Origin: Devosia sp. SD17-2
GTDB taxonomy: Bacteria > Pseudomonadota > Alphaproteobacteria > Rhizobiales > Devosiaceae
Assembly (NCBI RefSeq): GCF_029201565.1
Contig: NZ_CP104002.1
Span: forward strand, 1,939,001-2,003,000
Length of the DNA: 64,000 bases
Direction: 5' to 3'
The translations under genes were made by a program, and so were the position numbers. The notes beneath the pieces were generated by a model. It saw nothing but the letters and a program-made list of their open reading frames with translations. It searched no databases and was not told the origin of the DNA. Positions 1 to 64,000 of this stretch are shown here, one piece after another. How positions within the stretch are numbered: position 1 is the first letter of the stretch; every line of letters begins with the position of its first letter.

Positions 1-270
1 CAGGATCTGGTCAAACGTTTCGGGACGGGACAGCAGGTTCTTGATGGTGCGCAGAAGGTCGCCCTGTAGCGAGCAGCAGATGCACCCGTTCTCAAGCCCA
101 ATCACATCTTCGGTGCGCGTCGCGATCAGCCCGGCGTCGATATTGATTGCGCCGAAGTCGTTCACGATCGCCGCAATGCGACGGCCATTCGCCTGATCGA
201 GCAGCCTATTGATGAAAGTGGTCTTGCCAGCCCCGAGGAAGCCGGTCACGACCGTGACGGGGACGCTCAT
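1..270 (-). CDS. CobW/GTPase metallochaperone (N-terminal part, runs off window)
   Basis: The 90 visible residues are the start of a CobW/COG0523 P-loop GTPase. There is a Walker A motif GFLGAGKTT at about residues 9-17, and the CxCC metal-binding motif GCICC lies in the segment LENGCICCSLQGDLL. Members of this family insert or supply metal ions, often zinc, to client enzymes at the cost of GTP. The ATG at 268-270 overlaps the TGA of the upstream D-aminoacylase gene (ATGA), so the two are translationally coupled. D-aminoacylases are zinc amidohydrolases, so the natural inference is that this GTPase metallates that enzyme. The client is not shown by the sequence. The C-terminal domain lies outside the window. 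Confidence 0.9.
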   Translation of the reverse strand, partial: MSVPVTVVTGFLGAGKTTFINRLLDQANGRRIAAIVNDFGAINIDAGLIATRTEDVIGLENGCICCSLQGDLLRTIKNLLSRPETFDQIL

Positions 271-1760
271 GCATCGCCTCGGCGAATTGCCCGTCCGGGG
301 GCAGCCGCTTTCACCAGTTCTCCGTCGGAGATAACCGGCACGCCATTGACCAGCACGGTATGCATTCCCTCTGCGGGAAGGTGCATCTGATCAAAGGTTG
401 CGCGATCCGTGAGCCGTCCGAAATCGAAGACAACGATGTCGGCATCGCATCCCGGCTGCAGGCGGCCCTTGCGCTTGAATGCCGGGGCGCAGCTTTCAAC
501 AATCTGGGCAGGGATGAGAGTGCACTTGCCGATGGCCTCCGGCAGGGGAACGATTTCGCGCTCGCGCGACCACTGTCGAATAAACCGCGTGAATGTGCCT
601 GAGGAACGCGGGTGAGCGGTCTTGTCCTCGCCTAGAGGCCATTGATCACCCAGGTAGAGCGTTCCGTCCGGCTGGCTCCATGGCATCGCATCCGAAGCAA
701 TGGCGCCGCCGGGAAAAGTTACGGAGACGTCCAGAAGTTTCTGGTGATGGCTATTGTTCTCGGTATCCAGATAGTGCCAGAGCACGAGTGCCGAAGGGTC
801 TTTCTGCCTGGCGGCGTCCAACTCTTCCTTATCAGCGAGACGGTGGTGGCTTGCGACCAGTTCAATGGCATCGTAGCGCGTGCCGGTTCTTGCTGCGAAC
901 GCGGGATCGATGAAGAAACCCGCGCTCACAACGGTCGAGCCGGTTCCGTAGGGGTAGGCTTCGGTGGTTACCCGAAGACCCTGCGCCTGCGCCTTGGCAA
1001 TCAACGAGGCCGCCCGCTCAATATCCTGGAGACTGGTCGAATTCAGATGGCAGATGTGCATGTGGGCGCCGGTCGTACCGGCGAGCCCGACAAGCATGAC
1101 GTAAGCCTCAATCGAACTTTTTGGATCGATGTTCGACATCTGGGCAATGTGCGTATAGGTCGGCGTATCCGTTTCAGCGGCCAGATCGCAGATCAGGCTC
1201 ATCTCCTTGGCGCCAGCTCCTGGAGCATAGGCGTAGGGAATGCCAATGCCGAGGCCGCCTTCTTCAATCCCCTTGCGGGTCAGAGCCACGATATCGGCTG
1301 ACTGCGCTTCGGTGGCGGCATCGCGCGACCAGCGGGGGTCCTCGGCGCCACGCCCCATCGTGGTAATGGCAGGTTCCCCGCCATCGAGTGGCAGACCGAT
1401 CATCACCGCCTTGCGGGCGAAGATCCAAGCCGCGGCCGTGCCGTAGTTCAGCAGGCGCGGTCCCTTTGACTGTGCATCATACCATTCCCCCACTGGCAGG
1501 GCGCCCACCTCGAGCTCCAGAGCCGTTGTGACTCCGTCAAAGGCCTGCATGCGGTCGGCGGGAAGGCTCTGGCCGTGAGCATGCAGATCGATAAAACCCG
1601 GAGCGACGATCAGGCCGCCGGCATCGATCTCCTGTTTTGCCCCCTCGGAGATAGGTCCAATAGCGGCGATGGTGTCGCCTGTAATCGCCACATCGCAAAC
1701 CTCGTCGCGTCCGGTTTCTGGATCGATGACGCGCCCGTTGCGGATGATGATGTCATACAT
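267..1760 (-). CDS. N-acyl-D-amino-acid deacylase (D-aminoacylase, amidohydrolase superfamily)
   Basis: A 497-residue cytoplasmic amidohydrolase that would release free D-amino acids from N-acyl-D-amino acids. It starts with the usual MYDIIIRNGRVIDP strand. It has the HxH metal site in GFIDLHAHG (His60 and His62), further family segments HICHLNST and SDAMPW, and a C-terminal GRLQPGCDADIVVFD motif. An earlier in-frame start at 1802 exists, but the ATG at 1758-1760 gives the canonical N-terminus and overlaps the end of the upstream ABC ATPase gene by 8 bases. Downstream it is coupled to the CobW-type GTPase. Together with the D-aminopeptidase and the peptide transporter it suggests scavenging of D-amino-acid peptides or of N-acylated D-amino acids. 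Dihydroorotase-like relatives are the main alternative. Confidence 0.88.
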   Translation of the reverse strand: MYDIIIRNGRVIDPETGRDEVCDVAITGDTIAAIGPISEGAKQEIDAGGLIVAPGFIDLHAHGQSLPADRMQAFDGVTTALELEVGALPVGEWYDAQSKGPRLLNYGTAAAWIFARKAVMIGLPLDGGEPAITTMGRGAEDPRWSRDAATEAQSADIVALTRKGIEEGGLGIGIPYAYAPGAGAKEMSLICDLAAETDTPTYTHIAQMSNIDPKSSIEAYVMLVGLAGTTGAHMHICHLNSTSLQDIERAASLIAKAQAQGLRVTTEAYPYGTGSTVVSAGFFIDPAFAARTGTRYDAIELVASHHRLADKEELDAARQKDPSALVLWHYLDTENNSHHQKLLDVSVTFPGGAIASDAMPWSQPDGTLYLGDQWPLGEDKTAHPRSSGTFTRFIRQWSREREIVPLPEAIGKCTLIPAQIVESCAPAFKRKGRLQPGCDADIVVFDFGRLTDRATFDQMHLPAEGMHTVLVNGVPVISDGELVKAAAPGRAIRRGDA

Positions 1761-2571
1761 TGGCCTGCTCCATCTGGCGCCGCCGTTTGCCGGGAACGGC
1801 ATCGATCAGGCTGCGGGTGTATTCGGCCTTGGGTGACCGGAAAATCTGCGCGGTCTCGCCGATCTCTTCGAGCGTGCCGAGCTTGAGGACACCGACGCGT
1901 TCGCACAGATGATCGATGACCGAGAGGTCATGAGAAATGAACAACATTGCCAGCCCCTCTTCAGCACAGATCTTGCGCAGCAACTTGAGGATCTGTGCCT
2001 GGCTCGAAACGTCGAGTGCGGACACCGGCTCGTCGGCGATGAGGAGCTTGGGTTTGGAAGCAAGGGCTCGCGCGATGGCGATCCGCTGGCGTTGCCCACC
2101 GGAGAACTGGTGCGGATAGCGTTCAAGCCAATCGGGATCGAGTCCGACCTGCTCGAGCAGTTCTGCCGCACGCCGGGTCAATGCCGAGCCGGTAAGGTCA
2201 GTGTAGGAGCGCAGCGGCTCGGCGATGAGATCACGCACGCGCCAACGCGGGTCAAGCGAGGCATAGGGGCTCTGAAACACCATCTGGATGTCGCGCCGAC
2301 GCCTGCGCAGGTCATTGCCGCGCAGGGCTAACCAATCTTCGCCCTCGAACGAGACCGTCCCGGAATTCGGCGCGACGAGACGGGCGATAATGCGTCCGAT
2401 CGTCGACTTTCCGGATCCGCTTTCCCCGACGAGACCGAACGCCTCGCCACGACGGATAGAAAAGCTCACATCATTGACCGCCACCATGACGCGCGGCTTT
2501 TCGAACATGCCGGTCGGCAACCGGAAGTGACGCACGAGGTTCTTGGCCTCGATAAGGATTTCGTCAGCCAT
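1753..2571 (-). CDS. Dipeptide/oligopeptide ABC transporter ATP-binding protein, DppF/OppF type
   Basis: A 272-residue ATPase that powers peptide import at the inner face of the membrane. It has Walker [10 protein letters not shown], the signature FSGGQRQRIAIARALA, Walker B LLIADEPVSALD and the switch histidine in FISHDLSVI. The C-terminal stretch EYTRSLIDAVP resembles the oligopeptide/dipeptide C-terminal extension. The start [12 protein letters not shown] was chosen because translation further upstream only covers the end of the neighbouring ATPase gene, with an 8-base overlap. It is the second of two paired ATPases, which form a heterodimer in Dpp/Opp systems. Confidence 0.92.
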   Translation of the reverse strand: MADEILIEAKNLVRHFRLPTGMFEKPRVMVAVNDVSFSIRRGEAFGLVGESGSGKSTIGRIIARLVAPNSGTVSFEGEDWLALRGNDLRRRRRDIQMVFQSPYASLDPRWRVRDLIAEPLRSYTDLTGSALTRRAAELLEQVGLDPDWLERYPHQFSGGQRQRIAIARALASKPKLLIADEPVSALDVSSQAQILKLLRKICAEEGLAMLFISHDLSVIDHLCERVGVLKLGTLEEIGETAQIFRSPKAEYTRSLIDAVPGKRRRQMEQANV

Positions 2572-3382
2572 GGGTAACCTCTCGGGCTGCGCCGAATTGC
2601 GGACGCGCAGCCAGTAGTTCCTGGGTGTAGGGGTGTTGGGGATTTCCGAGCACGTCGCCCGTGCTTCCGGCCTCCACAACAACGCCGTCCTTCATGACGA
2701 TGATGCTCTCGCAGACGTCACCCACGACGTCGAGGTCGTGGCTGATCAGGATCATGGAAGTACCCTGCTCACGGATCAGATCCTGCATCAGCTTGAGAAT
2801 CTGCGCCTGGACGGTCACGTCGAGCGCGGTGGTGGGTTCGTCAGCGATGAGCAGCGCAGGTTGCAGCGCGATTGCTGCGGCGATCACCACGCGCTGGCGC
2901 ATTCCCCCCGACAATTGATGCGGGAAATTGTCGATGCGGCGTTCTGCATCACGGATGCCGACACGTTCCAAAAGGGACAAGGTGGCCGAGCGGATGTCGC
3001 GTCGCGACATCTTGGGACGGTGATAGCGGAACACTTCGGCGATCTGGTCGCCGACCCGCAGGACAGGGTTCAGGGTCGCCATGGCATCCTGGAAAACCAT
3101 GCTGATCTGATCGCCGCGCATTTGACGCCACTCAGAACGGCTCAGCGCCAGAAGGTCCTTCCCCTGGAAACGGAGCGTCCCACCCAAAATAGCATGCGAA
3201 GAGCCGGTGAGGCCCATCAGCGCCATGCCGATGGAGGATTTACCCGACCCGCTTTCGCCGACAATCCCCAAGACAGAGCCAGGCGCTATCTCAAAGCTGA
3301 CTCCCTTGACAGCGCGAACAGCTCCGCCCCGGCTGGGGTAGTCTAGTGTCAGGTCTGATACGGAGAGAACCGGCTCGGTCAT
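2564..3382 (-). CDS. Dipeptide/oligopeptide ABC transporter ATP-binding protein, DppD/OppD type
   Basis: A 272-residue ABC ATPase with Walker [10 protein letters not shown], signature [16 protein letters not shown] and Walker [13 protein letters not shown] followed by the D-loop. LISHDLDVV supplies the switch histidine. The C-terminal segment [12 protein letters not shown] is the oligopeptide-type extension. The start [11 protein letters not shown] overlaps the stop of the upstream permease gene (ATGA at 3379-3382), which shows translational coupling. It pairs with the adjacent DppF-type subunit. Confidence 0.92.
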
Positions 3383-4278
3383 GCACGGGTCCTTTCGAGG
3401 CGAGGATCGAAATAGTCGCGCAGGAAATCGCCAAAGAGATTGATACCGACGGCTGACATCAGGACGGCAAGCCCGGGAGCGATGACAATCCATGGCTGGT
3501 CGTAGAGAAAGTCACGCCCTTCAGAAATCATGACGCCCCAGGAGGCTGTCGGCGGTTGCACGCCCAGGCCCAAGAAGGATAGCGAAGCCTCCGAAATGAT
3601 GACCAGAGCGATATCCAGCGTTGCGACAACGAGCACAGCTGGCAACACGTTCGGCAGCACGTGAGTCAGGATGATCCGGAATTTCGAAACGCCCATCGTG
3701 GTGGCGGCATCCACGAAATCAAGCTTGCGGATTCGCATGGTTTCGCTTCGAACCACGCGGGCAAAATTGATCCATAGGGCGAATGAAAGCGCCATGACCA
3801 GAGTTGCAAAGCCAGGTCCGAGCACGGCCATGAAAATCAACGCCAGCAACAGGAACGGGAAGGCCAGTTGAAAATCGACGACACGCATGATGATCGTGTC
3901 GACGACGCCACCGAAAAATCCGGCCAAGGCGCCAAGGAGGGTTCCGACGATGAGCGCTATGCTCACCACGATCAGGGAAACCTGCACTGAGACCTGTGCA
4001 CCCTTAATCGTGCGGCTCAGAATGTCTCGGCCTAGATTGTCGCCACCCAGAAGATTGGTGGGTGTGCCCCTGTCCTGCCAGACTGTCGGGGCGAAACGCC
4101 AGTCGATGACCTGCACGGAGTGATCATGCGGAATTAGCAAGTCGGCAAAGATCGCCGCGAACACAATCACGCAGATCATGACAAGGCCGCTGAGCCCCTT
4201 CGGGCTTCGCAACAGGGCGTGCAGGAACTTGCTCTCCCTGCGGCGCGCGGTATCGGGGGTAGAAACAGCGTTACTCAT
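3379..4278 (-). CDS. Dipeptide/oligopeptide ABC transporter permease, DppC type
   Basis: A 299-residue inner-membrane permease. A basic N-terminus (RRRESKFLHALLRSPKG) leads into a first membrane helix. A periplasmic region holds the family segment LLGGDNLGRDILSRTIKGAQVS, and the later helices include an EAA-type ATPase-docking loop around DAATTMGVSKFRIILTHVLP. SFLGLGVQPPTASWGVMI is the conserved DppC C-terminal motif. The start MSNAVSTPDTARRRE overlaps the end of the upstream permease gene by 8 bases. It forms the translocation pore with the DppB-type subunit. Confidence 0.92.
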   Translation of the reverse strand: MSNAVSTPDTARRRESKFLHALLRSPKGLSGLVMICVIVFAAIFADLLIPHDHSVQVIDWRFAPTVWQDRGTPTNLLGGDNLGRDILSRTIKGAQVSVQVSLIVVSIALIVGTLLGALAGFFGGVVDTIIMRVVDFQLAFPFLLLALIFMAVLGPGFATLVMALSFALWINFARVVRSETMRIRKLDFVDAATTMGVSKFRIILTHVLPNVLPAVLVVATLDIALVIISEASLSFLGLGVQPPTASWGVMISEGRDFLYDQPWIVIAPGLAVLMSAVGINLFGDFLRDYFDPRLERTRA

Positions 4279-5260
4279 CGCGGACCCTTGGATCGATAAT
4301 GCGGTAGAGGCCGTCAACGAGCAGGTTGAGGGTAATGAACAGGAGCGCGGAGACAATCACGACGGCCTGGATAACCGGATAGTCCCGGACATGGATGGCA
4401 TCCACCGCCAGTCGGCCAATGCCGGGCCAGGCAAAAACGGTTTCGATGACCACCGTGCCCGAGAGCAGCGAGCCCATTTGGAGGCCCGCCATGGTCACCA
4501 CCGGCAACAGTGCATTTCGCAAGGCGTGACGCACGACAATGATGAAGCGAGGGACACCCTTTGCGGCGGCAAAATTGATGTAGTCCTGCTCCAGGACTTC
4601 CAGCATTGCCGAGCGGATGAGGCGCGCGTTGACCGCGATCAGTACGAATGCCAACGAAATCGCGGGGAGGATGAAATAGCGGAAGGAACTCCAGAAAATA
4701 GAAAAATCTCGTTCCACGATAGCCTGCCCAAGGGCCATGAAGGCAGAACCGCGATAGCCTGAGGCAGGAATCCAGCGGAGTTCGATCGAGAACCACAGGA
4801 TCATGAGCACGGCCAACAGGAAGCCGGGCGTCGAGACGCCTAGAACGGCAATGAAGGTGCCAAGATAGTCGACCCAGCTGTTGCGCTTCAGTGCTGTGAT
4901 GACGCCAAGGGGCACGGCGACAACGAGTGCAAGCAGCAGGGCCCAGAACGCCAGCTCGGCCGTGGCCGGCAGGCGCTCCATGATCAACGTTGTGACCGGG
5001 GCCCCCTGACGAATGGAGGTCCCGAGATCGCCTTGAATGGCGCCTCCGAGATACGCGATGAACTGCTCGGGCACTGATCTGGTCAGACCCATGGTTTCTC
5101 GCAGTGCATCCATGTTGGCGACGCTCATGCCGGGATTTCCGGCAGCGAGCACGTCAACGGGATCACCCGGCACGAGTTTTACCAAGGAGGACACCACAAG
5201 GATGACCCCCAGCAGGATCAGGACGGCATAAAGGAGCCTGGAGGCGATCAGTCGCAACAT
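4271..5260 (-). CDS. Dipeptide/oligopeptide ABC transporter permease, DppB type
   Basis: A 329-residue permease with the typical DppB start MLRLIASRLLYAVLILLGV and the conserved LVPGDPVDVLAAG segment after the first helix. Further in come GDLGTSIR and the EAA loop INFAAAKGVPRFIIVVRHALRNALLPVV. The C-terminus carries ETVFAWPGIGRLAVDAIHVRDYPVIQ, diagnostic for the family. Only 6 bases separate it from the binding-protein gene, so it belongs to the same transcript. Confidence 0.93.
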   Translation of the reverse strand: MLRLIASRLLYAVLILLGVILVVSSLVKLVPGDPVDVLAAGNPGMSVANMDALRETMGLTRSVPEQFIAYLGGAIQGDLGTSIRQGAPVTTLIMERLPATAELAFWALLLALVVAVPLGVITALKRNSWVDYLGTFIAVLGVSTPGFLLAVLMILWFSIELRWIPASGYRGSAFMALGQAIVERDFSIFWSSFRYFILPAISLAFVLIAVNARLIRSAMLEVLEQDYINFAAAKGVPRFIIVVRHALRNALLPVVTMAGLQMGSLLSGTVVIETVFAWPGIGRLAVDAIHVRDYPVIQAVVIVSALLFITLNLLVDGLYRIIDPRVRDE

Positions 5261-5266
5261 GCTGGA

Positions 5267-6871
5267 TTACGACTTAATTGCCATGAGGTCCGGACGGAGC
5301 TCGCCGGCGGTGTTCAGCTGCGCATCTTCCACCTTGGTTGAGACAACCGCGAAGTTCAGCGGCTCAAACAAAGGCTTCCAATATGCCTCGCTGATCACCA
5401 GCGCCTGGATCTCGTCGAGAATGACCTGACGTTCCGCCGCATCAACGGTCACGCGCTGCTCGGCGATCAGTGCGTCGAGTTCCGCATTATCGTGGAATGC
5501 ACGGTTGAGCGCTCCGGTCGAATGGAGAACAGGATAGACAATGTCGGCATCGGTGTAGGAATAGGTCGAAATCACCATGTCCTGTCCACCCTGTGAGGTG
5601 ATAGCTGACCACTGGGCGATCGGGAGCGTCTCGATTGCCACTTCGACGCCCACCTCGGCCAGCTGGGCCTGGATGATTTCCGCCGTGCGGCGGATCACTG
5701 GAGTGTCATTGGTGACGAGCGTCACCCGCAGACCTTCAGCATGCCCGGCTTCGGCCAGAAGCTTCTTTGCTGCGTCCGGATCGTAGCCGTAGGCGAGATC
5801 TGCAGTTGCTGGCGAGTATCCGCTGATGGCGCTCGCTATCGGTGACGTCGCGACCGCTGCATTCCCGTCGAGAGCGAAGGCAATCATGCGCTCAACGTCG
5901 ATGGCATGGGCGAAAGCCTTACGAACATTGGCGTTGTCAAACGGCGCGCGACGCTGGTTGAAGACCAGGGCGCGCATCATCTGCGCAGGGCGCTCAAGCA
6001 CAATCGCGTCCGGATTCTGGCGCAGACGGCGGACTGCATCCAGTGGCACTGAGCCGCCGGTATAGATAGCGTCGATTTCGCCCGTCTCGAAGGCGGCAAG
6101 ACGAGTTGCGTCTTCCGGGTAGTGGAAGAACTCGACGGCTTCCAGACGCGCAGGCGTATTGACCGCACCATAGTCCGCATTGCGTTCCAGACGGATGCCA
6201 CGATCGGTGGACCAAGACGCAAGTCGGAACGGACCCGCACCAACCGGCTGGCGACCAAACTGATCGCCAGAGGCTTCGGCAGCGGTCGGCGAGATTGGCG
6301 CCGAATAGCCGAGGGTCAAGCCAACCCACACCGGCACGAAAGGCTCGGTGAAGTGGTAGGCGACGGTGACTGCATCGATGGCCTCGGCGCGCTCCAGTGG
6401 CCCAAGGAAGAAGGCACTGGGCGAGGCATTGTCGGGATTGAGATGACGGGCGACCGTCCAAGCCACGGCTTCGGCATCGCAGGGCGTGCCATCGTGGAAG
6501 GTTACCCCTGGCTTGAGCTTGAAAGTCAGCGTCCGGTTCTCATTGCTGAACTCCCAGCTTTCGGCCAGGCCGGCAAACACATTGCCCTCATAGTCGCGAC
6601 GCGCGAGGGGTTCATAGATGAGGTCCATCGTGGTCGACGACACCGAAAGCGTGGTGCGATGCGGGTCCAGCGTGTCGGGTTCTTCGGAACGGCCCACGCG
6701 GAGCGTTCCATTGGCATCCTGGGCCATTGCCATGCCGGGAAGGCCCAGGCCAGCGGCCGCGCCCAAAGCTGCAGCGCCGGTTAGAAAACCGCGGCGCGAC
6801 AGCGAAAAGCGCTTGAGATAGTCTCGCGACAGGGCGTCGAATTCCTGAGGAGAAAGCTTGTTCAAAGACAT
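5267..6871 (-). CDS. Peptide ABC transporter substrate-binding protein (SBP family 5, probable Tat export)
   Basis: A 534-residue periplasmic binding protein of the DppA/OppA class. The N-terminus contains SRRGFL at residues 25-30 followed by a hydrophobic alanine/glycine-rich stretch ending AMA-QD, which fits a twin-arginine signal with cleavage near residue 50. Family segments include DTLDPHRTT, WEFSNENRTLTFKLKPGVTFHDG and NQRRAPFDNANVRKAFAHAID. The start MSLNKLSPQEF was preferred over a distant one at 6982 that would overlap the D-aminopeptidase gene. It is the first transporter gene after that peptidase, so its ligand is probably a D-amino-acid-containing peptide (inference). Confidence 0.92.
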   Translation of the reverse strand: MSLNKLSPQEFDALSRDYLKRFSLSRRGFLTGAAALGAAAGLGLPGMAMAQDANGTLRVGRSEEPDTLDPHRTTLSVSSTTMDLIYEPLARRDYEGNVFAGLAESWEFSNENRTLTFKLKPGVTFHDGTPCDAEAVAWTVARHLNPDNASPSAFFLGPLERAEAIDAVTVAYHFTEPFVPVWVGLTLGYSAPISPTAAEASGDQFGRQPVGAGPFRLASWSTDRGIRLERNADYGAVNTPARLEAVEFFHYPEDATRLAAFETGEIDAIYTGGSVPLDAVRRLRQNPDAIVLERPAQMMRALVFNQRRAPFDNANVRKAFAHAIDVERMIAFALDGNAAVATSPIASAISGYSPATADLAYGYDPDAAKKLLAEAGHAEGLRVTLVTNDTPVIRRTAEIIQAQLAEVGVEVAIETLPIAQWSAITSQGGQDMVISTYSYTDADIVYPVLHSTGALNRAFHDNAELDALIAEQRVTVDAAERQVILDEIQALVISEAYWKPLFEPLNFAVVSTKVEDAQLNTAGELRPDLMAIKS

Positions 6872-6897
6872 GAGGCGAATCTCGTTTTGAATGGGCC

Positions 6898-8451
6898 TTA
6901 GAGGGCAGTGAAAGAGAGGTTTTTCATGCGGTCGGTATTCTGGGTGAAGCCGTCCTCGGTCACGAGGAGCGTGCCGATCCAAGCCTGACCAGGCGACAGC
7001 TCACTTCCTTCGGGAAGCATGATCCAAAGATCGGCGTCGGCTGCCACCAGCGAAGTCGTCAAAGCGCCGATCCCAGAGCGAAGGTGGAATTTCGCCGTCT
7101 GGCTGTCGCCAGTAATTTCGACCTTGAGGCTCTGCGTTTCATTGACATAGCGACCGGCCAGAGGCTTGGACGCAGAGGCATCCTTGGCGAGCGGCACATA
7201 GCTGCGTGCAGTACCGCAGAACAAGCCATCGATCGTGTCTCCAGCACCCGGCTTGAGCACGAGATCCGTGATCGCGCGCTCTGGCTTGGCGCCGGTCGGA
7301 TGAGCGAAGTCAAAGGGGGATACGCTGCCCGAATGAAACGCTGGCACACCATCGGCCGTGACGATCTCGAAGATATCGGAGCCGTCCTGATGGCGGTAAC
7401 GACCGGGATTAAACGCTATGGGGGCAGGGGGCTTGTCACCAAAATAAATGTCGGCGAGACGGCGGCCAACCGAGAAGGTGGCCATTTGGTCGTTGTTCGC
7501 AATGATAACCACGCCCAAGCCGTCGTCGATGAAGCGGGTCGATTCAGATTTGCCGCCAGCGACTGTACCGCCGTGGCCGACTGCGCGTCGTCCACGATAT
7601 GTATCCGTTACCAGGCCGAGACCATAGTAGCCCTGAACACCGTTGGTGTAGGTGCACGGCGTGGACATGCGATCATACATCTCCGGGGTGCCAACCTTGG
7701 GCGACCAGAGATTTTGCTGCCATATGATCATGTCGGCCAGCGTGGAGACCATGCCGCCTTCGCCACCAAGATCAAGGCCCCATCCAAGATTGTACCAGCC
7801 GTCCGCACGACGGGTGTAGTGTGCAGCCAGGCGATCAATGACGGCCCCGTCGCAGCGCATCAGCGACGTGTCCTTCATGCCAAGGGGGCCGGTGATCCGC
7901 TCTGTCAACACATCGTTGAATGATTTGCCTTCGATCTGTTCGATGATCTCGGACAGCATGAAGAAGCCGGCATTGCAGTAGGTCATGGCGCTGCCGGGCG
8001 CAAAATTGAGGGCGTCCTGCCGCGCGATCACATCGCGTCCAGTCTGGCGCGTTGACGGGGCGTAGATGGACAGGCCGGAAAAGATCATTCCTTCCAGGTG
8101 GTCGCGGTAACCACTTGTGTTCTGCGCCAGATGGAGCAGGGTCACTTCGTGCTCGAGGGTAGGTACATAAGGGAGATACTTCTGGACCCGATCGGAGAGC
8201 GAAAGCTTGCCTTCGGCCTCTAGCATCAGCGTCAGCAGAACTGTGAACTGCTTGGTTTGCGAACCAATGCGCAAGATCGTGTCGCGCGCCATAGGCACTG
8301 CGTTGTTGATGTTGGCCAGGCCGTAGGTGCCGGAGAAAATTTCTTTGCCGTGTTCGAGCACAGCGACGACCGCCCCTGGGCCTGCAGCTGCGTCAAGATG
8401 AGTGAAAAGTCCTGCGGCCTTCTGGCCGAAGTCGGGCCTAGCTCTAGTCAT
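6898..8451 (-). CDS. dap: D-aminopeptidase (penicillin-binding-protein-like serine hydrolase)
   Basis: A 517-residue protein of the class C beta-lactamase/DAP family. The SxxK catalytic motif SQTK places Ser at residue 64 and Lys at 67, close to Ser62/Lys65 known for the Ochrobactrum D-aminopeptidase. The YxN motif is YCN (Tyr158), and GHGGTVAGG supplies the HxG motif. The length and the extra C-terminal domains after about residue 330 fit DAP rather than a short esterase. It would remove N-terminal D-residues from peptides. The start at 8451 was chosen because GGGGGA lies at good spacing before it, whereas an ATG at 8475 has no ribosome binding site. It is the first gene of the operon. Confidence 0.85.
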   Translation of the reverse strand: MTRARPDFGQKAAGLFTHLDAAAGPGAVVAVLEHGKEIFSGTYGLANINNAVPMARDTILRIGSQTKQFTVLLTLMLEAEGKLSLSDRVQKYLPYVPTLEHEVTLLHLAQNTSGYRDHLEGMIFSGLSIYAPSTRQTGRDVIARQDALNFAPGSAMTYCNAGFFMLSEIIEQIEGKSFNDVLTERITGPLGMKDTSLMRCDGAVIDRLAAHYTRRADGWYNLGWGLDLGGEGGMVSTLADMIIWQQNLWSPKVGTPEMYDRMSTPCTYTNGVQGYYGLGLVTDTYRGRRAVGHGGTVAGGKSESTRFIDDGLGVVIIANNDQMATFSVGRRLADIYFGDKPPAPIAFNPGRYRHQDGSDIFEIVTADGVPAFHSGSVSPFDFAHPTGAKPERAITDLVLKPGAGDTIDGLFCGTARSYVPLAKDASASKPLAGRYVNETQSLKVEITGDSQTAKFHLRSGIGALTTSLVAADADLWIMLPEGSELSPGQAWIGTLLVTEDGFTQNTDRMKNLSFTAL

Positions 8452-8481
8452 TAGTCGATTGTCCCCCTTGCCCATTACGCT

Positions 8482-8497
8482 GTTCGGCCAGCCGAAC
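8482..8497. promoter_or_regulatory. Inverted repeat in the divergent promoter region of the D-peptide operon
   Basis: The 16 bases GTTCGGCCAGCCGAAC form two 7-base arms around a 2-base centre. They lie about 30 bp upstream of the D-aminopeptidase start and between it and the divergent XRE-cupin regulator gene. A second, AT-rich inverted repeat (CTTAATTTGTTAAG) is at 8563-8576. Either could be the operator of the adjacent regulator. This is inferred from position and symmetry only. Confidence 0.45.
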
Positions 8498-8653
8498 GCG
8501 CGTTCATGCTGTCGGGAATGCAGCTACATCACTGCTGCGATTAAGCGGCTTTTCCCTCTGCCCTTAATTTGTTAAGTGTGTGGGTGGATGTGTCAAGCGA
8601 TTTTCCTATGCGCTAAATTCCTTGATGCCCCTCCCTTTGCCAATGTCAGTTTT

Positions 8654-9268
8654 ATGGAAATTCTGGTGATTCAACCGCCGAAACTGAGTGAGTGCCTGCG
8701 AGCCGTGAGGCAGCGTCATGGGTGGACATTGCAACAGGTCAGCGATCGGACGGGCGTGGCCCTGTCGACGCTGTCAAAGGTCGAAAACGACCTGATGTCG
8801 CTGACCTATGACAAGATTGTCCAGATCTGCGAAGGCCTAGGCATTCCAGTGACAGAAATGCTGACAGTTGAGGATACAACCGGCAGGGAGCGCACTCGGC
8901 GCTCGCTTGTCGGTCCAGCCAACACGTTGGAACTTCAGACGCGCAACTATGACTACGAATATCTTTGCACAGATCTGATCAACAAGCGCATGGTGCCGAT
9001 TATCGCGCGGTTGCACTCTCGTGATATCAAGGATTTCGGTGGCCTGATGCGGCATCAGGGCGAGGAATTCGTCTATGTGATAGAGGGTGCTATTGAAATC
9101 CACACCGACCATTATGCTCCTGCCCGGATCGCCGCTGGCTCTGGTGTGTACATCGACAGTACGATGGGTCACGGCTACATCTCAGTTGGAGAGGGCGAAG
9201 CCATAATTTTGTGCGTTTGTTCAGCGCCCGAGCCCAACTTCGAACAAGTGTTAATCAGCGTTATCTAA
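8654..9268 (+). CDS. XRE-family transcriptional regulator with C-terminal cupin domain
   Basis: About 204 residues. An N-terminal helix-turn-helix (LRAVRQRHGWTLQQVSDRTGVALSTLSKVEND, about residues 11-45) is followed by a cupin barrel (about residues 125-195) with the strand FVYVIEGAIEIHTDHYAP and a GHGYIS segment. Such proteins sense small ligands with the cupin and regulate neighbouring catabolic genes. It is divergent from the D-peptide operon, which it probably controls. The start is uncertain: in-frame starts at 8576 and 8588 would add up to 26 residues, and none has a strong ribosome binding site. Confidence 0.85.
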   Translation: MEILVIQPPKLSECLRAVRQRHGWTLQQVSDRTGVALSTLSKVENDLMSLTYDKIVQICEGLGIPVTEMLTVEDTTGRERTRRSLVGPANTLELQTRNYDYEYLCTDLINKRMVPIIARLHSRDIKDFGGLMRHQGEEFVYVIEGAIEIHTDHYAPARIAAGSGVYIDSTMGHGYISVGEGEAIILCVCSAPEPNFEQVLISVI

Positions 9269-9569
9269 TCGCCTTCTCGCCCAATATTCACCGCACCAAT
9301 GCTTGAGCGGCGGGAATGGGCGCTCGTCCGTACCGCAGGAAACGACCCCATTGCTGACGTTCGACACGACATGGCAAGATCCCGAAAGCTTTCGCTACGC
9401 AGCCCGGGCCATTTTCGGCTGCGCGCTCATCCCGGCTGTTTAGCGTGCCTCTAGAGTTTTATACGACTGCATCCCGCCTCTTTCAGTTATGACGTGAAAA
9501 ACCCACGCTGGCCGGTGTTGTGTTACAGCGTGCGCTTCTGAGTTGCCGGAGCGTACTGCGAAATAATTA
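9269..9569. other. Intergenic stretch without a supported gene
   Basis: About 300 bases between the XRE-cupin gene and the GntR gene, which converge here. I see no open frame with family features, no RNA gene and no clear hairpin followed by a T-run. Confidence 0.5.
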
Positions 9570-10301
9570 TCAGCTCCCGTTTCTCTGATTGTTGGCGACA
9601 CTGTAGAGCGCGTTTGCCCGGCTGAGGTGATCCGCCATATGCTTGGCCGCGCTGATTTCGTCGCCGCTCTCGATCGCGTCCAGTATGGCTGTGTGCTCGA
9701 GGATTGTCAGCTCTTCGTGGCCGGGGCTACGGACCAAATGGGCGTGGAACTTTGCTAGCCATGAGAACAGGGCCTCACTCAAAGCAGCAAATATTGGATT
9801 GCCGCTGAGCTTGGCGATTTCGACATGAAAACGGCCGTCCAGCGTGAGAAACTCTGCAGCGGAGTGCGCGACACTCTGTTGCTCGGCGACCAGAGTGCGA
9901 ATGGGATCGATTTGCTCCTTTGCGCAGCCCCGCGCGGCAAGGCGGGCCATCTCTACCTCGAAAGTCAATCTGGCCTGCTTGAGGTGATCCAGGCTGTTTT
10001 CAGAATGCGACAAAACATGGTGCATTGTTTGCCCCAACTGGGCGATGGCCTGCTCCAGCGAAGGCTCGGCGACCTTTGGTCGTTCCCCATGCCTGATTTC
10101 AATCAGTCCCATCCGCTGCAAGTTCTGCATCGCTTCCCGGATCGCCGGTCGTCCAACCTGATAGAGTGACATCAGTTCTCGTTCGGACGGCAGAAGGTCG
10201 CCTGGGGCTACATCGCCGTTCTGAATCTGGGCAAGCAGTCGCTCTTCGATCTGATGGGAGAGTTTGCGCCGGATGATCGGGTCCTGCTGGCTGCTGTTCA
10301 T
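9570..10301 (-). CDS. GntR-family (FadR subfamily, NanR-like) transcriptional regulator
   Basis: A 243-residue regulator. A winged helix-turn-helix at about residues 10-75 includes LLPSERELMSLYQVGRPAIREAMQNLQRMGLIEIRHGERPKV, a pattern close to E. coli NanR. It is followed by an all-helical FCD ligand domain with the metal-binding spacing expected from DGRFHVEIAKLSGNPIF and HTAILDAIESGD. It is divergent from the apionate-type genes. GGTATA-type sites, the repeat recognised by NanR, lie in the intergenic region and again before the transporter operon, so it is the likely repressor of both and of itself. An in-frame ATG at 10331 is an alternative start. Confidence 0.88.
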   Translation of the reverse strand: MNSSQQDPIIRRKLSHQIEERLLAQIQNGDVAPGDLLPSERELMSLYQVGRPAIREAMQNLQRMGLIEIRHGERPKVAEPSLEQAIAQLGQTMHHVLSHSENSLDHLKQARLTFEVEMARLAARGCAKEQIDPIRTLVAEQQSVAHSAAEFLTLDGRFHVEIAKLSGNPIFAALSEALFSWLAKFHAHLVRSPGHEELTILEHTAILDAIESGDEISAAKHMADHLSRANALYSVANNQRNGS

Positions 10302-10407
10302 ACGTCGTTTTTTTCCTTCGGACTTAGCCATCCGCGCGGGTCGCGTTTGAAAGGCCCCCGAGAAGGGAGGTCGAAAAAAATCCCTATCCCGGAGCGAGTC
10401 CGAACAG

Positions 10408-10428
10408 CTGGTATTGCCAATATACCAG
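10408..10428. promoter_or_regulatory. Candidate GntR/NanR-type operator (inverted repeat)
   Basis: CTGGTAT at 10408-10414 and ATACCAG at 10422-10428 are perfect inverted arms separated by 7 bases. The right half contains TATACC, the complement of the GGTATA element bound by NanR-type regulators. It lies about 107 bp upstream of the GntR start, which suggests autoregulation. Confidence 0.6.
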
Positions 10429-10456
10429 TTTCGGCAGCCGGCAACAGTGCAAGTGC

Positions 10457-10483
10457 TTGAACCCGTAAACGGACTGGTATAAT
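10457..10483 (+). promoter_or_regulatory. Candidate promoter with overlapping GntR/NanR-type operator before the apionate genes
   Basis: TTGAAC at 10457-10462 and a perfect TATAAT at 10478-10483 are 15 bases apart, slightly short for a sigma-70 promoter. The -10 box is embedded in ACTGGTATAAT (10473-10483). The same 11 bases occur at 16068-16078 before the transporter operon. A repressor bound here would cover the -10 element. Confidence 0.6.
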
Positions 10484-10559
10484 CACTACACCATGACGTG
10501 TTTGTCGATGGACTGCGATGCGGTGCTCAGCCACATCCACCCAAATTGGGAGTGAGGAA

Positions 10560-11414
10560 ATGACAAAGATCGCGCTGTTGGGTGCAGGTGGTAAGATGGG
10601 CGTCCGCCTGTCGAAGAATCTCCAGGGCTCGCGGTTTGACGTTGCCCATGTTGAAGTGTCAGCTGAAGGTCAGAAGCGGCTGCAGGACGAGGTGGGCGTG
10701 GAATGCGTCGAGCGCGCTGATGCCCTGGCTGGCGCGAATGTGATTGTTCTTGCTGTGCCTGATCGCCTCATCGGCAAGATACTTCATCAGTTTATCGATG
10801 AGGTCGACGCAGGCACTCTGATCGTCATGCTTGACGCTGCTGCGCCCCACGCGGGCGAACTCCCAAAGCGCGACGATGTCAGCTATTTCGTCACTCATCC
10901 CTGTCACCCGCCGCTCTTCAACGATGAGACGGACCTCACGGCTAAGAAGGACTATTTTGGCGGCGTAGCTGCCAAGCAGCATATCGTCTGCGCGCTTATG
11001 CAGGGACCGGAAGAGCATTATGCGCTCGGCGAAGAGGTTGCTCGGACCATCTACAAGCCGGTCATGCGTGCGCATCGCTGCACAGTAGAAGCTATCGCTA
11101 TTCTTGAGCCTGCGCTGTCTGAAACAATCGGTGCCACGCTGTCTCTTGCCCTGCGCGAGGCGACCGATGAGGCTGTGCGACGCGGGGTTCCGAAGGAGGC
11201 GGCGCGTGATTTCATGCTGGGCCATCTCAATATCGAACTTAGTATTGCGTTCGAAGAATTCCCGGAAGGCAAGTTCTCCGATGGGGCTCTGCACGCTATT
11301 TCGGCTGCCCGTCCGGTGATCTTCAAGGAGAACTGGCTCGATGCCATCTTCGCGCCGGAAGCTGTGCTGGCCTCTGTCAAAGAGATTTGCAATCCGCCTA
11401 AAAAGGATAGCTGA
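10560..11414 (+). CDS. apnO: NAD-dependent sugar-acid oxidoreductase, probable D-apionate oxidoisomerase
   Basis: A 284-residue protein with an N-terminal Rossmann fold (MTKIALLGAGGKMGVRLSKNL, GxGGxMG). Its C-terminal helical domain is of the phosphogluconate-dehydrogenase-like type, around AHRCTVEAIAILEPALSETIGATL and EEFPEGKFSDGALHAI. The ApnO family converts D-apionate to 3-oxo-isoapionate by oxidation coupled to isomerisation. The assignment rests on the fold and on its neighbours: the lactonase, RuBisCO-like protein and DUF1537 kinase of the same pathway follow directly. GTGAGGAA precedes the ATG. Another beta-hydroxyacid dehydrogenase activity cannot be excluded. Confidence 0.78.
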   Translation: MTKIALLGAGGKMGVRLSKNLQGSRFDVAHVEVSAEGQKRLQDEVGVECVERADALAGANVIVLAVPDRLIGKILHQFIDEVDAGTLIVMLDAAAPHAGELPKRDDVSYFVTHPCHPPLFNDETDLTAKKDYFGGVAAKQHIVCALMQGPEEHYALGEEVARTIYKPVMRAHRCTVEAIAILEPALSETIGATLSLALREATDEAVRRGVPKEAARDFMLGHLNIELSIAFEEFPEGKFSDGALHAISAARPVIFKENWLDAIFAPEAVLASVKEICNPPKKDS

Positions 11415-11476
11415 CCTGTAGCGAGGCGGGCGTCAGCGGCGCTGAGAGCAGAAAATCCGGGCAGGGAGTGACTCGG

Positions 11477-13351
11477 GTGCAGGAAGAAAAGCTACTCGAA
11501 ATCTATGGCACATCGCAGCCCCCTTCGGAGGTGCGATGCGTCGCTATCGGCGCTGTGGAGCTTCGCCTAGAGGATGGCGCGGTCCGGGGGCTTTATTTCG
11601 ATGGGGTGGAGGTATTGCGAGGCGTGGATTACCCCGTTCGCGATGCCAATTGGGGGACATATGACGCAGAAACTCTCGATGATGAGTTGCTGCAATCCGC
11701 CTCAAGTCTGACTTTTCGCCGCCGTTTTCGGACGGGGGCGGGGAAGTTGGTCGGGAATTTCTCCATCGAGTGTTCGAGCCAGGGCGTCGTCGACCTCTCC
11801 CTGGATCTCGAGACCCTTAATGATATCGAGGTCAATCGCGCAGGCTTCGTTATCCTTCACCCCGCCATTTGTGCCGGATGGCCCATTCGGGTGACGCACA
11901 GTAACGGGCGCATCACCGAGGGTGTCTTCCCGTCACGAATTTCCGCCGGCCAGCCCTTCTTCGATATCACAGCTATCTCTCAATCCGTGAACGGCGTCGC
12001 CGCGGTTCTCGAGTTCAAGGGAGAGGTGTTTGAAATGGAGGACCAGCGCAACTGGTCCGATGCTTCATACAAGACCTATTGCCGGCCGCTGGGGTGGGAA
12101 CGCCCATATGTTCTCGCCGCGGGCACAAGAATTCAGCAGTCCATTCGGGTTGCAATGAAGGCAGAAGGTCAGACCCGTCATGGTGGACGCCCGCAAAGCC
12201 TGAGCCTGGGAGGTCTGACCGGCCGGCCGATCCCGGAACTTGCCTTCGCGCTGCAAAACGGATGGCAAGGCACTGCTCAGGCGTTAGACGCATTTGGCAA
12301 TACGCCGGTACTTCTCCGCATTGATCTTGCTGATGATCAGTGGGCAAGCGGCCTGCAGTTGCTTCTCACGTCCCTTTCGGCGCGTCCCCTGGATATGGAA
12401 GTTGTTGTGCCGGACCACACAGGCGAGGCTCAGGCTCGGCTTCTGCAGCTTCACGACGTCATGTGTGCGGTGTCAAAGATGCCGAGGCATCTCACAGTGG
12501 TGCCGACTGCCTATTTGAAGAGCTACCAGCCCGACGAGGCATGGCCAAGCGGCCTGTCGCTGGTCGATGCCGCAGCCATGGCGCGCAGCGTATTTGGGAG
12601 TAGCCGGATCGGTGGGGGTGTTCTGACCAACTTCACCGAGCTTAATCGCTGCCCGACCGCTGCCATTGCCGGTGACTTTGTAACCCACAGTACGACAGCA
12701 ATCGTTCATGCGGCGGATGACCTCTCTGTCATGCAGACCCTGGAAGCGCTGCCGCAAATATTTTCCAGTGCCGAAACGCTGGGGGAGGGCAGGCCGTGTC
12801 GGCTCGGGCTCGTATCGATCGGCATGCGGTCAAACCCCTATGGGGCATCTCTGGCTGCCAACGACGCGCGCGTCCGGCGCCCCATGGCTATGGACGACCC
12901 TCGCCAGCAGGGTCTGTTCGCCGCCGCATACATGGTGGGTGCAGTTGCGGCTACCCAAGGCAGCAATGTCGAGTTTATGGCGTTGGCCTCGCCGTCCGGG
13001 CCTTTCGGCCTGGTGGATGCGCAAGCTGTTTACCCTGCCTATCATGCCTTCCTGGGGCTGCAACGCCTTGCCGGGCACGACCGACGCACAGTCGACACGC
13101 CGCAGTGGTGCGCAGCCGTGGCTGCACGCGTTGGGGAGGCTGAAGGCATGGTGCTGGCGAATTTAACCTCAGAGCCACAGCTCCTCCACCTTCCAAATTC
13201 GGTGCGGTTTGTTGTCCTTGATCAGTCGCAACAGGATGCGAAGTGGCTAGCTGAGACGACGCGCCAATCAAGCGATGAGATCGCGCTGGGACCCTACGTA
13301 GTGGCCTTTGCCACTAGGGGCTCAGATGACCTGTTCCAGGGCCGCCTATGA
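11477..13351 (+). CDS. apnL: Probable D-apionate lactonase
   Basis: A large cytoplasmic protein of about 624 residues without a signal peptide. I recognise no short catalytic motif. Its size and its place between the oxidoisomerase and the RuBisCO-like protein match ApnL of described D-apiose/D-apionate clusters, where it hydrolyses D-apionolactone to D-apionate. The start is a GTG: GGGAG at 11464-11468 fits the GTG at 11477 better than the GTG at 11468, which overlaps the ribosome binding site. It ends 67 bases before the next start, in the same transcript. The function is inferred mainly from context. Confidence 0.7.
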   Translation: MQEEKLLEIYGTSQPPSEVRCVAIGAVELRLEDGAVRGLYFDGVEVLRGVDYPVRDANWGTYDAETLDDELLQSASSLTFRRRFRTGAGKLVGNFSIECSSQGVVDLSLDLETLNDIEVNRAGFVILHPAICAGWPIRVTHSNGRITEGVFPSRISAGQPFFDITAISQSVNGVAAVLEFKGEVFEMEDQRNWSDASYKTYCRPLGWERPYVLAAGTRIQQSIRVAMKAEGQTRHGGRPQSLSLGGLTGRPIPELAFALQNGWQGTAQALDAFGNTPVLLRIDLADDQWASGLQLLLTSLSARPLDMEVVVPDHTGEAQARLLQLHDVMCAVSKMPRHLTVVPTAYLKSYQPDEAWPSGLSLVDAAAMARSVFGSSRIGGGVLTNFTELNRCPTAAIAGDFVTHSTTAIVHAADDLSVMQTLEALPQIFSSAETLGEGRPCRLGLVSIGMRSNPYGASLAANDARVRRPMAMDDPRQQGLFAAAYMVGAVAATQGSNVEFMALASPSGPFGLVDAQAVYPAYHAFLGLQRLAGHDRRTVDTPQWCAAVAARVGEAEGMVLANLTSEPQLLHLPNSVRFVVLDQSQQDAKWLAETTRQSSDEIALGPYVVAFATRGSDDLFQGRL

Positions 13352-13418
13352 GTTCGCATCGAACCGACAGTCATCGGGCCCCGATATTAGCCAAAATATT
13401 CCTGCGGAAGGATCGCCT

Positions 13419-14675
13419 GTGAGTGATCGCATAATTGCCCATTACCTGATCGAAACCGCATCAGATGTCCGCAAGGCCGCTGAAGTCATGGCGGGGGAGC
13501 AATCCTCGGGGACTTTTGTCGCCGTGCCTGGTGAGACACCAGAACTGACGGAGCGAGCGGGAGCGCAGATCGTTGGACTGGAAATGCTCGAGCCTGTCGA
13601 CCAGCCTTCGCTTCCCGGGGCAAAGCCGGCGGGCGTGGGCGAGCAATATCAGCGTGCTCGCGTTACGCTGTCCTGGCCGATCGAGAATATGGGCCCCTCA
13701 CTGCCCAACCTTGTCGCGACAGTCGCCGGAAATCTTTTCGAATTGCAGCAGTTCTCGGGGCTGCGCCTGCTCGACCTCGAGCTGCCTACACCGTTCTTTT
13801 CGTCCTATCCGGGCCCTCAATTCGGTGTGGGTGGGACGCGCGCCCTCAGCGGTGTGGATGCCGGCCCGCTTATCGGCACTATTATCAAGCCCAGCGTCGG
13901 ATTTGGACCGGAAGAAACTGCGGGCCTCGTGAAAATCCTGTGCGAGGGCGGTATCGACTTCATCAAGGACGATGAGCTGCAGGCAAACGGCCCGTATTGC
14001 CCGTTCGCCTATCGCGTCGACGCGGTAATGGCAGTGATCAATGAGCACGCCGATCGAACGGGGAAGAAGGTGATGTTCGCCTTCAACGTCACCGGTGACC
14101 TCGACGAGATGCGCCGAAACCATGATCTCGTCCTCGAGAAGGGCGGCACCTGCGTCATGGCCAGCCTCAACTCGGTGGGCCTGGTTGGGATGATCGAGTT
14201 GCGCCGCCACGCTCAACTTCCCATCCACGCCCATCGCAATGGCTGGGGCTATCTCTCGCGCCACCCGATGCTGGGATGGTCCTACGTGGCCTGGCAGAAA
14301 ATATGGCGCCTCGCCGGTGCGGACCACATGCACGTCAATGGCCTGCGCAACAAGTTCTCGGAAGGCGACGAGAGCGTGCTCGCCTCGGCGCGCGCTTGCC
14401 TGACCCCAATGTCAGAGCAGTCGCCGTGTATTGCCATGCCCGTGTTCTCTTCTGGTCAGACGGTCAGCCAGCCCCCCGATACCTATGCAGCACTCGGGTC
14501 TCTCGACCTGATCTACGCTGCTGGTGGTGGCGTGGTGGCGCATCCTGACGGCATTAGCGCCGGCGTGCAAAGCCTGAGAGAGAGCTGGACCGCAACTGTG
14601 GCGGGCATTCCACTCAAAACCTATGCGAAAGATCATCCCGCTTTGGCCCGGGCTCTTGAAAGCCTCAGTCGATGA
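13419..14675 (+). CDS. oiaX: RuBisCO-like protein, probable 3-oxo-isoapionate-4-phosphate transcarboxylase/hydrolase or decarboxylase
   Basis: A 418-residue RuBisCO-like protein. TIIKPSVGFG carries the first active-site lysine (Lys157). GGIDFIKDDE holds the carbamylated lysine (Lys183) and the metal ligands Asp185/Glu186. HAHRNGWGYLSRHP, a loop lysine in NGLRNKFSEGDE and the phosphate-binding glycines AAGGGVVAHPDG follow. In the apionate pathway two RLPs are known: OiaX splits the intermediate to 3-phosphoglycerate and glycolate, and OiaC decarboxylates it to L-erythrulose 4-phosphate. No erythrulose-phosphate isomerase gene lies nearby, which favours OiaX weakly. The GTG start at 13419 has GGAAGG 7 bases upstream; a frame opening at 13308 would overlap the lactonase gene. 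Confidence 0.8.
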   Translation: MSDRIIAHYLIETASDVRKAAEVMAGEQSSGTFVAVPGETPELTERAGAQIVGLEMLEPVDQPSLPGAKPAGVGEQYQRARVTLSWPIENMGPSLPNLVATVAGNLFELQQFSGLRLLDLELPTPFFSSYPGPQFGVGGTRALSGVDAGPLIGTIIKPSVGFGPEETAGLVKILCEGGIDFIKDDELQANGPYCPFAYRVDAVMAVINEHADRTGKKVMFAFNVTGDLDEMRRNHDLVLEKGGTCVMASLNSVGLVGMIELRRHAQLPIHAHRNGWGYLSRHPMLGWSYVAWQKIWRLAGADHMHVNGLRNKFSEGDESVLASARACLTPMSEQSPCIAMPVFSSGQTVSQPPDTYAALGSLDLIYAAGGGVVAHPDGISAGVQSLRESWTATVAGIPLKTYAKDHPALARALESLSR

Positions 14676-16054
14676 GCATTCGCGAAAATGGTCGACTGCT
14701 ATCTTGGTACGGTGACGACTTCACCGGCTCTGCAGCTGTTCTGGAGGTTCTCGCCTTCGCCGGTGTGGAGGCCGTGTTGTTTCTCGACGTGCCTACCCAG
14801 GCGCAGCTGGCTGCATTTCCAAACGCGCAGGCAATCGGTCTCGCCGGCGTGGCGCGATCGTTCTCGCCCAAATGGATGGACGAAAACCTGCCGCCGATAT
14901 TTGAGGCCCTCGCAAGGCTCGGGGCGCCCCTTGTGCACTACAAGATCTGTTCGACGCTCGACTCCTCTCCGGAAATCGGCTCGATCGGACGCGCTGCAGA
15001 AATCGGCCAGCGGCATCTCGACAGTGCTTGGTCGCCAGTCCTCGTGGCGGCACCTCCGATCGGCCGCTATCAGGCCTTTGGGCATCTCTTTGCTAGTTCG
15101 AGCCAAGGGACCGTGCGCCTCGATCGTCACCCGGTGATGAGCCGCCACCCCGTCACGCCGATGGGAGAGAGCGACGTCGCACTCCATCTCTCGAAGCAGA
15201 CCTCCGAGAAAGCGGGGTGCATCGACCTGCTTGGGCTTAGAGGGCCCGACAAGGGTTTGGGCGCGCTCAAGGCGCTGCGCAATGAAGGCGCTCGTCTCAT
15301 AACTTGCGACACGATTGACCAGTCCGACCTCGTGGCTGCAGGGCAACTAATCTGGAACCATAGGGCAGAGGCGCCGCTGGTGATTGGCTCGCAGGGGATC
15401 GAGTACGCTCTGATAGCCTATTGGAACGCGATTTCCGCTTTGCCCGTGAGAGCGGCGCCCCAAAGTGTCGGAGATGTCAGCCAGATCGCCGCAGTCTCAG
15501 GGTCAGTGTCCGCGACCACCGCCGAGCAGATTGCCTGGGCAGGCAACAATGGTTTTGGCCTGATTGCTTTCGATGCTGCTGCGGTGGCGGATCCCGCTGG
15601 TCGGGCGAGAGCCGTAAATGACGCAGTTGAGGATTCCAAGGCTGTCCTGTCGTCCGGCAAGAGTGTGCTCGTGCATAGTGCCCGGGGACCTGACGATCCG
15701 GCCGTTGAAACCTTCCGCAAGGCAGTGAGCGCATCCGGCCTCGATTTGGCGGAGGCCAATGCGGAAGTGGGCAAGGCACTCGGTCAAGTCCTGTCCCGAC
15801 TGCTGCAGGAAACCAGTATTCAGCGCGCGGTGATTTCGGGGGGAGACACTTCCGGACACGCGACACGTCAACTGGGGGTCGACGCACTGACTGCCTTGGC
15901 TCCCACTGTTCCAGGAGCCGCGCTCTGCGCGGCCCACGGAACCCTAGCCCGTCCCCTGCAACTGGCGCTCAAGGGCGGACAGATGGGGACGCCCGACTAT
16001 TTTGGTTGGATCAGAGCAGGTGGTGGCGCCGCCTATCGAAACGGCCAGCGCTAG
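14672..16054 (+). CDS. oiaK: DUF1537 four-carbon acid-sugar kinase family, probable 3-oxo-isoapionate kinase
   Basis: A 460-residue kinase with the N-terminal signature YGDDFTGSAAVLE (residues 13-25) and the C-terminal nucleotide-binding motif ISGGDTSGHATRQLG, both typical of the DUF1537 acid-sugar kinases. The ATG overlaps the TGA of the RuBisCO-like gene (ATGA). It would phosphorylate 3-oxo-isoapionate to give the substrate of that protein. The order oxidoisomerase, lactonase, RLP, kinase is coherent. It is the last catabolic gene before the transporter operon. Confidence 0.82.
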   Translation: MSIRENGRLLSWYGDDFTGSAAVLEVLAFAGVEAVLFLDVPTQAQLAAFPNAQAIGLAGVARSFSPKWMDENLPPIFEALARLGAPLVHYKICSTLDSSPEIGSIGRAAEIGQRHLDSAWSPVLVAAPPIGRYQAFGHLFASSSQGTVRLDRHPVMSRHPVTPMGESDVALHLSKQTSEKAGCIDLLGLRGPDKGLGALKALRNEGARLITCDTIDQSDLVAAGQLIWNHRAEAPLVIGSQGIEYALIAYWNAISALPVRAAPQSVGDVSQIAAVSGSVSATTAEQIAWAGNNGFGLIAFDAAAVADPAGRARAVNDAVEDSKAVLSSGKSVLVHSARGPDDPAVETFRKAVSASGLDLAEANAEVGKALGQVLSRLLQETSIQRAVISGGDTSGHATRQLGVDALTALAPTVPGAALCAAHGTLARPLQLALKGGQMGTPDYFGWIRAGGGAAYRNGQR

Positions 16055-16067
16055 TCATGACTGGCCA

Positions 16068-16078
16068 ACTGGTATAAT
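16068..16078 (+). promoter_or_regulatory. Candidate GntR/NanR-type operator with -10 box before the transporter operon
   Basis: ACTGGTATAAT is an exact repeat of the 11 bases at 10473-10483 and again contains TATAAT. It is 60 bp upstream of the binding-protein start and just after the kinase gene, and indicates a second, co-regulated promoter. No good -35 box is visible, and ACTGGCCA just before it may be a second half-site. Confidence 0.6.
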
Positions 16079-16137
16079 GACATGAACTTGTGGTGAGCTC
16101 CCTGTGCAAAGGCGGCCCCATAGGAGGAGGAGTGAAC

Positions 16138-17166
16138 ATGAAGACCGCATTCAAATACGTCCTGTTTGGCAGTGCCCTTAGCAGCCTGGCTCTCGTCGCC
16201 ACCCCCAGTTTCGCATCTCCCGATGCGCCGGTTATTGCTCTCGCGAACTCGTTTTATGGCAATACCTGGCGCCATCAGATGGTCGAAGCTTTCGAAGATG
16301 CGGCCGAGGAAGCCAAGGCTGCGGGGCAGATTGCTGACTACATCGTGCTTAATGGCGATGGCAGCGTAGTGCAGCAGAATAGCCAGATGGCCGAGTTGAT
16401 ACTCAAGGGTGTCGACGTCATCGCGATCAACGCCGCTTCTGAAACGGCAGTTAACGGGATGATCGAGCGCGCCTGTGCCGCCGGCATCATTGTCATCAGC
16501 TTTGACTCTGTGGCCTCTGCACCCTGCAATTATCAGCTCAATTTCGACTTCCTTGGCTATAAGGCCGAGCAGGCGGAAGCCGTGATGCAAATGATTGGCG
16601 GCGAAGGCAATGTGATCGTCGTGCGCGGCGTCGCCGGCTCTGCGCCAGACGAAGCGATGTATAGTGCGCAGCAGTCCGTGCTGGAGAAGTATCCGGACGT
16701 GAACGTTGTCGCCACCGTCTACGGACAGGCCACCGCGTCGGTCGCACAATCTGCTATCGCCAACGTCCTGCCGAGCCTGCCGCGCGTCGACGCTGTGCTG
16801 GGTCAGGGGGGGAGCGATGACGTCGGTATCGCGCAGGCCTTCGTGCAGTATGGCGGTGAATACGAGGGCAACATGCCCATTATCGAGGGCGGTGGCGGCA
16901 CCGACTTTATTCGCTGGTGGGCCGAAGCGAACGCCGAAAATGGCTATGAAACGATCTCTATGAACACCACGCCCGGGATTGGCGGGGCCGCCTTCTGGCT
17001 TGGCCTCTCTCTGCTGCAGGGTGCGGAGGCTCCCAAGCAGATGCTGATGCCGGTTGCTACTGTAACCAATGAGAATCTGGCGGACTATGCCGATGTGGCT
17101 CCCGGCCGCATTATTAGCCCGTCCTATTCTCTGGAATGGGTTCAAACCAATCTGCTGTCGAACTGA
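16138..17166 (+). CDS. Sugar ABC transporter substrate-binding protein (ribose/RbsB type)
   Basis: A 342-residue periplasmic binding protein. A signal peptide covers about residues 1-26 (MKTAFKYVLFGSALSSLALVATPSFA-SP). The body is a two-lobed sugar-binding fold with the segments ELILKGVDVIAINAASETAVNGMIE and VRGVAGSAPDEAMYSAQQSVLEKYPDV. AGGAGGAG precedes the ATG at 16138 at good spacing, so an upstream start at 16090 was rejected. It is the first gene of the transporter operon and is followed by a strong hairpin. The ligand is probably D-apiose, apionolactone or apionate by context, but this is unproven. Confidence 0.9.
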   Translation: MKTAFKYVLFGSALSSLALVATPSFASPDAPVIALANSFYGNTWRHQMVEAFEDAAEEAKAAGQIADYIVLNGDGSVVQQNSQMAELILKGVDVIAINAASETAVNGMIERACAAGIIVISFDSVASAPCNYQLNFDFLGYKAEQAEAVMQMIGGEGNVIVVRGVAGSAPDEAMYSAQQSVLEKYPDVNVVATVYGQATASVAQSAIANVLPSLPRVDAVLGQGGSDDVGIAQAFVQYGGEYEGNMPIIEGGGGTDFIRWWAEANAENGYETISMNTTPGIGGAAFWLGLSLLQGAEAPKQMLMPVATVTNENLADYADVAPGRIISPSYSLEWVQTNLLSN

Positions 17167-17187
17167 CAGCCACGACGCATGATTGTG

Positions 17188-17209
17188 CCGGAGGCTCAAA
17201 AGCCTCCGG
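17188..17209 (+). terminator. Intercistronic hairpin between binding protein and ATPase-permease genes
   Basis: CCGGAGGCT and AGCCTCCGG form a perfect 9-bp stem with a 4-base loop, followed by TAGGTTTT. It sits 21 bases after the binding-protein stop and before the next gene. It probably acts as an attenuator or 3'-end stabiliser giving excess binding protein over membrane parts, as is common in ABC operons. Confidence 0.75.
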
Positions 17210-17234
17210 TAGGTTTTAAACTCAAGGTTGCTCC

Positions 17235-19694
17235 ATGCCTGTTGCTGCTGCCTCCTCGCCTGTGACCCAAAGTCCCACACGGCCAGATGGTGAGATCTTC
17301 CTGACCTTGAAGGGGATCACCAAGAGCTATGGGCCGACACTCGCCAATTCCCTGATCGACCTGAATGTGGCGCGGGGAGAGGTGATCGGGCTGGTTGGCG
17401 GCAATGGCGCGGGCAAGTCTACCCTGATGAAAATCCTCTGCGGCGTGACGGCCCCGACCTTGGGGGAAATCGCCGTTTGCGGAGAGAGCCTTTCGTTCGC
17501 GACTTATGACACGGCGTCTGCACAGGCGCATGGCGTCCGCATGGTGCATCAGGAGCTGTCCCTGTGCACCAATCTCTCCGTAGCAGAGAACTTTTTTATC
17601 GAGTCTCCAGGGGGCGCGACTCCCGCACCAGGTTGGCGCCGCCGATACCGCGAGAGGGCACAGGCGGCGCTCGATGATGTCTTTCCGGACCACCGCATCG
17701 ATGTCGACGCAGCGATCTCACGTCTGAACATAGGCGAGCGCCAGATGGTGGAAATTGCGCGCGCCTGTGCAACGCCTGGCGTCCAATTGATCATTCTCGA
17801 TGAGCCGACATCATCACTTGGTCCAGAGCGGTCCGGCCAGCTTCGCAGTTATGTTTCGCGCCGCGCTGCCGAAGGGATGGCGTTCATTTTCATCAGCCAC
17901 AAACTTAATGAAGTCATTGAGGTTGCGACGACTATTGCCCTTTTGCGCAATGGCAAGCTGGTCTGGCGAGGCGCCGGTTCGGAGGCCTCAGTCGAGCAAT
18001 TGGTATCCCTCATGGGGGGCGCCAAGGAGACGACGAAGCTCGCGCGCACCGAACCCTCTGATGTCTCTGGCGAGACATTGGTCACTTTAGATGCCAGTTG
18101 GCGTGCCGATGGCGGAGGGCCTATCGAACTGCGTCGCGGTGAAACGATTGGTCTGGCGGGGCTTGAGGGCAGTGGCCAAGCAGAGTTGCTGCATGCAATA
18201 TTCGAGGGCAATCACTCCGGGGTGAAAAGGCAGGCAGCCGCGACTTTCGTTGCCGGCGATCGAAAGAAAGAAGGCATATTTCCGCTGTGGGATGTGCTCT
18301 CAAACATCTCCATTGGACGCCTTGCCAAGCGCTCGGAACTTTCTTGGATTTCGGCAAGCGATGAACAATCGGCCGCAGTCAGCGCGGCTTCCAAACTGAG
18401 ACTCGATCCGGAGCGTATGCAATCTGGGATCACCGAGTTGAGCGGAGGGAACCAGCAAAAAGCCCTTGTTGCGCGCTCGCTCGTTAATGAAGCGCCGATC
18501 ATCTTGCTGGACGACCCCATGCGCGGCGTTGATATCGCCACGAAGCAGGATTTCTATTCCCTGATAGACGAAATTGTCCCGACTGGACGAACAGCCATAT
18601 GGCATACAACCGAAGATCGCGAGCTCCTTAGGGCGGATCGCGTTCTGGTACTCTCGCACGGAAAGATTGTGCGGGAGCTTGTCGCCAGTGAGATTTCAGA
18701 AGCGTCCATCGTGGAAGCGTCATTCTCCGGTGAGAAGACTTCTGCGACAGCGAGCGGCGGTTCTACTCTCGATTGGCGCCGGCTCTTCGTCACGGCAATG
18801 CCCTATATCAGCCTCGCGGCTGTATTTTCACTGATGGTACAGTCAAATCCGATGGTGGCGACCGCCTTCGGGCTCGACCTCCTGCTTCTGCCTGCCGTTG
18901 CCCTGGCCTTGGTGGCAATCGCGCAAATGTTCATTGTAGGTGGCAGTGAAATCGACCTGGGGGCAGGTGCGTTCGCGGGGTTGATCAGCGTGCTGAGCGC
19001 CACCCTTCTCTTTGATCAGCCGCTCCTCGGCGTGGGAAGTATCCTGCTGGCAGTGCTCGGATATGCAGCTATGGGTGCGATCATACAGGCGCGGAAAATT
19101 CCGGCGATTGTCGTTACCCTCGGGGCGTCCTTCATCTGGCTGGGAATTGGACTGTCCATTCAGCCAACGCCAGGTGGCAGCAGCCCAGCGTGGCTCTCAG
19201 CCATCGTCAGTTGGTCTTTTGCGGGAATTCCAACCGCCATCATCCTGCTGGCCATCGTTGCCGCAGTAGCCCTCTTCATCGACCGAACCCCGCTTGGTGT
19301 TGCCTTGCGCGGATTTGGCAATAACCCAGCTGCGATGACCACCAGTGGATGGTCTGCACTTCGTTACAGCGTCATCCGTTATCTCATCGCGGGAGCATTT
19401 GCATGCGCTGCGGGGATGATGCTGACGGCCGTGAACACGGCGAGCGATATCAACTCGGGCAATTCCTATACTTTGCTTAGTGTGGCCGCAGTGGTGATGG
19501 GTGGTTGTGCACTCTTCGGCGGGCTCATAACGCCACTTGGCGTGGTAGTCGGTGCGGTCACCCTGTCTTTGATCGGCGCGCTGCTTGGCATCCTGAATGT
19601 ATCAAGTGACTTCAACGCTGCCACGCAAGGCGGGGTGCTGCTTGCAATCCTCGCGCTTCGTAGCCTAGCCAGCCGCGACACGGAGGAAAACTGA
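17235..19694 (+). CDS. Sugar ABC transporter: RbsA-type double ATPase fused to an RbsC-type permease
   Basis: An 819-residue single chain. Residues about 15-245 form an ABC domain with Walker A GGNGAGKSTLMKIL, an atypical signature LNIGERQMVEIARA, Walker B LIILDEPTSSLG and FISHKL. Residues about 250-495 are the second, degenerate ABC domain of sugar ATPases (GLAGLEGSGQAELLHAIF, then LSGGNQQKALVARSL and LDDPMRGVD). From about residue 510 to the end lies a multi-helix RbsC-like permease (FIVGGSEIDLGAGAFAGLISVLSATLLF, RKIPAIVVTLGASFIWLGIGL). RbsA and RbsC are normally separate proteins. The reading frame is uninterrupted and no stop or start lies at the junction. The gene overlaps the following permease gene (TGATG). 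Confidence 0.92.
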   Translation: MPVAAASSPVTQSPTRPDGEIFLTLKGITKSYGPTLANSLIDLNVARGEVIGLVGGNGAGKSTLMKILCGVTAPTLGEIAVCGESLSFATYDTASAQAHGVRMVHQELSLCTNLSVAENFFIESPGGATPAPGWRRRYRERAQAALDDVFPDHRIDVDAAISRLNIGERQMVEIARACATPGVQLIILDEPTSSLGPERSGQLRSYVSRRAAEGMAFIFISHKLNEVIEVATTIALLRNGKLVWRGAGSEASVEQLVSLMGGAKETTKLARTEPSDVSGETLVTLDASWRADGGGPIELRRGETIGLAGLEGSGQAELLHAIFEGNHSGVKRQAAATFVAGDRKKEGIFPLWDVLSNISIGRLAKRSELSWISASDEQSAAVSAASKLRLDPERMQSGITELSGGNQQKALVARSLVNEAPIILLDDPMRGVDIATKQDFYSLIDEIVPTGRTAIWHTTEDRELLRADRVLVLSHGKIVRELVASEISEASIVEASFSGEKTSATASGGSTLDWRRLFVTAMPYISLAAVFSLMVQSNPMVATAFGLDLLLLPAVALALVAIAQMFIVGGSEIDLGAGAFAGLISVLSATLLFDQPLLGVGSILLAVLGYAAMGAIIQARKIPAIVVTLGASFIWLGIGLSIQPTPGGSSPAWLSAIVSWSFAGIPTAIILLAIVAAVALFIDRTPLGVALRGFGNNPAAMTTSGWSALRYSVIRYLIAGAFACAAGMMLTAVNTASDINSGNSYTLLSVAAVVMGGCALFGGLITPLGVVVGAVTLSLIGALLGILNVSSDFNAATQGGVLLAILALRSLASRDTEEN

Positions 19695-20671
19695 TGGACG
19701 CGCTGCGCTCATTCGTGAGGACAAATCGTTGGGTCTGGTCCGCATTGGCGGTCATGCTGCTTTGGATCGTCCTGGCCGCGGTGACTGGTCGATGGAGCCT
19801 TGCCAGCCTGTCAGGTATTGCGTTGTCCGCCTCGTTCCTGGCGCTTGCCGGTCTAGGACAAATGCTGGTTGTAACGACGGGAAAGGGCAATATCGATCTA
19901 TCGGTCGCCACAGTCATGACGCTTAGCGCTTATCTGGGCATGCTGATCATCCGTGGTTCGGACGACATGCTGATAGTCGGGCTATTGGCGACTCTTGGCC
20001 TTGGCATCGTCGTGGGTATGATAAATGCCTTTCTGGTCATCGCTATCCGCATCCCGGCGATTATCGCGACCCTTGCGTCCGGATACGTTCTCGCGACAGC
20101 GACGCTATTGGCCAACCGGTCGCTGCAGGGCGCAACGGTCAGTCCACTGCTCAAGGGCTTTGCGAGTGGACGGATCATGGGAGTTCCCCTCATGGCAGTA
20201 GTTGCGGTGGTGGTCGCGGCCGGCTTCGCCGTTGTCCTGCGCAAGACCGCATATGGGCAGCAGCTTTCTGCCGTGGGACAGAGCCGTGCAGCAGCGAGCG
20301 TGGCCGGCGTGCGTGTCAATCGCGTCGTGGCGATTGCCTTTGTAGTCTCTTCCGTGCTGGCAGCATTCAACGGCTTGATGCTGGGTGCCTATGTCGGCGG
20401 GGCGTTTCTGGAGATGGGGCAGCCCTATCTCCTGCAATCGGTGGCTGTTGTGGTTATCGGCGGTACCCTGATCTTTGGCGGGTCGGCGACCGCAGCCGGC
20501 ACGTTGTTCGCGTCCGTACTCCTTGTTCTCGTAGTCACTTTGATGCAGATCATGGGCTTGCCCAGGGGTGCCCAGGACATGATCCAAGGGGCTGTAGTTA
20601 TCCTTGTACTCGCCTTGGCGGTGCAGGGCGGCACATTCAAAGCGGCAAAACCGCAAGCAAATTTGGCATGA
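19694..20671 (+). CDS. Sugar ABC transporter permease (RbsC type)
   Basis: A 325-residue inner-membrane permease with many hydrophobic helices. The segments LAGLGQMLVVTTGKGNIDLSVATVMTLSAYLGM and AIRIPAIIATLASGYVLATATLLANR are typical of the RbsC family. It is translationally coupled to the fused ATPase-permease gene. With that protein it would complete a transporter with two different permease halves. The transcript probably ends shortly after it, although I see no clear terminator. Confidence 0.92.
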   Translation: MDALRSFVRTNRWVWSALAVMLLWIVLAAVTGRWSLASLSGIALSASFLALAGLGQMLVVTTGKGNIDLSVATVMTLSAYLGMLIIRGSDDMLIVGLLATLGLGIVVGMINAFLVIAIRIPAIIATLASGYVLATATLLANRSLQGATVSPLLKGFASGRIMGVPLMAVVAVVVAAGFAVVLRKTAYGQQLSAVGQSRAAASVAGVRVNRVVAIAFVVSSVLAAFNGLMLGAYVGGAFLEMGQPYLLQSVAVVVIGGTLIFGGSATAAGTLFASVLLVLVVTLMQIMGLPRGAQDMIQGAVVILVLALAVQGGTFKAAKPQANLA

Positions 20672-20800
20672 ATGGCTTGGGGGGGCGGCATGACGTTCTT
20701 TGCCCTCCCTCACAGTGAATGACATGGTTGCAGCAGTGAGCGTCAATCCCGTGTCGGCAGCCTTAGGGTCAAGCCCGCTCTTGCGAGGGCCCGCTGACTG

Positions 20801-21946
20801 TTGATTGTCGTTTGGATCTGGCAATCAACAGGCTTGGCCTTTTTCCTGGGCCAGCTTGAGTCCGGTGATTTGAACCTTACGAACATCGCGGTCGGCATTT
20901 TGCAGGGCGCGCAGGGCGACGACAGCGCTCACGTCCAGGCCAAGGTTGACGCGGCGGTGATGTTCACGGAAACCCTCGATACTCCGAAAAAGATCGAGGC
21001 GTATCAAGGCGAAGCAGCCGCTGACGCGGCGCGGGCTTTTCTTGATGGGATAGACAAGGATACCCCTGCGACGCCGGAAAGCGTCAATGAAGCTGTAGAG
21101 GACGTAATTGCAGGGCCTGGCGATGGACAGGATCCTGGCGACCCGGATCCAACGGACCCCAATCCTGGTGACCCCGATCCCGGTAATCCCGAACCGGACC
21201 CGGTCGCCGTAACCGTCCGAGATGCGGCTCTTTCTGAGATCGCGATGGATGACGGCGGGATCAATATGTGGAAGGGGCGCGGCAACACAGCTGACCACTT
21301 CTCGGTCACATCAGTTGATCTTGAAGGCGACGATGTTCCGGATGTTGAGTTGGCGCTTGGCGTACACTATCGAGGCGGCAACGCCCCCGAGGGCGAGACC
21401 GGAATAATCCAGGATGCGAACGAGGACGGTGTCTATTCGTTCGTGCCCGGAAATGATGTGATGTTCAGGTTTTCGGTCGCCAGTCTGGTCGATCAAGTTG
21501 ATCTGAGCGGATTACTCGATCGGTATGACGTCAAACTGTTCGTAGATCATAACAGTGGGGAGGGCGTTGCTGAGTTCGGTGAGCTCAATCTGATCGCCGA
21601 AGGTGGAAATCTTGGGGTCGTAGACAATGGCGCTGGAGATACCGACGCCTATTCCGGCTTCGCTTGGGATTTCCCGGCTTACGAAGAGCGCTTGGTAGAT
21701 GACGTCGGAAACCCGGTTAACGGCGACAGTCGTGCATCAGTGACCCAGAACGTACAGGCAGTCCAGTGGTACCAGCCAAATGAACAGGGCGAACTGTTCA
21801 GTTCGGGCTACGCACTGGCGGCCGGAGAGTACGAGATCTCTCTCAAGCTCTTTGAAAAGGGTAGTGACACGGCAATTGCCGAGAACAATATCGTCGTCAT
21901 TGGTGGGGCCGATACGGTGCCAGCGGTCGACGCATTCTCGCTGTAG
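20801..21946 (+). pseudogene. C-terminal part of a secreted or surface protein with a DUF4214-like end domain (5'-truncated)
   Basis: The frame opens at a TTG without a ribosome binding site. Its first recognisable residues, STGLAFFLGQLESGDLNLTNIAVGILQ, look like the middle of a DUF4214 domain whose beginning is missing. After about residue 100 comes a Pro/Asp/Gly repeat linker (PGDPDPTDPNPGDPDPGNPE). A roughly 240-residue domain follows with Asp-rich, possibly calcium-binding segments (DLEGDDVPDVELALG, DANEDGVY). There is no signal peptide. I read it as the remnant of a larger type-I-secreted or cell-surface protein cut at its 5' side. A short independent protein is possible but less likely. 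Confidence 0.6.
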
Positions 21947-22050
21947 GCCAACGATTTGTCCGAACGCCAGCGCTTGGAGAGATCGGGGCTGCGTATCTGA
22001 TCTGATTCAAGCGCCGGCTTCGAAAAGTTCACTCTGCTAAAGCAACCAAA

Positions 22051-22108
22051 AGCAGCCCCGGCGCACCATTGCCGGGACTGCTACGCGGGCCGGGGCAAGC
22101 CCGGGCCC
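22051..22108. repeat. Two adjacent GC-rich hairpins downstream of the IS5-type element
   Basis: AGCAG-CC-CCGGC and GCCGG-GA-CTGCT (22051-22082) form one interrupted stem. GGGCCGGGGC and GCCCGGGCCC (22087-22108) form a second stem with one mismatch and a 2-base loop. They lie just beyond the end of the transposase frame. They may be a terminator, a REP-like repeat or part of the insertion sequence end. Confidence 0.5.
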
Positions 22109-22112
22109 GACT

Positions 22113-22541
22113 CTAGGTGACCGACTCATAACTTCGCAACCAGATACGGATTGAAGCGAGTTGGACTGATGCCAGGAAATTGTCGTCTCGCTTGTCGTAT
22201 CGGGTTGCGATTGCCCTGAAGTGTTTGAGTTTGTTGAAGTAACGTTCGACAGCGTTGCGCTGGCGATAGACCCAGTGGCTGAATGGGAAGGTTTGCACGC
22301 GGTTGGGCATGGCGCGGATATTGGCCCATGCACCGCGCTCGGCCATGGTGCTGCGCAGGGCATCACTGTCGTAGGCTCGGTCTGCGAGCAGGATATTTCC
22401 AGCGGACAGGGTGGCAAACATGTCCGCTGCTGATCGCCCATCATGGGCCTGGCCTTCGGTCAGTTTGAGCTGGATCGGCCGCCCCTGGGCATCGACCAGC
22501 GCATGGATCTTGGTGGTCAGGCCGCCGCGCGAACGACCCAT
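22113..22541 (-). CDS. IS5-family transposase OrfB (frameshift product)
   Basis: 142 residues from the first ATG. GRSRGGLTTKIHALVDAQGRPI is the start of the catalytic core. ILLADRAYDSDALR holds the second catalytic Asp, and YRQRNAVERYFNKLKHFRAIATRYDK holds the catalytic Glu and the YREK-like signature. It overlaps OrfA and is probably made as an OrfAB fusion. No stop interrupts it, so the element may still be active. Confidence 0.85.
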   Translation of the reverse strand: MGRSRGGLTTKIHALVDAQGRPIQLKLTEGQAHDGRSAADMFATLSAGNILLADRAYDSDALRSTMAERGAWANIRAMPNRVQTFPFSHWVYRQRNAVERYFNKLKHFRAIATRYDKRDDNFLASVQLASIRIWLRSYESVT

Positions 22542-22888
22542 GCAACGGGATCGCTCGTCTTTTTTTGACCGTTGGCGGCGTGCTGGTGAACCCGGATCGA
22601 GGACGAGTCGATCATCTGCACGTCGCCATTGTAAGCGGCTGATACAGCGTCAAGAATGCGCGCCCAGTGGCCGGCCCTGCGCCACCGGTTGAAGCGGTTC
22701 ACGCAGGTCGTGTGCGGGCCATACCGCGTCGGGATGTCGGCCCAGGGCGCGCCCGTGCGAAGCCGCCAGAAGATGCCGTTCAGAACACGCCGGTCATCGG
22801 CGCGCGGAACGCCGCGCACCTTCGTCGGAAGCAGCGGCTGGATCACAGACCACTCAAAATCCGTAAGATCAAAACGCGCCATCATCAC
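22517..22888 (-). CDS. IS5-family transposase OrfA
   Basis: 123 residues. The N-terminal DUF4096-like domain (FDLTDFEWSVIQPLLP, then DDRRVLNGIFWRLRTGAPWADIP) is followed by the first catalytic aspartate in MIDSSSIRVHQHAA. The frame ends shortly after the A7 slippery run in GQKKTSDP, so the catalytic domain is completed only by frameshifting into OrfB. An AGGAGG precedes the ATG codons. Confidence 0.85.
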   Translation of the reverse strand: MMMARFDLTDFEWSVIQPLLPTKVRGVPRADDRRVLNGIFWRLRTGAPWADIPTRYGPHTTCVNRFNRWRRAGHWARILDAVSAAYNGDVQMIDSSSIRVHQHAANGQKKTSDPVAWVVRAAA

Positions 22889-23068
22889 CTCCTGTCCACC
22901 AAAGGGAAGGAATCACAACAGCAGCACTTTGGGAATCCCGTTAATGGGTATGTGACCTAGGGCGCATTGGGCGCCTGAACGATCGTTATATCTCCCAATA
23001 GACAAGAGGCCCTCATGGCCACGAACAACTTCGCTGACGCGTTGTCGGCCGTGAATTGCTGTTCGCGG

Positions 23069-23152
23069 TCATATGAAGGAAATCAAGGCTAGAGAGTTGA
23101 CCAAGCCGATTAGAAAGCACAACGCAACTAAGCCGTAGAGCAGCCGGTCCAT
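23069..23152 (-). CDS. Tiny single-span membrane peptide (27 residues)
   Basis: The minus strand from ATG 23152 reads MDRLLYGLVALCFLIGLVNS and continues hydrophobically to ISFI before a TGA. GGGAGG lies 8 bases upstream of the ATG, which is a strong ribosome binding site. The peptide is almost entirely one membrane helix. It is antisense to the phage module and could be a small toxin-like or regulatory peptide. Nothing further supports a function. Confidence 0.4.
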   Translation of the reverse strand: MDRLLYGLVALCFLIGLVNSLALISFI

Positions 23153-23227
23153 CTTACTTGCCTCCCAAGAGGTGCGTATTTGGGCACGCAATCACAAAGC
23201 CCACAAATCAATTCACAGGAGGCCTTC

Positions 23228-23929
23228 ATGGCGATCACCACGCGGAGCGCTGGCACGGCGCCCAATTCAAGCGCTCTACGCCCATCAATGCTCAGGCGGC
23301 GAAGATTGCGGCTAACCGCTCCCGCTATGAGCTCGTGTCAAAAGCCACTGCCGTTTCCCTGGGAAGTTATCGGCGTGATCCACTATCGGGAGAGTTCCGG
23401 CGATTTCGCAGGCGTCCTACACAACGGCCAGAAGATCATCGGAACCGGCAAGAAAACCACTCTGATTCCGGCGGGAAGGGGGCCATTCAAAAGCTGGGAA
23501 GAGGCCGCCGTTGACGCCATCGCTGATTGCCACCCCTACGTTGCCAAGAACACGGACTGGTCGATCGGCAATACGCTGGATAGGCTCGAGGCGTATAACG
23601 GCCTGGCCTATCGTAACAAGAGCCTGCCATCGCCCTACCTCTGGGCCGGCACCGTCCAATACGCCAAGGGCAAATACGTGGCCGATGGCAATTTCGATCC
23701 CAACCCCGTCGACAAACAGTTGGGCGTAGCGCCGATCCTGATGAAGCTCAGGGAAATGGTGCAGCCCGCTCGTGGCGTTTCTGCCTCTCCCGCGCCGACG
23801 CCCTCACCTTTACCCATAAGCGGCCTCCATGAGCCCGCCAAGCCCGGCGACTTCAAACCCGCCGGCGTCATCGCCGCAATCATCATACTGGCCGCCCTTG
23901 CCGCGGCCTTTTTCTTTGTCCGGTTCTAG
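23228..23929 (+). CDS. Phage-type endolysin with C-terminal membrane anchor; N-terminal segment scrambled by two compensating frameshifts
   Basis: 233 residues. A lysozyme-like core begins at PWEVIGVIHYRESSGDF with the probable catalytic Glu in HYRES. It continues through GTGKKTTLIPAGRGPF, SWEEAAVDAI, YLWAGTVQYAKGKYV and VDKQLG. A Pro-rich linker and one membrane helix (VIAAIIILAALAAAFFFVRF) end the protein. AGGAGG precedes ATG 23228. Between about 23244 and 23362 the actual frame is Arg-rich nonsense, whereas the neighbouring frame reads ERWHGAQFKRSTPINAQAAK and on to SKATAV, as expected for this family. One base lost near 23245 (GG for GGG) and one gained near 23361 (TTT for TT) explain this. 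Roughly residues 7-44 are therefore probably not native. Confidence 0.75.
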   Translation: MAITTRSAGTAPNSSALRPSMLRRRRLRLTAPAMSSCQKPLPFPWEVIGVIHYRESSGDFAGVLHNGQKIIGTGKKTTLIPAGRGPFKSWEEAAVDAIADCHPYVAKNTDWSIGNTLDRLEAYNGLAYRNKSLPSPYLWAGTVQYAKGKYVADGNFDPNPVDKQLGVAPILMKLREMVQPARGVSASPAPTPSPLPISGLHEPAKPGDFKPAGVIAAIIILAALAAAFFFVRF

Positions 23930-23941
23930 GAGGCCAACACT

Positions 23942-24318
23942 GTGATCACCAGCATTGCAGCCGCTATTGCCCAGAACGTCATCCGCGGTTGGCTCTGGCG
24001 CCGTGTTCAGGAGCTTGCTCCCTCTGCCGGCGTTTTCGTCCCGATTTACCGCTCCATCCGCCTGCCATGCAGGAAACGGTTCGCACCATCTTCACGGGTC
24101 AGGGCGGGGGCCTGACTGTCTCTGCCTATTTAGGCCTCGGCTATTTTCTTTAGAGGCAGTGGCAATCCTACCGTGCCACGGTGGCCCCCCAGGTTTTTAC
24201 AACGGACGGGAAGAAGGCGGAGCTGCCGAAGGGGTCTTCCGCTGCGCGCAAGGCAGATGCGGTTGCGGCCGTAGCGCCCAAGCCCCGCGCGCACTGGGAA
24301 CGGCTAACACAGAAATAG
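23942..24318 (+). pseudogene. Small phage protein, broken by one frameshift and one nonsense codon
   Basis: AGGAGG at 23928-23933 precedes a GTG at 23942. The frame reads ITSIAAAIAQNVIRGWLWRR, then loses sense. Another frame resumes with PPAMQETVRTIFTGQGGGLT and continues to LGLGYFL, where a TAG at 24151-24153 stands in line. The same frame continues past it with RQWQSYRATVAPQVFTTDGK to an Ala/Lys-rich tail ending RLTQK at 24316. The restored protein would be about 124 residues with one hydrophobic segment. It is possibly holin-like, but this is uncertain. Confidence 0.6.
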
Positions 24319-24324
24319 AGAAGT

Positions 24325-24358
24325 GGCCCGGCCGCGCCGGGGGAAGTGAAGCCGGGCC
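24325..24358. terminator. GC-rich hairpin after the second small phage gene
   Basis: GGCCCGGC (24325-24332) and GCCGGGCC (24351-24358) are perfect 8-base inverted arms around an 18-base loop. They lie 7 bases after the reconstructed stop. There is no T-run, so this is a structural repeat or a weak terminator. Confidence 0.4.
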
Positions 24359-24445
24359 AGCCGCGGTGCTAAGTCAAAACGCCCCGAGCCCGAGGCTACA
24401 ATAGTCCTTCTCCAGGAAATGCCGAAAGGGACGGAAAGGAATATT

Positions 24446-24908
24446 ATGCTTTTTTACTCGGGTCGCTTTTTCTTATGGTTTCGGGCTTCGGCATGTTCAT
24501 CTGCATCGCAACGGGTGTGTGCGCCCACTTCGAGGCTCGGTTCGTCGAAGAGATTATGGCGGCCGCGCTGACCTTCTGGCGCTTCAACCTTGCCGGCGAT
24601 GGCACAGCATGGGCGAACCCGGCAACGTGGGAAGGCATGTTCCGCATCGCCTCCGAGGAAGTCTGGGGCGCCATTTGCCTCGCCGTTGGTGATTTGTGGC
24701 TCTTGGGCCTGCTATCAACGGCACCTTCGCCAATACCTGGTACTCGCGCTATTCGCCCGTGGTGCGAGGCTGCATGGCCGCCGCTGCGGCCGTGATCTCG
24801 TTCCTGGTCTACACCTCGGTTATGACTGCCCAAACATCGGGGAGCGGCATCTATCCGCTGCCTCTGGCTCTAAGCTTCTGGTGTGTGTTCACGCCTGGAG
24901 AGACGTAG
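24446..24908 (+). pseudogene. Small phage membrane protein, broken by two single-base deletions
   Basis: GGAAAGGA precedes ATG 24446. Adding one T to the run at 24450-24455 gives MLFLLGSLFLMVSGFGMFIC, a clean membrane helix that continues into HFEARFVEEIMAAALTFWRF and IASEEVWGAICLAVGDLWLL. Near 24715 the frame shifts again, and the downstream frame reads INGTFANTWYSRYSPVVRG, then a second hydrophobic region (MAAAAAVISFLVYTSV) to the stop at 24906. The restored protein would be about 154 residues with several membrane spans. Both lesions are consistent with single-base losses. Confidence 0.6.
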
Positions 24909-24923
24909 GACGGGCAGGGACTA

Positions 24924-25272
24924 ATGGACAGCATACCCGCTGATTTTCAATGGCTCGGTGGCGCGGCCTTCGCCATTGCCACCGCCGTACTTGCCGCATG
25001 GTCCAAGGTGTTCGGGAAGAATGAAGGCCCGACCGGCGCCGAGGCGCAGGAGTCGCTGTCTCCGGCCAGCTCGCCGATATGGGGCCGGTAAAGGAGCTGG
25101 TGGAGAGCGTTGGGCTCGTCATACAGCAGATGTTGCGCACCAACATCGGCCTCGAGGAAACGTCCAAGGGCATTCATCACTTGGTCCAGACGTATGAGAA
25201 GCAGCTGCAGAAGGGCAACGGGACCGCGAGATCGCAGAAGAGGTGGCGAGGCAGTTAAAGGACAAGCGCTAG
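24924..25272 (+). pseudogene. Small phage protein (membrane anchor plus coiled region), broken by two single-base deletions
   Basis: The start MDSIPADFQWLGGAAFAIAT is a membrane-anchored N-terminus. In the present frame it ends early at SPIWGR. One base further on, the frame reads GQLADMGPVKELVESVGLVI, continues through QQMLRTNIGLEETSKGIHHL, and then must shift once more to reach DREIAEEVARQLKDKR and the stop at 25270. Restored, it is about 116 residues, a membrane segment followed by a helical or coiled tail reminiscent of spanin-like or holin-associated proteins. That resemblance is only by architecture. Confidence 0.55.
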
Positions 25273-25289
25273 AGGGCTGTCATTCCCCT

Positions 25290-25529
25290 TCACAAAGTTC
25301 GCCGGAGGCGCTCATCTCCAGAAAGTTCCAAGCGATCGCCGTCGCCAGCCAGCTGTTCCATAAGAAAAGATCGAATGACTGTGTCCACTGGCACCTCGCC
25401 CGCGCCCAAACGATAGGACTTATCACCGACCATTGCGTGAATGGCATTGCCTTCGAGAAAATAGGTCGCTTTCAAACGTTTGCCGTCGTACTCGACGGTA
25501 ATTTCGTGAACCAAGTTTGACTGGTCCAT
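25290..25529 (-). CDS. Hypothetical small cytoplasmic protein (79 residues)
   Basis: Starts MDQSNLVHEITVEYDGKRLKAT with AGGAGG just upstream of the ATG. The sequence is mixed beta/alpha and charged, with no signal or membrane helix. I do not recognise the family. The strong ribosome binding site and balanced composition make it a probable real gene. It points back toward the phage remnant and stands alone. Confidence 0.65.
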   Translation of the reverse strand: MDQSNLVHEITVEYDGKRLKATYFLEGNAIHAMVGDKSYRLGAGEVPVDTVIRSFLMEQLAGDGDRLELSGDERLRRTL

Positions 25530-25681
25530 TTTGGCCTCCTGTCCGCAGGCTCAATCAAAATATACGTTCAAATATGCGTCAAGCAAACCTGTGCTAATTT
25601 GCTCAAAAGTGAAGAAACGCGATTCATTGCAACTTGCGTAGCTACCCAAAGTTCGGTCCTTACAGGATAAGGAAACGCACC

Positions 25682-25819
25682 ATGTCTCCACCCGAGGAGC
25701 CCCGCGCTCACGAAGACAATACCGAGAAAAACCCTCTGTTGGGTCCAATCGTATTCATTCCAGCTATCGTCATCCTTTTGCTCGCCCTGATGTTGTTTGT
25801 TGCGGTCTTCTGGCGGTGA
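25682..25819 (+). CDS. Small single-span membrane protein (45 residues)
   Basis: The start MSPPEEPRAHEDNTEK was chosen because AAGGAAA lies just upstream of ATG 25682; the frame is open from 25634. A hydrophilic, acidic N-terminus is followed by one strong membrane helix (IVFIPAIVILLLALMLFVAVF). No family recognised. Such short tail-anchored proteins are common in Hyphomicrobiales and often missed. Confidence 0.6.
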   Translation: MSPPEEPRAHEDNTEKNPLLGPIVFIPAIVILLLALMLFVAVFWR

Positions 25820-26229
25820 GCTGCGGGCGACCTCCGATACTCCCACACGACAGCGCCCGTAGTTTAGTGGCACCACCACTCGCGGCCATCCGGCCAGCGC
25901 CGCGCCAGCCCCTCGGCAATCAGGATGTGACCAACTGTGCCGGGACCAGCCTTATCAAGCCGCTACCCGACATGGCGGAGAATGCGGATGCCCTTTGGTG
26001 GGAGCTGACCGTGCCGCACCGGTTGATTGATGCTCTGGCAGGCAATCACGACGGCGCTTTGCGCTAAGGCACGCCGCCTGTTCTTTGCGATCGACCGCCA
26101 TCCCTTGGACGCAGGCGGGGGATCGTTATCGGTCGGCGCAGATTCCAGGACACAGAAACTCGTCTCTCTACCAATATCAGCCCTCAATCGCGCGTCTCAC
26201 CTGCAAAGATAACTCAAGGGAGTAGAACC
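25820..26229. other. Gene-poor stretch with frame fragments only
   Basis: About 400 bases. A frame to 26067 ends with a plausible coding-like segment (ENADALWWELTVPHRLIDAL) but has no convincing start or family. The stretch GCGCCCGTAGTTTAGTGGC at 25856 looks like a tRNA 5' half, but no anticodon or T arm follows. AAGGGAGTAG just before 26230 is the ribosome binding site of the next gene. Confidence 0.4.
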
Positions 26230-27351
26230 ATGCGCCTTTCTGCCGCCGCTGCCATCTTGCTGATGGCCAGTGTTCCCGTCCTTGCTCAAGGTGTCGAGCC
26301 GCTACGGAATTCTCTAGCGAAATTGCCCGACACAGTGCTGAACACCTCCGCTGCGATCCAGTTCAGCTTCGTGGACATGGCGGCGTTCCATGACTTGGCC
26401 GGCGCCGAGGGGCTCAACAGGACAGTGCTGGCGCGTGCGATGGTCGGCGGCATGCTGCCGCCCTACAATACGCTGCAGACGCACGGCCCCGACGCCTGGA
26501 ACGAAAAGTCATTTGTTGACCTCAAGGACCTTCGTTACCTCGCAGGCTTCGGCGACGCTCCCAAGACCGTTACCATCTGGGGGCTCAAAGACGAGGACGC
26601 TGCTGCGTCCCTGATCGCGGCGCTCGATGCCGCCGACTTCGATCCTGTCGACCCGGATGGCGTGATCGGCAATGGCGAGCCGCTAGCCATCGATCCCACC
26701 AAGATGAATATTGCCGATCCCTGGCGCAGCCGGGTCGGGGCAGCCACATTCGCTGCGGCAAAGGGCGATGCGGTTATTCAGGCACCCGTGCCGACCCCGT
26801 TGCCGGTGCTGCTCGGGCAGGGGCCTAACATGGCCGAAAGCGCAGTTGTCAGCGCGGCCCTTGAGGGGCTAAAAGAGACACTCGGAGACGGGCTGCTGGT
26901 GCAAGCCATGCTAATCTCGCCGGTCTTCGGGCTCGGGGGGCTTGATCTCGATGCGCTGCTCACCATTGACCTGCACTTGGACAGGGCGCGCGAGCAACTC
27001 GAGGCCAAGCTGGAAGCCGGAACGGAGGGCATCCCAGCCTATTTCGGCGGCTTGATCGCCGATGTGCAGGGCGAGCAGCCCGCTGTTCTGATCTCCCTGG
27101 GCTATAGCGACTGCGCCATTGCAGAAAGCGCCGCCGAACAGATGGCGCAGCGCTGGACCGATACCATGCCGGAGGCGGCGCAAGGCGCCCTGGAAACCGC
27201 CCACGTAGAAACGCCGGACAGCCTCTGCGCAGCAACCCTGAAGGTGACCGGCACCAGTGCCGCTGGCTCGGCCAATCCAATCTTCCAGGCCATGTTTGAT
27301 GCCTATCTTCGGCGTGACTTCACAGTCGTGCAGATCGGCAGGGCGTCGTGA
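26230..27351 (+). CDS. Secreted protein of unknown function (373 residues)
   Basis: A signal peptide covers about residues 1-19 (MRLSAAAAILLMASVPVLA-QG). The rest is a soluble, Ala/Asp/Leu-rich protein with only two cysteines after the signal (in YSDCAIAES and DSLCAATL), which could form one disulfide in the periplasm. I recognise no family. It overlaps the next gene by four bases (GTGA), so the two are coupled. It is the first of a long run of secreted or membrane unknowns that surround an ECF sigma/anti-sigma pair. Confidence 0.8.
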   Translation: MRLSAAAAILLMASVPVLAQGVEPLRNSLAKLPDTVLNTSAAIQFSFVDMAAFHDLAGAEGLNRTVLARAMVGGMLPPYNTLQTHGPDAWNEKSFVDLKDLRYLAGFGDAPKTVTIWGLKDEDAAASLIAALDAADFDPVDPDGVIGNGEPLAIDPTKMNIADPWRSRVGAATFAAAKGDAVIQAPVPTPLPVLLGQGPNMAESAVVSAALEGLKETLGDGLLVQAMLISPVFGLGGLDLDALLTIDLHLDRAREQLEAKLEAGTEGIPAYFGGLIADVQGEQPAVLISLGYSDCAIAESAAEQMAQRWTDTMPEAAQGALETAHVETPDSLCAATLKVTGTSAAGSANPIFQAMFDAYLRRDFTVVQIGRAS

Positions 27352-27728
27352 CCACGGGCGGCGCGTTCCTGCGGCCCAGCCGAGCGTCTCGAGCGGCGGG
27401 CGGGCATGGCCAGTCCCGGCTGGTCCAGACGCTGTTAGTCCTGCCACCACTGCTGACGGCAATGGCGGCGATGCCGTTGCTGCTGATGTGGATCATGGGC
27501 GCATCGGCTTTTGCCGGCACAGCGGATGAAGCTATCTTCAGCCTCGGCCTCTCCGCGCTCATCCTTTATCCGTCAGCCTATCTTGCCCTCGTCACGCTGC
27601 AGGGGCTGAGCGCCTGGATGAAATGGCCATTGGTGAACCTGTTCCACTCCCTCATCTGGCTCTGCCTAGCAGCCTTTATCGGCACCATGAGCTACATACT
27701 GATGGTACTCGATCCCTTCGGGGCCTGA
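27348..27728 (+). CDS. Small inner-membrane protein of unknown function (126 residues)
   Basis: Starts with a GTG that overlaps the stop of the preceding secreted-protein gene. A basic N-terminus of about 28 residues precedes three hydrophobic helices (about residues 28-50, 60-85 and 95-120). No family recognised. Coupled translation with the upstream secreted protein suggests that they work together. Confidence 0.72.
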   Translation: MTTGGAFLRPSRASRAAGGHGQSRLVQTLLVLPPLLTAMAAMPLLLMWIMGASAFAGTADEAIFSLGLSALILYPSAYLALVTLQGLSAWMKWPLVNLFHSLIWLCLAAFIGTMSYILMVLDPFGA

Positions 27729-27771
27729 GAGCGCCCGCCCGTCCGCTTTCGCATTCCAAGGAGAATCTAAG

Positions 27772-28368
27772 ATGAACCCGCTGCGCGTCGCCGCTGCCGC
27801 TTTGGTGCTGGTGTCCGTCTCGGAGGTCGCTGCCACCGAACTTATTGCCGAGCAGATCGACAGGATCGCTCCGCTTGTTGCAACCGGAGAGGTGCAGCCA
27901 TTGGGCGGCCCAGAGCCCGCATCCGAAATCGTCGCAGGTCTTGCTGGCCGCTGGTTCACGCTGAACAACACCATCCGGGATTGGGAGCTGGAAGACCGGG
28001 CGTCCCGCGAAAGCCTGGCGCGGAGCATTGATCGGCTGTGCGCCGACGACTGGGAGAACATCGTCACCTATTCCGTGACCGGCCCTGATCGAATCCATAT
28101 TGATCAGCGCTCACCAACGGGCGTGGACCATGGTTCGTTCGACCTTGTAGCCGTGGACGGTGGACGCATGTTCAGCACCGTTCTTGAGGACGACTACATC
28201 CTCTCCATTTATGGACTGGAAGATGCGCCCCAGGATCAGCAACAGAAAGCACTGGCCGAAATGAAAGCCGCGCTCCAGGGCGGTCAGGAGATCTGGCTCC
28301 CGGGGGCGGATGTCATGGTCATCAGAACCGCGGCCGAGATCGAGGTCTGGGGTCGCTGCCCGGAGTAG
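27772..28368 (+). CDS. Secreted protein of unknown function (198 residues)
   Basis: AAGGAGA precedes the ATG. The signal peptide is MNPLRVAAAALVLVSVSEVAA-TE. The mature part contains LAGRWFTLNNTIRDWELEDR, LCADDWENIVTYSVTGPDRI and a C-terminal Cys in WGRCPE. The pattern (short helical N-terminus, then beta strands resembling a lipocalin- or META-like scoring of a small domain) is suggestive only. It probably forms one transcript with the two genes upstream. Confidence 0.75.
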   Translation: MNPLRVAAAALVLVSVSEVAATELIAEQIDRIAPLVATGEVQPLGGPEPASEIVAGLAGRWFTLNNTIRDWELEDRASRESLARSIDRLCADDWENIVTYSVTGPDRIHIDQRSPTGVDHGSFDLVAVDGGRMFSTVLEDDYILSIYGLEDAPQDQQQKALAEMKAALQGGQEIWLPGADVMVIRTAAEIEVWGRCPE

Positions 28369-28385
28369 TGATTGCCTCCGCTTGA

Positions 28386-29279
28386 TCAGCCTACCCCCGG
28401 AATAGCGCATGCTACGTCGTAGCGGGCTACTGCCGGGGTGGACAATCCGGCCCCTTCTCCCACCGTCACCACCGACAATTCCGCAAATTGCCCGCTATAG
28501 CGGAAGCTGCAAGAGCCGAAGCCCGTCGGGGAGCACGACTGCACTTCGTATATGCCGCTGGCCTTCAGTGCCTCGGCGCGCGTATCGGCCGGCTCGCCGG
28601 GGTGGATGCCTAGAATCGGCCCCCAACCGGCCGAAGCCAGTTCCTCGCGCGCCGACGCGATCGGCATGCCATAGATGTTGGGCACTGCCGCTTGGCCATC
28701 GCAAAACTGCTCCACATCGGCCAGCGCCACCAGGGATATTGCGCCGCCTTTATCGACATGCAGGTCTGCAATCGGCTGCGGAAGAAATTCGCCGTCCCAG
28801 ATCCGAATAGCCGCGTTTTCGAATGATTGAATGCTCCCGATGCGAGCGCCCGCGCCTTTTTCGCCATAAACCAGCCAGTGCAACTGCTCGCCATCGAAAA
28901 GCGCTACATTGCCATCGCTCGTTTGGCATGAACCGCTGGTGCCGGGCTCAACCCCGCCAACGAAGCTCACCACGTCAAACCCCTTCAGCGACACCTCGCC
29001 GGTGACGGCCCAGCCGAGCGCCTTCGCCTTCGCTCCGCCAGCGGTACGGGGCTCCACCAGCAGATGATCGCACAATGCTGGCTCGACCGGCTGCGGAGCC
29101 GGGGGCAGCCGCGTCAGCTCGACCACGACGAGCCCATCCATTCCAGAGGGCAGGGTGTCGGCAACAGACCCACTGGCAAAGACTGCGCTCGCCAACATAG
29201 TTGCCGCGGCCACCCTCGTCCTTTTTATCGGATGAGGCAATTGGATAGCTGGCAAGACTTCGGAACGCAGTGCGGACAT
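28386..29279 (-). CDS. Secreted/anchored protein with a PASTA-like segment (297 residues)
   Basis: The start at 29279 (MSALRSEVLP) has AGGAG 9 bases upstream. A longer frame opening at 29564 lacks support and runs back over the next gene. After a basic stretch, residues about 25-40 form a signal or anchor (VAAATMLASAVFASGSVA-DT). The middle region is unknown. Residues 199-225 read VPNIYGMPIASAREELASAG, which matches the PASTA consensus (VPN.xGM...A...L...G). The four later cysteines may pair. PASTA domains bind cell-wall or glycan ligands in known proteins; a single one here may have another role. Confidence 0.7.
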   Translation of the reverse strand: MSALRSEVLPAIQLPHPIKRTRVAAATMLASAVFASGSVADTLPSGMDGLVVVELTRLPPAPQPVEPALCDHLLVEPRTAGGAKAKALGWAVTGEVSLKGFDVVSFVGGVEPGTSGSCQTSDGNVALFDGEQLHWLVYGEKGAGARIGSIQSFENAAIRIWDGEFLPQPIADLHVDKGGAISLVALADVEQFCDGQAAVPNIYGMPIASAREELASAGWGPILGIHPGEPADTRAEALKASGIYEVQSCSPTGFGSCSFRYSGQFAELSVVTVGEGAGLSTPAVARYDVACAIPGVG

Positions 29280-29420
29280 GGCCTCGTCTCCTGGGGAGCG
29301 TCCATATTGAGACGCAATGGCGAACCCCTCTATTGGTCCTGCTGGAAAAAAAGACTTGGTCTTGGCCAATACTATGGGGCCAGATTGCGTCTTACTCACA
29401 AAACCAGTTTGGAGGCCATC

Positions 29421-30005
29421 TTGCGACCAATCCTCACAACGACCGGTGTTGCGGCTATTGCCGCCTTGATGTTGATGCCCAGCTCTGCGCAGTCGGACCT
29501 GCTCGGTGTGCCCGGCCCGATCCCATTCCAAGGCGAGGAGTACGCTCTGGCCTGGACCTCGCAACCTTCGGAAAACTACTTCAAGCAGGAATATGTACCG
29601 GCAGGCCAGCAGGTCGAGACCTACCAGGACATGATCCTGGTCGAGGCCGTTTTCGGCGCTCTTACGCCGATGGATGCAGCCGCATCGCAGGTCCAGTCTC
29701 TGGAAGCCCGAAAGGGTGTGGACCCGGTGCTCAACTACGACCTAATGCGAAACGACACGACTGGAGAGATACTGCTCGATTTCCTGGTCAGCGACCTTGA
29801 GGCCGATCCGGTGATCGTGGAATGGAATGCATATCGTTATCAGACCCTTGGGGATGGAGAAGGGGTTGCGCTCGTCGGGATCAGCCGCCGCGGCTATGGC
29901 CAGGATGGCGCCACGAGTTTCATGAGCGGCCTCGGCGCCATGCGTAGCGAGGCGATCGACGCATTGGCGAACCTGTCCTTTCCTGCGGTGAGTATCTCTC
30001 CATGA
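29421..30005 (+). CDS. Secreted protein of unknown function, TTG start (194 residues)
   Basis: GGAGG at 29411-29415 stands 5 bases before a TTG at 29421, which begins a good signal peptide (LRPILTTTGVAAIAALMLMPSSAQS). No ATG is available near it. The mature protein includes FQGEEYALAWTSQPSENYFK, EAVFGALTPMDAAASQVQSL and LLDFLVSDLEADPVIVEWNA. No cysteines remain after the signal. I do not recognise the family. The stop overlaps the ATG of the next gene (ATGA). Confidence 0.72.
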   Translation: MRPILTTTGVAAIAALMLMPSSAQSDLLGVPGPIPFQGEEYALAWTSQPSENYFKQEYVPAGQQVETYQDMILVEAVFGALTPMDAAASQVQSLEARKGVDPVLNYDLMRNDTTGEILLDFLVSDLEADPVIVEWNAYRYQTLGDGEGVALVGISRRGYGQDGATSFMSGLGAMRSEAIDALANLSFPAVSISP

Positions 30006-30727
30006 CTTCAGCCTTCCGTGTTTCCGGCCTCAAGACCCCGATTATTGCACTCGCACTCGGGGTCATTCCCTTTTTCCTGTTTGTCGGCAGTTCGCAGACC
30101 GTCACCATCAATGGGGCGGTGGTCCGGGATGAGCAGTTCAACTTCGTTGGCGCTATTTTGGCGCTTGTCGGCCTCGGCCTTGCGGCGCGGACCTTGCTGT
30201 CGCGCGGCCACAAGGCATTGGTGAGCAAGGGTGTTGCCGGCCTTGCCGCACTGGTCTGCCTGCTACAATTGGCAGCGTCCCTTGATCTGGTCCGGCCGGC
30301 GGCGTGGTTTAACCCCGATCCGGATCTGCCACCGCTGACCTATTCAGGCCTCAGCGAGGCCAACCGCAACCTGGTTGCGAACATCGTAGAACGCGGCGAC
30401 GTGGAAGGTGTGGCGCGTGACCTTCGGGCCCGCGGCCGGTCAACGCTCGACCTGGCGCATCGGCACATGGCCTATGCCGATGTCTGTCACGACGGCCGCT
30501 ATCGGGTCGATTATGACGACATAAAGCAATTGTTTGCCGTGCTGCCCCAGGAGCAACAGGCGGAAATCCTTGCCAATGCCGAACAAGTGCGCCGGCCGAA
30601 TCCGGCGCCTGAAGACTGCTCTGCGCGCATGACGAGCTTTTCCATGGGCGAAATGGTGGATGACATTCACCAGCAGATGGACATGATGACCATCCTGCGC
30701 GACGGCTATCTGGAACTGACCCGCTAA
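30002..30727 (+). CDS. Membrane protein of unknown function with periplasmic or cytosolic C-terminal domain (241 residues)
   Basis: Three hydrophobic helices lie in the first 100 residues (about 12-32, 48-64 and 78-96), followed by a soluble helical domain of about 140 residues (LSEANRNLVANIVERGDVEG, LPQEQQAEILANAEQVRRPN). The coupled start with the upstream secreted protein indicates a functional pair. It ends with a 4-base overlap against the convergent gene on the other strand. No family recognised. Confidence 0.72.
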   Translation: MTSAFRVSGLKTPIIALALGVIPFFLFVGSSQTVTINGAVVRDEQFNFVGAILALVGLGLAARTLLSRGHKALVSKGVAGLAALVCLLQLAASLDLVRPAAWFNPDPDLPPLTYSGLSEANRNLVANIVERGDVEGVARDLRARGRSTLDLAHRHMAYADVCHDGRYRVDYDDIKQLFAVLPQEQQAEILANAEQVRRPNPAPEDCSARMTSFSMGEMVDDIHQQMDMMTILRDGYLELTR

Positions 30728-31206
30728 GGTTCGGCGGCCAGTTCCAAATTATCGAGATCATCCGCCAGTTCGAAGAAGTTCTGGCGGAAGTTCTCGCATC
30801 GGCCAAGTATATTCCGGTGGCGTTCGCCATCGAAGGCGGAACCAAGGACCTCGATGATCTCGCCGGCCTTGGTTTGGTAGCTAAAGAATTGGAAGCCGCG
30901 ACAATAGCCCGTGCCCTCGTTGGGCCGGTCGCAAGTCAGGTATCTGCTGCCCTCCACATTGGACGGGCGAACGCCACAGCGAAATCCATTGGCGATCAGC
31001 ACGGCGGCCTGCTGCTCTAAACCGGCCTCGATCGGCACGTATCCCGCAAAGACCTCGGTGAGCTTGTTCTCGTCGGCTTCCTCAAGCAGCGCCTCCACAA
31101 GTTCGCCCGTGGCGACAGGCTCCTCGCGCAGAACCAAGCCATAGAACCCCGCACCAAAGAGCCCTACGGCTGCCGCGGCCACTATGGTCAGCACTGTCTT
31201 CCGCAT
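30724..31206 (-). CDS. Membrane-anchored protein of unknown function (160 residues)
   Basis: The start MRKTVLTIVAAAAVGLFGAG is a signal anchor. The mature part is acidic and helical (GELVEALLEEADENKLTEVF) with cysteines in FRCGVRPSN, LTCDRPN, GYCRGF and GRCENF, consistent with two disulfides in the periplasm. No family recognised. It stands alone on the minus strand, convergent with the membrane protein gene. Confidence 0.7.
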   Translation of the reverse strand: MRKTVLTIVAAAAVGLFGAGFYGLVLREEPVATGELVEALLEEADENKLTEVFAGYVPIEAGLEQQAAVLIANGFRCGVRPSNVEGSRYLTCDRPNEGTGYCRGFQFFSYQTKAGEIIEVLGSAFDGERHRNILGRCENFRQNFFELADDLDNLELAAEP

Positions 31207-31370
31207 CGCCGCTGCTCCCTTTTTGATGTTGCCTGATCATAAGACGATCGCCAGAGTTCATGATTGGTCGCTGAACAGCATTATTGGGTGCCCAGGGCCA
31301 AGCATTGACCAGACGCAGTCGTCTAATAGGTAGCGTACCACTTTCCCGGGCGTGCAAGGACAGGACCAGC

Positions 31371-31916
31371 ATGTTCAGATCATACTACTTCGGTTGGCCA
31401 ACCATTCGAGCCGGGATCGCCGGTCTCGCCATGGTCCTTTGTTTGCCTATGATTCCCACTTCTGCCCAGACAGAGCTGGAGCTGCGAGAAAGCCATGATG
31501 CTGCTGGCGTTTTCGCAGAAAAGGTGGAAGCACTTATTGCTGACCTGCCGGTCGAACGCGAGCGCTTCGAGGTCCGGATCAATCGCTGCCAGGGTGCGCG
31601 GGGCGAGATGCGCGACGATATCTATGCCGTGTGGGTTGGCGTCCGCCTCGCGGCCGAAAACGGTGATGCAGGGGCTGTTCTCACCGCGGCGGTGGCTGAC
31701 TGGCGAGAGCGTGGCTGGGAGATATTTCGGGACCGCGTGCTGGACAATGGCGGCGTCAACATCGCGGCCCTGGATCCCTCAAGCGGGGAAAGCCATAGCC
31801 TCGACTCCGGCTTCAAACGCGATCCTCACCGCTACATTGTCGGCTATTTCAGCACGCCCTGCCTCCAGGATCCCTCCGGCGCAGCCCCGTTCGGTTCCGT
31901 GTTCCCGGAACAGTAA
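31371..31916 (+). CDS. Secreted protein of unknown function (181 residues)
   Basis: The ATG at 31371 starts a protein whose hydrophobic segment (GIAGLAMVLCLPMIPTSAQT) is a signal peptide with a longer polar N-terminus (MFRSYYFGWPTIRA). An upstream in-frame start at 31284 is not supported. The mature protein has RINRCQGARGEMRDDIYAVW and YIVGYFSTPCLQDP, so one disulfide is possible. LPVERERFEVRI hints at a small alpha/beta domain. Not recognised. Confidence 0.7.
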   Translation: MFRSYYFGWPTIRAGIAGLAMVLCLPMIPTSAQTELELRESHDAAGVFAEKVEALIADLPVERERFEVRINRCQGARGEMRDDIYAVWVGVRLAAENGDAGAVLTAAVADWRERGWEIFRDRVLDNGGVNIAALDPSSGESHSLDSGFKRDPHRYIVGYFSTPCLQDPSGAAPFGSVFPEQ

Positions 31917-31934
31917 GTTGGTGGAAACCCGAGC

Positions 31935-32288
31935 TCAGCAGGGCCCAAGGATCTCGGCCACTTCGAGAAAACCCTGCCGGAAGCGCCCGCTGATCAGCGT
32001 GCAATGCTCGCGATAATTTTCGCGAATATGGACACGATCCTCGCTCGCGCCACTCAGGGGAGGGGGCATGTCGCCGCTCCAGAGCGTCTCATGCGGAGCA
32101 AGGGGTTCATCGGCGGGTAAGACCCCGTTCCAGGGGCAAGGCTCCTGGTAACAAAGGATGTTGGTTTTTCCGACCTTCAGTTCGCTAAAGCCGCCAGTCT
32201 GGGCGGAAGCGAAGCCGTCCGCCAGGGCCGCCGGGGCGGTGAGGAGGCAGCAGGCCGCCGCGAAAAGGGTGCAAAGGTGACGTGTCAT
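31935..32288 (-). CDS. Small secreted protein of unknown function (117 residues)
   Basis: The signal peptide is MTRHLCTLFAAACCLLTAPAALA-DG. The mature part is about 93 residues with GKTNILCYQEPCPWNGVLPA and a C-terminal EHCTLISGRF...LGPC, giving four cysteines. A much longer frame extends upstream to 32912 but is antisense to the next gene, so the signal-peptide start is used. WNG and CYQEPCPW are distinctive, but I do not know the family. Confidence 0.68.
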   Translation of the reverse strand: MTRHLCTLFAAACCLLTAPAALADGFASAQTGGFSELKVGKTNILCYQEPCPWNGVLPADEPLAPHETLWSGDMPPPLSGASEDRVHIRENYREHCTLISGRFRQGFLEVAEILGPC

Positions 32289-32504
32289 GGCGCAAATCCC
32301 TGAAAGTTCCGATGCAGGTAAGACGGGTTGGCTCGGGTCAGTATTGGCCAGGAGGCCGCTATATCTTTTCACTTTCAGGCCCAAGAGCAGGGGGAAGAGT
32401 AGCGTCCTATGCTTGTCTGGTCCGACCCGGAGAAATCGATGAAGACTCGGGGTGGGTCTGAGCGGCTGAGGACGCAGATCGAAGAACAGCGGGAGGGATG
32501 CACA

Positions 32505-34157
32505 TTGTCCGAATTTAAAACTTTCGCCTGCTGCTCGGCGGCATCGGTGCGGCACCAGCGGAAGCCTGCGATCCGCATTGCCGGCGCTGCGCTCGCCATG
32601 CTCTTCGTGCTCGGGCCGGCACAGGCGGATGAGGCCACGGAATATGCCGAATTGATGGGGAATACCGTAACATCCGTCACCAAGGCTCGCGCTATTGTGG
32701 ATGTCTGCGACGAGCGCTTCCCCGACAGCAGAATAGCGCGAAGCGACTTCATGGCGGGCTGGGCGCATGTGGTAGACCTGCCAACCTATGATCAGGTCCT
32801 GGCCGCCGCCATCGCCGCTTACGATGGCCTCGGGACAGAGCTCGACGCCTACGCGATGAGCGCCCGGGAAGAAGTCGCTACCGCGATCGAAGCAGATGCT
32901 TCGCCGTGCCACGACCTGGCGCAGGAACTGAATGAGGAAATGTTGGACCTCGCCAGCTCAATCCGCAGCCTCTCCCGCAACGCCGAGGACTTTGGCATCG
33001 AGATTGCCGAAGCTCCTGCGCCCGCCTTTGAAGCCCACGAGCTTGGCGTCATGCCGCTCGCGACCCTATGGACACGCTCCCTCGCAGTGATGGAAGCCAT
33101 CGGCACCAAGGCCAGTGCCGAGGACAACCGTCATCTCAGGGAAGCGCGCGAAGAGTATCTTCTCCAATGGCTGGAAGCTCAGGGCCAACTGCATCTGCGC
33201 GGTCGCATTGTCTCGGACGACGAGTTGCGGGAGTGGCGCGGTGACTGGCAGTCGAGCCTTGAGGCGAGCTGCAGCGACTTCGCCACGGAACGTGACAAAA
33301 ATCTATTCGCTGCGGGCCTCGGCACCGATGTGGTGATCACCGGATCACCCCGCTGGGTACTGGAACAACGTGTCGGTGGCGTCATCAATCTCGGCGATTG
33401 CCGTGTTTCCAACGCCAAGCCCACCAATGGGGCCCCTGCCATTGACGACAGTGCCGGCCTCATGCTCCGCCCGCTGGAGTTCACTGAGGCTTTCGCCGGT
33501 CCCAATGCCGGGCTGGCCATGAACCAAGTCGATCGCGTGCTCTACGCGGCCGACTTCGCGAACCGCATCGACGGGTTCGGTAACGGCTATATCGACCGCC
33601 AGGAGGACATCTATGTGCTGCTGCGGGATGGAACGGCCTACCGCCACGAGTGGGATTTTGCCTTCACGGACCTGAACGTAGGCCTCTCGCGGCAGCGTGA
33701 ACCGGAGCGCTGGTTCACCTGGTCCGATCACTGGGGCAAGGTCATGCTGGTCCGGTCCGGGGGCCTCGACCAAGGCGAGGAGATCGATCTGTCGGAAGCA
33801 CAACGCCTGGTGCCGATGCCCGCTGATCAGCGGCTGGAGGGCGCCTTCTACTATCTGCAAATAGCCAGTGGCGGCGCGCGTAGCGACCGCGAATATGTGT
33901 TCAGCGCAGATGGCACCGTTACCTATACGCGCGGCGGTTTCATTGCAGGCAATTTCGCCGGTTCCTTCATTACCGTGGTGCCCGGCGACGAAGCGCCTCA
34001 GCGCCTGACCTACCGGTTCGAGAACTTCACCATGATCATCGACGGTCCGGACGGGCAGGAGCGGCACTTCTTCGCGATGATCGACGGCGGCGATCCCGCA
34101 TCGCCCGAAGAATTGCTGATCCGCGGTCAGGTCTATTGGGAGCGCGAGGAGGAGTGA
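32505..34157 (+). CDS. Large secreted protein of unknown function, TTG start (550 residues)
   Basis: GGGAGGG at 32491-32497 stands 7 bases before TTG 32505. The resulting N-terminus is basic (SVRHQRKPAIRI) and leads into a signal sequence (IAGAALAMLFVLGPAQA-DE) at about residues 26-43. The first half is helical (CHDLAQELNEEMLDLASSIR). The second half contains repeated beta-like segments (FSADGTVTYTRGGFIAGNFA, YRFENFTMIIDGPDGQERHF) resembling an Ala-/Gly-rich calycin-like domain at the end. It is the largest protein of the unknown cluster. No family recognised. ATG starts exist upstream (32409) but lack ribosome binding sites. Confidence 0.72.
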   Translation: MSEFKTFACCSAASVRHQRKPAIRIAGAALAMLFVLGPAQADEATEYAELMGNTVTSVTKARAIVDVCDERFPDSRIARSDFMAGWAHVVDLPTYDQVLAAAIAAYDGLGTELDAYAMSAREEVATAIEADASPCHDLAQELNEEMLDLASSIRSLSRNAEDFGIEIAEAPAPAFEAHELGVMPLATLWTRSLAVMEAIGTKASAEDNRHLREAREEYLLQWLEAQGQLHLRGRIVSDDELREWRGDWQSSLEASCSDFATERDKNLFAAGLGTDVVITGSPRWVLEQRVGGVINLGDCRVSNAKPTNGAPAIDDSAGLMLRPLEFTEAFAGPNAGLAMNQVDRVLYAADFANRIDGFGNGYIDRQEDIYVLLRDGTAYRHEWDFAFTDLNVGLSRQREPERWFTWSDHWGKVMLVRSGGLDQGEEIDLSEAQRLVPMPADQRLEGAFYYLQIASGGARSDREYVFSADGTVTYTRGGFIAGNFAGSFITVVPGDEAPQRLTYRFENFTMIIDGPDGQERHFFAMIDGGDPASPEELLIRGQVYWEREEE

Positions 34158-34221
34158 CGCCGCGGGACGGGAGCATCCGGCATCGCAAACAAACGCTGGA
34201 ACATGGTTATGGAGGTGCGTC

Positions 34222-35031
34222 ATGGCAGTGGTGGTGACCGAGCACGGTAACCGCACCGAAATCATCCAGTGCCCTGAGCTCGCCCCCGGTACGATCGGGC
34301 GGCAAGCACTGCTGGTCTGCGTGTGCCTCGCCGCCACGTGCATTGCCTTGCTCGGAATTGGGGTCATGCTCTGGGGGCAGCAAGCATCTGGCTCGGTTCC
34401 TCCTGCAGAATTCTGGATCGGCGTCGCGATCATGGGCTGTGGCTTCGCGGTCCTGTTCGTCGCAGCTCTGCGGGAGATGTCGAATGCGCTGCCGCGGCGG
34501 ATCACCATTCTGCCGGGTATCATCAGCGTCAGGTTCGCGACCCCGCTGCCCGTTTCGTTCGAGCTTGCCCGAGACAAGAAGGGCGGTCCGGCAGCCGAGG
34601 TGCATCATCGCACCCACAAGAATTATGGTGTGAATGGAAATTCTAGCGGCGGCTACGCAACGATCAGGAGCCGCAAGTCCTCTGTGCGCCTGGGCGGACG
34701 GCTCATCGGGCCGCTGGACAATGAGGATGCCGAGGCCTTGGCGGCTGCTTTGAACGCCGCCCTGCGCAAGGGCGCGTCACCAGATCAGCGCTTCTCCGAT
34801 GTTGTGGTGTATCGAATCCAACAATTCACCCTTGGTTTCGACAACAAGACCGGCGCTCACTACTTGTCGACGCCCATCACCAAGGACGGGCAGCACCACC
34901 TCGCCGAATACGAAGCGTACTTTCGCATCGATCCGGACGAATTCACGCGCTTTCGTGACGATCCGGCCTCCGCGGCAGAGTTCATTGCCACGTGCCGCCG
35001 GAACGGAAATCGCGATCGCCTGATCGATTAG
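34222..35031 (+). CDS. Membrane protein of unknown function with C-terminal soluble domain (269 residues)
   Basis: TATGGAGGTGCGTC precedes the ATG. Two membrane helices (about residues 28-52 and 64-84) are followed by a soluble region with a beta-rich, PH-like pattern (ITILPGIISVRFATPLPVSF, RKSSVRLGGRLIGPLDNEDA). The last part (FRIDPDEFTRFRDDPASAAE) is polar. No signal peptidase site. Not recognised. It is convergent with the anti-sigma gene. Confidence 0.7.
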   Translation: MAVVVTEHGNRTEIIQCPELAPGTIGRQALLVCVCLAATCIALLGIGVMLWGQQASGSVPPAEFWIGVAIMGCGFAVLFVAALREMSNALPRRITILPGIISVRFATPLPVSFELARDKKGGPAAEVHHRTHKNYGVNGNSSGGYATIRSRKSSVRLGGRLIGPLDNEDAEALAAALNAALRKGASPDQRFSDVVVYRIQQFTLGFDNKTGAHYLSTPITKDGQHHLAEYEAYFRIDPDEFTRFRDDPASAAEFIATCRRNGNRDRLID

Positions 35032-35036
35032 CCTGT

Positions 35037-35744
35037 CTAGCCGCCGGAAACCGCTGCTGCGAGGCGCCGCTCGACCTCCGCGGCATCGGCTGCGTCCCAT
35101 ATTTGACGGCTGAGTGCGGCCGACAGTTCAAATCCGAACCTCGTATCGACGAAGGCATCCCAACGCTGCAAATCCCCAAAGCCGGAGCGTACCGCCAGCA
35201 CCTGCTCGCCATCCCACTCCGCCAACACGGCATCGGAGATGCTGACTGTTTCGGCGGCCCCTTTGCGCCCTCCCAGCAATTGCTGTTCGAGTCCCTGCTC
35301 ATCGACATGGTAGAGCGCAAAGCGGTCATCGGCATTGCGCACGCCCAGCCGCAACTCGCCGTTCGTGTAAGGCTCAAGGTCAACGATCATGTCGAGATCG
35401 AGCGGCTGCACGCCTTGGGGCGGGACCATCATCTCGGTGCGAATCGGTCCAGCCTGTACCGGTTCGGGCTCAGGAGCCGGGGGCGTCATCAGGAAGGCCG
35501 GCGAGAGCACGAGGGCCAAAACACAAGCGGTGGAAACGAGTCCGGCTCCAAGAATCGCCTCCATCCAGGTGCGCCCAAAAAAGACGCGCCGCCCCGGCCT
35601 ATGGTTGCCGGGCATCGGCACGGGTTGGCGGGCAAAAAGCTGCTGCGCCGCAGCTATGGTTTCCTTTACGCGGCCGGGCGAGGGCTCCGGAATGCGATCG
35701 GGGGGAAGTCGGCTGAGCGGATCGTGTGACACGGGCCGGTTCAT
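35037..35744 (-). CDS. Putative membrane anti-sigma factor (235 residues)
   Basis: The ATG at 35744 overlaps the stop of the sigma factor gene, the usual arrangement for an ECF sigma and its anti-sigma. About 75 cytoplasmic residues (MNRPVSHDPLSRLPPDRIPE) are followed by one membrane helix (AILGAGLVSTACVLALVLSPAFLM). A periplasmic domain of about 140 residues comes next (DMIVDLEPYTNGELRLGVRN, LAEWDGEQVLAVRSGFGDLQ). No zinc-binding HxxxCxxC motif is present. The role is inferred from position and topology. Confidence 0.7.
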   Translation of the reverse strand: MNRPVSHDPLSRLPPDRIPEPSPGRVKETIAAAQQLFARQPVPMPGNHRPGRRVFFGRTWMEAILGAGLVSTACVLALVLSPAFLMTPPAPEPEPVQAGPIRTEMMVPPQGVQPLDLDMIVDLEPYTNGELRLGVRNADDRFALYHVDEQGLEQQLLGGRKGAAETVSISDAVLAEWDGEQVLAVRSGFGDLQRWDAFVDTRFGFELSAALSRQIWDAADAAEVERRLAAAVSGG

Positions 35745-36304
35745 AGCAGATCCCTCAGTGTCTTGCGCGCATTGTGCAGGTGCCAGGCCACAGTCACCTT
35801 CTTGCATGACATGATGCGAGCAGCCTCTTCCTGGCTGAGCTCTTCCCCGTGCACCAGGATAACGGCGTCGCGCTGCTTTTCGGGGAGGGAGCGCACAACC
35901 GACCAGATGTCCTCGACCGGTCGCTGCGCATCTTGCTCGGCATTCACATGTTCGGACGCCAGGATGGCTGCGCCATCGACCAGCCTCTTGCGGCGCCCCT
36001 GCGCGCGCAGGAAATCGCGAGCCACGTTCATGGTGACCCGGTATAGCCAGCTAGTGAAGCTCGCGCGGTGATCGAAACTGGAGAGGCTCGTGGCGAGCCG
36101 CAGGCACACGGTCTGCGTAACGTCCTCGGCATCGCTCTTGTGACCCAGCACGCGGAAGGCGACTCGGAAGATGAAATGGTATTGCGAAGCGATAAGTCGG
36201 TTGAACGCCTGCTGGTCACCGCGCTGCGACCGGACCACTAATTCATCGACATCCGGGCCGTCAGCTGCCGCCGCTTCCTTTAGCAAGGTAACCTCACTGG
36301 TCAC
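35741..36304 (-). CDS. ECF-family RNA polymerase sigma factor
   Basis: 187 residues from a GTG start. Region 2 spans about residues 30-100 (FNRLIASQYHFIFRVAFRVL, DAEDVTQTVCLRLATSL, FTSWLYRVTMNVARDFLRAQ). Region 4 spans about 130-185 (VVRSLPEKQRDAVILVHGEE, LSQEEAARIMSCKKVTVAWH). It is cotranscribed with the putative anti-sigma gene. Its position inside a 12 kb run of secreted and membrane unknowns suggests that it controls some of them in response to an envelope signal. This is an inference, and I could not identify a shared promoter motif. Confidence 0.9.
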   Translation of the reverse strand: MTSEVTLLKEAAAADGPDVDELVVRSQRGDQQAFNRLIASQYHFIFRVAFRVLGHKSDAEDVTQTVCLRLATSLSSFDHRASFTSWLYRVTMNVARDFLRAQGRRKRLVDGAAILASEHVNAEQDAQRPVEDIWSVVRSLPEKQRDAVILVHGEELSQEEAARIMSCKKVTVAWHLHNARKTLRDLL

Positions 36305-36544
36305 TCGAAAATTCTGTTCACATCGGCGACATCATAACGGAAGTGACCAGCATGCAAACCTACATCGTCGTCCCTCGCAAGGAGAGCCTTCCTCCGCCTC
36401 CGCTTTTGCACACTTTGGGTTCAAGATCGGCATCGGGCTCCCTGCTGCACCAAGAATAGTGCCGTGCCGTTCGTCTCCTATGTAACAGCCCGCAACTAGG
36501 CCTCGCCCACAACGACATTGCCGCCAATCCTGGAGCCAGAACTT

Positions 36545-37489
36545 ATGAAGATCAGGACTTTCCTTGCAGTTTGCTTCTGGGCGGCCAATCTGACCGGCGC
36601 GAGCGGTTTGGTGGCCGCATCGGAGTGGGAGGGCAGCACCAATGCCCTGTGCCGTAGTCTCATCGAGCAACGCGACCATGCGCTGTTTGAGGAGGGCCAG
36701 AAGGCCGCTGTAGCAATCATCAGCGCTGTAGTGCGGTCCGAGAGCCTGCCCGAAGCGGCTGAGAGGCCTCAGCTCATCGATGTCCTTCAGCGTCAGCGGA
36801 ACGATCTGGTGATAACCCATGCAGGCATGGCGGAACGGTCTGCGCAGGAGCCGGAACTGGCTGCGGAGTGGCACCTGTTTCTCGGCATAGGTGCCGGCGA
36901 GATCGATTTGCTTGATAGGCGTATAGAGGCACTCACCTCGGGGCGCTTCGAGCCCCACCGGCTCAAGCGCGATGCAGCAACGGACCCCCAGGTACTGGAG
37001 CAGGCCCTTTTCGCTCTAGGCTTCTTGGGCCGGGATTGCGAGCTGGTCTTCTCGAGCCCCGGGGTGCCGCCTGCTCGGGCCGAGTTCATCAACGCTGCGG
37101 CGCGGGTCTGCGCGCAGATCGTTGATCGCCGTGCCGCGCGTTACTCGTATGACGCCACGATCATCATGCGAGGTGTGCTCGCCCTCAGCGAAGTCGATGG
37201 TGATCGCGCGCCCTTGCTGGCCGCGGCAAAAGCTCTGCACGCCGAGTGGCAGCAAACGGCTGAAGCCTTCAGGACCATCGATACGGCAGCTAAACCGGAC
37301 GCAGCGCTATGGAGAGAGTTCCTGCACCAGCTCGATGCCATTGCTGAAGTACACGCCGCCCGCGTCGCGGCGCTCGAAACCGGCGACCCGGAAGAGCTGG
37401 CGAGCGCCTTCCGCCCCACGCCCTTGCTGAACGTCACGCCTGAGGACCTCGGGCTAAGCCAGACCGACTGCCGGGCGGTGGCATTCTGA
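36545..37489 (+). CDS. Secreted helical protein of unknown function (314 residues)
   Basis: The signal peptide is MKIRTFLAVCFWAANLTGASGLVAA-SE (start at 36545 rather than 36518). The mature protein is strongly helical and Ala/Leu/Glu-rich, with the segments LCRSLIEQRDHALFEEGQKA and AAKALHAEWQQTAEAFRTID. Cysteines occur in NALCRS, GRDCELVF, ARVCAQ and TDCRAV. It is divergent from the sigma factor gene, with 240 bases between them. That gap holds a 35-codon frame (36351-36458) that may or may not be real. No family recognised. Confidence 0.72.
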   Translation: MKIRTFLAVCFWAANLTGASGLVAASEWEGSTNALCRSLIEQRDHALFEEGQKAAVAIISAVVRSESLPEAAERPQLIDVLQRQRNDLVITHAGMAERSAQEPELAAEWHLFLGIGAGEIDLLDRRIEALTSGRFEPHRLKRDAATDPQVLEQALFALGFLGRDCELVFSSPGVPPARAEFINAAARVCAQIVDRRAARYSYDATIIMRGVLALSEVDGDRAPLLAAAKALHAEWQQTAEAFRTIDTAAKPDAALWREFLHQLDAIAEVHAARVAALETGDPEELASAFRPTPLLNVTPEDLGLSQTDCRAVAF

Positions 37490-37508
37490 TGCTGCTAGGA
37501 GAGCAAGA

Positions 37509-38185
37509 ATGGCTGGCTGGTTCCGCTTGAAAGGTCTCAGGGCACTCATCTCAATAATCCTCCTGTGCTTTCTTGTAGGACTGGTATTCGAGATGTTGCC
37601 CCCGGCGCCCGCCACCAGTGCTCCATTGCCTGCGACGCAGGAGGGTCTCGACGCCGAATTGCCCAAGGCCGTCCTCCGGGAAAACTTGGCGGAAGTTGAG
37701 GCTTTGCTGGCTGCCGGCGCGGATCCGCATTGGATAGACCCCAGCGGCAAGACGGCCGTCCACCGCGCCGCTTTTGCCGACAATCTGAAGCTGCTCGAGA
37801 TCATGATTGCGCACGGCGCTGATCCCAATGTACTCGACCTGACCGTGTCGACCCTGATTGACGACGCCCTGCTGTCGCGGTATTATCCTGTTGAGAAGCT
37901 CGAAATGTTGTTGGCGGCCGTTGCGGACCCGAACGCCACGGGTCCGAATGGCGACACACCGCTGATCACCGCTGCCCGCGTCAACAATGGCCGGGCCATC
38001 CTGATCCTCCTGGAGGCTGGTGCCTCTCCTCACGCCAGGACGACAACGGGCGGGACCTTCCAAGGCTTTTATTTCGGCTACAACACCGCCATCCTCAGTG
38101 AGCGTGGCTTGGCGCACGCCGGGACGTCGTCCGCTGGCTAAAGGGGCACGGCATTCCCCTGGAAGCCGGGGTCACGGCGGAATAG
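37509..38185 (+). pseudogene. Membrane-anchored ankyrin-repeat protein with a 3' frameshift
   Basis: One N-terminal membrane helix (LISIILLCFLVGLVFEM) is followed by ankyrin repeats at about residues 50-80, 80-112 and 145-175 (AVLRENLAEVEALLAAGADP, GDTPLITAARVNNGRAILIL). The present frame stops at 38141 after AHAGTSSAG. A neighbouring frame from about 38118 reads RRDVVRWLKGHGIPLEAGVT and stops at 38183, an obvious ankyrin-type C-terminus. A single lost base near 38118 explains it. Ankyrin repeats mediate protein binding, here probably in the periplasm. The truncated product may still fold. Confidence 0.72.
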
Positions 38186-38313
38186 CTGAGGTGCCTTGGG
38201 TACACGCTAGGTGTCGTATGCGAGTCCCGCAAGATCACAGCCGGGAGGTGAGCTACCGACCCATTTCCGCGTTCAATCCACTCCATCGTCTGCCCGAAAG
38301 CAGAACCAGCGGA

Positions 38314-38745
38314 TCATTGAAGAAGCTGAAGGCCCAGTTGCAGCCGCTCAATGGCGGCATTGTAGGTGGTCTTCATCGCCAGAGCAGCCGCCTGTTCGTA
38401 GGCGATGTATTCGGGTGTGGAGATCGCCGCGATATAGGCACCGCGTGAGTGTGGGGGGAACTGACCGAGGATTGCTGCAAAGATCAGGAACGTATTTTCC
38501 CCATAGGTTTCGGAAAGGCCGATCTGCCTATGCTCTTCCATCCACGCATTGGCGTTATCAGCACCGACATAGGGTTCGGCAGCCAAATACATGGCCTGCA
38601 GGTAACCCTCCACCAACGCTTCGGCGACATCCGGCGTGCCGTATTGTTCAAACAGGCCCATGGCGGTGTCGACAAGCTCTGCTGGCAGGCTTGCCACCTC
38701 TGCTTGTAGCGCCGCCCGCTGTTCAGGATCGTCCAATTGCAGTGC
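38314..38745 (-). pseudogene. Hypothetical protein fragment, 5' end replaced by an IS3 remnant
   Basis: The frame contains a coherent helical protein (DPEQRAALQAEVASLPAELV, TAMGLFEQYGTPDVAEALVE, PEYIAYEQAAALAMKTTYNA) but lacks its own start. Upstream it runs into the first codons of an IS3 transposase (38815-38745). The open frame from 38772 is thus chimeric. About 140 native residues remain. Family not recognised. Confidence 0.55.
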
Positions 38746-39260
38746 GTTTTGTGGGCAGGTGCGACTGCTCAACCAGATTGATGATCTCGAGCTTTTCGGA
38801 TGCGGGATATCTCATTCTGGCTCGTCCCCATCCGCGATCATGCTTTTTTTAAGCAGACGGTTTTCCAGCGTCAGGTCGGCAACGCATTCCTTGAGCGCAC
38901 CAGCCTCTCGGCGCAGATCCTTGACCTCATCACTGGTCGCAGCACGAGCAGTATCGCCCGCCAGTCGGCGCTTGCCGGCTTCCATGAACTCTTTCGACCA
39001 AGTGTAATACAGGCTCTGCGCGATGCCTTCCTTGCGGCACAGTTCGGCAATGCTGTCTTCGCCGCGCAGACCATCGAGAACGATCCGGATCTTGTCTTCA
39101 GCTGAAAAGTGCCGTCGGGTCGCCCGGCGAATGTCCTTCACCACCTGCTCGGCAGGCTTTTTGGTGCTCGGGGATTTAGCAGTCATCTTGGTTCCTTCGT
39201 CAGACGACGAGACCAAAACACTCCTTAAAGCTCAACCCTGAATCTGTGCCATGGGCGCTG
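38745..39260 (-). mobile_element. IS3-family remnant (OrfA complete, OrfB first 20-odd codons only)
   Basis: OrfA is intact. OrfB begins MRYPASEKLEIINLVEQSHL at 38815, overlaps the OrfA stop (ATGA), and is cut after about 24 codons near 38745. The leader before OrfA (39217-39247) is clearly related to the leader of the second remnant at 50310-50365, sharing a TTAAGGAG core followed by TGGTCTCGTC. The rest of the element is gone. Confidence 0.8.
38812..39216 (-). CDS. IS3-family transposase OrfA
   Basis: About 124-134 residues, depending on which ATG is used. An N-terminal Lys-rich stretch is followed by the HTH (RHFSAEDKIRIVLDGLRGED, SIAELCRKEGIAQSLYYTWS) and a leucine-zipper-like end (LKECVADLTLENRLLKKSM). 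It is about 90 percent identical by eye to the OrfA at 50366-50740. Without OrfB it cannot transpose the element. Confidence 0.88.
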   Translation of the reverse strand: MVSSSDEGTKMTAKSPSTKKPAEQVVKDIRRATRRHFSAEDKIRIVLDGLRGEDSIAELCRKEGIAQSLYYTWSKEFMEAGKRRLAGDTARAATSDEVKDLRREAGALKECVADLTLENRLLKKSMIADGDEPE

Positions 39261-39261
39261 A

Positions 39262-39585
<324 letters not shown>

Positions 39586-39683
39586 TCACCCGCCACTTCC
39601 ACCGCTGCCAAACTGGGGATTTTTAAACGCCCACTTTTGCGGAAACTTCGGCGCCCGTTGACACTTCGCAACAAAAGAGAACC

Positions 39684-39797
39684 TCATATCGAGTCCCTGG
39701 CGAAGTAGGCCGCGGCTTTTTTTAGGATATCACGCTCCGCCTTGAGCTTGGCGACCTCGCGGCGCAGCTTCTCGATCTCGAGCTGCTCGGGCTTCAT
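39684..39797 (-). pseudogene. 3' fragment of an IS3-type OrfA, cut by the IS66 element
   Basis: Reads MKPEQLEIEKLRREVAKLKA and then ERDILKKAAAYFARDSI before the stop at 39684, the leucine-zipper end of an IS3-family OrfA. It is interrupted immediately upstream, at 39798/39799, by the GTAAGCGG terminus of the IS66 element. It differs from the other IS3 elements in the window. Confidence 0.8.
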
Positions 39798-39882
39798 CGT
39801 AAGCGGTGTTCCGTCCCCACCTTCCGTCCTTTCGTCGGCCGTGAGATCCCGCATGTGTTGATGTCAGTGCGGGAGTTTCTCC

Positions 39883-40275
39883 ATGGACGCTCCATTGGAG
39901 CTTCTCACAAGTGGCGGGAGACGGCGGCGCAATCGGCAGTGGCCCGATGAGGTGAAGGCGCGGATTGTCTCCGAAACGCTTCGTCCAGGGGCGACCGTTG
40001 GTGAAGTTGCGGCGCGGCATGGTCTGAAGGCCAACCATGTCTGCTCTTGGCGAACCCTTGCGCGGAACGGGAAGCTGGTGCTGCCGGCGCCAGAAGATGC
40101 GGTAGAGTTTGCGACGCTGATGGTCGCTCCGGTTGTTGGGGATGTGACGTCAGCGGAGCCGGTGGCGTCGGCTGGGCCGGAGGTCGTGGTGGGTTCGGTG
40201 GCCATTCGGCTGGAGCCAGGCGCTTCGGCGGCCCGGATTGCCTCGGTGGTCCACGCGCTGCTGGCGGCCTCATGA
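39883..40275 (+). CDS. tnpA: IS66 accessory protein TnpA
   Basis: 130 residues. The N-terminal HTH segment (RQWPDEVKARIVSETLRPGA, TVGEVAARHGLKANHVCSWR) is typical of the IS66 OrfA. The C-terminal half is variable. Its stop overlaps the ATG of TnpB (ATGA). Confidence 0.9.
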   Translation: MDAPLELLTSGGRRRRNRQWPDEVKARIVSETLRPGATVGEVAARHGLKANHVCSWRTLARNGKLVLPAPEDAVEFATLMVAPVVGDVTSAEPVASAGPEVVVGSVAIRLEPGASAARIASVVHALLAAS

Positions 40276-40625
40276 TCTTTCCTTCCAACCGAGTGCGGAT
40301 CATGGTGGCGACCAAGCCGATCGACTTCCGCAAAGGCCACGACAGTCTGGCGGCGCTGGTCAAGAATGTGTTGCACGAGGACCCGTTCACCGGCACGGTC
40401 TTTGTGTTCCGCGCCAAAAAGACCGATCGGCTAAAGTTGCTCTACTGGGATGGCACGGGCTTGGTCATGGCCTACAAGCGACTTGAAGAGCACAGCTTTA
40501 GCTGGCCTGCGGTGACGGATGGGGTGATGACGTTGAGCCATGCGCAGTTCGAGACGCTGTTCTCTGGGCTCGACTGGCGGCGGGTTCGGGCAGTGGAAGC
40601 GCGGGCCCCAGAAGCGGTCGAATAA
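40272..40625 (+). CDS. tnpB: IS66 accessory protein TnpB
   Basis: 117 residues with the diagnostic IS66 Orf2 segments VRIMVATKPIDFRKGHDSLA, FTGTVFVFRAKKTDRLKLLYWD and GLVMAYKRLEEHSFSWP. The start at 40272 (MIFPSNRVRIM) is coupled to TnpA; the longer open frame back to 40047 is a shadow. Confidence 0.92.
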   Translation: MIFPSNRVRIMVATKPIDFRKGHDSLAALVKNVLHEDPFTGTVFVFRAKKTDRLKLLYWDGTGLVMAYKRLEEHSFSWPAVTDGVMTLSHAQFETLFSGLDWRRVRAVEARAPEAVE

Positions 40626-40694
40626 CTGCGGCAGGATGACTCAGGGCCTGTCTTTCTGCGGGATCGGCGGCGCCTGATCTGGTAGATTCTGGTC

Positions 40695-41694
40695 ATGCTC
40701 AATGCCGCCGAACTTCCTGACGATATTGCCGCCCTCAAGGCGATGCTGATCGCCGCGGAGGTGCGTGATCAGCGCAAGGATGAGCGGATCGCCCAACTGG
40801 AAAAGCTGGTCGCTGCGTTCAAGCAGGCAGCCTTCGGGCGTCGATCGGAAAAGAGCGACCCAGACCAGTTCGAGCTGGCGCTGGAGGATCTGGAAACGGC
40901 AATCGCGGTTGTCCAGGCCGAGGAGGACGCCGAGGACCGATCGGCCCGGCGGCCGGCCAAACCCCGCAGCGCCAATCGTGGTTCGCTCCCCAAGCACCTG
41001 CCGCGGATCGAGGAGATCATCGAGCCCCAAAGCCTGGTCTGTGGCTGCGGCGGTTGCCTGCACCGCATTGGCGAGGACGTCTCCGAGCGGCTCGACGTGA
41101 TCCCTGCCCAGTTCCGCGTGATCGTGACCCGTCGCCCTAAATATGCCTGCCGGTTCTGCACGGACGGCGTGGTGCAAGCCCCGGCGCCCGGACGGTTGAT
41201 CCCGGGCGGGCTGCCAACCGAGGCCATGGTCGCTCATGTCCTGGTCAGCAAGTACGCCGATCACCTGCCGTTGTATCGCCAGGCCCAGATCTTTAGCCGT
41301 CAGGGTGTTGATCTGGACCGTTCAACCCTCGCCGACTGGGTTGGTCGGGCCGCCTTCGAGCTGCGCCCGGTCTATGATGCCCTGCTGGCGGATCTGAAGC
41401 GGTCATCAAAGCTGTTCATGGACGAAACTCGCGCGCCGGTGCTCGATCCCGGTACCCGAAAAACCAAGACCGGTTACTTCTGGGCTCTAGCCCGCGATGA
41501 TCGGCCCTGGAGTGGCACCGCGCCACCCGGTGTTGCCTTCACCTACGCGCCCGGCCGAGGCGGCCTTCATGCCGAACGGATCTTGCAGGGCTTTGGCGGC
41601 ATCCTGCAGGTGGATGGCTATGCCGGCTATAATCGGCTGATCGCGCCTGGACGCGTCGGTTCGAATATCAGGCTCGCCTATTGCTGGGCCCACC
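40695..41694 (+). pseudogene. tnpC: IS66 transposase TnpC, C-terminally truncated
   Basis: An N-terminal leucine-zipper region (about residues 1-60), a zinc-finger-like region (SLVCGCGGCLHRIGEDVSER, KYACRFCTDG) and the start of the DDE domain (LFMDETRAPVLDPG with the first Asp, then ILQVDGYAGYNRL with the second) are present. The native sequence ends at RLAYCWAH, about residue 333. After it the frame reads through the nqrD and nqrE region to 42821, which is not transposase. The catalytic Glu is lost. Confidence 0.88.
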
Positions 41695-42213
41695 GGTGTC
41701 ATCGTTTGCGCCGCAGCAATCATCAGCCTGCTGCGCAATCATCTGCCGTCCTCAATCCGGCTTATCATGCAGATCATCATCATCGCTTCGCTGGTGATCG
41801 TCGTGGACCAGTTGCTGCAAGCCTATTTCTACGAGATGAGCCAGCGCCTCTCGGTGTTTGTCAGCCTGATCGCCACCAATTGCGTGGTCCTGGGCCGCAC
41901 CGAGTCTTTTGCCCTGCACAACCGGCCTTTTCCCTCAATGGCCGACGCGCTGGGCAACGGTCTGGGCTATTCGCTCGTCCTCATCATTCTCGGCAGCCTG
42001 CGCGAGCTGTTCGGCCGGGGCACACTGCTGGGCTACGAGGTCCTGCCCACGGTGGAGCAGGGCGGCTGGTTCGAGCCGCTCAACCTGATGCTGCTGGCGC
42101 CCAGCGCGTTCTTTTTGCTCGGCGGCCTCGTTTGGGCCATTCGGAGCTGGCGGAGCGAGCAGGTCGAAGTGTCCGAATTCGGCCTCACCCGGGTCAAGGA
42201 TCCCGGACCATGA
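41695..42213 (+). pseudogene. nqrD: Na+-translocating NADH:quinone reductase subunit D, 5'-truncated
   Basis: From 41695 the frame reads GVIVCAAAIISLLRNHLPSS and then IRLIMQIIIIASLVIVVDQL, NCVVLGRTESFALHNRPFPS, ADALGNGLGYSLVLIILGSL, all strongly NqrD. About 172 of roughly 210-220 residues remain, so the first 40-50, including the first helix, have been replaced by the IS66 fragment. No start codon with a ribosome binding site lies at the junction; an ATG at 41767 is internal. NqrD is a membrane subunit of the Na+ pump that also carries iron ligands. Confidence 0.88.
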
Positions 42214-42821
42214 ACGAGTTTGCCAGCCTGTTCATCCGGTCCGCCTTTGTCGAGAACATGCCGCTCACCCTGTTCCTTGGCCTGTGCACATTTCTCGCCC
42301 TGTCGCGGCGGCCCGGCACCGCGGTTGGCTTGGGCATTGCCGTTATTGCCGTTATGGGGGTCACCGTCCCCGTCAATCATCTGCTTTATCAGTTTGTGCT
42401 GGCACCAGGTGCCTGGACCTGGGCAGGATTGCCGGACCTCGATCTCAGCTATCTTCGGCTGCTGACATTCATCGGTGTTGTATCTGCGGCCGTGCAACTG
42501 GTGGAGATGGTGCTCGACCGCTACCTGCCGGCGCTGTTCACCACCTTCGGGGTGTTCCTCTCTCTGCTGGCCGTGCATTGCGCCATTCTTGGCGGCAGCC
42601 TTTTCATGGCCGACAGGAACTACAACCTGGCCGAGAGCGCCGTGTTCGGGCTCGGCTCCGGCACCGGGTTCGCCGTCGCGGTGATCATGCTGTCAGCGAT
42701 CCGCCGGCGCCTCGTTTATGCCGACTTGCCCGCAGGGCTGCAGGGCCTGGGTATTGCCTTTATACTCACTGGTATGATGTCGCTGGGCTTTTCCACCTTT
42801 GCCCAGGTGGCGCTGCCATGA
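42210..42821 (+). CDS. nqrE: Na+-translocating NADH:quinone reductase subunit E
   Basis: 203 residues with six predicted helices. The segments FIRSAFVENMPLTLFLGLCT, VHCAILGGSLFMADRNYNLA and ESAVFGLGSGTGFAVAVIML are diagnostic for NqrE, and each carries a conserved Cys or the surrounding pattern. The ATG overlaps the nqrD stop (ATGA). The gene is intact, but its partner subunits A, B and C are not in the window. Confidence 0.92.
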   Translation: MNEFASLFIRSAFVENMPLTLFLGLCTFLALSRRPGTAVGLGIAVIAVMGVTVPVNHLLYQFVLAPGAWTWAGLPDLDLSYLRLLTFIGVVSAAVQLVEMVLDRYLPALFTTFGVFLSLLAVHCAILGGSLFMADRNYNLAESAVFGLGSGTGFAVAVIMLSAIRRRLVYADLPAGLQGLGIAFILTGMMSLGFSTFAQVALP

Positions 42822-44041
42822 TGCTCGAAGTCGCACTCGGCAGCCTGCTGATCATTGCCCTGATCCTGGCGCTGGCGCTTGGCCTGCTCGCGGCTCGGTC
42901 CCTGCTGGTGCCTGACATCGCGCTGTCCGTCAGCGTCAATGGGGGGCAGGTCATCCCTGCCAAGCGCGCAGCCAAGCTGCTCGAGGTGCTGCATGGCGCC
43001 GGCATCGCGGTGCCCGCAGCGTGCGGCGGCAGCGGCACCTGCGGCCAGTGCCGGGTTATCGTGACAGGGGTAGGCGCAGGCGACCTGCGCTCCACGGAGC
43101 GCGGCCTGCTCTCGGCCAAGGAACGGCGGGCCCATGTGCGGCTCGCCTGTCAGCTCAACCTACGCGGTTCGGTTGATGTGACGGTCGGCCCCGAAATCCT
43201 GTCGGCGGAGACCTTTGCCTGTACCGTTGCGAGCAACCGCATGCTGGCGCCGCTGATCCGCGAACTGGTGCTTGACCTCCCCGCCCAGCATGAGCTCCAG
43301 TTCCGTGCCGGCGGCTTCATGCTGCTCACCGCGCCACCCTATGAGAGCGATTTCTCCCGCCTCGAGGTCGAGGCGGAGCACCAGCTTACCTGGCGGATAT
43401 CGGGCTGGGAAGGCTTGCGTGCGCGGGCATCCGAGCGCACGACTCGGGCCTACTCGTTGGCGAACCGGCCGGAGGACCAAGGACGGGTCGTGTTCAATAT
43501 TCGGTTGGCCGTTCCCCCCGCCGGTCAGGAAACCGAGATTCCACCCGGGATAGTGTCTTCCTACCTGTTTGGACTTCAGCCAGGCGACAGCGTCGAGGTG
43601 TCAGGTCCGTTCGGCGACTTCCACGGGCAGCCAACCGAGCGCGAAATGGTGTTTATCGGCGGAGGCGTCGGCATGGCGCCGCTCCGCGCCATGATCCATG
43701 AGCAACTCGGGCAAGGCACCCAGCGGCGCATCTCCTATTTCTATGGCGCCCGCGCCCGCGCCGATCTGTTTTATTTCGAGGAGTTTGAGCAGCTCGCCGG
43801 CGGCCACCCCAACTTCAACTGGACCGCGGCCCTGTCCGATCCAGCGCCCGGCGACCGTTGGCAGGGACCCACTGGCTTCATCCACGAAGTGCTCCTTAAG
43901 GCGCTTGGCAACCATCCCGCGCCCGAGGATTGTGAATACTACCTGTGCGGGCCACCCGTCATGATCTCTGCCGTCCTCTCGGCGCTCGATCAGCTCGGGG
44001 TCGAACCGCATTCCATCTTCAACGACGACTTCGGGAGCTGA
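42818..44041 (+). CDS. nqrF: Na+-translocating NADH:quinone reductase subunit F
   Basis: 407 residues. One N-terminal membrane helix is followed by a 2Fe-2S ferredoxin domain with Cys69, Cys75, Cys78 and Cys111 (ACGGSGTCGQC, then LACQLN), matching the spacing of Vibrio NqrF. Then come FAD-binding (RAYSLANRP) and NADH-binding parts (GGGVGMAPLRAMIHEQL, YYLCGPPVM). It accepts electrons from NADH for the complex. Start MMLEVALGSLL overlaps the nqrE stop. Intact. Confidence 0.93.
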   Translation: MMLEVALGSLLIIALILALALGLLAARSLLVPDIALSVSVNGGQVIPAKRAAKLLEVLHGAGIAVPAACGGSGTCGQCRVIVTGVGAGDLRSTERGLLSAKERRAHVRLACQLNLRGSVDVTVGPEILSAETFACTVASNRMLAPLIRELVLDLPAQHELQFRAGGFMLLTAPPYESDFSRLEVEAEHQLTWRISGWEGLRARASERTTRAYSLANRPEDQGRVVFNIRLAVPPAGQETEIPPGIVSSYLFGLQPGDSVEVSGPFGDFHGQPTEREMVFIGGGVGMAPLRAMIHEQLGQGTQRRISYFYGARARADLFYFEEFEQLAGGHPNFNWTAALSDPAPGDRWQGPTGFIHEVLLKALGNHPAPEDCEYYLCGPPVMISAVLSALDQLGVEPHSIFNDDFGS

Positions 44042-44045
44042 GGGC

Positions 44046-45020
44046 ATGAACCTGCACCGACCAAATCGCCGCCTGATTCTCGCCGCTGGCCTAGCAGCCA
44101 TCGCCGCGCCAGCCCTTGCCCGCTCCCCCGCCGCCACTACGGTACTGGACGGCTCCGCTTTCGGAACGGGGTGGAGCGTGACGCTGCCTGAGCGGGCTAA
44201 CGCAGGCCACCTACGGCCAGCCTTGGAGGCAGTGCTGGTGCGGATCGACCGGCTTATGTCGCCGTGGCGAGCCGACAGCGCCGTCACCCATTTCAACCAC
44301 ACGCAGATGCGCGATCCGGTGCGGGTCGACACCGAGCTGCATGCGGTGACCGCCGCCGCATTAGCCCTCCGATCAGACAGCGCCGGCAGCTACGATCCCG
44401 CGGTCGGGCCCTTGGTGCATCGCTGGGGCTTCGGGCCTATTTCCGGGGCGTTTGCCGCCGAACGCCCCGGTTTCGAGCTTACCGATGACGCCCTGCGCAA
44501 GTGGCATCCCGGGCTCACCCTCGACCTCTGCGGCACCGCCAAGGGCTACGCGCTCGACCAGCTGGCGCGCACTTTACAATTGCATGGCGCAGAGGATTTT
44601 ATCGTCGATCTGGGCGGCGAGATCGCTGCCCGCGGCCACCATCCCAGCGGCCGAAACTGGCATGTTGCCGTCGAGGACCCGCGCCCGGGAACGACTGGCG
44701 CCGTCGAAGTGGTCGATCTCCACGGGCGGGCCATTGCCACGTCAGGGAACAAGGTTAACGGCTTCACGCTGGGGGCGCGACGTTACAGCCATATCATTGA
44801 TCCTGGCACGGCTGAGCCGGTCGTCGGATCGGCTGCATCGGTCTCGGTCATTGCCGACGCGGCGATGACGGCAGATGGCTGGGCCACGGCGCTGATGGCG
44901 GCAGGCACGGCCGGGCCTGTGTTGGCGCAGCAGCACGGGATAGACGCCCTCTTCCTGTTCGACGAGTCGACGGGGCTCCGGCGGGTCGCCGTCAACCGCT
45001 TCGCCGAGCACTTGCTATGA
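44046..45020 (+). CDS. apbE: FAD:protein FMN transferase
   Basis: 324 residues with a Tat-like or Sec signal (NRRLILAAGLAAIAAPALA). Family segments include MSPWRADSAVTHFN, GSYDPAVGPLVHRWGF, LDLCGTAKGYALDQLARTL, DFIVDLGGEIAARG and the C-terminal RYSHIIDPGTAEPV. ApbE attaches FMN covalently to NqrB and NqrC, so it belongs here, yet both clients are missing from this locus. Confidence 0.92.
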   Translation: MNLHRPNRRLILAAGLAAIAAPALARSPAATTVLDGSAFGTGWSVTLPERANAGHLRPALEAVLVRIDRLMSPWRADSAVTHFNHTQMRDPVRVDTELHAVTAAALALRSDSAGSYDPAVGPLVHRWGFGPISGAFAAERPGFELTDDALRKWHPGLTLDLCGTAKGYALDQLARTLQLHGAEDFIVDLGGEIAARGHHPSGRNWHVAVEDPRPGTTGAVEVVDLHGRAIATSGNKVNGFTLGARRYSHIIDPGTAEPVVGSAASVSVIADAAMTADGWATALMAAGTAGPVLAQQHGIDALFLFDESTGLRRVAVNRFAEHLL

Positions 45021-45030
45021 GGAGACAGCC

Positions 45031-45207
45031 ATGGAGATGATCTTTGCGCCGGTTATCGTGCTGTTCACCACCGCCGGGTTGGCACTGGGCCTCATTCTGC
45101 GCGGGCGCCCGCTGCAATCCTCGTGCGGCGGCATGAGCTGCCTCCCCGACGCCGACCGGTGCGCGGCCTGCCCGAAAAAGCTGCGGGAGGCAGGTAATCA
45201 TGACTGA
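45031..45207 (+). CDS. nqrM: NqrM-like Na+-NQR maturation protein (58 residues)
   Basis: GGAGACAGCC precedes ATG 45031. One membrane helix (FAPVIVLFTTAGLALGLIL) is followed by RGRPLQSSCGGMSCLPDADR and a CxxC in CAACPK, giving the four cysteines of the NqrM (DUF539) family. NqrM delivers iron for the centre formed by NqrD and NqrE. It ends inside the next gene (overlap at 45200-45207). Too short to be found by length-based gene calling. Confidence 0.82.
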   Translation: MEMIFAPVIVLFTTAGLALGLILRGRPLQSSCGGMSCLPDADRCAACPKKLREAGNHD

Positions 45208-45589
45208 CCCTGTCTCTGGTGTCATGCAGATCGAATATCTGACGCTCGACGCTGCCATGCCCGTCCGCCAGGCCGCAGGCCTGCTGCATGCGAACGGCCA
45301 GGAATCGGCGCCCGTCGTGAATTCGACGGGCGACCTGGTTGGCATTCTCACCCAGAAGGACTGTTTTCGTCCTGCCATGATGGCGAGCTACTACAGACAA
45401 TGGCGGGGGAACGTAGGCGAGCAGATGAGCGACCAGGTCAAGACCATTGAAGCCGACCTGGACATTGTTGCCGCGGCCGAGATGTTCGTGGCCGAGCCAC
45501 ATCGATCCTTCCCGGTGTTGCGGTCCGGCCAGCTGGTAGGCATGCTGCGCCGCGAGGATGTCCTGGGGCGTCTGCTCCAGCTCGGCTGA
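45200..45589 (+). CDS. CBS-domain protein (two CBS motifs)
   Basis: 129 residues consisting of a CBS pair: VMQIEYLTLDAAMPVRQAAG to GILTQKDCF, and MSDQVKTIEADLDIVAAAEM to GMLRREDVL. Such pairs bind adenine nucleotides and regulate partners. Here it follows nqrM with an 8-base overlap, so it belongs to the operon and may report energy state to it. That role is an inference. Confidence 0.85.
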   Translation: MTDPVSGVMQIEYLTLDAAMPVRQAAGLLHANGQESAPVVNSTGDLVGILTQKDCFRPAMMASYYRQWRGNVGEQMSDQVKTIEADLDIVAAAEMFVAEPHRSFPVLRSGQLVGMLRREDVLGRLLQLG

Positions 45590-45761
45590 GGTCCTCAGCT
45601 CAACCCTATCCCCTGGAGCATACCGGGCGAGAACTATTTAGGTCATCAGATAATGGGAGAAGAGCGCGCCCCTTGACCGCCCCTGCGTCGCGGGAAACTA
45701 TCGTCCAACCGGGTCAGTTCTCAATGACAATCCCGGGGGTGCGGACTAAAACTTGGACCGG

Positions 45762-46661
45762 TTATGCCGTAATGCCGAGACTTTGTCGGTATTCGATTGG
45801 GCTAAGAGAGCCAAGGGATATCTTGATGCGCTTCTCGTTGTACCAACGGATGTAGGAATCAACTTCGATGACGAACTGCTCGACCGTGGTCGCCTTCCAG
45901 TCCCGAGGGTAAAAGAGTTCTGTTTTTAGTCTACCGAAGAAGCCTTCGCATGCGGCGTTATCTTGCGAGCAGCCCTTGCGGGACATTGAGCGAACCAGCT
46001 TCGCGTCGCCAATCCTGGATAACCAGCCTGGCCAGCGATAATGGGCACCGCGATCAGAATGAACGATGGGCCGTGCATCCCCGCCAGCCACAGTGTCGAT
46101 GGCGGCATCCAGCATTGTGTTGACCAGTTCGGCGTCTGGATGCGTTCCAATGGACCAGCTGATGACCAGGCCATCGAAGCAATCGATGATGGGCGAGAGG
46201 TACACCTTGCCAGCCGGAATCTGGAACTCGGTAATATCCGTGAGCCACTTTTCGTTCGGGGCCTCGGCCTGGAAATCGCGATTGATAAGGTTTTCAGGTG
46301 CCGGACTGATTTCTCCAAGATAGGAACCGTACCGGCGCCGCTTTGGCTGAGCAACGACCAAGCCCTCCTGTTTCATCAACCGCTGGACGACCTTTTCAGA
46401 GATTGTAACGCACTGCCTGGCCAGCGACGCCTGTAGCCTGGGGTAGCCGTAGCAGCAGTGGTTGAGCTCGAAGATTTCATTGATGCTGTGACGAATAGCG
46501 AGGTACTTGTCCGCCATCTTCACACGGGCTCGATGGTAAAAGTACGAACTTCGTGCCAGCCCCAATTGGGCAAGCAGCTCTGGCAGCCGATAGAGATCTT
46601 TGAGGGCGTCAACCAGCAGTGTCTTCTCCCGATTGCTCAGGAGTTGCAGATCAACGCCCAA
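45762..46661 (-). CDS. IS3-family transposase OrfB (DDE integrase domain)
   Basis: 299 residues as read from ATG. An HTH_21 region (SINEIFELNHCCYGYPRLQA) precedes the rve domain, with catalytic Asp in EKWLTDITEF, Asp in ARPIVHSDRGAHY and Glu in NAACEGFFGRLKTE. The end SLSPIEYRQSLG is canonical. Intact. Confidence 0.92.
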   Translation of the reverse strand: MGVDLQLLSNREKTLLVDALKDLYRLPELLAQLGLARSSYFYHRARVKMADKYLAIRHSINEIFELNHCCYGYPRLQASLARQCVTISEKVVQRLMKQEGLVVAQPKRRRYGSYLGEISPAPENLINRDFQAEAPNEKWLTDITEFQIPAGKVYLSPIIDCFDGLVISWSIGTHPDAELVNTMLDAAIDTVAGGDARPIVHSDRGAHYRWPGWLSRIGDAKLVRSMSRKGCSQDNAACEGFFGRLKTELFYPRDWKATTVEQFVIEVDSYIRWYNEKRIKISLGSLSPIEYRQSLGITA

Positions 46662-46969
46662 GCCTTTTTTAGGAGTTCATTGGCCCTCTTCAAGAGGTCC
46701 CGCTCGATCTGCAGTTGCCGGATGTCGCGTTGCAGGGAGTCGAGCTGACGCTCCAGCTCCTCTCGCTCTGGCGCTGCCGGTGAAGAGTTCTTGCGTTTCA
46801 TGGGTGAGGGAGCCTCAGGGCCGAGTAACTGGTTTTTCCAGTTATACAATGTCGGCCTGCATACGCCGAATTTTTCAGCAACGGCCTGCACACTTTCAAC
46901 CGTGTTGGAGAGGTCATCCGCAATCAGCAGCCGGCCTCCAGCGGGATCGAACGTATATGGGCCTGTCAC
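46637..46969 (-). CDS. IS3-family transposase OrfA
   Basis: 110 residues with an HTH (SVQAVAEKFGVCRPTLYNWK) and a leucine zipper (ERDLLKRANELLKKAWALIC). The start region MTGPYTFDPAGGRLLIADDL is typical of one IS3 subgroup. Its start lies 4 bases inside the end of the HTH gene. Confidence 0.85.
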   Translation of the reverse strand: MTGPYTFDPAGGRLLIADDLSNTVESVQAVAEKFGVCRPTLYNWKNQLLGPEAPSPMKRKNSSPAAPEREELERQLDSLQRDIRQLQIERDLLKRANELLKKAWALICNS

Positions 46970-47286
46970 GGAGCATCGTCGGCGCCAACCGGCCCACCCT
47001 CAGACTCCAGCCGAGTGAGCTGACGCACATCGCGACGGGTGAATTTCAACCGAACGCCAGCACCCATCCCGTCGGCCTCGTCGAGGACTACAACCCCAAA
47101 ATAGTCCAGGGCGGCCTTTATCCCGGTGAATTCCTTTCCCGGCGGCACCAAAGCGCTGCCCCCAGCTTCAAGCTGCTGCAATTTGGTCAACGGCAAGCCG
47201 GCGGCGGCCGCGAAGTCACCCTGCGGCACTCCTGCCAATACCCGGGCTGCCGCAATCAGGCGACCGGTAATCTTATCCTTAACCAC
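46966..47286 (-). CDS. Small helix-turn-helix (XRE-like) regulator
   Basis: 106 residues. An HTH of the Cro/CI type at about residues 8-55 (ITGRLIAAARVLAGVPQGDF, AAAAGLPLTKLQQLEAGGSA) is followed by a short beta-rich segment. The gene may have lost its own 3' end to the IS3 element, because the stop lies 4 bases from the OrfA start. Target unknown. Confidence 0.72.
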   Translation of the reverse strand: MVKDKITGRLIAAARVLAGVPQGDFAAAAGLPLTKLQQLEAGGSALVPPGKEFTGIKAALDYFGVVVLDEADGMGAGVRLKFTRRDVRQLTRLESEGGPVGADDAP

Positions 47287-47358
47287 ATCGATCTCCTCAG
47301 GCGGAGCTAGTCAGGCGTTCAGCGGACGCGCTCTCATTCCCGCTCTTGCCACTAAATT

Positions 47359-48111
47359 TTAGATGGCCGTGTAGCCACCGTCGACAAGGTAGTAACTGCC
47401 GCTCACGAACGAAGCGTCATCCGAAAGCAGGAACCGCACCACTTTTGCCACTTCGTCCGCCTTGCCCAGACGACCGAGAGGATGGCGGGCAATCAGCTGT
47501 GTGCGAAAATCGTCGGGAAGGTTCGCCAGAAGCGGGGTGTCGATATAGGCGGGTCCCACACAGTTGATCCGCAACCCTTGAGGTCCGTACTCGGCGGCCG
47601 CGTTCTTGGTCAGCCCGACTACGCCGTGCTTGGCAGCGGTGTAGGCACTGTTGCCAATTGCCGCGACGGTTCCATGGATCGAGGCCATGTTTACGATGGC
47701 GCCTTGCGTCGCCCCGGCCTTGAGCATCGACGGTATCTGAAACCGCATGCCGTAGAGGACGCCATTGAGGTTTATGTCGATGACCCGGTTCCAGTCCTCG
47801 AGGTCGATCTCGCCCGTGGGGGCCGCCTTGCCGCCGATACCGGCATTGTTCACTGCATAGTTCAATTTGCCATAGGTGCGGAGTGCAAACTCTACAGTCT
47901 CGCGGTTGTCGTCAATGGAAGCGCTGTCTGCCTTGAAGGGAGATGCCTTACCGCCACTTGCGACAATCTCGTCCGCAACCCGTTGAGCCGCGCTCTCACT
48001 GATATCGGCGAGCACCACCTGCGCACCAAGCCCGGCCAACTCCCTGGCAATGGCTTCACCGATGCCGGAGCCGGCGCCAGTAACCAAGGCAACTTTACCA
48101 TCGAACGACAT
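47359..48111 (-). CDS. Short-chain dehydrogenase/reductase (SDR)
   Basis: 250 residues. The cofactor motif TGAGSGIG is at about residue 11, and the catalytic triad is visible: the Ser in MASIHGTVAAIGNSAYT region with YxxxK as YTAAK (about residue 153). The end DDASFVSGSYYLVDGGYT is the classical SDR C-terminus. The substrate is unknown. It is 51 bases downstream of the (frameshifted) FMN reductase gene on the same strand, so the two probably formed an operon for a redox or detoxification step. Confidence 0.9.
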   Translation of the reverse strand: MSFDGKVALVTGAGSGIGEAIARELAGLGAQVVLADISESAAQRVADEIVASGGKASPFKADSASIDDNRETVEFALRTYGKLNYAVNNAGIGGKAAPTGEIDLEDWNRVIDINLNGVLYGMRFQIPSMLKAGATQGAIVNMASIHGTVAAIGNSAYTAAKHGVVGLTKNAAAEYGPQGLRINCVGPAYIDTPLLANLPDDFRTQLIARHPLGRLGKADEVAKVVRFLLSDDASFVSGSYYLVDGGYTAI

Positions 48112-48162
48112 CGTTATGCTCCTTCTATGTGAAACCGGTACTTCTTGCTGGGTGAGACAGGG

Positions 48163-48737
48163 CTAGCCTACTTCTCTCGGAAACGCCGTATAGACTTGTT
48201 CGATGAACTGGTGGAACGACACCATGTAGTCTCGCAGGAACTGCTCGGTATCCGGATTCGAGACGTTGCCATCATCATCCACCAGATCGGGTGCGAAGTG
48301 AATACAGGCCTCGATGGCGCTCATCTGGGGGAGTTGCAGAAGCTCAGCACACTGCGCAGGCTTTGCTGTGCTACCGCAGTACCAATGGCGCCAATCGAAG
48401 CGCCGATGACAGCGGGAGGTTTACGGGTAAAGGAGTTCTGCTCCCAAGGCCGGCTCGCCCAATCGATGGCGTTTTTCAATCCGCCTGGAATGGAGCGATT
48501 GTACTCGGGGGTTACGAACAGAACTGCGTCCGCGTCGGCGATCGCCTGCTTCAGCGCGAGGGCGGATGGTGGGTAATCAGCATCGTAGTCCTGGCTGTAT
48601 AGCGGCAAATCCTTGATCGGGATTTCACGAAGCTCAAGCGCATCGGGTGCCAGCTTCACCAAGGCGGCTGCCAGTTTGCGGTTAATGGACGTCGAGGACA
48701 GGCTGCCGACGAAATAGCCAACTGTGAAGGTGCTCAC
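48163..48737 (-). pseudogene. NADPH-dependent FMN reductase (ChrR/azoreductase-like), frameshifted
   Basis: A GTG at 48737 with AGGAGA upstream starts STFTVGYFVGSLSSTSINRK, then LFVTPEYNRSIPGGLKNAID and EQNSFTRKPPAVIGASIGAI, the flavodoxin-like NAD(P)H:FMN reductase fold. The frame ends at 48321 (CNSPR). After the five-base G run at 48327-48331 a neighbouring frame continues QMSAIEACIHFAPDLVDDDG and on to AFPREVG at 48163. One extra C on the coding strand restores about 190 residues. A recent mutation or a sequencing error in a homopolymer is likely. Confidence 0.82.
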
Positions 48738-49057
48738 GGTCGTTCTCCTGCTGGGTGGAGACAGGACAACGCTGTCACAGCAGGATGGCTCCCGAGACGA
48801 GTGGCGCCCGTGTGCGGTTAATCGCCAGCTGATGGGCAAAATGTCACATCCGGCCGCCCTGTGAACACTGCATCATAGAATTACTTCTTGAATTCATTCA
48901 TCCTACAAAACGCAGTATACTGATATCTATTGTTAAACGTGCAAATCCTGCCGTGGCGGTTGAATGCACCGACCCCTCACATACTTGAATCTATTTCAAA
49001 AAACCCTATATATGTTTCGCAACACTGATAGTTGATGTTCATCCAGTGGAGAAAATC
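48738..49057. other. Divergent promoter region between the FMN reductase and DUF982 genes
   Basis: About 320 bases, AT-rich around 48880-48960. It holds the outward promoters for both directions. I see no clear palindrome, hairpin terminator or RNA gene. Confidence 0.4.
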
Positions 49058-49351
49058 ATGGGAACCAGAGATTTCGAGAGACCGATCTTTTTTCGTACTG
49101 ATGAGGGGCGCCCGGGGAATTTCAGGGCCGACAATGCTTCTGATGCGCTGAGCTATATGGAGCGGTTCTGGTCCGGGGCGCGAACACGCGAATTCAGGAG
49201 AGCTTATGCGATCTGCGAGAGCGCTCTGAAGAATCTCGCCTCCGCAGAATCCGCTCGCGGCTATGTCGTCGCAGCGGCCGAACAGGCCGGCATTCTCGAC
49301 CGCCCGAAGATGCTCGCAATGGCAAGGTCTGCACGTCGTCAGGTGGCGTAG
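49058..49351 (+). CDS. DUF982 domain protein
   Basis: 97 residues from ATG 49058 (GTGGAGAAAATC upstream). The pattern NASDALSYMERFWSGARTRE, FRRAYAICESALKNLASAES and GYVVAAAEQAGIL matches the DUF982 domain that is widespread in rhizobial genomes. Function unknown. Confidence 0.78.
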   Translation: MGTRDFERPIFFRTDEGRPGNFRADNASDALSYMERFWSGARTREFRRAYAICESALKNLASAESARGYVVAAAEQAGILDRPKMLAMARSARRQVA

Positions 49352-49459
49352 GGATGGCCGAGCGGAGGGCGCCGGCACGCTAAGCGGCCAACCGCCACAA
49401 TCATCAATACCAACGGCCCGGCTGGCGACCCCGGGACCCTATTCGGAAAGGACAAGCTC

Positions 49460-50263
49460 ATGCAAATCAATCATCCAACGACGCTCACCCTGGACGATCA
49501 CGCTCAGCTAGAGCAGTTGATGTGCACCCTGACCGGCAGAAGAGACGACTTTGCAGCGCTAGTGCGTCGTAAATTGGAGTCCGCGGTGATCATCCGCCCC
49601 GAAGACGCGGATGATCACCTGGTGACCAGCGGTAGGCACGTGCGATATAGGGTTAATGGCGAGGGGGCCAAGGAACACGTTATCTCCTGGAACCTGGCAC
49701 CTACCGGTGGCGTGTCCACACTCTCACTACAGGACAGCCGCGGACTGGCCTTGCTAGGGTTGCGCGTTGGGCAGAGCATGTCCCTTCCCATGGATACTGG
49801 TCGCATGACCATCAAGGTGGAAAACGTCGCGCTCACTCACGGTCGCGCACCGGTGGAAGGCAACTCCCCCTCATTGCCGCTACGAGCCGAAAGCCTGGGT
49901 TCAACACTGGAATTTGCCGGGCGTCGATTCCTGCGCACTCTGAAGCATGGTTTTGCGCGCATGCAGAAGGGGCGGACGGAGTCTGTACTGCTACGACTGA
50001 GCGATGCGACCCTAAGGGACATCGGAATCACACGAGGTGAGATTCCACATGTTGCCGGTATCGTGGCGGGCCTCGTACCGGCCTCGGATCATGGAAAGGG
50101 GAGTGCTCCTAGGAAGAGGCGCCGCAACTCCGTGACCTCACGAAGCCGCCCCCTTACCCACTCCGTGCGTGAACAACGAGTGACGATGGCAAGGACAAAA
50201 GACAACGGAAATACCTCCGTCGACGCAGTCAATGCGAACGCCCGTCAACATGCCAGGCCGTAA
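49460..50263 (+). CDS. GreA/GreB-C-terminal-like (Rnk-type) protein with a DUF1127-like segment
   Basis: 267 residues. Residues about 1-125 resemble the N-terminal coiled segment and FKBP-like domain of Rnk/GreA relatives (LDDHAQLEQLMCTLTGRRDD, ISWNLAPTGGVSTLSLQDSR, GLALLGLRVGQSMSLPMDTG). Residues about 178-200 (LRLSDATLRDIGITRGEIPH) match the DUF1127 motif. A basic tail follows. The combination is unusual. AAAGGACAAGCTC precedes the ATG. The tail after about residue 205 may be read-through of flanking DNA next to the IS3 remnant. Confidence 0.65.
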   Translation: MQINHPTTLTLDDHAQLEQLMCTLTGRRDDFAALVRRKLESAVIIRPEDADDHLVTSGRHVRYRVNGEGAKEHVISWNLAPTGGVSTLSLQDSRGLALLGLRVGQSMSLPMDTGRMTIKVENVALTHGRAPVEGNSPSLPLRAESLGSTLEFAGRRFLRTLKHGFARMQKGRTESVLLRLSDATLRDIGITRGEIPHVAGIVAGLVPASDHGKGSAPRKRRRNSVTSRSRPLTHSVREQRVTMARTKDNGNTSVDAVNANARQHARP

Positions 50264-50365
50264 TTCCAGATGGCTTGAATGTCCGGCATCAGCGCCTATG
50301 TCCCAGAATTGGGTTTGATCGTTAAGGAGAGTTCTGGTCTCGTCTGATTGACGAAAGACACCAGA

Positions 50366-50740
50366 ATGACGACGAAAACCACGAAGACGAAGAAGCCCGC
50401 CGAGCAGGTGGTCAAGAACATCCGCCGGGCGACGCGGCGGCATTTTTCTGCCGAGGACAAGATCCGTATTGTTCTCGATGGGCTCCGCGGCGAAGACAGC
50501 ATTGCCGAGCTGTGCCGGCGCGAAGGCATTGCCCAGAGCCTTTATTACACCTGGTCGAAAGAGTTCATGGAGGCTGGTAAGCGCCGTCTGGCTGGCGATA
50601 CGGCGCGTGCGGCGACCAGTGACGAGGTCAAGGACCTGCGTCGTGAGGCGAGTGCGCTCAAGGAGTGCGTTGCCGACCTGACCCTGGAAAACCGCCTGCT
50701 CAAAAAAAGCATGCTGGGGGATGGGGAAGACCAAGAATGA
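50366..50740 (+). CDS. IS3-family transposase OrfA
   Basis: About 124 residues (start MTTKTTKTKKPAEQVVKNIR). The HTH and zipper segments (RHFSAEDKIRIVLDGLRGED, LKECVADLTLENRLLKKSML) are nearly the same as in the OrfA at 38812-39216, differing at scattered positions, so they are two copies of one IS type that have diverged. Confidence 0.88.
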   Translation: MTTKTTKTKKPAEQVVKNIRRATRRHFSAEDKIRIVLDGLRGEDSIAELCRREGIAQSLYYTWSKEFMEAGKRRLAGDTARAATSDEVKDLRREASALKECVADLTLENRLLKKSMLGDGEDQE

Positions 50741-50955
50741 GGTATCCCGCAGCCGAAAAGCTAGAGATCATCCGACTATAGTCTGAGGCCTTCGTCAAAA
50801 CCCTGAAAAGGGACTACGCCTCAACCGTTATCCTCCCAGACGCCGAGACTATCCTGGCCTTGCTGCCCGAATGGATCGACGATTACTGTGAGGTCCACCC
50901 GCACTCCGGGCTCAAGTATCGCTCACCACGCGAGTTCCTGCGCCTCAGTGCCTAA
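50737..50955 (+). pseudogene. IS3 OrfB, start and end joined by an internal deletion
   Basis: MRYPAAEKLEIIRL runs into a TAG at 50779. A different frame then gives LKRDYASTVILPDAETILAL and HPHSGLKYRSPREFLRLSA to the stop at 50953, the C-terminal end of an IS3 integrase. The catalytic Asp residues are missing. Confidence 0.82.
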
Positions 50956-51040
50956 ACCCAACCGCCGCCTGTCCGGCGAAACGGGGTCCACTCCACTAGG
51001 CGCCTCCCGAGGGCATTCCATCCCCATGGGAGGAACGGGA

Positions 51041-51646
51041 ATGGCACTTTCATGGATCGCCAGAGGCGCAGCCAGCGCAGAGCGCGGGCGCCGGCTGATG
51101 CAACTCAGGGGCGTGACGCCCAACGGACACCCTCTCTGGGCGCCGTGGGAGGTAGATCCGGTCCTGAGCAGATACCCCGACTATCGATCGATCTTCCCGC
51201 TTTTGCAGCGCCGCACAAGGCCGGCGACCTACGGCAAGGCGGGACGGCTGGGCGTGACGAAGCCGCGGGGAAAGCCGTGGGCCGATCCGAACGAGATATG
51301 GCGGCTGAAGATCTACGCCAACGGAACGAAGGCGGAGATACTGGCAGCGTTCCCTGGCAGGACGTGGGGAGCGATTGCAAATGCGGCCCGGAAGCGAGGC
51401 TACCGCCGGCCAAAACCGCAGCCGGCGCCTTCGGGCATCGTCATCATCGACCAGATCCTCGAGCGTGCGGCCAAGCAGGGCTGGAAGCTCTCTGAATTGG
51501 ATGCGGCTTGCAGGAAGAAGGGCTATTTCAGTCATAAGCGATGGAAGGCCCATGTAGACCCACCGGTCATCAAACGAGCCGTTCATGCTCTTGGCGGCAC
51601 AGTTCGAGCTCGCTTCCCGGAAACGCTTGGTGAGAGCCATGTGTAA
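51041..51646 (+). CDS. SANT/Myb-like repeat protein 1 (possible DNA-binding)
   Basis: 201 residues. Two Trp-anchored repeats (about 33-72, APWEVDPVLSRYPDYRSIFP with QRRTRPATYGKAGRLGV; and about 80-122, PWADPNEIWRLKIYANGTKA with FPGRTWGAIANAARKRGYRR) have the spacing of SANT/Myb-like DNA-binding repeats, each ending in a KA..LG or NAARKRG turn. A third, weaker segment lies near the C-terminus. No enzymatic motif. The next gene, which overlaps it by 8 bases, is a paralogue. The role is unknown; such proteins often accompany integrated elements. Confidence 0.6.
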   Translation: MALSWIARGAASAERGRRLMQLRGVTPNGHPLWAPWEVDPVLSRYPDYRSIFPLLQRRTRPATYGKAGRLGVTKPRGKPWADPNEIWRLKIYANGTKAEILAAFPGRTWGAIANAARKRGYRRPKPQPAPSGIVIIDQILERAAKQGWKLSELDAACRKKGYFSHKRWKAHVDPPVIKRAVHALGGTVRARFPETLGESHV

Positions 51647-52184
51647 GCCATACGCGCCTTGGGAAGATGATCTCATCACGAACCATTACTCGACCTTTGG
51701 AGCGAGCTACATAGCGGAGCGCTTGGGACGAACTCCGGCCGCTATCCGGGCGCGGGCGGGTATACTCGGGGCTAGAACAAAGGTCTTCGCGTGGACACTT
51801 CGTGAAGACAACATACTGCGTGACTGCCATCCTAACTTGAAGAGGGCGGCAACGCTGCTGCCCAATCGGACCCGTTGGGCTATTCGTGGCAGGGCTACTT
51901 CGCTCGGCCTCTCCCGTCAGAAGCTGTGGACTAGAGATCAAGAAGCACTGCTTAGCAAGGCAACCCGGTACTGCAGCGATGTGCAACTTGCCGAGATCTT
52001 GGGACGCACTCCTGGCGCCATAAAGCTCAGGAGAAATGAGCTACGCAGTCTGCGTGTGCCCAGAAAGGAGAGCACGGTGCCAGTTGTCCGCGATGTAGTT
52101 CGCGAGGCAAAGCGGCGAGGCGTGAAGCTGACCAAATTGACGAAGGCGCTCAAGTGCGGGCGCGTCGATCCCGCTGACGACTGA
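51639..52184 (+). CDS. SANT/Myb-like repeat protein 2 (possible DNA-binding)
   Basis: 181 residues. Three repeats at about 6-44 (APWEDDLITNHYSTFGASYI, then AERLGRTPAAIRARAGILG), 51-91 (AWTLREDNILRDCHPNLKRA) and 96-138 (LWTRDQEALLSKATRYCSDV, then AEILGRTPGAIKLRRNELR) share the pattern W..ED..L......IA..LGRT..AI..R, which is an SANT/Myb-type DNA-binding fold. The ATG lies inside the end of the upstream paralogue. It is a clearer member of the family than its neighbour. Confidence 0.68.
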   Translation: MCKPYAPWEDDLITNHYSTFGASYIAERLGRTPAAIRARAGILGARTKVFAWTLREDNILRDCHPNLKRAATLLPNRTRWAIRGRATSLGLSRQKLWTRDQEALLSKATRYCSDVQLAEILGRTPGAIKLRRNELRSLRVPRKESTVPVVRDVVREAKRRGVKLTKLTKALKCGRVDPADD

Positions 52185-52305
52185 TCGCCCTTGAACTTCA
52201 GCGCCGTCGCCAAGGTCACCGAGGCATTCGGCGGGCATCTCTATGCCGAGTGGGATGACTAGCGGCCTGGCTCACGCCAGAGCGGTTCAATCAGATGATG
52301 GCGGC

Positions 52306-52518
52306 TTAGAGCTTGTCTGCTTCCTCAGCCCAGCACTTGATCACGAGCTTCAGTTGGACTGCCGCGCGAGCCTTGCCGTCGTCGAAGCTCTCGCCGCGCT
52401 TGCACACTGTCTGAATAGGGATGAGCCCGACGCGTTCATTGCCCGGACCATTAAGCGAAAAGTTGTAGAAGGCGATATCGCCGGCTAACCGCATATCAAC
52501 AAATTCGATGGTCGGCAT
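52306..52518 (-). CDS. Small hypothetical protein (70 residues)
   Basis: Start MPTIEFVDMRLAGDIAFYNF (ATG 52518) with GGGGGAAG 4-5 bases upstream. Contains LIPIQTVCKRGESFDDGKAR and an acidic C-terminus. Not recognised. The good ribosome binding site and the mixed composition give moderate support. Confidence 0.5.
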   Translation of the reverse strand: MPTIEFVDMRLAGDIAFYNFSLNGPGNERVGLIPIQTVCKRGESFDDGKARAAVQLKLVIKCWAEEADKL

Positions 52519-52530
52519 AACTTCCCCCAT

Positions 52531-52899
52531 GGAGTAGAGCCTAGACTGAATTTCTCATGGATTAGACGCTGCTGTCGAGAGAACTTTTAGGATCGACCCA
52601 AAACACCCCTGTTACTCGCTCAATCAATCACACTTTTCTAGAACACGCCGTAACGGGACATTTTAGGCCTCCAAGCGTGATGGCGTCATCTGTGTCGTGA
52701 TTCTGGTGAAGGCGCATCTGAAGCGCGGCGGCGCCAGCCATACTCAAATTCATGTCGCATATATGTTGCATGGATTCGCCGGGGGTCTTTCGAAATGCCC
52801 GGAAATCCTCGGTATTCAGACGCAACACGGATGCGACATGAAAGGCGCCCGGGCAACGCTAGCGAACCCAGTAATAGATTGATTTTGCAGGGGAATTTC
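52531..52899. other. Stretch with one weak minus-strand frame
   Basis: About 370 bases. A minus-strand frame at 52628-52828 (GTG start, 66 codons, containing FRAFRKTPGESMQHICDMNL) is open upstream without a ribosome binding site. I cannot support it as a gene. Nothing else is visible before the tRNA. Confidence 0.3.
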
Positions 52900-52975
<76 letters not shown>

Positions 52976-53126
52976 ATCTATGAATCACCCTACCGGAAAA
53001 CGGTTAATATGTCTCTAATCCTTGGATTTCCGGGGGATTTTAACCCTGATCCTTGTTCACGGCTTGCTCCACTAGCGGATAGCTGATGGATTGAGCGGCG
53101 TCCCAGCCGCGTCCCAGAGAATATCC

Positions 53127-54647
53127 ATGCCGACTCTCATCACCAAGGCCATCGTAGAGAAAGCAAGAGCCGACCAACTCCGCGGCGCGGCCGAGTATCA
53201 GATGACAGACGCTCGTGTTCAGGGCCTCGAGCTGCGCGTCCGCCCGCGTGGCGTGATGTGGAACTTCCGGCGAAAGGTCGCGGGCACAAGCTACCGGCTG
53301 GCCATGGCCTCGGTGGACCTGCTCTCCATCGCCGAGGCCCGGCAAGTCGCCACCGATGCTTCGGCCGTTGCCCGGGCTGGCGGCGTGCTGGACCAAGAAT
53401 GGATGACTTGCCGGCTCGTTGAGCTCGGGAAGATCGAGGCAGCCCCGGAGCCAGAGCTGGTGCTGATGACGTTTGCCCAGGGCAGAACCGCGTATCTGGA
53501 GATGGTCGAGGCTGCCAAGTCCAAAGGTACCTTCGACGACTATCGCCAGACGCTCAATCACCCGAAACTAGCTTGCCTAGATGATCGCCAGCTACATACG
53601 ATCAGTCGCGAAGAGCTCGCGGAGATTGTCAAAGAGGTCCACACCGACGGATATGAGACACAGGCTGATCATTTCTGCCGAGTAATTCGACCATTCTGGA
53701 AATGGCTGGAGAGCGATGCGGAGGTCCGGAAAACTGGCGTCACGCCCGGCATCATGGACCGGCTCCGGCCACCACCACGAACCCGTATCGACGAAGATGA
53801 CGAGGATGATGATGATGAGCGAGGCACATACGTCCCCAGCGTGACAGAGATGGCGGAGGCTATCTTGGCCGCTCGCGTCGCTTACGAGCCAGCCTATGCC
53901 GGCGCAATCGAGATGTTAGTGTGGACCGTCCAGCGCCGGCGGGCAATCGTTGAAGCTCGGATTACGGATTTCGAGCCGCTGGCGGACGGAAAACGTGGTC
54001 TCTGGAAAGTTCCTGCATCTTCGCGAAAGGGACGCAAGAAAAACGGGAAAGCCAAACGCCCTCACGTGGTCCCGCTGCCAGAGCCAGTATGGGAGTGTTT
54101 TCTCAAGGCCGCCAGGGCTCGCGGCGACGCAGGTAGCCAGTGGCTGTTCCCTGCAAAGTCGAAATCGGGCCACATCTCCGAGTCGACGCTGACGCATTAT
54201 CTTTCATACCTGCCCAACGTAAAAGCATCCCCGCACGACATGCGACGGGGTTTTGGGACGCATGGGGAAGCTCTGCTGGGGTTGCTGCGAGCCGAGACCG
54301 ACTTCATCCTCGATCACGAGGATGAGCCGCTGCGTGCTGCTGAGGTGACGCACCGCTCACAGACACAGGCGTCGACGATGACGGGGAGCTCGTATGCATT
54401 GCATGACGGTACCCACAGGACGTGGAAAATCATGGACGCCTGGGTTGATCTACTGCAGCCGGAAATGGCGCGGGTCTACGCCGACCGGCCAGGGTTGTTC
54501 AGCGACTGGTGGGTGAAGGGCGAAGTAGCAAAGAACAAGAAGCTGCTGAAGTCCGAACGCAATCGGCACATGGACACGCATCTGGTGCCGACGGGGCTGA
54601 CGATCGAGGCTGTCCTCAAGGGGAGTAGGTTCCTGGCTGCCGAGTGA
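53127..54647 (+). CDS. Tyrosine-type site-specific integrase (phage/ICE type)
   Basis: 506 residues. An N-terminal arm-binding domain with the DUF4102-like pattern (VQGLELRVRPRGVMWNFRRK) covers about residues 1-75, a core-binding domain follows, and the catalytic domain starts at about 255. The first Arg lies in WTVQRRRAIVEAR, HxxR as SPHDMRRGFGTHG, and the Tyr is probably in MTGSSYALHDG. An unusual Asp/Glu-rich linker (IDEDDEDDDDERG) precedes the core. It lies 151 bases from the 5' end of the tRNA-Thr gene. The ATG at 53127 was chosen over a 12-residue longer start. Confidence 0.85.
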   Translation: MPTLITKAIVEKARADQLRGAAEYQMTDARVQGLELRVRPRGVMWNFRRKVAGTSYRLAMASVDLLSIAEARQVATDASAVARAGGVLDQEWMTCRLVELGKIEAAPEPELVLMTFAQGRTAYLEMVEAAKSKGTFDDYRQTLNHPKLACLDDRQLHTISREELAEIVKEVHTDGYETQADHFCRVIRPFWKWLESDAEVRKTGVTPGIMDRLRPPPRTRIDEDDEDDDDERGTYVPSVTEMAEAILAARVAYEPAYAGAIEMLVWTVQRRRAIVEARITDFEPLADGKRGLWKVPASSRKGRKKNGKAKRPHVVPLPEPVWECFLKAARARGDAGSQWLFPAKSKSGHISESTLTHYLSYLPNVKASPHDMRRGFGTHGEALLGLLRAETDFILDHEDEPLRAAEVTHRSQTQASTMTGSSYALHDGTHRTWKIMDAWVDLLQPEMARVYADRPGLFSDWWVKGEVAKNKKLLKSERNRHMDTHLVPTGLTIEAVLKGSRFLAAE

Positions 54648-54682
54648 CAGCGGCGCATCTCAACAACGCGATTTGAGGTAGC

Positions 54683-55147
54683 TCACACATTCCTGCGGAA
54701 TCCGGCAATGGCCCATCCGATACCCCAACCAAGCAGGAGCACGACTAGGGGCGGCAGCACTACGCCCATAGCTAGCTGCGGAATGGCTTGGCTGCGCCGG
54801 CGGACCGTCTCGGCCTGGATGTAGTCAGCGACCGCGGCCTCGGCTTTCTCCACGTACTCGTAGTACTTCCATGGCTCCAAGCTGGTGCTGGTGTAGAGAT
54901 TGAAGCCGTACCTCTGTAAAGCCGACTTCTTGGTGGTTCCGGCCCGGACACGCTCTTCGAACGCTTGGTGCAGTTGCCCGTAATCCTCGAAAAGATCGGG
55001 GACTTCACCTTCTGTCCGGATAGCGACGTCACGTGTGGGCACGTACGGATTAGCCACGGATCCCCAGCCGACTAGCAGAGCGAAAGCTGCCCAGAGGACG
55101 GTCAGCACCATCCAGACGCGGAAGAAGCCACGGCGCCACGCAATCAT
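54683..55147 (-). CDS. Membrane protein of unknown function, two helices (154 residues)
   Basis: Helices at about residues 12-32 (MVLTVLWAAFALLVGWGSVA) and 122-147 (LAMGVVLPPLVVLLLGWGIG), with a charged region between them containing LFEDYGQLHQAFEERVRAGT. Its ATG overlaps the stop of the broken gene upstream (55144-55147), so they form an operon. No family recognised. Confidence 0.7.
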   Translation of the reverse strand: MIAWRRGFFRVWMVLTVLWAAFALLVGWGSVANPYVPTRDVAIRTEGEVPDLFEDYGQLHQAFEERVRAGTTKKSALQRYGFNLYTSTSLEPWKYYEYVEKAEAAVADYIQAETVRRRSQAIPQLAMGVVLPPLVVLLLGWGIGWAIAGFRRNV

Positions 55148-55777
55148 TCGTCGTCGTCCGGCAGTTCGATGATATCGTGGACTTCCGAGATCCTGTAAGC
55201 CACGGGCCTGCCATTCAGTCGCTCGACCCTGGCCGTCACGTAGAAGCCCAGTTTGTAGATGTTTCGCTCGCCGTCGGTAAGCTCGTGCTTGATCCGCTGC
55301 TCGGCAAGATCGGAATCGTACACCACCGCCAGCGGCTTCTTTGCCACATATTCCATGATCGCAAGCTCGCCGGTCCGTTTACCCTGCACTGGCTGCTTCA
55401 GGTTCGATTGCCAGAACACGAGGAGCTGGTTCTCGACGATCTCGAAGGCTTTGGCTTCAAGCTCTTTCCGCTGCTCGTCGATGACACGGATAGCTCGCTG
55501 GGCTTGCTTCGTATCGAATTTGATGGCGACCCTCGCGGTAGCCTCTGGCGGTCTCGCATTCGGCCAGGAATTCCAAAAGTTGAGAGTTCTTGTCTTGGTC
55601 AAGAACCGAGCAAACGAGCTCCGGATCGGCGTGATCGGAAAGCGAGGCTAACTCTTCAAGCAGTGAGCCGACCTCGACCAACCGATCACTGCTGAGGTCA
55701 GCCTCGAATCCAAGCTCAGCCAATGTTTGCTGGTTGGTAGCAAAATCCGAGAATAGCGCAGAAGCGTCCTGAGCCAT
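55144..55777 (-). pseudogene. Hypothetical protein with an internal frameshift
   Basis: From ATG 55777 the frame gives MAQDASALFSDFATNQQTLA, EADLSSDRLVEVGSLLEELA and VLDQDKNSQLLEFLAECETA. At about 55540 coherent coding passes to another frame (ATARVAIKFDTKQAQRAIRV, VIDEQRKELEAKAFEIVENQ, HELTDGERNIYKLGFYVTAR) that ends at 55144. The continuous frame from 55602 lacks a convincing start. The 5' end abuts the OLD nuclease fragment, so the native start may also be missing. Confidence 0.55.
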
Positions 55778-56270
55778 GCTCAGGTGCAGCAGGTCTTCAT
55801 CAAGAAGGCCTACCAGGTTCTGAGGGCCCACCCAGATCTGGAAGCAAACGCATTGCTCCGAACCCAGCTCGTCGTCAGCACGCACTCGAGCCATGTTGCC
55901 CACGAGACGCCCTATGCCTGCCTGCGATACTTCCGACGCCTGCCCGCTGGCATGGACAAGGTCGCTGTTCCGGTGTCGTCGGTGGTGAATCTGACCGGGG
56001 CGTTTGGCCTCGAAACGGAGACCTCGAGGTTCGTCACCCGATACATTCGGGCGCAGCACGCGGACCTATTCTTCGCCGACGCAGCAATATTGGTGGAGGG
56101 TTCGGCCGAGAAGATGATGCTGCCGAACTTCATCAGGAAGGACTTCCAACGCCTCAACCAGGGCTACATCACCATCCTCGAAGTCGGCGGCAGCCACGCG
56201 CACAAGCTGAAGAGCCTGATGGACACATTGGGGCTCACCACGTTGATCATCACCGATCTTGACGCCCAAG
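55757..56270 (+). pseudogene. Fragment of an OLD-family ATP-dependent nuclease (TOPRIM part)
   Basis: The segment VQQVFIKKAYQVLRAHPDLE, LLRTQLVVSTHSSHVAHETP, ADAAILVEGSAEKMMLPNFI, YITILEVGGSHAHKLKSLMD and TLIITDLDA contains the ABC-ATPase switch region (STHSSH) and the TOPRIM motifs (VEGSAE with the Glu, and ITDLDA with the DxD-like aspartates). OLD proteins act in phage defence and DNA processing. The 5' end, including Walker A, is missing, and the 3' end is cut at 56270/56271 by the first IS91-type unit. Confidence 0.8.
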
Positions 56271-57159
56271 GGTCATGACCCGCTGCCTTTCGGCGCCGGA
56301 GCAGCGATAGTTCTTGTAGCGGAAGGTGACCTCATTGCCGTCGAAGGCGATGAGGCGGCTGTTCGAGATGGCGACCCGGTGGGTGTAGCGCGAGAGATAG
56401 GCGAGCACCGCCTCAGGCCCGGCAAAGGGCGCTTTGGCATAGACCACCCAGCGTTTTCTTCGGACCGGTGCGAGGTGACGGATGAAGGCCCGACGGTCTC
56501 GGAGCCCTGCCATCTGTCCGAAGAAGTCGAGCTTTCCGGCACCATGGAGTTCGAGCAGCCGGGTGAGGAACAATCTTCGGAACAGCGCACCCAGAACCCT
56601 GACCGGCAGCAGAAAGGCTGGTCGCGATGAGATCCACCGACCATCCGGTGCGATCCCACCACCGGGCACGATCATGTGGATATGGGGATGGTGGGTCATG
56701 GCCGAGCCCCAGGTGTGGAGCACGGCGGTGATGCCGATGCGGGCGCCCAGGTGTTGGATCTGCCGCGATGGTGAGCATCGTCTCGGACGCTGCCTTGAAC
56801 AGCAGGTCGTAGACCAGAGCCTTGTTGTGGAAGGCAATGTCGGCGATCTCGGTTGGGAGCGTGAAGACGAGGTGGAAGTAGCCCACCGGCAGGAGATTGG
56901 CCTGCTGGGCTTGGAGCCAGGCGCGTGCCGCTGCGCCCTGGCACCGGGGACAATGCCGGTTGCGACAGGAGTTGTAGGCGATCCGCCGATGTCCGCAGTC
57001 GGAACAGGCTTCGACGTGACCGCCCAGAGCCGCGGTGCGGCAGGTCTCGATCGCCGACATGACCTTGAGTTGAGTAAGGCTCAGATGCCCGGCATGGGCC
57101 GCGCGATAGGCAGGGCCGGCGGCACGGAAGATATCGGCGACCTCAATGGTGGCGCGCAC
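56271..57159 (-). pseudogene. IS91-type HUH transposase, copy 1 (frameshifted and truncated)
   Basis: The same protein as copy 2 until about residue 133 (LTIAADP). There copy 1 has GATCCAACACC where copy 2 has GATCCAAAACACC (two bases missing at 56754-56755). The rest continues in another frame and ends at VMTL near 56271, about 100 residues short of the full protein. It cannot be active. Confidence 0.88.
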
Positions 57160-57163
57160 TGGC

Positions 57164-58069
57164 TCAGGCGGGTGGAGGCTTGTCCTCCATCAGGGCCATC
57201 AGACGGTCCAAAGGACTGGCGACCGCCTGGATCGTGCGGGTCGAGACCTTGGTGTAAAGTGCGGTCGTCTCGAGCTTGGAATGCCCGAGCAGCACCTGGA
57301 TGACCCGGATATCGACATCCTGCTCAAGCAGATGGGTGGCAAAGCTGTGCCGCAAGGTATGCGGGCTGACCCGCTTGCGGATGCCGGCGACCTCGGCCGC
57401 CTCCTGCACCGCGCGATGCAATTGCCGCGACGAGATCGGATCGGTTGGGGAGCGACCCGGAAACAACCAGCCATGGGGCAGCATCACGCCCCGTTGCTTA
57501 CCCTCGCGCCACCACAGGCGCAGCAGCTCCAGCAGCTGGGGCGAGAGCATGGCGTTGCGATCCTTGCGCCCTTTGCCCTGTTCGATCCGGATCAGCATGC
57601 GGGCGCTGTCGATGTCGTCGACCTTGAGATGGGCCACTTCGGAGACGCGCAGCCCGGCGCCATAGGCGACCCCGAGTGCGGCTTTATACTTGATGCCTGG
57701 CGCCGCCTCGAGCAGCCGGGCCGCTTCCTGGATGCTGAGCACATCAGGCAGCTGGCGCTGATACCGGGTGATCACCAGGGCCCGCGACAGCTCCCGCCGC
57801 TTCAGCGTCACATCGAACAGGAAGCGCAGCGCCGAGACCGCGCCATTGATCGTCGAGGGGCTGACGCCGTTCTCATGCTGGTGGAGCTGGTAACGGCGGA
57901 TATCATCGGGCGTGGCCGCGTCAGGGCTCTTCCCCAGAAAGGCGGCAAAGCGCCGGACGTGACGCACATAATCGTGCCGGGTGTGGACGCCCAGGCCGCG
58001 CATCAGCATGTCCTGCTGCATGCGTTGCCGGAGCGGCGTAGTGGGAGCATCGGTCGATGACATAACCAT
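57164..58069 (-). CDS. Tyrosine recombinase of the IS91-type unit, copy 1
   Basis: 301 residues, identical to copy 2. A SAM-like N-terminal domain (MLMRGLGVHTRHDYVRHVRR) is followed by the catalytic domain: Arg in AYGAGLRVSEVAHLK, His-x-x-Arg in SPHTLRHSFATHLL, His in VLLGHSKLETT and Tyr in ALYTKVSTR. All catalytic residues are present. It is 4 bases upstream of the transposase gene. Confidence 0.92.
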   Translation of the reverse strand: MVMSSTDAPTTPLRQRMQQDMLMRGLGVHTRHDYVRHVRRFAAFLGKSPDAATPDDIRRYQLHQHENGVSPSTINGAVSALRFLFDVTLKRRELSRALVITRYQRQLPDVLSIQEAARLLEAAPGIKYKAALGVAYGAGLRVSEVAHLKVDDIDSARMLIRIEQGKGRKDRNAMLSPQLLELLRLWWREGKQRGVMLPHGWLFPGRSPTDPISSRQLHRAVQEAAEVAGIRKRVSPHTLRHSFATHLLEQDVDIRVIQVLLGHSKLETTALYTKVSTRTIQAVASPLDRLMALMEDKPPPA

Positions 58070-58343
58070 AGGAAGTTCCTCTCGTTGAAAGAAACTCCAT
58101 GGTCCGACTGCGACCTCAGCCGCTCAAAGACCTAAAACGATGACGCTGAACCACCCGCGCGCACCCCTCCCGCGAAGCGGGTTAGTGCATGGGGCGCACA
58201 TCAGCCGGGCAGGGGAGGCTGTTCACGACCCCATTTCGGTCGTAAATTAGTTTAGCCGCCTTTCCCGAAACCGGACCTGAATTGTGCGGCGAATGAAGAA
58301 AATTGGCACTGCTGGGCTGGACAGCCGAAAAACAGCGCTCAAA

Positions 58344-59153
58344 TCACCCAGCTTTTCCAGCCATCAAGAGCGCCATGGCGCTTGCCGTCTGGGCATTGGC
58401 GGGGAAAAAGCTCTCTATGACAATGTCAGCCAGCGTTACATCCACTGCGGTACCAAAGACGGTCGTAGTGCTGAGAAACTCCAGTGGCCCCTCATCAGAA
58501 GCGATGACGAGTGGTATCGCGATGGAGCGATCACGCGCCAGCGTGCTGCGAGTGGAAGAGGCATGAGCCGGAACAGGATATGAACTGAGTTCTTCGAGCA
58601 AAGTGATGAGTTCGGGATCTCCACAAATCTCAATATCGCGCCCAAGGCGCGAAAGAATATGGCTTCGCCATTCCCTGAAATTGATGATCCGCGATGCCAG
58701 CCCGTCTGGATGCAGGCTGAGACGCAGGACATTGACTTTACCCTCTAGCAGGTAACTTGACGCGCCCTGCGTGAGGATGTCGATGGCCTTATTGGCGGAC
58801 AAGAGCGTCCAGTAACGGTCGACGGCGACGGCGGGATGTGGGGCATGGCCGTTGAGCACGTGGTCGATCGTATTCCGGGCTGCTGCGAGTTCCGGCGATG
58901 CCAGCGCCCGTTCGGCATAGGCAGGGGCGAAACCGGCAACCAGGAGCATGATGTTCCGTTCCCGCAACGGAACATCAAGGCGATCAGTAAGATGCATCAG
59001 CATATCACGACTCGGCTGCGAACGACCGGACTCGATGAAACTCAAATGTCGCTGCGAGATATCGGCTTCGAGTGCGAGTGCCAGCTGGCTGTAGCGCCGA
59101 CGCTGACGCCACTGACGTAGCAGGCTCCCGGCATTGTGCTGTTCTGTCATCAT
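58344..59153 (-). CDS. XRE-family regulator with MmyB-like ligand-binding domain
   Basis: 269 residues. HTH at about residues 10-60 (LLRQWRQRRRYSQLALALEA, DISQRHLSFIESGRSQPSRD) and then an MmyB-like helical/PAS-like domain (VPLRERNIMLLVAGFAPAYA, WTLLSANKAIDILTQGAS, LASRIINFREWRSHILSRLG). It is divergent from the three-gene cargo operon, and a perfect palindrome lies between them, which is the likely operator. Confidence 0.88.
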   Translation of the reverse strand: MMTEQHNAGSLLRQWRQRRRYSQLALALEADISQRHLSFIESGRSQPSRDMLMHLTDRLDVPLRERNIMLLVAGFAPAYAERALASPELAAARNTIDHVLNGHAPHPAVAVDRYWTLLSANKAIDILTQGASSYLLEGKVNVLRLSLHPDGLASRIINFREWRSHILSRLGRDIEICGDPELITLLEELSSYPVPAHASSTRSTLARDRSIAIPLVIASDEGPLEFLSTTTVFGTAVDVTLADIVIESFFPANAQTASAMALLMAGKAG

Positions 59154-59187
59154 CTCAGTTCGATATCAGTCCTTCCGACCTCGGGCT

Positions 59188-59204
59188 ATTACCCCCGGGG
59201 TAAT
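59188..59204. promoter_or_regulatory. Perfect 17-bp palindrome, probable operator of the XRE/MmyB regulator
   Basis: ATTACCCC-C-GGGGTAAT has perfect 8-base arms around one base. It lies 35 bp upstream of the regulator start and 80 bp before the membrane protein start, in the divergent promoter region. Its symmetry and position fit an XRE dimer operator controlling both directions. Confidence 0.72.
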
Positions 59205-59283
59205 CGACGGAAGATCACTAACTCTCGATAATAGGGGCCATCGCAGCCGCACAGGTCGGTTCCCAACCTTGAAAGGTAATAAG

Positions 59284-59694
59284 ATGGCCAACAATCATCG
59301 TTCCCTCTCCCTCCCCAATCTCCTCAATCTCGATGCGCTGGCTTGCAGTTTCATGGGTGTCTGTCTGATAGCGGTCTCGGCGCCGATCGGTGCCTGGACC
59401 GCGCTGCCTGCACCACTCCTGTTTTGGGCTGGCATCCTGCTCTTGCCCATTGCCGCCTTTATGGCAGCGTCGGCGCGATCGGTGCCTGTACCAAGTTGGG
59501 CGGCAAATTTTGTCATCTTGGGCAACTGCGCCTGGGTGATCGTCAGTCTCGCTTTGCCACTCGCGGGACTAGTCTCTCCCAACCCAATTGGCTGGCTTCT
59601 ACTCGGCGGACAGGCAGGTCTTGTTGCCACGCTGGCTGTCGCCGAGTTCGGTGCAAGCAACCGCCCAATTCCATCCACCCAAGGGAGCATCTGA
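59284..59694 (+). CDS. Small four-helix membrane protein (136 residues)
   Basis: Start MANNHRSLSLPNLLNLDALA with GAAAGGTAATAAG upstream. Helices at about 24-44, 46-62, 72-94 and 103-122 (FMGVCLIAVSAPIGAWTALP, LLFWAGILLLPIAAFMAASA). No signal cleavage site. It resembles the small membrane proteins often controlled by MmyB-like regulators, but the function is unknown. It is the first gene of the cargo operon; 2 bases separate it from the next. Confidence 0.75.
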   Translation: MANNHRSLSLPNLLNLDALACSFMGVCLIAVSAPIGAWTALPAPLLFWAGILLLPIAAFMAASARSVPVPSWAANFVILGNCAWVIVSLALPLAGLVSPNPIGWLLLGGQAGLVATLAVAEFGASNRPIPSTQGSI

Positions 59695-59696
59695 AG

Positions 59697-60047
59697 ATGA
59701 CCGCTTATGCCATCGGCCACCTCCGCAACGTCACGCTCAACCAAGGCATCGCCGATTACTTGCGTGGCATCGACGCCACCCTCGAACCCTTCGGCGGCAA
59801 TTTCATCATTCATGGCGGCCCCAAGGACGAACTCGAAGGCCGGTTCACCAATGATCTTATCGTCATCTCATTCCCGAATCTGGACGCTGCACGACGCTGG
59901 TACAACTCCGCCGCGTATCAGGCGCTGATTCCGTTGAGAATGCAGGGGGCAGAGGGCGAGGTGTTCCTAATCGATGGTGTCGACGATCACCACAAGGCCA
60001 CCGATATCCTGCAAGGCTCGTCCTTCGAGACGACAGTGCATAGTTGA
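59697..60047 (+). CDS. DUF1330 domain protein
   Basis: 116 residues. The pattern AYAIGHLRNVTLNQGIADYL, GGNFIIHGGPKDELEGRFTN and VISFPNLDAARRWYNSAAYQ matches the DUF1330 (ferredoxin-like dimeric alpha-beta barrel) family. The function is unknown; relatives are small cytoplasmic proteins. Start ATG 59697 follows GAAG; a longer open frame in the region (from 59343) overlaps the membrane protein and is a shadow. Confidence 0.82.
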   Translation: MTAYAIGHLRNVTLNQGIADYLRGIDATLEPFGGNFIIHGGPKDELEGRFTNDLIVISFPNLDAARRWYNSAAYQALIPLRMQGAEGEVFLIDGVDDHHKATDILQGSSFETTVHS

Positions 60048-60083
60048 GGGCAAGACAAGCCCTGCCCATTCTAAGGAAGTTTA

Positions 60084-60599
60084 ATGACCGCACCGCTTTA
60101 TCTCATCACCGGAGCCATGGCAGCCGGGAAGTCGACGATCGCGAAGGAATTGGTGCAGCGCTTCGAGAGGTCCGCTCATGTCGGCGGCGATGCCTTTTTG
60201 CGTATGATCGCCAGGGGTGGTGCTGTTATGGGGCCGGAGCTCGATAGCGAGGCCATTTTGCAACTCCACCTCCGGCAAGACATTGCCATGGACGCTGTGC
60301 GCCGATTCATCGGGGCGGGGTTTGCCACGGTCTATCAAGATATCCTGATAGGTGACGATTTTGTTCGCGTCACAACAGCTCTTGCTGACCTTGCTCCTCG
60401 CATAGTGGTGCTCAATCCCAGTGTGGAGACCTTGGCAGAGCGCGATGCCAAACGATCTAAGACTGGTTACAGTGAGCAGTTCCCGCCCAACGTCCTCGCC
60501 GAAGCGCTTCAATCCAACACCCCTCGTCAGGGGCTATGGCTGGATACCTCCGAAATGACGATCGAAGTTGTCATCGAGACAATACTAAAGAACTGGTAG
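60084..60599 (+). CDS. P-loop kinase/phosphotransferase-like protein (AAA_33 type)
   Basis: 171 residues. Walker A GAMAAGKST at residues 10-18, Asp in VGGDAFLRMIARGG, and a lid-like region (LAERDAKRSKTGY). The pattern resembles chloramphenicol phosphotransferase-like and AAA_33 kinases. The substrate is unknown, and a resistance or nucleotide role would be speculative. AAGGAAG precedes the ATG. It ends 124 bases before the second IS91-type unit. Confidence 0.8.
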   Translation: MTAPLYLITGAMAAGKSTIAKELVQRFERSAHVGGDAFLRMIARGGAVMGPELDSEAILQLHLRQDIAMDAVRRFIGAGFATVYQDILIGDDFVRVTTALADLAPRIVVLNPSVETLAERDAKRSKTGYSEQFPPNVLAEALQSNTPRQGLWLDTSEMTIEVVIETILKNW

Positions 60600-60848
60600 G
60601 CCATCCAGACGGGGTTCCGTTCTCATGTCTGTGTTCTCGCATTGCTTGCCAAAAAGCTGCCAGTCAGGAAACCACCCCGGTGCCACCGGTCTCCTGGGCC
60701 CCGGGCAATCGGTCCGATACCGACCCCATGCACTAACCCGCTTCGCGGGAGGGGTGCGCGCGGGTGGTTCAGCGTCATCGTTTTAGGTCTTTGAGCGGCT
60801 GAGGTCGCAGTCGGACCATGGAGTTTCTTTCAACGAGAGGAACTTCCT

Positions 60849-61754
60849 ATGGTTATGTCATCGACCGATGCTCCCACTACGCCGCTCCGGCAACGCATGC
60901 AGCAGGACATGCTGATGCGCGGCCTGGGCGTCCACACCCGGCACGATTATGTGCGTCACGTCCGGCGCTTTGCCGCCTTTCTGGGGAAGAGCCCTGACGC
61001 GGCCACGCCCGATGATATCCGCCGTTACCAGCTCCACCAGCATGAGAACGGCGTCAGCCCCTCGACGATCAATGGCGCGGTCTCGGCGCTGCGCTTCCTG
61101 TTCGATGTGACGCTGAAGCGGCGGGAGCTGTCGCGGGCCCTGGTGATCACCCGGTATCAGCGCCAGCTGCCTGATGTGCTCAGCATCCAGGAAGCGGCCC
61201 GGCTGCTCGAGGCGGCGCCAGGCATCAAGTATAAAGCCGCACTCGGGGTCGCCTATGGCGCCGGGCTGCGCGTCTCCGAAGTGGCCCATCTCAAGGTCGA
61301 CGACATCGACAGCGCCCGCATGCTGATCCGGATCGAACAGGGCAAAGGGCGCAAGGATCGCAACGCCATGCTCTCGCCCCAGCTGCTGGAGCTGCTGCGC
61401 CTGTGGTGGCGCGAGGGTAAGCAACGGGGCGTGATGCTGCCCCATGGCTGGTTGTTTCCGGGTCGCTCCCCAACCGATCCGATCTCGTCGCGGCAATTGC
61501 ATCGCGCGGTGCAGGAGGCGGCCGAGGTCGCCGGCATCCGCAAGCGGGTCAGCCCGCATACCTTGCGGCACAGCTTTGCCACCCATCTGCTTGAGCAGGA
61601 TGTCGATATCCGGGTCATCCAGGTGCTGCTCGGGCATTCCAAGCTCGAGACGACCGCACTTTACACCAAGGTCTCGACCCGCACGATCCAGGCGGTCGCC
61701 AGTCCTTTGGACCGTCTGATGGCCCTGATGGAGGACAAGCCTCCACCCGCCTGA
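60849..61754 (+). CDS. Tyrosine recombinase of the IS91-type unit, copy 2
   Basis: 301 residues, identical to copy 1, with the RHRHY-type catalytic residues in GLRVSEVAHLK, SPHTLRHSFATHLL, LLGHSKLETT and ALYTKV. GAGGAACTT precedes the ATG. It is followed directly by the HUH transposase, so the two belong to one transcript. Confidence 0.93.
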   Translation: MVMSSTDAPTTPLRQRMQQDMLMRGLGVHTRHDYVRHVRRFAAFLGKSPDAATPDDIRRYQLHQHENGVSPSTINGAVSALRFLFDVTLKRRELSRALVITRYQRQLPDVLSIQEAARLLEAAPGIKYKAALGVAYGAGLRVSEVAHLKVDDIDSARMLIRIEQGKGRKDRNAMLSPQLLELLRLWWREGKQRGVMLPHGWLFPGRSPTDPISSRQLHRAVQEAAEVAGIRKRVSPHTLRHSFATHLLEQDVDIRVIQVLLGHSKLETTALYTKVSTRTIQAVASPLDRLMALMEDKPPPA

Positions 61755-61758
61755 GCCA

Positions 61759-62961
61759 GTGCGCGCCACCATTGAGGTCGCCGATATCTTCCGTGCCGCC
61801 GGCCCTGCCTATCGCGCGGCCCATGCCGGGCATCTGAGCCTTACTCAACTCAAGGTCATGTCGGCGATCGAGACCTGCCGCACCGCGGCTCTGGGCGGTC
61901 ACGTCGAAGCCTGTTCCGACTGCGGACATCGGCGGATCGCCTACAACTCCTGTCGCAACCGGCATTGTCCCCGGTGCCAGGGCGCAGCGGCACGCGCCTG
62001 GCTCCAAGCCCAGCAGGCCAATCTCCTGCCGGTGGGCTACTTCCACCTCGTCTTCACGCTCCCAACCGAGATCGCCGACATTGCCTTCCACAACAAGGCT
62101 CTGGTCTACGACCTGCTGTTCAAGGCAGCGTCCGAGACGATGCTCACCATCGCGGCAGATCCAAAACACCTGGGCGCCCGCATCGGCATCACCGCCGTGC
62201 TCCACACCTGGGGCTCGGCCATGACCCACCATCCCCATATCCACATGATCGTGCCCGGTGGTGGGATCGCACCGGATGGTCGGTGGATCTCATCGCGACC
62301 AGCCTTTCTGCTGCCGGTCAGGGTTCTGGGTGCGCTGTTCCGAAGATTGTTCCTCACCCGGCTGCTCGAACTCCATGGTGCCGGAAAGCTCGACTTCTTC
62401 GGACAGATGGCAGGGCTCCGAGACCGTCGGGCCTTCATCCGTCACCTCGCACCGGTCCGAAGAAAACGCTGGGTGGTCTATGCCAAAGCGCCCTTTGCCG
62501 GGCCTGAGGCGGTGCTCGCCTATCTCTCGCGCTACACCCACCGGGTCGCCATCTCGAACAGCCGCCTCATCGCCTTCGACGGCAATGAGGTCACCTTCCG
62601 CTACAAGAACTATCGCTGCTCCGGCGCCGAAAGGCAGCGGGTCATGACCCTTGCCGCCGACGAGTTCATCCGCCGCTTCCTGATCCACGTCCTGCCGCGC
62701 GGCTTCCACCGCATCCGGCACTACGGCCTGCTCGCCGGCTCCGCCCGCAAAGACTGCCTCGCTCAGGTCCGCGACATGCTGGGGGTGGCGCCGGCGTCGG
62801 ACGAACCGCCGGCCCCCGAGACCGCCCCAGACCCGCGCCCGCCTTGCCCCTGCTGCGGCGGCACCATGGTGATCATCGAGACCTTCGCTGCATGGTGCCA
62901 GCCGCGGGCCCCGCCGACCGCGAGACAACCAGTCCGGGAGACCCTTCATGACCCGGCATGA
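61759..62961 (+). CDS. IS91-type HUH transposase, full length
   Basis: 400 residues from a GTG. An N-terminal zinc ribbon (CSDCGHRRIAYNSCRNRHCPRCQ, Cys52 to Cys73) is followed by the HUH motif HPHIH (His160 and His162), then AYLSRYTHRVAISNSR with the catalytic Tyr and VTFRYKNY. The C-terminus carries another cysteine pair (PCPCCGG). This rolling-circle transposase has all its motifs and should be functional. Confidence 0.92.
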   Translation: MRATIEVADIFRAAGPAYRAAHAGHLSLTQLKVMSAIETCRTAALGGHVEACSDCGHRRIAYNSCRNRHCPRCQGAAARAWLQAQQANLLPVGYFHLVFTLPTEIADIAFHNKALVYDLLFKAASETMLTIAADPKHLGARIGITAVLHTWGSAMTHHPHIHMIVPGGGIAPDGRWISSRPAFLLPVRVLGALFRRLFLTRLLELHGAGKLDFFGQMAGLRDRRAFIRHLAPVRRKRWVVYAKAPFAGPEAVLAYLSRYTHRVAISNSRLIAFDGNEVTFRYKNYRCSGAERQRVMTLAADEFIRRFLIHVLPRGFHRIRHYGLLAGSARKDCLAQVRDMLGVAPASDEPPAPETAPDPRPPCPCCGGTMVIIETFAAWCQPRAPPTARQPVRETLHDPA

Positions 62962-63329
62962 TCCGCTCGATCAATCGGTCCCGCCACGTCGCGGGCCGAC
63001 AGGATGGTTCGTGCCAGGCGCTCCAGCGACCATCGTCCTGCACGCCAATCTCATCAACTCCGTCGTCGCTGAGCCTCAAATGCTGCCCGGACGACGTCCA
63101 CCTGGCAAACTCGCCACGCCATATGCCGCAGTTTGCGGCCGGCACTTGACCGGGCCAAATCCGAAAACCCCATAGCGCAGCGTGTGCGGACCGCGGGTTC
63201 CTGCATGGGGTGGCTTTGCGACGCCAAACGGCATCCCAAACCCTTCACCATTCCTGTCCTTCGAGGGGTCGTTTCGAAATTCCAATAGCGGACATCCTCT
63301 TCCCGTGCCGACGGACCAGCGGCCACGTG
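62962..63329. other. Post-transposase stretch without a supported gene
   Basis: About 370 bases between the transposase and the LacI regulator. It probably contains the right end of the IS91-type unit. A 75-codon frame from 62948 to 63175 overlaps the transposase end and has no recognisable features. No RNA gene is visible. Confidence 0.45.
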
Positions 63330-64000
63330 CTAACGTCGCACCGTCGAAGCTCGAACAACGAGGTCGGAGTCGAGTACAGCCTTAATAGGTGGGCCATCGT
63401 AACTTTTCTCCATACGGTTGTTCAGAAGCTGGAGCGCCATCTGGCCGACCGAGAAAGGATGCGAGTTTACGCTGGTGAGCGGGGGCTCCATGGTCCGTGC
63501 CCAAAGACTGTTTGCGATCGAAACAACCGAGACATCCTGGGGCGTGCGGAGTCCCGCCTCTCGCAACCCTTGCAGGACGCCCATCGCGGTGATGTCGTTG
63601 CGCGCGAAAATCGCCGAAAACTCCACGCCTTCTGCAACGAGGTCTAGCACGGCCTTGCGACCTGTGGCTTCTGAAGGCTGATCGCAAATGCGCACCAGTT
63701 CGGGCCTGGCTGGTATTCTATGTGCGCGCAACACGTCATAATACCCATCGACCGGCGAGAACCCAGGAAGGTTTGGCAGGCCCTCAATATAGGCAATACG
63801 CTGGTGGCCGAGCCCGACCAGATGCTCGACGGCTTGTTGCGCTGCCATGCGATAGTCAATCCGCACACCATCACACGCGACGTCTTTCGGCCAACGGCCT
63901 ATATAGACAGCCGGCTTGCCGACATGGAGAAACTTTTGCATGCCGCGCGTACCGCGATCGGTCGAATCTGGGACGATCAACGCCCCGCAGATCGAAGGAT
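63330..64000 (-). CDS. LacI-family transcriptional regulator (C-terminal part, runs off window)
   Basis: The visible part is the sugar-binding sensor domain: GALIVPDST, PAVYIGRWPKDVACDGVRID, YRMAAQQAVEHLVGLGHQRI (typical LacI AVEHL.xLGH.RIA), AIFARNDITAMGVLQGLREA and DVSVVSIANSLWARTMEPPL, then LTSVNSHPFSVGQMALQLL. The N-terminal HTH and hinge lie beyond the window. Ligand unknown. Confidence 0.9.
   Translation of the reverse strand, partial: PSICGALIVPDSTDRGTRGMQKFLHVGKPAVYIGRWPKDVACDGVRIDYRMAAQQAVEHLVGLGHQRIAYIEGLPNLPGFSPVDGYYDVLRAHRIPARPELVRICDQPSEATGRKAVLDLVAEGVEFSAIFARNDITAMGVLQGLREAGLRTPQDVSVVSIANSLWARTMEPPLTSVNSHPFSVGQMALQLLNNRMEKSYDGPPIKAVLDSDLVVRASTVRR

Follow-up and report, generated by a model that had tools for sequence, protein, structure and literature searches.

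A NanR-type regulator and a repeated candidate operator in a predicted apionate-type catabolic cluster of Devosia sp. SD17-2

Which compound enters the cell, and what controls its breakdown, when genes resembling those for the acid derived from apiose, a plant sugar, lie beside a regulator of the NanR type? We addressed these questions in a 64,000-nucleotide stretch of the Devosia sp. SD17-2 genome (hereafter the window), where domain and NCBIfam profile searches recovered the gene order of the preliminary description: oxidoisomerase, lactonase, RuBisCO-like protein (RLP) and DUF1537 kinase, then an importer. The NanR-subfamily GntR/FadR regulator is encoded on the reverse strand (9570–10331). 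On the forward strand follow an ApnO-like D-apionate oxidoisomerase (10560–11414, ORF from 10518; PGDH_C 212 bits; best solved relative 5t57, 329 bits), an ApnL-like D-apionolactonase (11468–13351), an RLP of the OiaT/OiaX group (13419–14675, ORF from 13308, with a GTG at 13419 after GGAAGGA) and an OiaK-like DUF1537 kinase (14672–16054). The importer comprises a periplasmic solute-binding protein (SBP; 16138–17166, ORF from 16090; Peripla_BP_4; best solved relative 4pe6, 212 bits), an 819-aa ABC ATPase fused to a permease (17235–19694; ABC_tran twice plus BPD_transp_2), for which co-located relatives were found, and a second permease (19694–20671; BPD_transp_2, 103 bits). Uptake and degradation of apiose in its acid form are the predicted roles of the cluster; the kinds of component are already known, and the regulator switch and the importer appear to make the combination new.

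No apiose dehydrogenase lies in the cluster, as had been noted at the outset, and profile and similarity searches found no close one in the genome (best match 27% identity, 90 bits) or in genomes G000, G071 and G125. Among homologous loci, a dehydrogenase accompanies the apiose-type ATPase importer in 14 of 14 cases, with a further 5 of 5 among plasmid loci, versus 0 of 13 loci that hold the fused ATPase-permease importer without the apiose-type one, 7 of these being clean, 5 cut at the importer and one (L014) holding parts of the other importer; for the fused-importer locus L096, a dehydrogenase is present elsewhere in the same genome. Because of this split, apionate or apionolactone would be the likeliest import, and the pattern, together with the lack of a close dehydrogenase in the genome, supports the earlier suggestion that one of these compounds may be used directly. 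It is unlikely that the fused importer instead takes up D-apiose for oxidation by an unlinked dehydrogenase of another family: although the genome holds 17 distant matches to Gfo/Idh/MocA, the family that the search covered, and G011 combines a fused importer with apiose-dehydrogenase-like genes elsewhere, that idea runs against the importer split, against the stretches examined of L049 and L079, which contain neither dehydrogenase nor lactonase, and against the window SBP, which is not close to 5ibq. The latter structure, which we take to be the SBP of the D-apiose ABC importer, was not among the 45 matches of the window SBP in a solved-structure comparison, and an SBP of the other importer type (L043) matched it with 450 bits.

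Three of the enzymes scored under their NCBIfam equivalog cut-offs, namely the lactonase (NF049900, 383 bits; cut-off 750), the RLP (NF042437, 464 bits; cut-off 700) and the kinase (NF042436, 489 bits; cut-off 700), NF042437 being a model that gave 404–473 bits on seven other RLPs and whose cut-off of 700 no positive control passed. The top family model for the RLP, OiaX (3-oxo-isoapionate-4-phosphate decarboxylase), was rejected because the score was under the cut-off and the genome lacks RpiB, a type of isomerase whose family we take to serve downstream in the OiaX route; PF02502 had no match in the genome (control positive in 7 of 14 genomes), and TIM had one, far from the cluster. A transcarboxylase/hydrolase like OiaT is the more likely assignment for the RLP. 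Among the 120 relatives listed, 2, at 71–72% identity, carry the name 3-oxoisoapionate-4-phosphate transcarboxylase/hydrolase; a curated OiaT model was not among the NCBIfam matches. Glycolate oxidase was considered as possible backing for the OiaT route, and the best genome match to the glcD model reached 241.7 bits (cut-off 567.9). With the sub-threshold scores, and with an RLP reported in the D-hamamelose pathway (Kim 2018, via excerpts of PMC8914248 and PMC10176493), another branched sugar acid such as hamamelonate might be considered as the substrate in place of apionate; this is improbable, since ApnO-like and ApnL-like proteins are both encoded here, the two named relatives of the RLP point to apionate, and the LysR-linked RLP-kinase clusters without ApnO (L174, L175, L181 and L183) seem better candidates for such a substrate.

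The description of the regulator as NanR-like was borne out: it has GntR and FCD domains, scores 279.8 bits with NF003011 (subfamily cut-off 260) and has E. coli NanR as its best solved relative (143.7 bits). The zinc ligands Asp172, His176, His222 and His244 are kept in the window regulator and throughout the aligned set (53 of 53), as are the carboxylate-binding Arg128 of NanR and its base-contact arginines 59, 69 and 73; the wing residue Asn89 of NanR is His in 51 of the 53. Retention of the zinc ligands and Arg128 suggests that a hydroxy acid such as D-apionate may be the inducer. In public pipelines such proteins carry the name NanR or 'sialic acid-inducible nan operon repressor', labels that we consider misleading here. 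Domain and NCBIfam searches found no sialic acid genes in the cluster, and the best genome match to the nanA model (248 bits; cut-off 382) lies outside it.

An exact forward-strand repeat, ACTGGTATAAT, occurs as reported earlier at 10473–10483 and 16068–16078, each copy with an embedded TATAAT. No other exact copy exists in the 4.23-Mb genome, so that both lie at the cluster's two promoters, with a chance expectation of about 0.6 copies genome-wide (arithmetic at 60% GC) and no copy of the reversed control. Within the window, 4 matches were found at up to one mismatch versus 0.14 expected from shuffles; the fourth, at 42768 with one mismatch, was rejected as a site and lies inside an Rnf-Nqr membrane-protein domain. 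The genome holds five exact matches to CTGGTATRAYSA, of which only the two cluster sites read RAT and the other three read GAC, and no further regulon members are claimed from these. The first copy belongs to a predicted enzyme-operon operator (10473–10493; TGGT 10475–10478, ATCA 10482–10485, ACCA 10490–10493) that overlaps a predicted promoter (10457–10483; TTG 10457–10459, TATAAT 10478–10483, 15-nt spacer), and the second to a predicted importer-operon operator with embedded TATAAT (16068–16080), where AACTGGTATAATGACAT is invariant in three genomes. The inverted pair CTGGTAT-N7-ATACCAG is indeed present at 10408–10428 but is not a separate element: it represents the two outer half-sites of a predicted regulator-facing operator on the reverse strand (10408–10429), with the core ACTGGTAT at 10429–10422 and an ACCA half-site at 10412–10409. 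The pair recurs at the regulator gene of loci L033 and L037, its ATACCAG side is conserved in G071 and G125 by footprint comparison, and the enzyme- and importer-operon operators are also conserved in the three-genome footprints. The expectation of GGTATA repeats as bound by NanR held in part; GGTATA lies within both 11-mers and GGTAT at the regulator-facing site, but each site has one GGTATA, unlike the triple direct repeat of E. coli, and two or more direct repeats with an 8–9-bp period were not found at the cluster sites.

Absence of the 11-mer from homologous loci had been named beforehand as an outcome that would refute a shared operator, and the result favoured the operator. CTGGTATRATSA was found near cluster gene starts in 44 of 64 regulator-positive versus 4 of 41 regulator-negative loci, the positive set including the window itself and L092–L098, which were drawn from the regulator search and hence positive by choice. 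With one mismatch the counts were 55 of 64 and 6 of 41, and the reversed control gave none in either set, exact or with one mismatch; the two-mismatch setting (62/64 and 11/41) was not used because the reversed control then rises to 13/64 (0/41 in the negative set). Excluded from both sets were L076, whose regulator is incomplete at the edge of a contig (85 bits), and L099, a paralogue stretch without an RLP; L083–L091 are short copies of stretches L092–L099, and the 18 plasmid loci were hand-picked from the 40 listed among 366 records. A pattern-free search returned CTGGTATAAT as the most shared 10-mer (25/53 versus 2/34 loci), and across genomes of the family ACTGGTATRATSA was present in 6 of 8 with the regulator versus 8 of 128 without it, its reversed control yielding 3 sites in the 136 genomes. 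The 10 sites in those 8 regulator-negative genomes were taken as chance, all lying within mechanically called ORFs of at least 100 aa. In the regulator-negative G115, the site is at the extreme 5' end of its ORF. Exact CTGGTATRATSA is absent from 20 of the 64 regulator-positive loci, many of them in Burkholderiales, and betaproteobacterial clusters are mostly without it.

Predicted sites face the enzyme operon, the importer operon and the regulator gene, and 64 of 73 are oriented toward a cluster gene. TATRAT lies inside the site in 29 of 33 enzyme-facing, 7 of 7 SBP-facing and 7 of 15 regulator-facing cases, TTG stands at -17 in 18/33 enzyme-facing and 1/7 SBP-facing sites, and an outer half-site, taken strictly as A[CT][CG]A at positions 16–19, accompanies 16/33, 0/7 and 5/15 of the enzyme-, SBP- and regulator-facing sites. 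Since this -10-like hexamer is usually within the site, repression by promoter blocking is likely. Activation of both operons from the same sites would fit promoters that a standard scan misses, because their 15-nt spacer falls short of the 16–18 nt required, and the mostly missing TTG at SBP-facing sites; it is nonetheless very improbable, as a protein bound over the -10-like hexamer normally blocks polymerase and NanR, the nearest characterised relative, is a repressor (PMC8012715, in excerpt). Least probable of all is that the 11-mer is a promoter element only (TGnTATAAT, an extended -10) with the regulator binding elsewhere, an idea that the hexamer and TTG counts and the orientation of the sites would suit but that conflicts with site presence tracking the regulator across loci and genomes, with CTGGTAT retained at regulator-facing sites despite few TATRAT, with SBP-facing sites retained almost without TTG, with a reversed site between two same-strand genes in L074 and with just two copies in the whole genome.

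Returning to repression, we regard it as reasonably probable that a single repressor of the NanR type governs an apionate regulon whose distribution is sporadic. When no inducer is present, this repressor would occupy operators that read (A)A-CTGGTATRATSA, in many cases accompanied by an A[T/C]CA box, and that overlap the -10 of the enzyme and importer operons and precede the regulator's own gene; this placement would keep enzyme operon, importer operon and regulator all off. D-apionate or apionolactone would enter through the fused-ATPase ABC importer. The repressor would be released when an alpha-hydroxy acid, for which apionate and 3-oxo-isoapionate are the likeliest candidates, binds its zinc and Arg128. 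ApnL, ApnO, OiaK and the OiaT-like RLP would then yield 3-phosphoglycerate and glycolate, which are the products of the described apionate route.

The proposed switch resembles E. coli NanR in subfamily, FCD metal ligands, Arg128, base-contact arginines, GGTATA half-site and promoter placement, but governs predicted apionate-type genes and differs at Asn89 (His), Ser218 (Thr) and Gln221 (Glu), the His214/Asn215 positions being absent. Whereas the E. coli operator is (GGTATA)3 (PMC8012715, excerpt) and direct repeats TGGTATAW are given for NanR (PMC4494728, in part), here a single GGTATRAT core is joined by inverted ATSA and A[T/C]CA boxes. GntR-family operators habitually have a weaker box 7–12 nt from the main site (same excerpt of PMC4494728); unlike such extra half-sites, the box here has a fixed place and is missing at some sites. 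ApnL, ApnO, OiaK and RLP are clustered as in the D-apiose and D-apionate pathways of Carter et al. 2018 (as cited in PMC6302742), from which the window differs in lacking the dehydrogenase, in its fused-ATPase importer, in an SBP not close to 5ibq, and in its regulator and operator. Growth on D-apiose is described for Rhodobacteraceae strain LCG007, whose D-apiose cluster has the same lactonase, oxidoisomerase, kinase and RLP but, unlike the window cluster, also a dehydrogenase; the words regulator and GntR are absent from the available text on that cluster (PMC11747546, in part). A description of the operator was not found in the portions available of the open-licence literature searched, nor did apiose together with GntR give any match in that literature.

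A defined operator opens the way to genome scans for regulon members, including unlinked transporters and dehydrogenases. Given the importer pattern, the specificity of an SBP for apionate or apionolactone can be tested directly by ligand binding, and the conserved pocket likewise makes the inducer open to direct testing. A wider joint reading is tentative: a zinc-dependent, hydroxy-acid-sensing branch of the NanR family might generally control the catabolism of branched sugar acids in Alphaproteobacteria, and in some Gamma- and Betaproteobacteria too, the TGGTATRATSA operator might mark pathway modules wherever they occur (RLP route, OiaC-like route, importers whose SBPs are of three kinds or more), and the fused-ATPase system might be dedicated to the uptake of D-apionate or its lactone. 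If such a dedicated importer exists, bacteria would encounter the acid as a nutrient in nature or obtain it by cross-feeding.

The apionate-type cluster occupies 9570-20671 of the window and comprises a divergently oriented regulator gene and seven genes in a common direction, in the order ApnO-like oxidoisomerase, ApnL-like lactonase, RuBisCO-like protein (RLP), DUF1537 kinase, solute-binding protein (SBP), ATPase-permease fusion (819 aa) and second permease, so that the oxidoisomerase, lactonase, RLP, kinase and importer named in the preliminary description were all recovered. The ApnO, RLP and SBP genes likely start at 10560, 13419 and 16138, downstream of their mechanical ORF starts. The regulator scored above the NanR subfamily cut-off (279.8 vs 260 bits), and public records label such regulators NanR. 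Best models for the lactonase, RLP and kinase were apionate families, but all three fell below the equivalog cut-offs (383/750, 464/700 and 489/700 bits, respectively), and their function is therefore read as "works like" rather than as membership. Adjoining the cluster beyond the regulator are genes for an HTH-cupin regulator (8576-9268) and a beta-lactamase-fold hydrolase (6898-8475).

The 11-mer ACTGGTATAAT is repeated exactly, as first described, and is specific to this cluster, which holds both copies found in the 4,231,113-base genome (0 for the reversed control); the extended form CTGGTATRATSA likewise matched the two cluster sites only, genome-wide. Allowing one mismatch added a minus-strand copy facing the regulator (10419-10429) and another at 42768, inside an Rnf-Nqr domain. 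Homologous loci came from an RLP scan, in which the 80 named-genome loci taken were the best of at least 577, and from a search for the regulator across 136 family genomes (8 positive at E 1e-40), supplemented by further stretches. They were sorted by regulator score into positive (at least 140 bits, n = 53) and negative (<80 bits, n = 34, of which 17 span at least 20 kb), with L076 and L099 excluded. CTGGTATRATSA occurred anywhere in the locus in 40/53 regulator-positive loci and in 2/17 long and 2/17 short negative ones, while its reversed pattern was absent from all sorted loci (53 positive, 34 negative) and 300 letter-shuffled patterns matched a mean of 0.1 and a maximum of 3 of the 53 positive loci. 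A pattern-free count over 300-bp upstream regions returned CTGGTATAAT as the top 10-mer (25/53 vs 2/34); among 9-mers, TGGTATAAT and CTGGTATAA shared the top rank with one GC-rich word, and among 8-mers, ACTGGTAT was outranked by GC-rich or coding words.

Eighteen plasmid loci outside the definition of the pattern had the site in 5/11 regulator-positive vs 0/7 regulator-negative cases. Recurrence of the 11-mer in homologous loci, proposed earlier as a check, was borne out in the combined set: from 320 bp upstream to 40 bp inside estimated gene starts, the exact site was present in 44/64 loci with the regulator vs 4/41 without, and the one-mismatch site in 55/64 vs 6/41. The reversed control gave 0/64 and 0/41, exact and one-mismatch alike, and 13/64 and 0/41 at two mismatches. 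Fisher p values (1.5e-9 exact, 1.8e-13 with one mismatch) are too small because the loci are related; among representatives below 80% RLP identity, 24/35 regulator-positive loci retained the exact site. Across the family genomes, ACTGGTATRATSA was found in 6/8 regulator-positive (11 sites) and 8/128 other genomes (10 sites), with 3 sites over all 136 for its reversed control.

Exceptions occur on both sides of this link. The exact site was missing near gene starts in 20/64 regulator-positive loci, nine of them from Burkholderiales (L057, L063, L069, L072, L171, L178, L182, L184 and L187) and one, L040, counted solely since its site falls beside the counting zone. Regulator-negative loci with the site were L008 and L029 (on contigs 7.3 and 7.9 kb long), L041, and L026, in whose sister species (L027, L028) the regulator gene lies at the edge of the sequence retrieved. 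The Burkholderiales loci L043, L044 and L059 carry the exact site before an SBP gene of the 5ibq kind (L043 tested), and in L019 and L051 it precedes SBPs of the SBP_bac_1/SBP_bac_8 kind; the site therefore follows the pathway across importer kinds.

Alignment of 62 non-redundant CTGGTAT sites from regulator-positive loci (73 before redundancy removal, 41/53 loci) revealed conservation beyond this anchor, with AA preceding, R-A-T-S-A following and A[T/C]CA at 16-19. The predicted operator would consist of TGGT at 1-4 followed by two half-sites in inverted orientation (8-11 and 16-19), the outer of which is not universal given its strictly scored occurrence (enzyme-facing 16/33, regulator-facing 5/15, SBP-facing 0/7). 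The inverted CTGGTAT/ATACCAG pair previously singled out at 10408-10428 is present, but as TGGT 1-4/ACCA 16-19 of the regulator-facing site rather than a separate element, and L033 and L037 have the same N7 inverted pair at their regulator genes. When the divergent region was aligned with those of Devosia sp. YIM 151766 (G071) and Pelagibacterium montanilacus (G125), its two sites were best conserved, 52 bp apart in the window and 55 bp in the others; before the SBP gene, AACTGGTATAATGACAT was invariant among the three while its flanks differed.

TATRAT was found within 29/33 enzyme-facing, 7/7 SBP-facing and 7/15 regulator-facing sites, and TTG at -17 to -15 in 18/33, 1/7 and 2/15, respectively; the TTG-TATRAT spacer is 15 nt, and the predicted promoters thus went unreported by a standard scan. 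A pure -10 element would not explain L074, where the site is reversed between regulator and RLP, both genes on the + strand. We read the predicted operator as overlapping the -10 region, with repression by occlusion. In five loci (L012 5912, L033 9253, L037 9382, L056 9289, L095 2298) the regulator's predicted start codon lies inside the operator (CTGGTATG...), where the protein may occupy the start codon of its own gene and its message is perhaps leaderless or nearly so.

NanR residues Glu58, Arg59, Gly68, Arg69 and Arg73 were kept in 53/53 aligned regulators, with the wing residue Asn89 replaced by His in 51/53. The zinc ligands (Asp172, His176, His222, His244) and Arg128 are the same as in NanR in all 53, whereas Thr replaces Ser218 and Glu replaces Gln221 in 53/53 and the His214/Asn215 positions are missing. 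In NanR, Arg128 forms a salt bridge to Neu5Ac (PMC8012715), and the zinc contacts carboxyl and hydroxyl groups of the ligand. What is conserved of the pocket would be a better match for a hydroxy acid, for example apionate, than for the sugar apiose.

Importer type was associated with a Gfo/Idh/MocA dehydrogenase, present among the 87 loci compared in 14/14 with the apiose-type ATPase and 0/13 with the fused importer minus that ATPase (Fisher 5e-8, inflated by relatedness of loci), and in 5/5 plasmid loci with the apiose-type ATPase. Five of the 13 are cut at the importer (L003, L009, L010, L011, L013) and L014 also has an SBP and a permease of the other importer, leaving seven clean loci, one of which (L096, genome G011) has the dehydrogenase elsewhere in its genome. 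Both the fused ABC gene and the lactonase gene of L096 (407-6061) are broken up across several frames, a pattern expected of a decaying copy or of poor sequence. The fused importer also occurs in L049 and L079, and both dehydrogenase and lactonase are absent there from the stretch examined. The apiose dehydrogenase reported missing from the cluster has no close genome-wide counterpart either, the best relative reaching 27% identity and 90 bits (94 bits in G071, 80 bits in G125; 49% identity and 350 bits in G011). The SBP of the apiose-type importer (L043) matched 5ibq, which presumably holds apiose, at 450 bits, and 5ibq was absent among the 45 matches listed for the window SBP. Paraburkholderia sprentiae has an SMP-30-type lactonase downstream of the fused importer, whereas the dehydrogenase and an ApnL-like protein come after its apiose-type importer, an arrangement that would favor a lactone as substrate of the fused system.

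Two functions were weighed for the RLP, both acting on 3-oxo-isoapionate-4-phosphate. The OiaX (decarboxylase) cut-off of 700 bits was reached by no RLP tested (464 for the window, 404-473 for seven others), hence the cut-off lacks a positive control. Of the 120 relatives listed, two (71-72% identical) bear the name transcarboxylase/hydrolase, and no RpiB-family match was found in the genome. An OiaT-like (transcarboxylase/hydrolase) role is the better reading, not proven. In L174, L175, L181 and L183 the RLP-kinase pair has a linked LysR regulator and lacks ApnO, the NanR-like regulator and the operator; two of these loci also carry an SDR and a KdgT-type permease, and one carries TRAP genes. 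These pairs possibly serve a different branched-acid pathway such as that of hamamelose.

The regulon may extend beyond the cluster in G011, where three further sites with the same flank (L159, L160, L161) neighbor a regulator paralogue (64 to 99 bits). Two of the three are upstream of an operon that encodes an AP_endonuc_2 protein (which we take to be OiaC-like), an ApnO relative and an apiose-dehydrogenase-like protein; L161 has no pathway operon downstream. The triple operator with its flank would be consistent with duplication of a small block.

Among the 136 family genomes, the fused importer was detected in 3 (E 1e-150) and the RLP in 9 (E 1e-60), alongside the eight with the regulator, and a genome labelled as the same species matched window 5500-25400 only in scattered places, with no match extending across the cluster (40/91 candidates scored). 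This distribution would fit gain by transfer or repeated loss. Genes for IS4/5-type and rve-type transposases lie nearby (22037-22888 and 45762-46661), in line with a mobile, accessory region. At 40695-42821 an IS66 transposase continues, within a single reading frame, into an Rnf-Nqr subunit, after which come an NqrF-like protein and ApbE; this can be read as an in-frame fusion of an insertion sequence with the end of an nqr-like operon. On sequence comparison the finding is real: a predicted NanR-type switch with its own operator form, governing an apionate-type pathway with a distinct importer.
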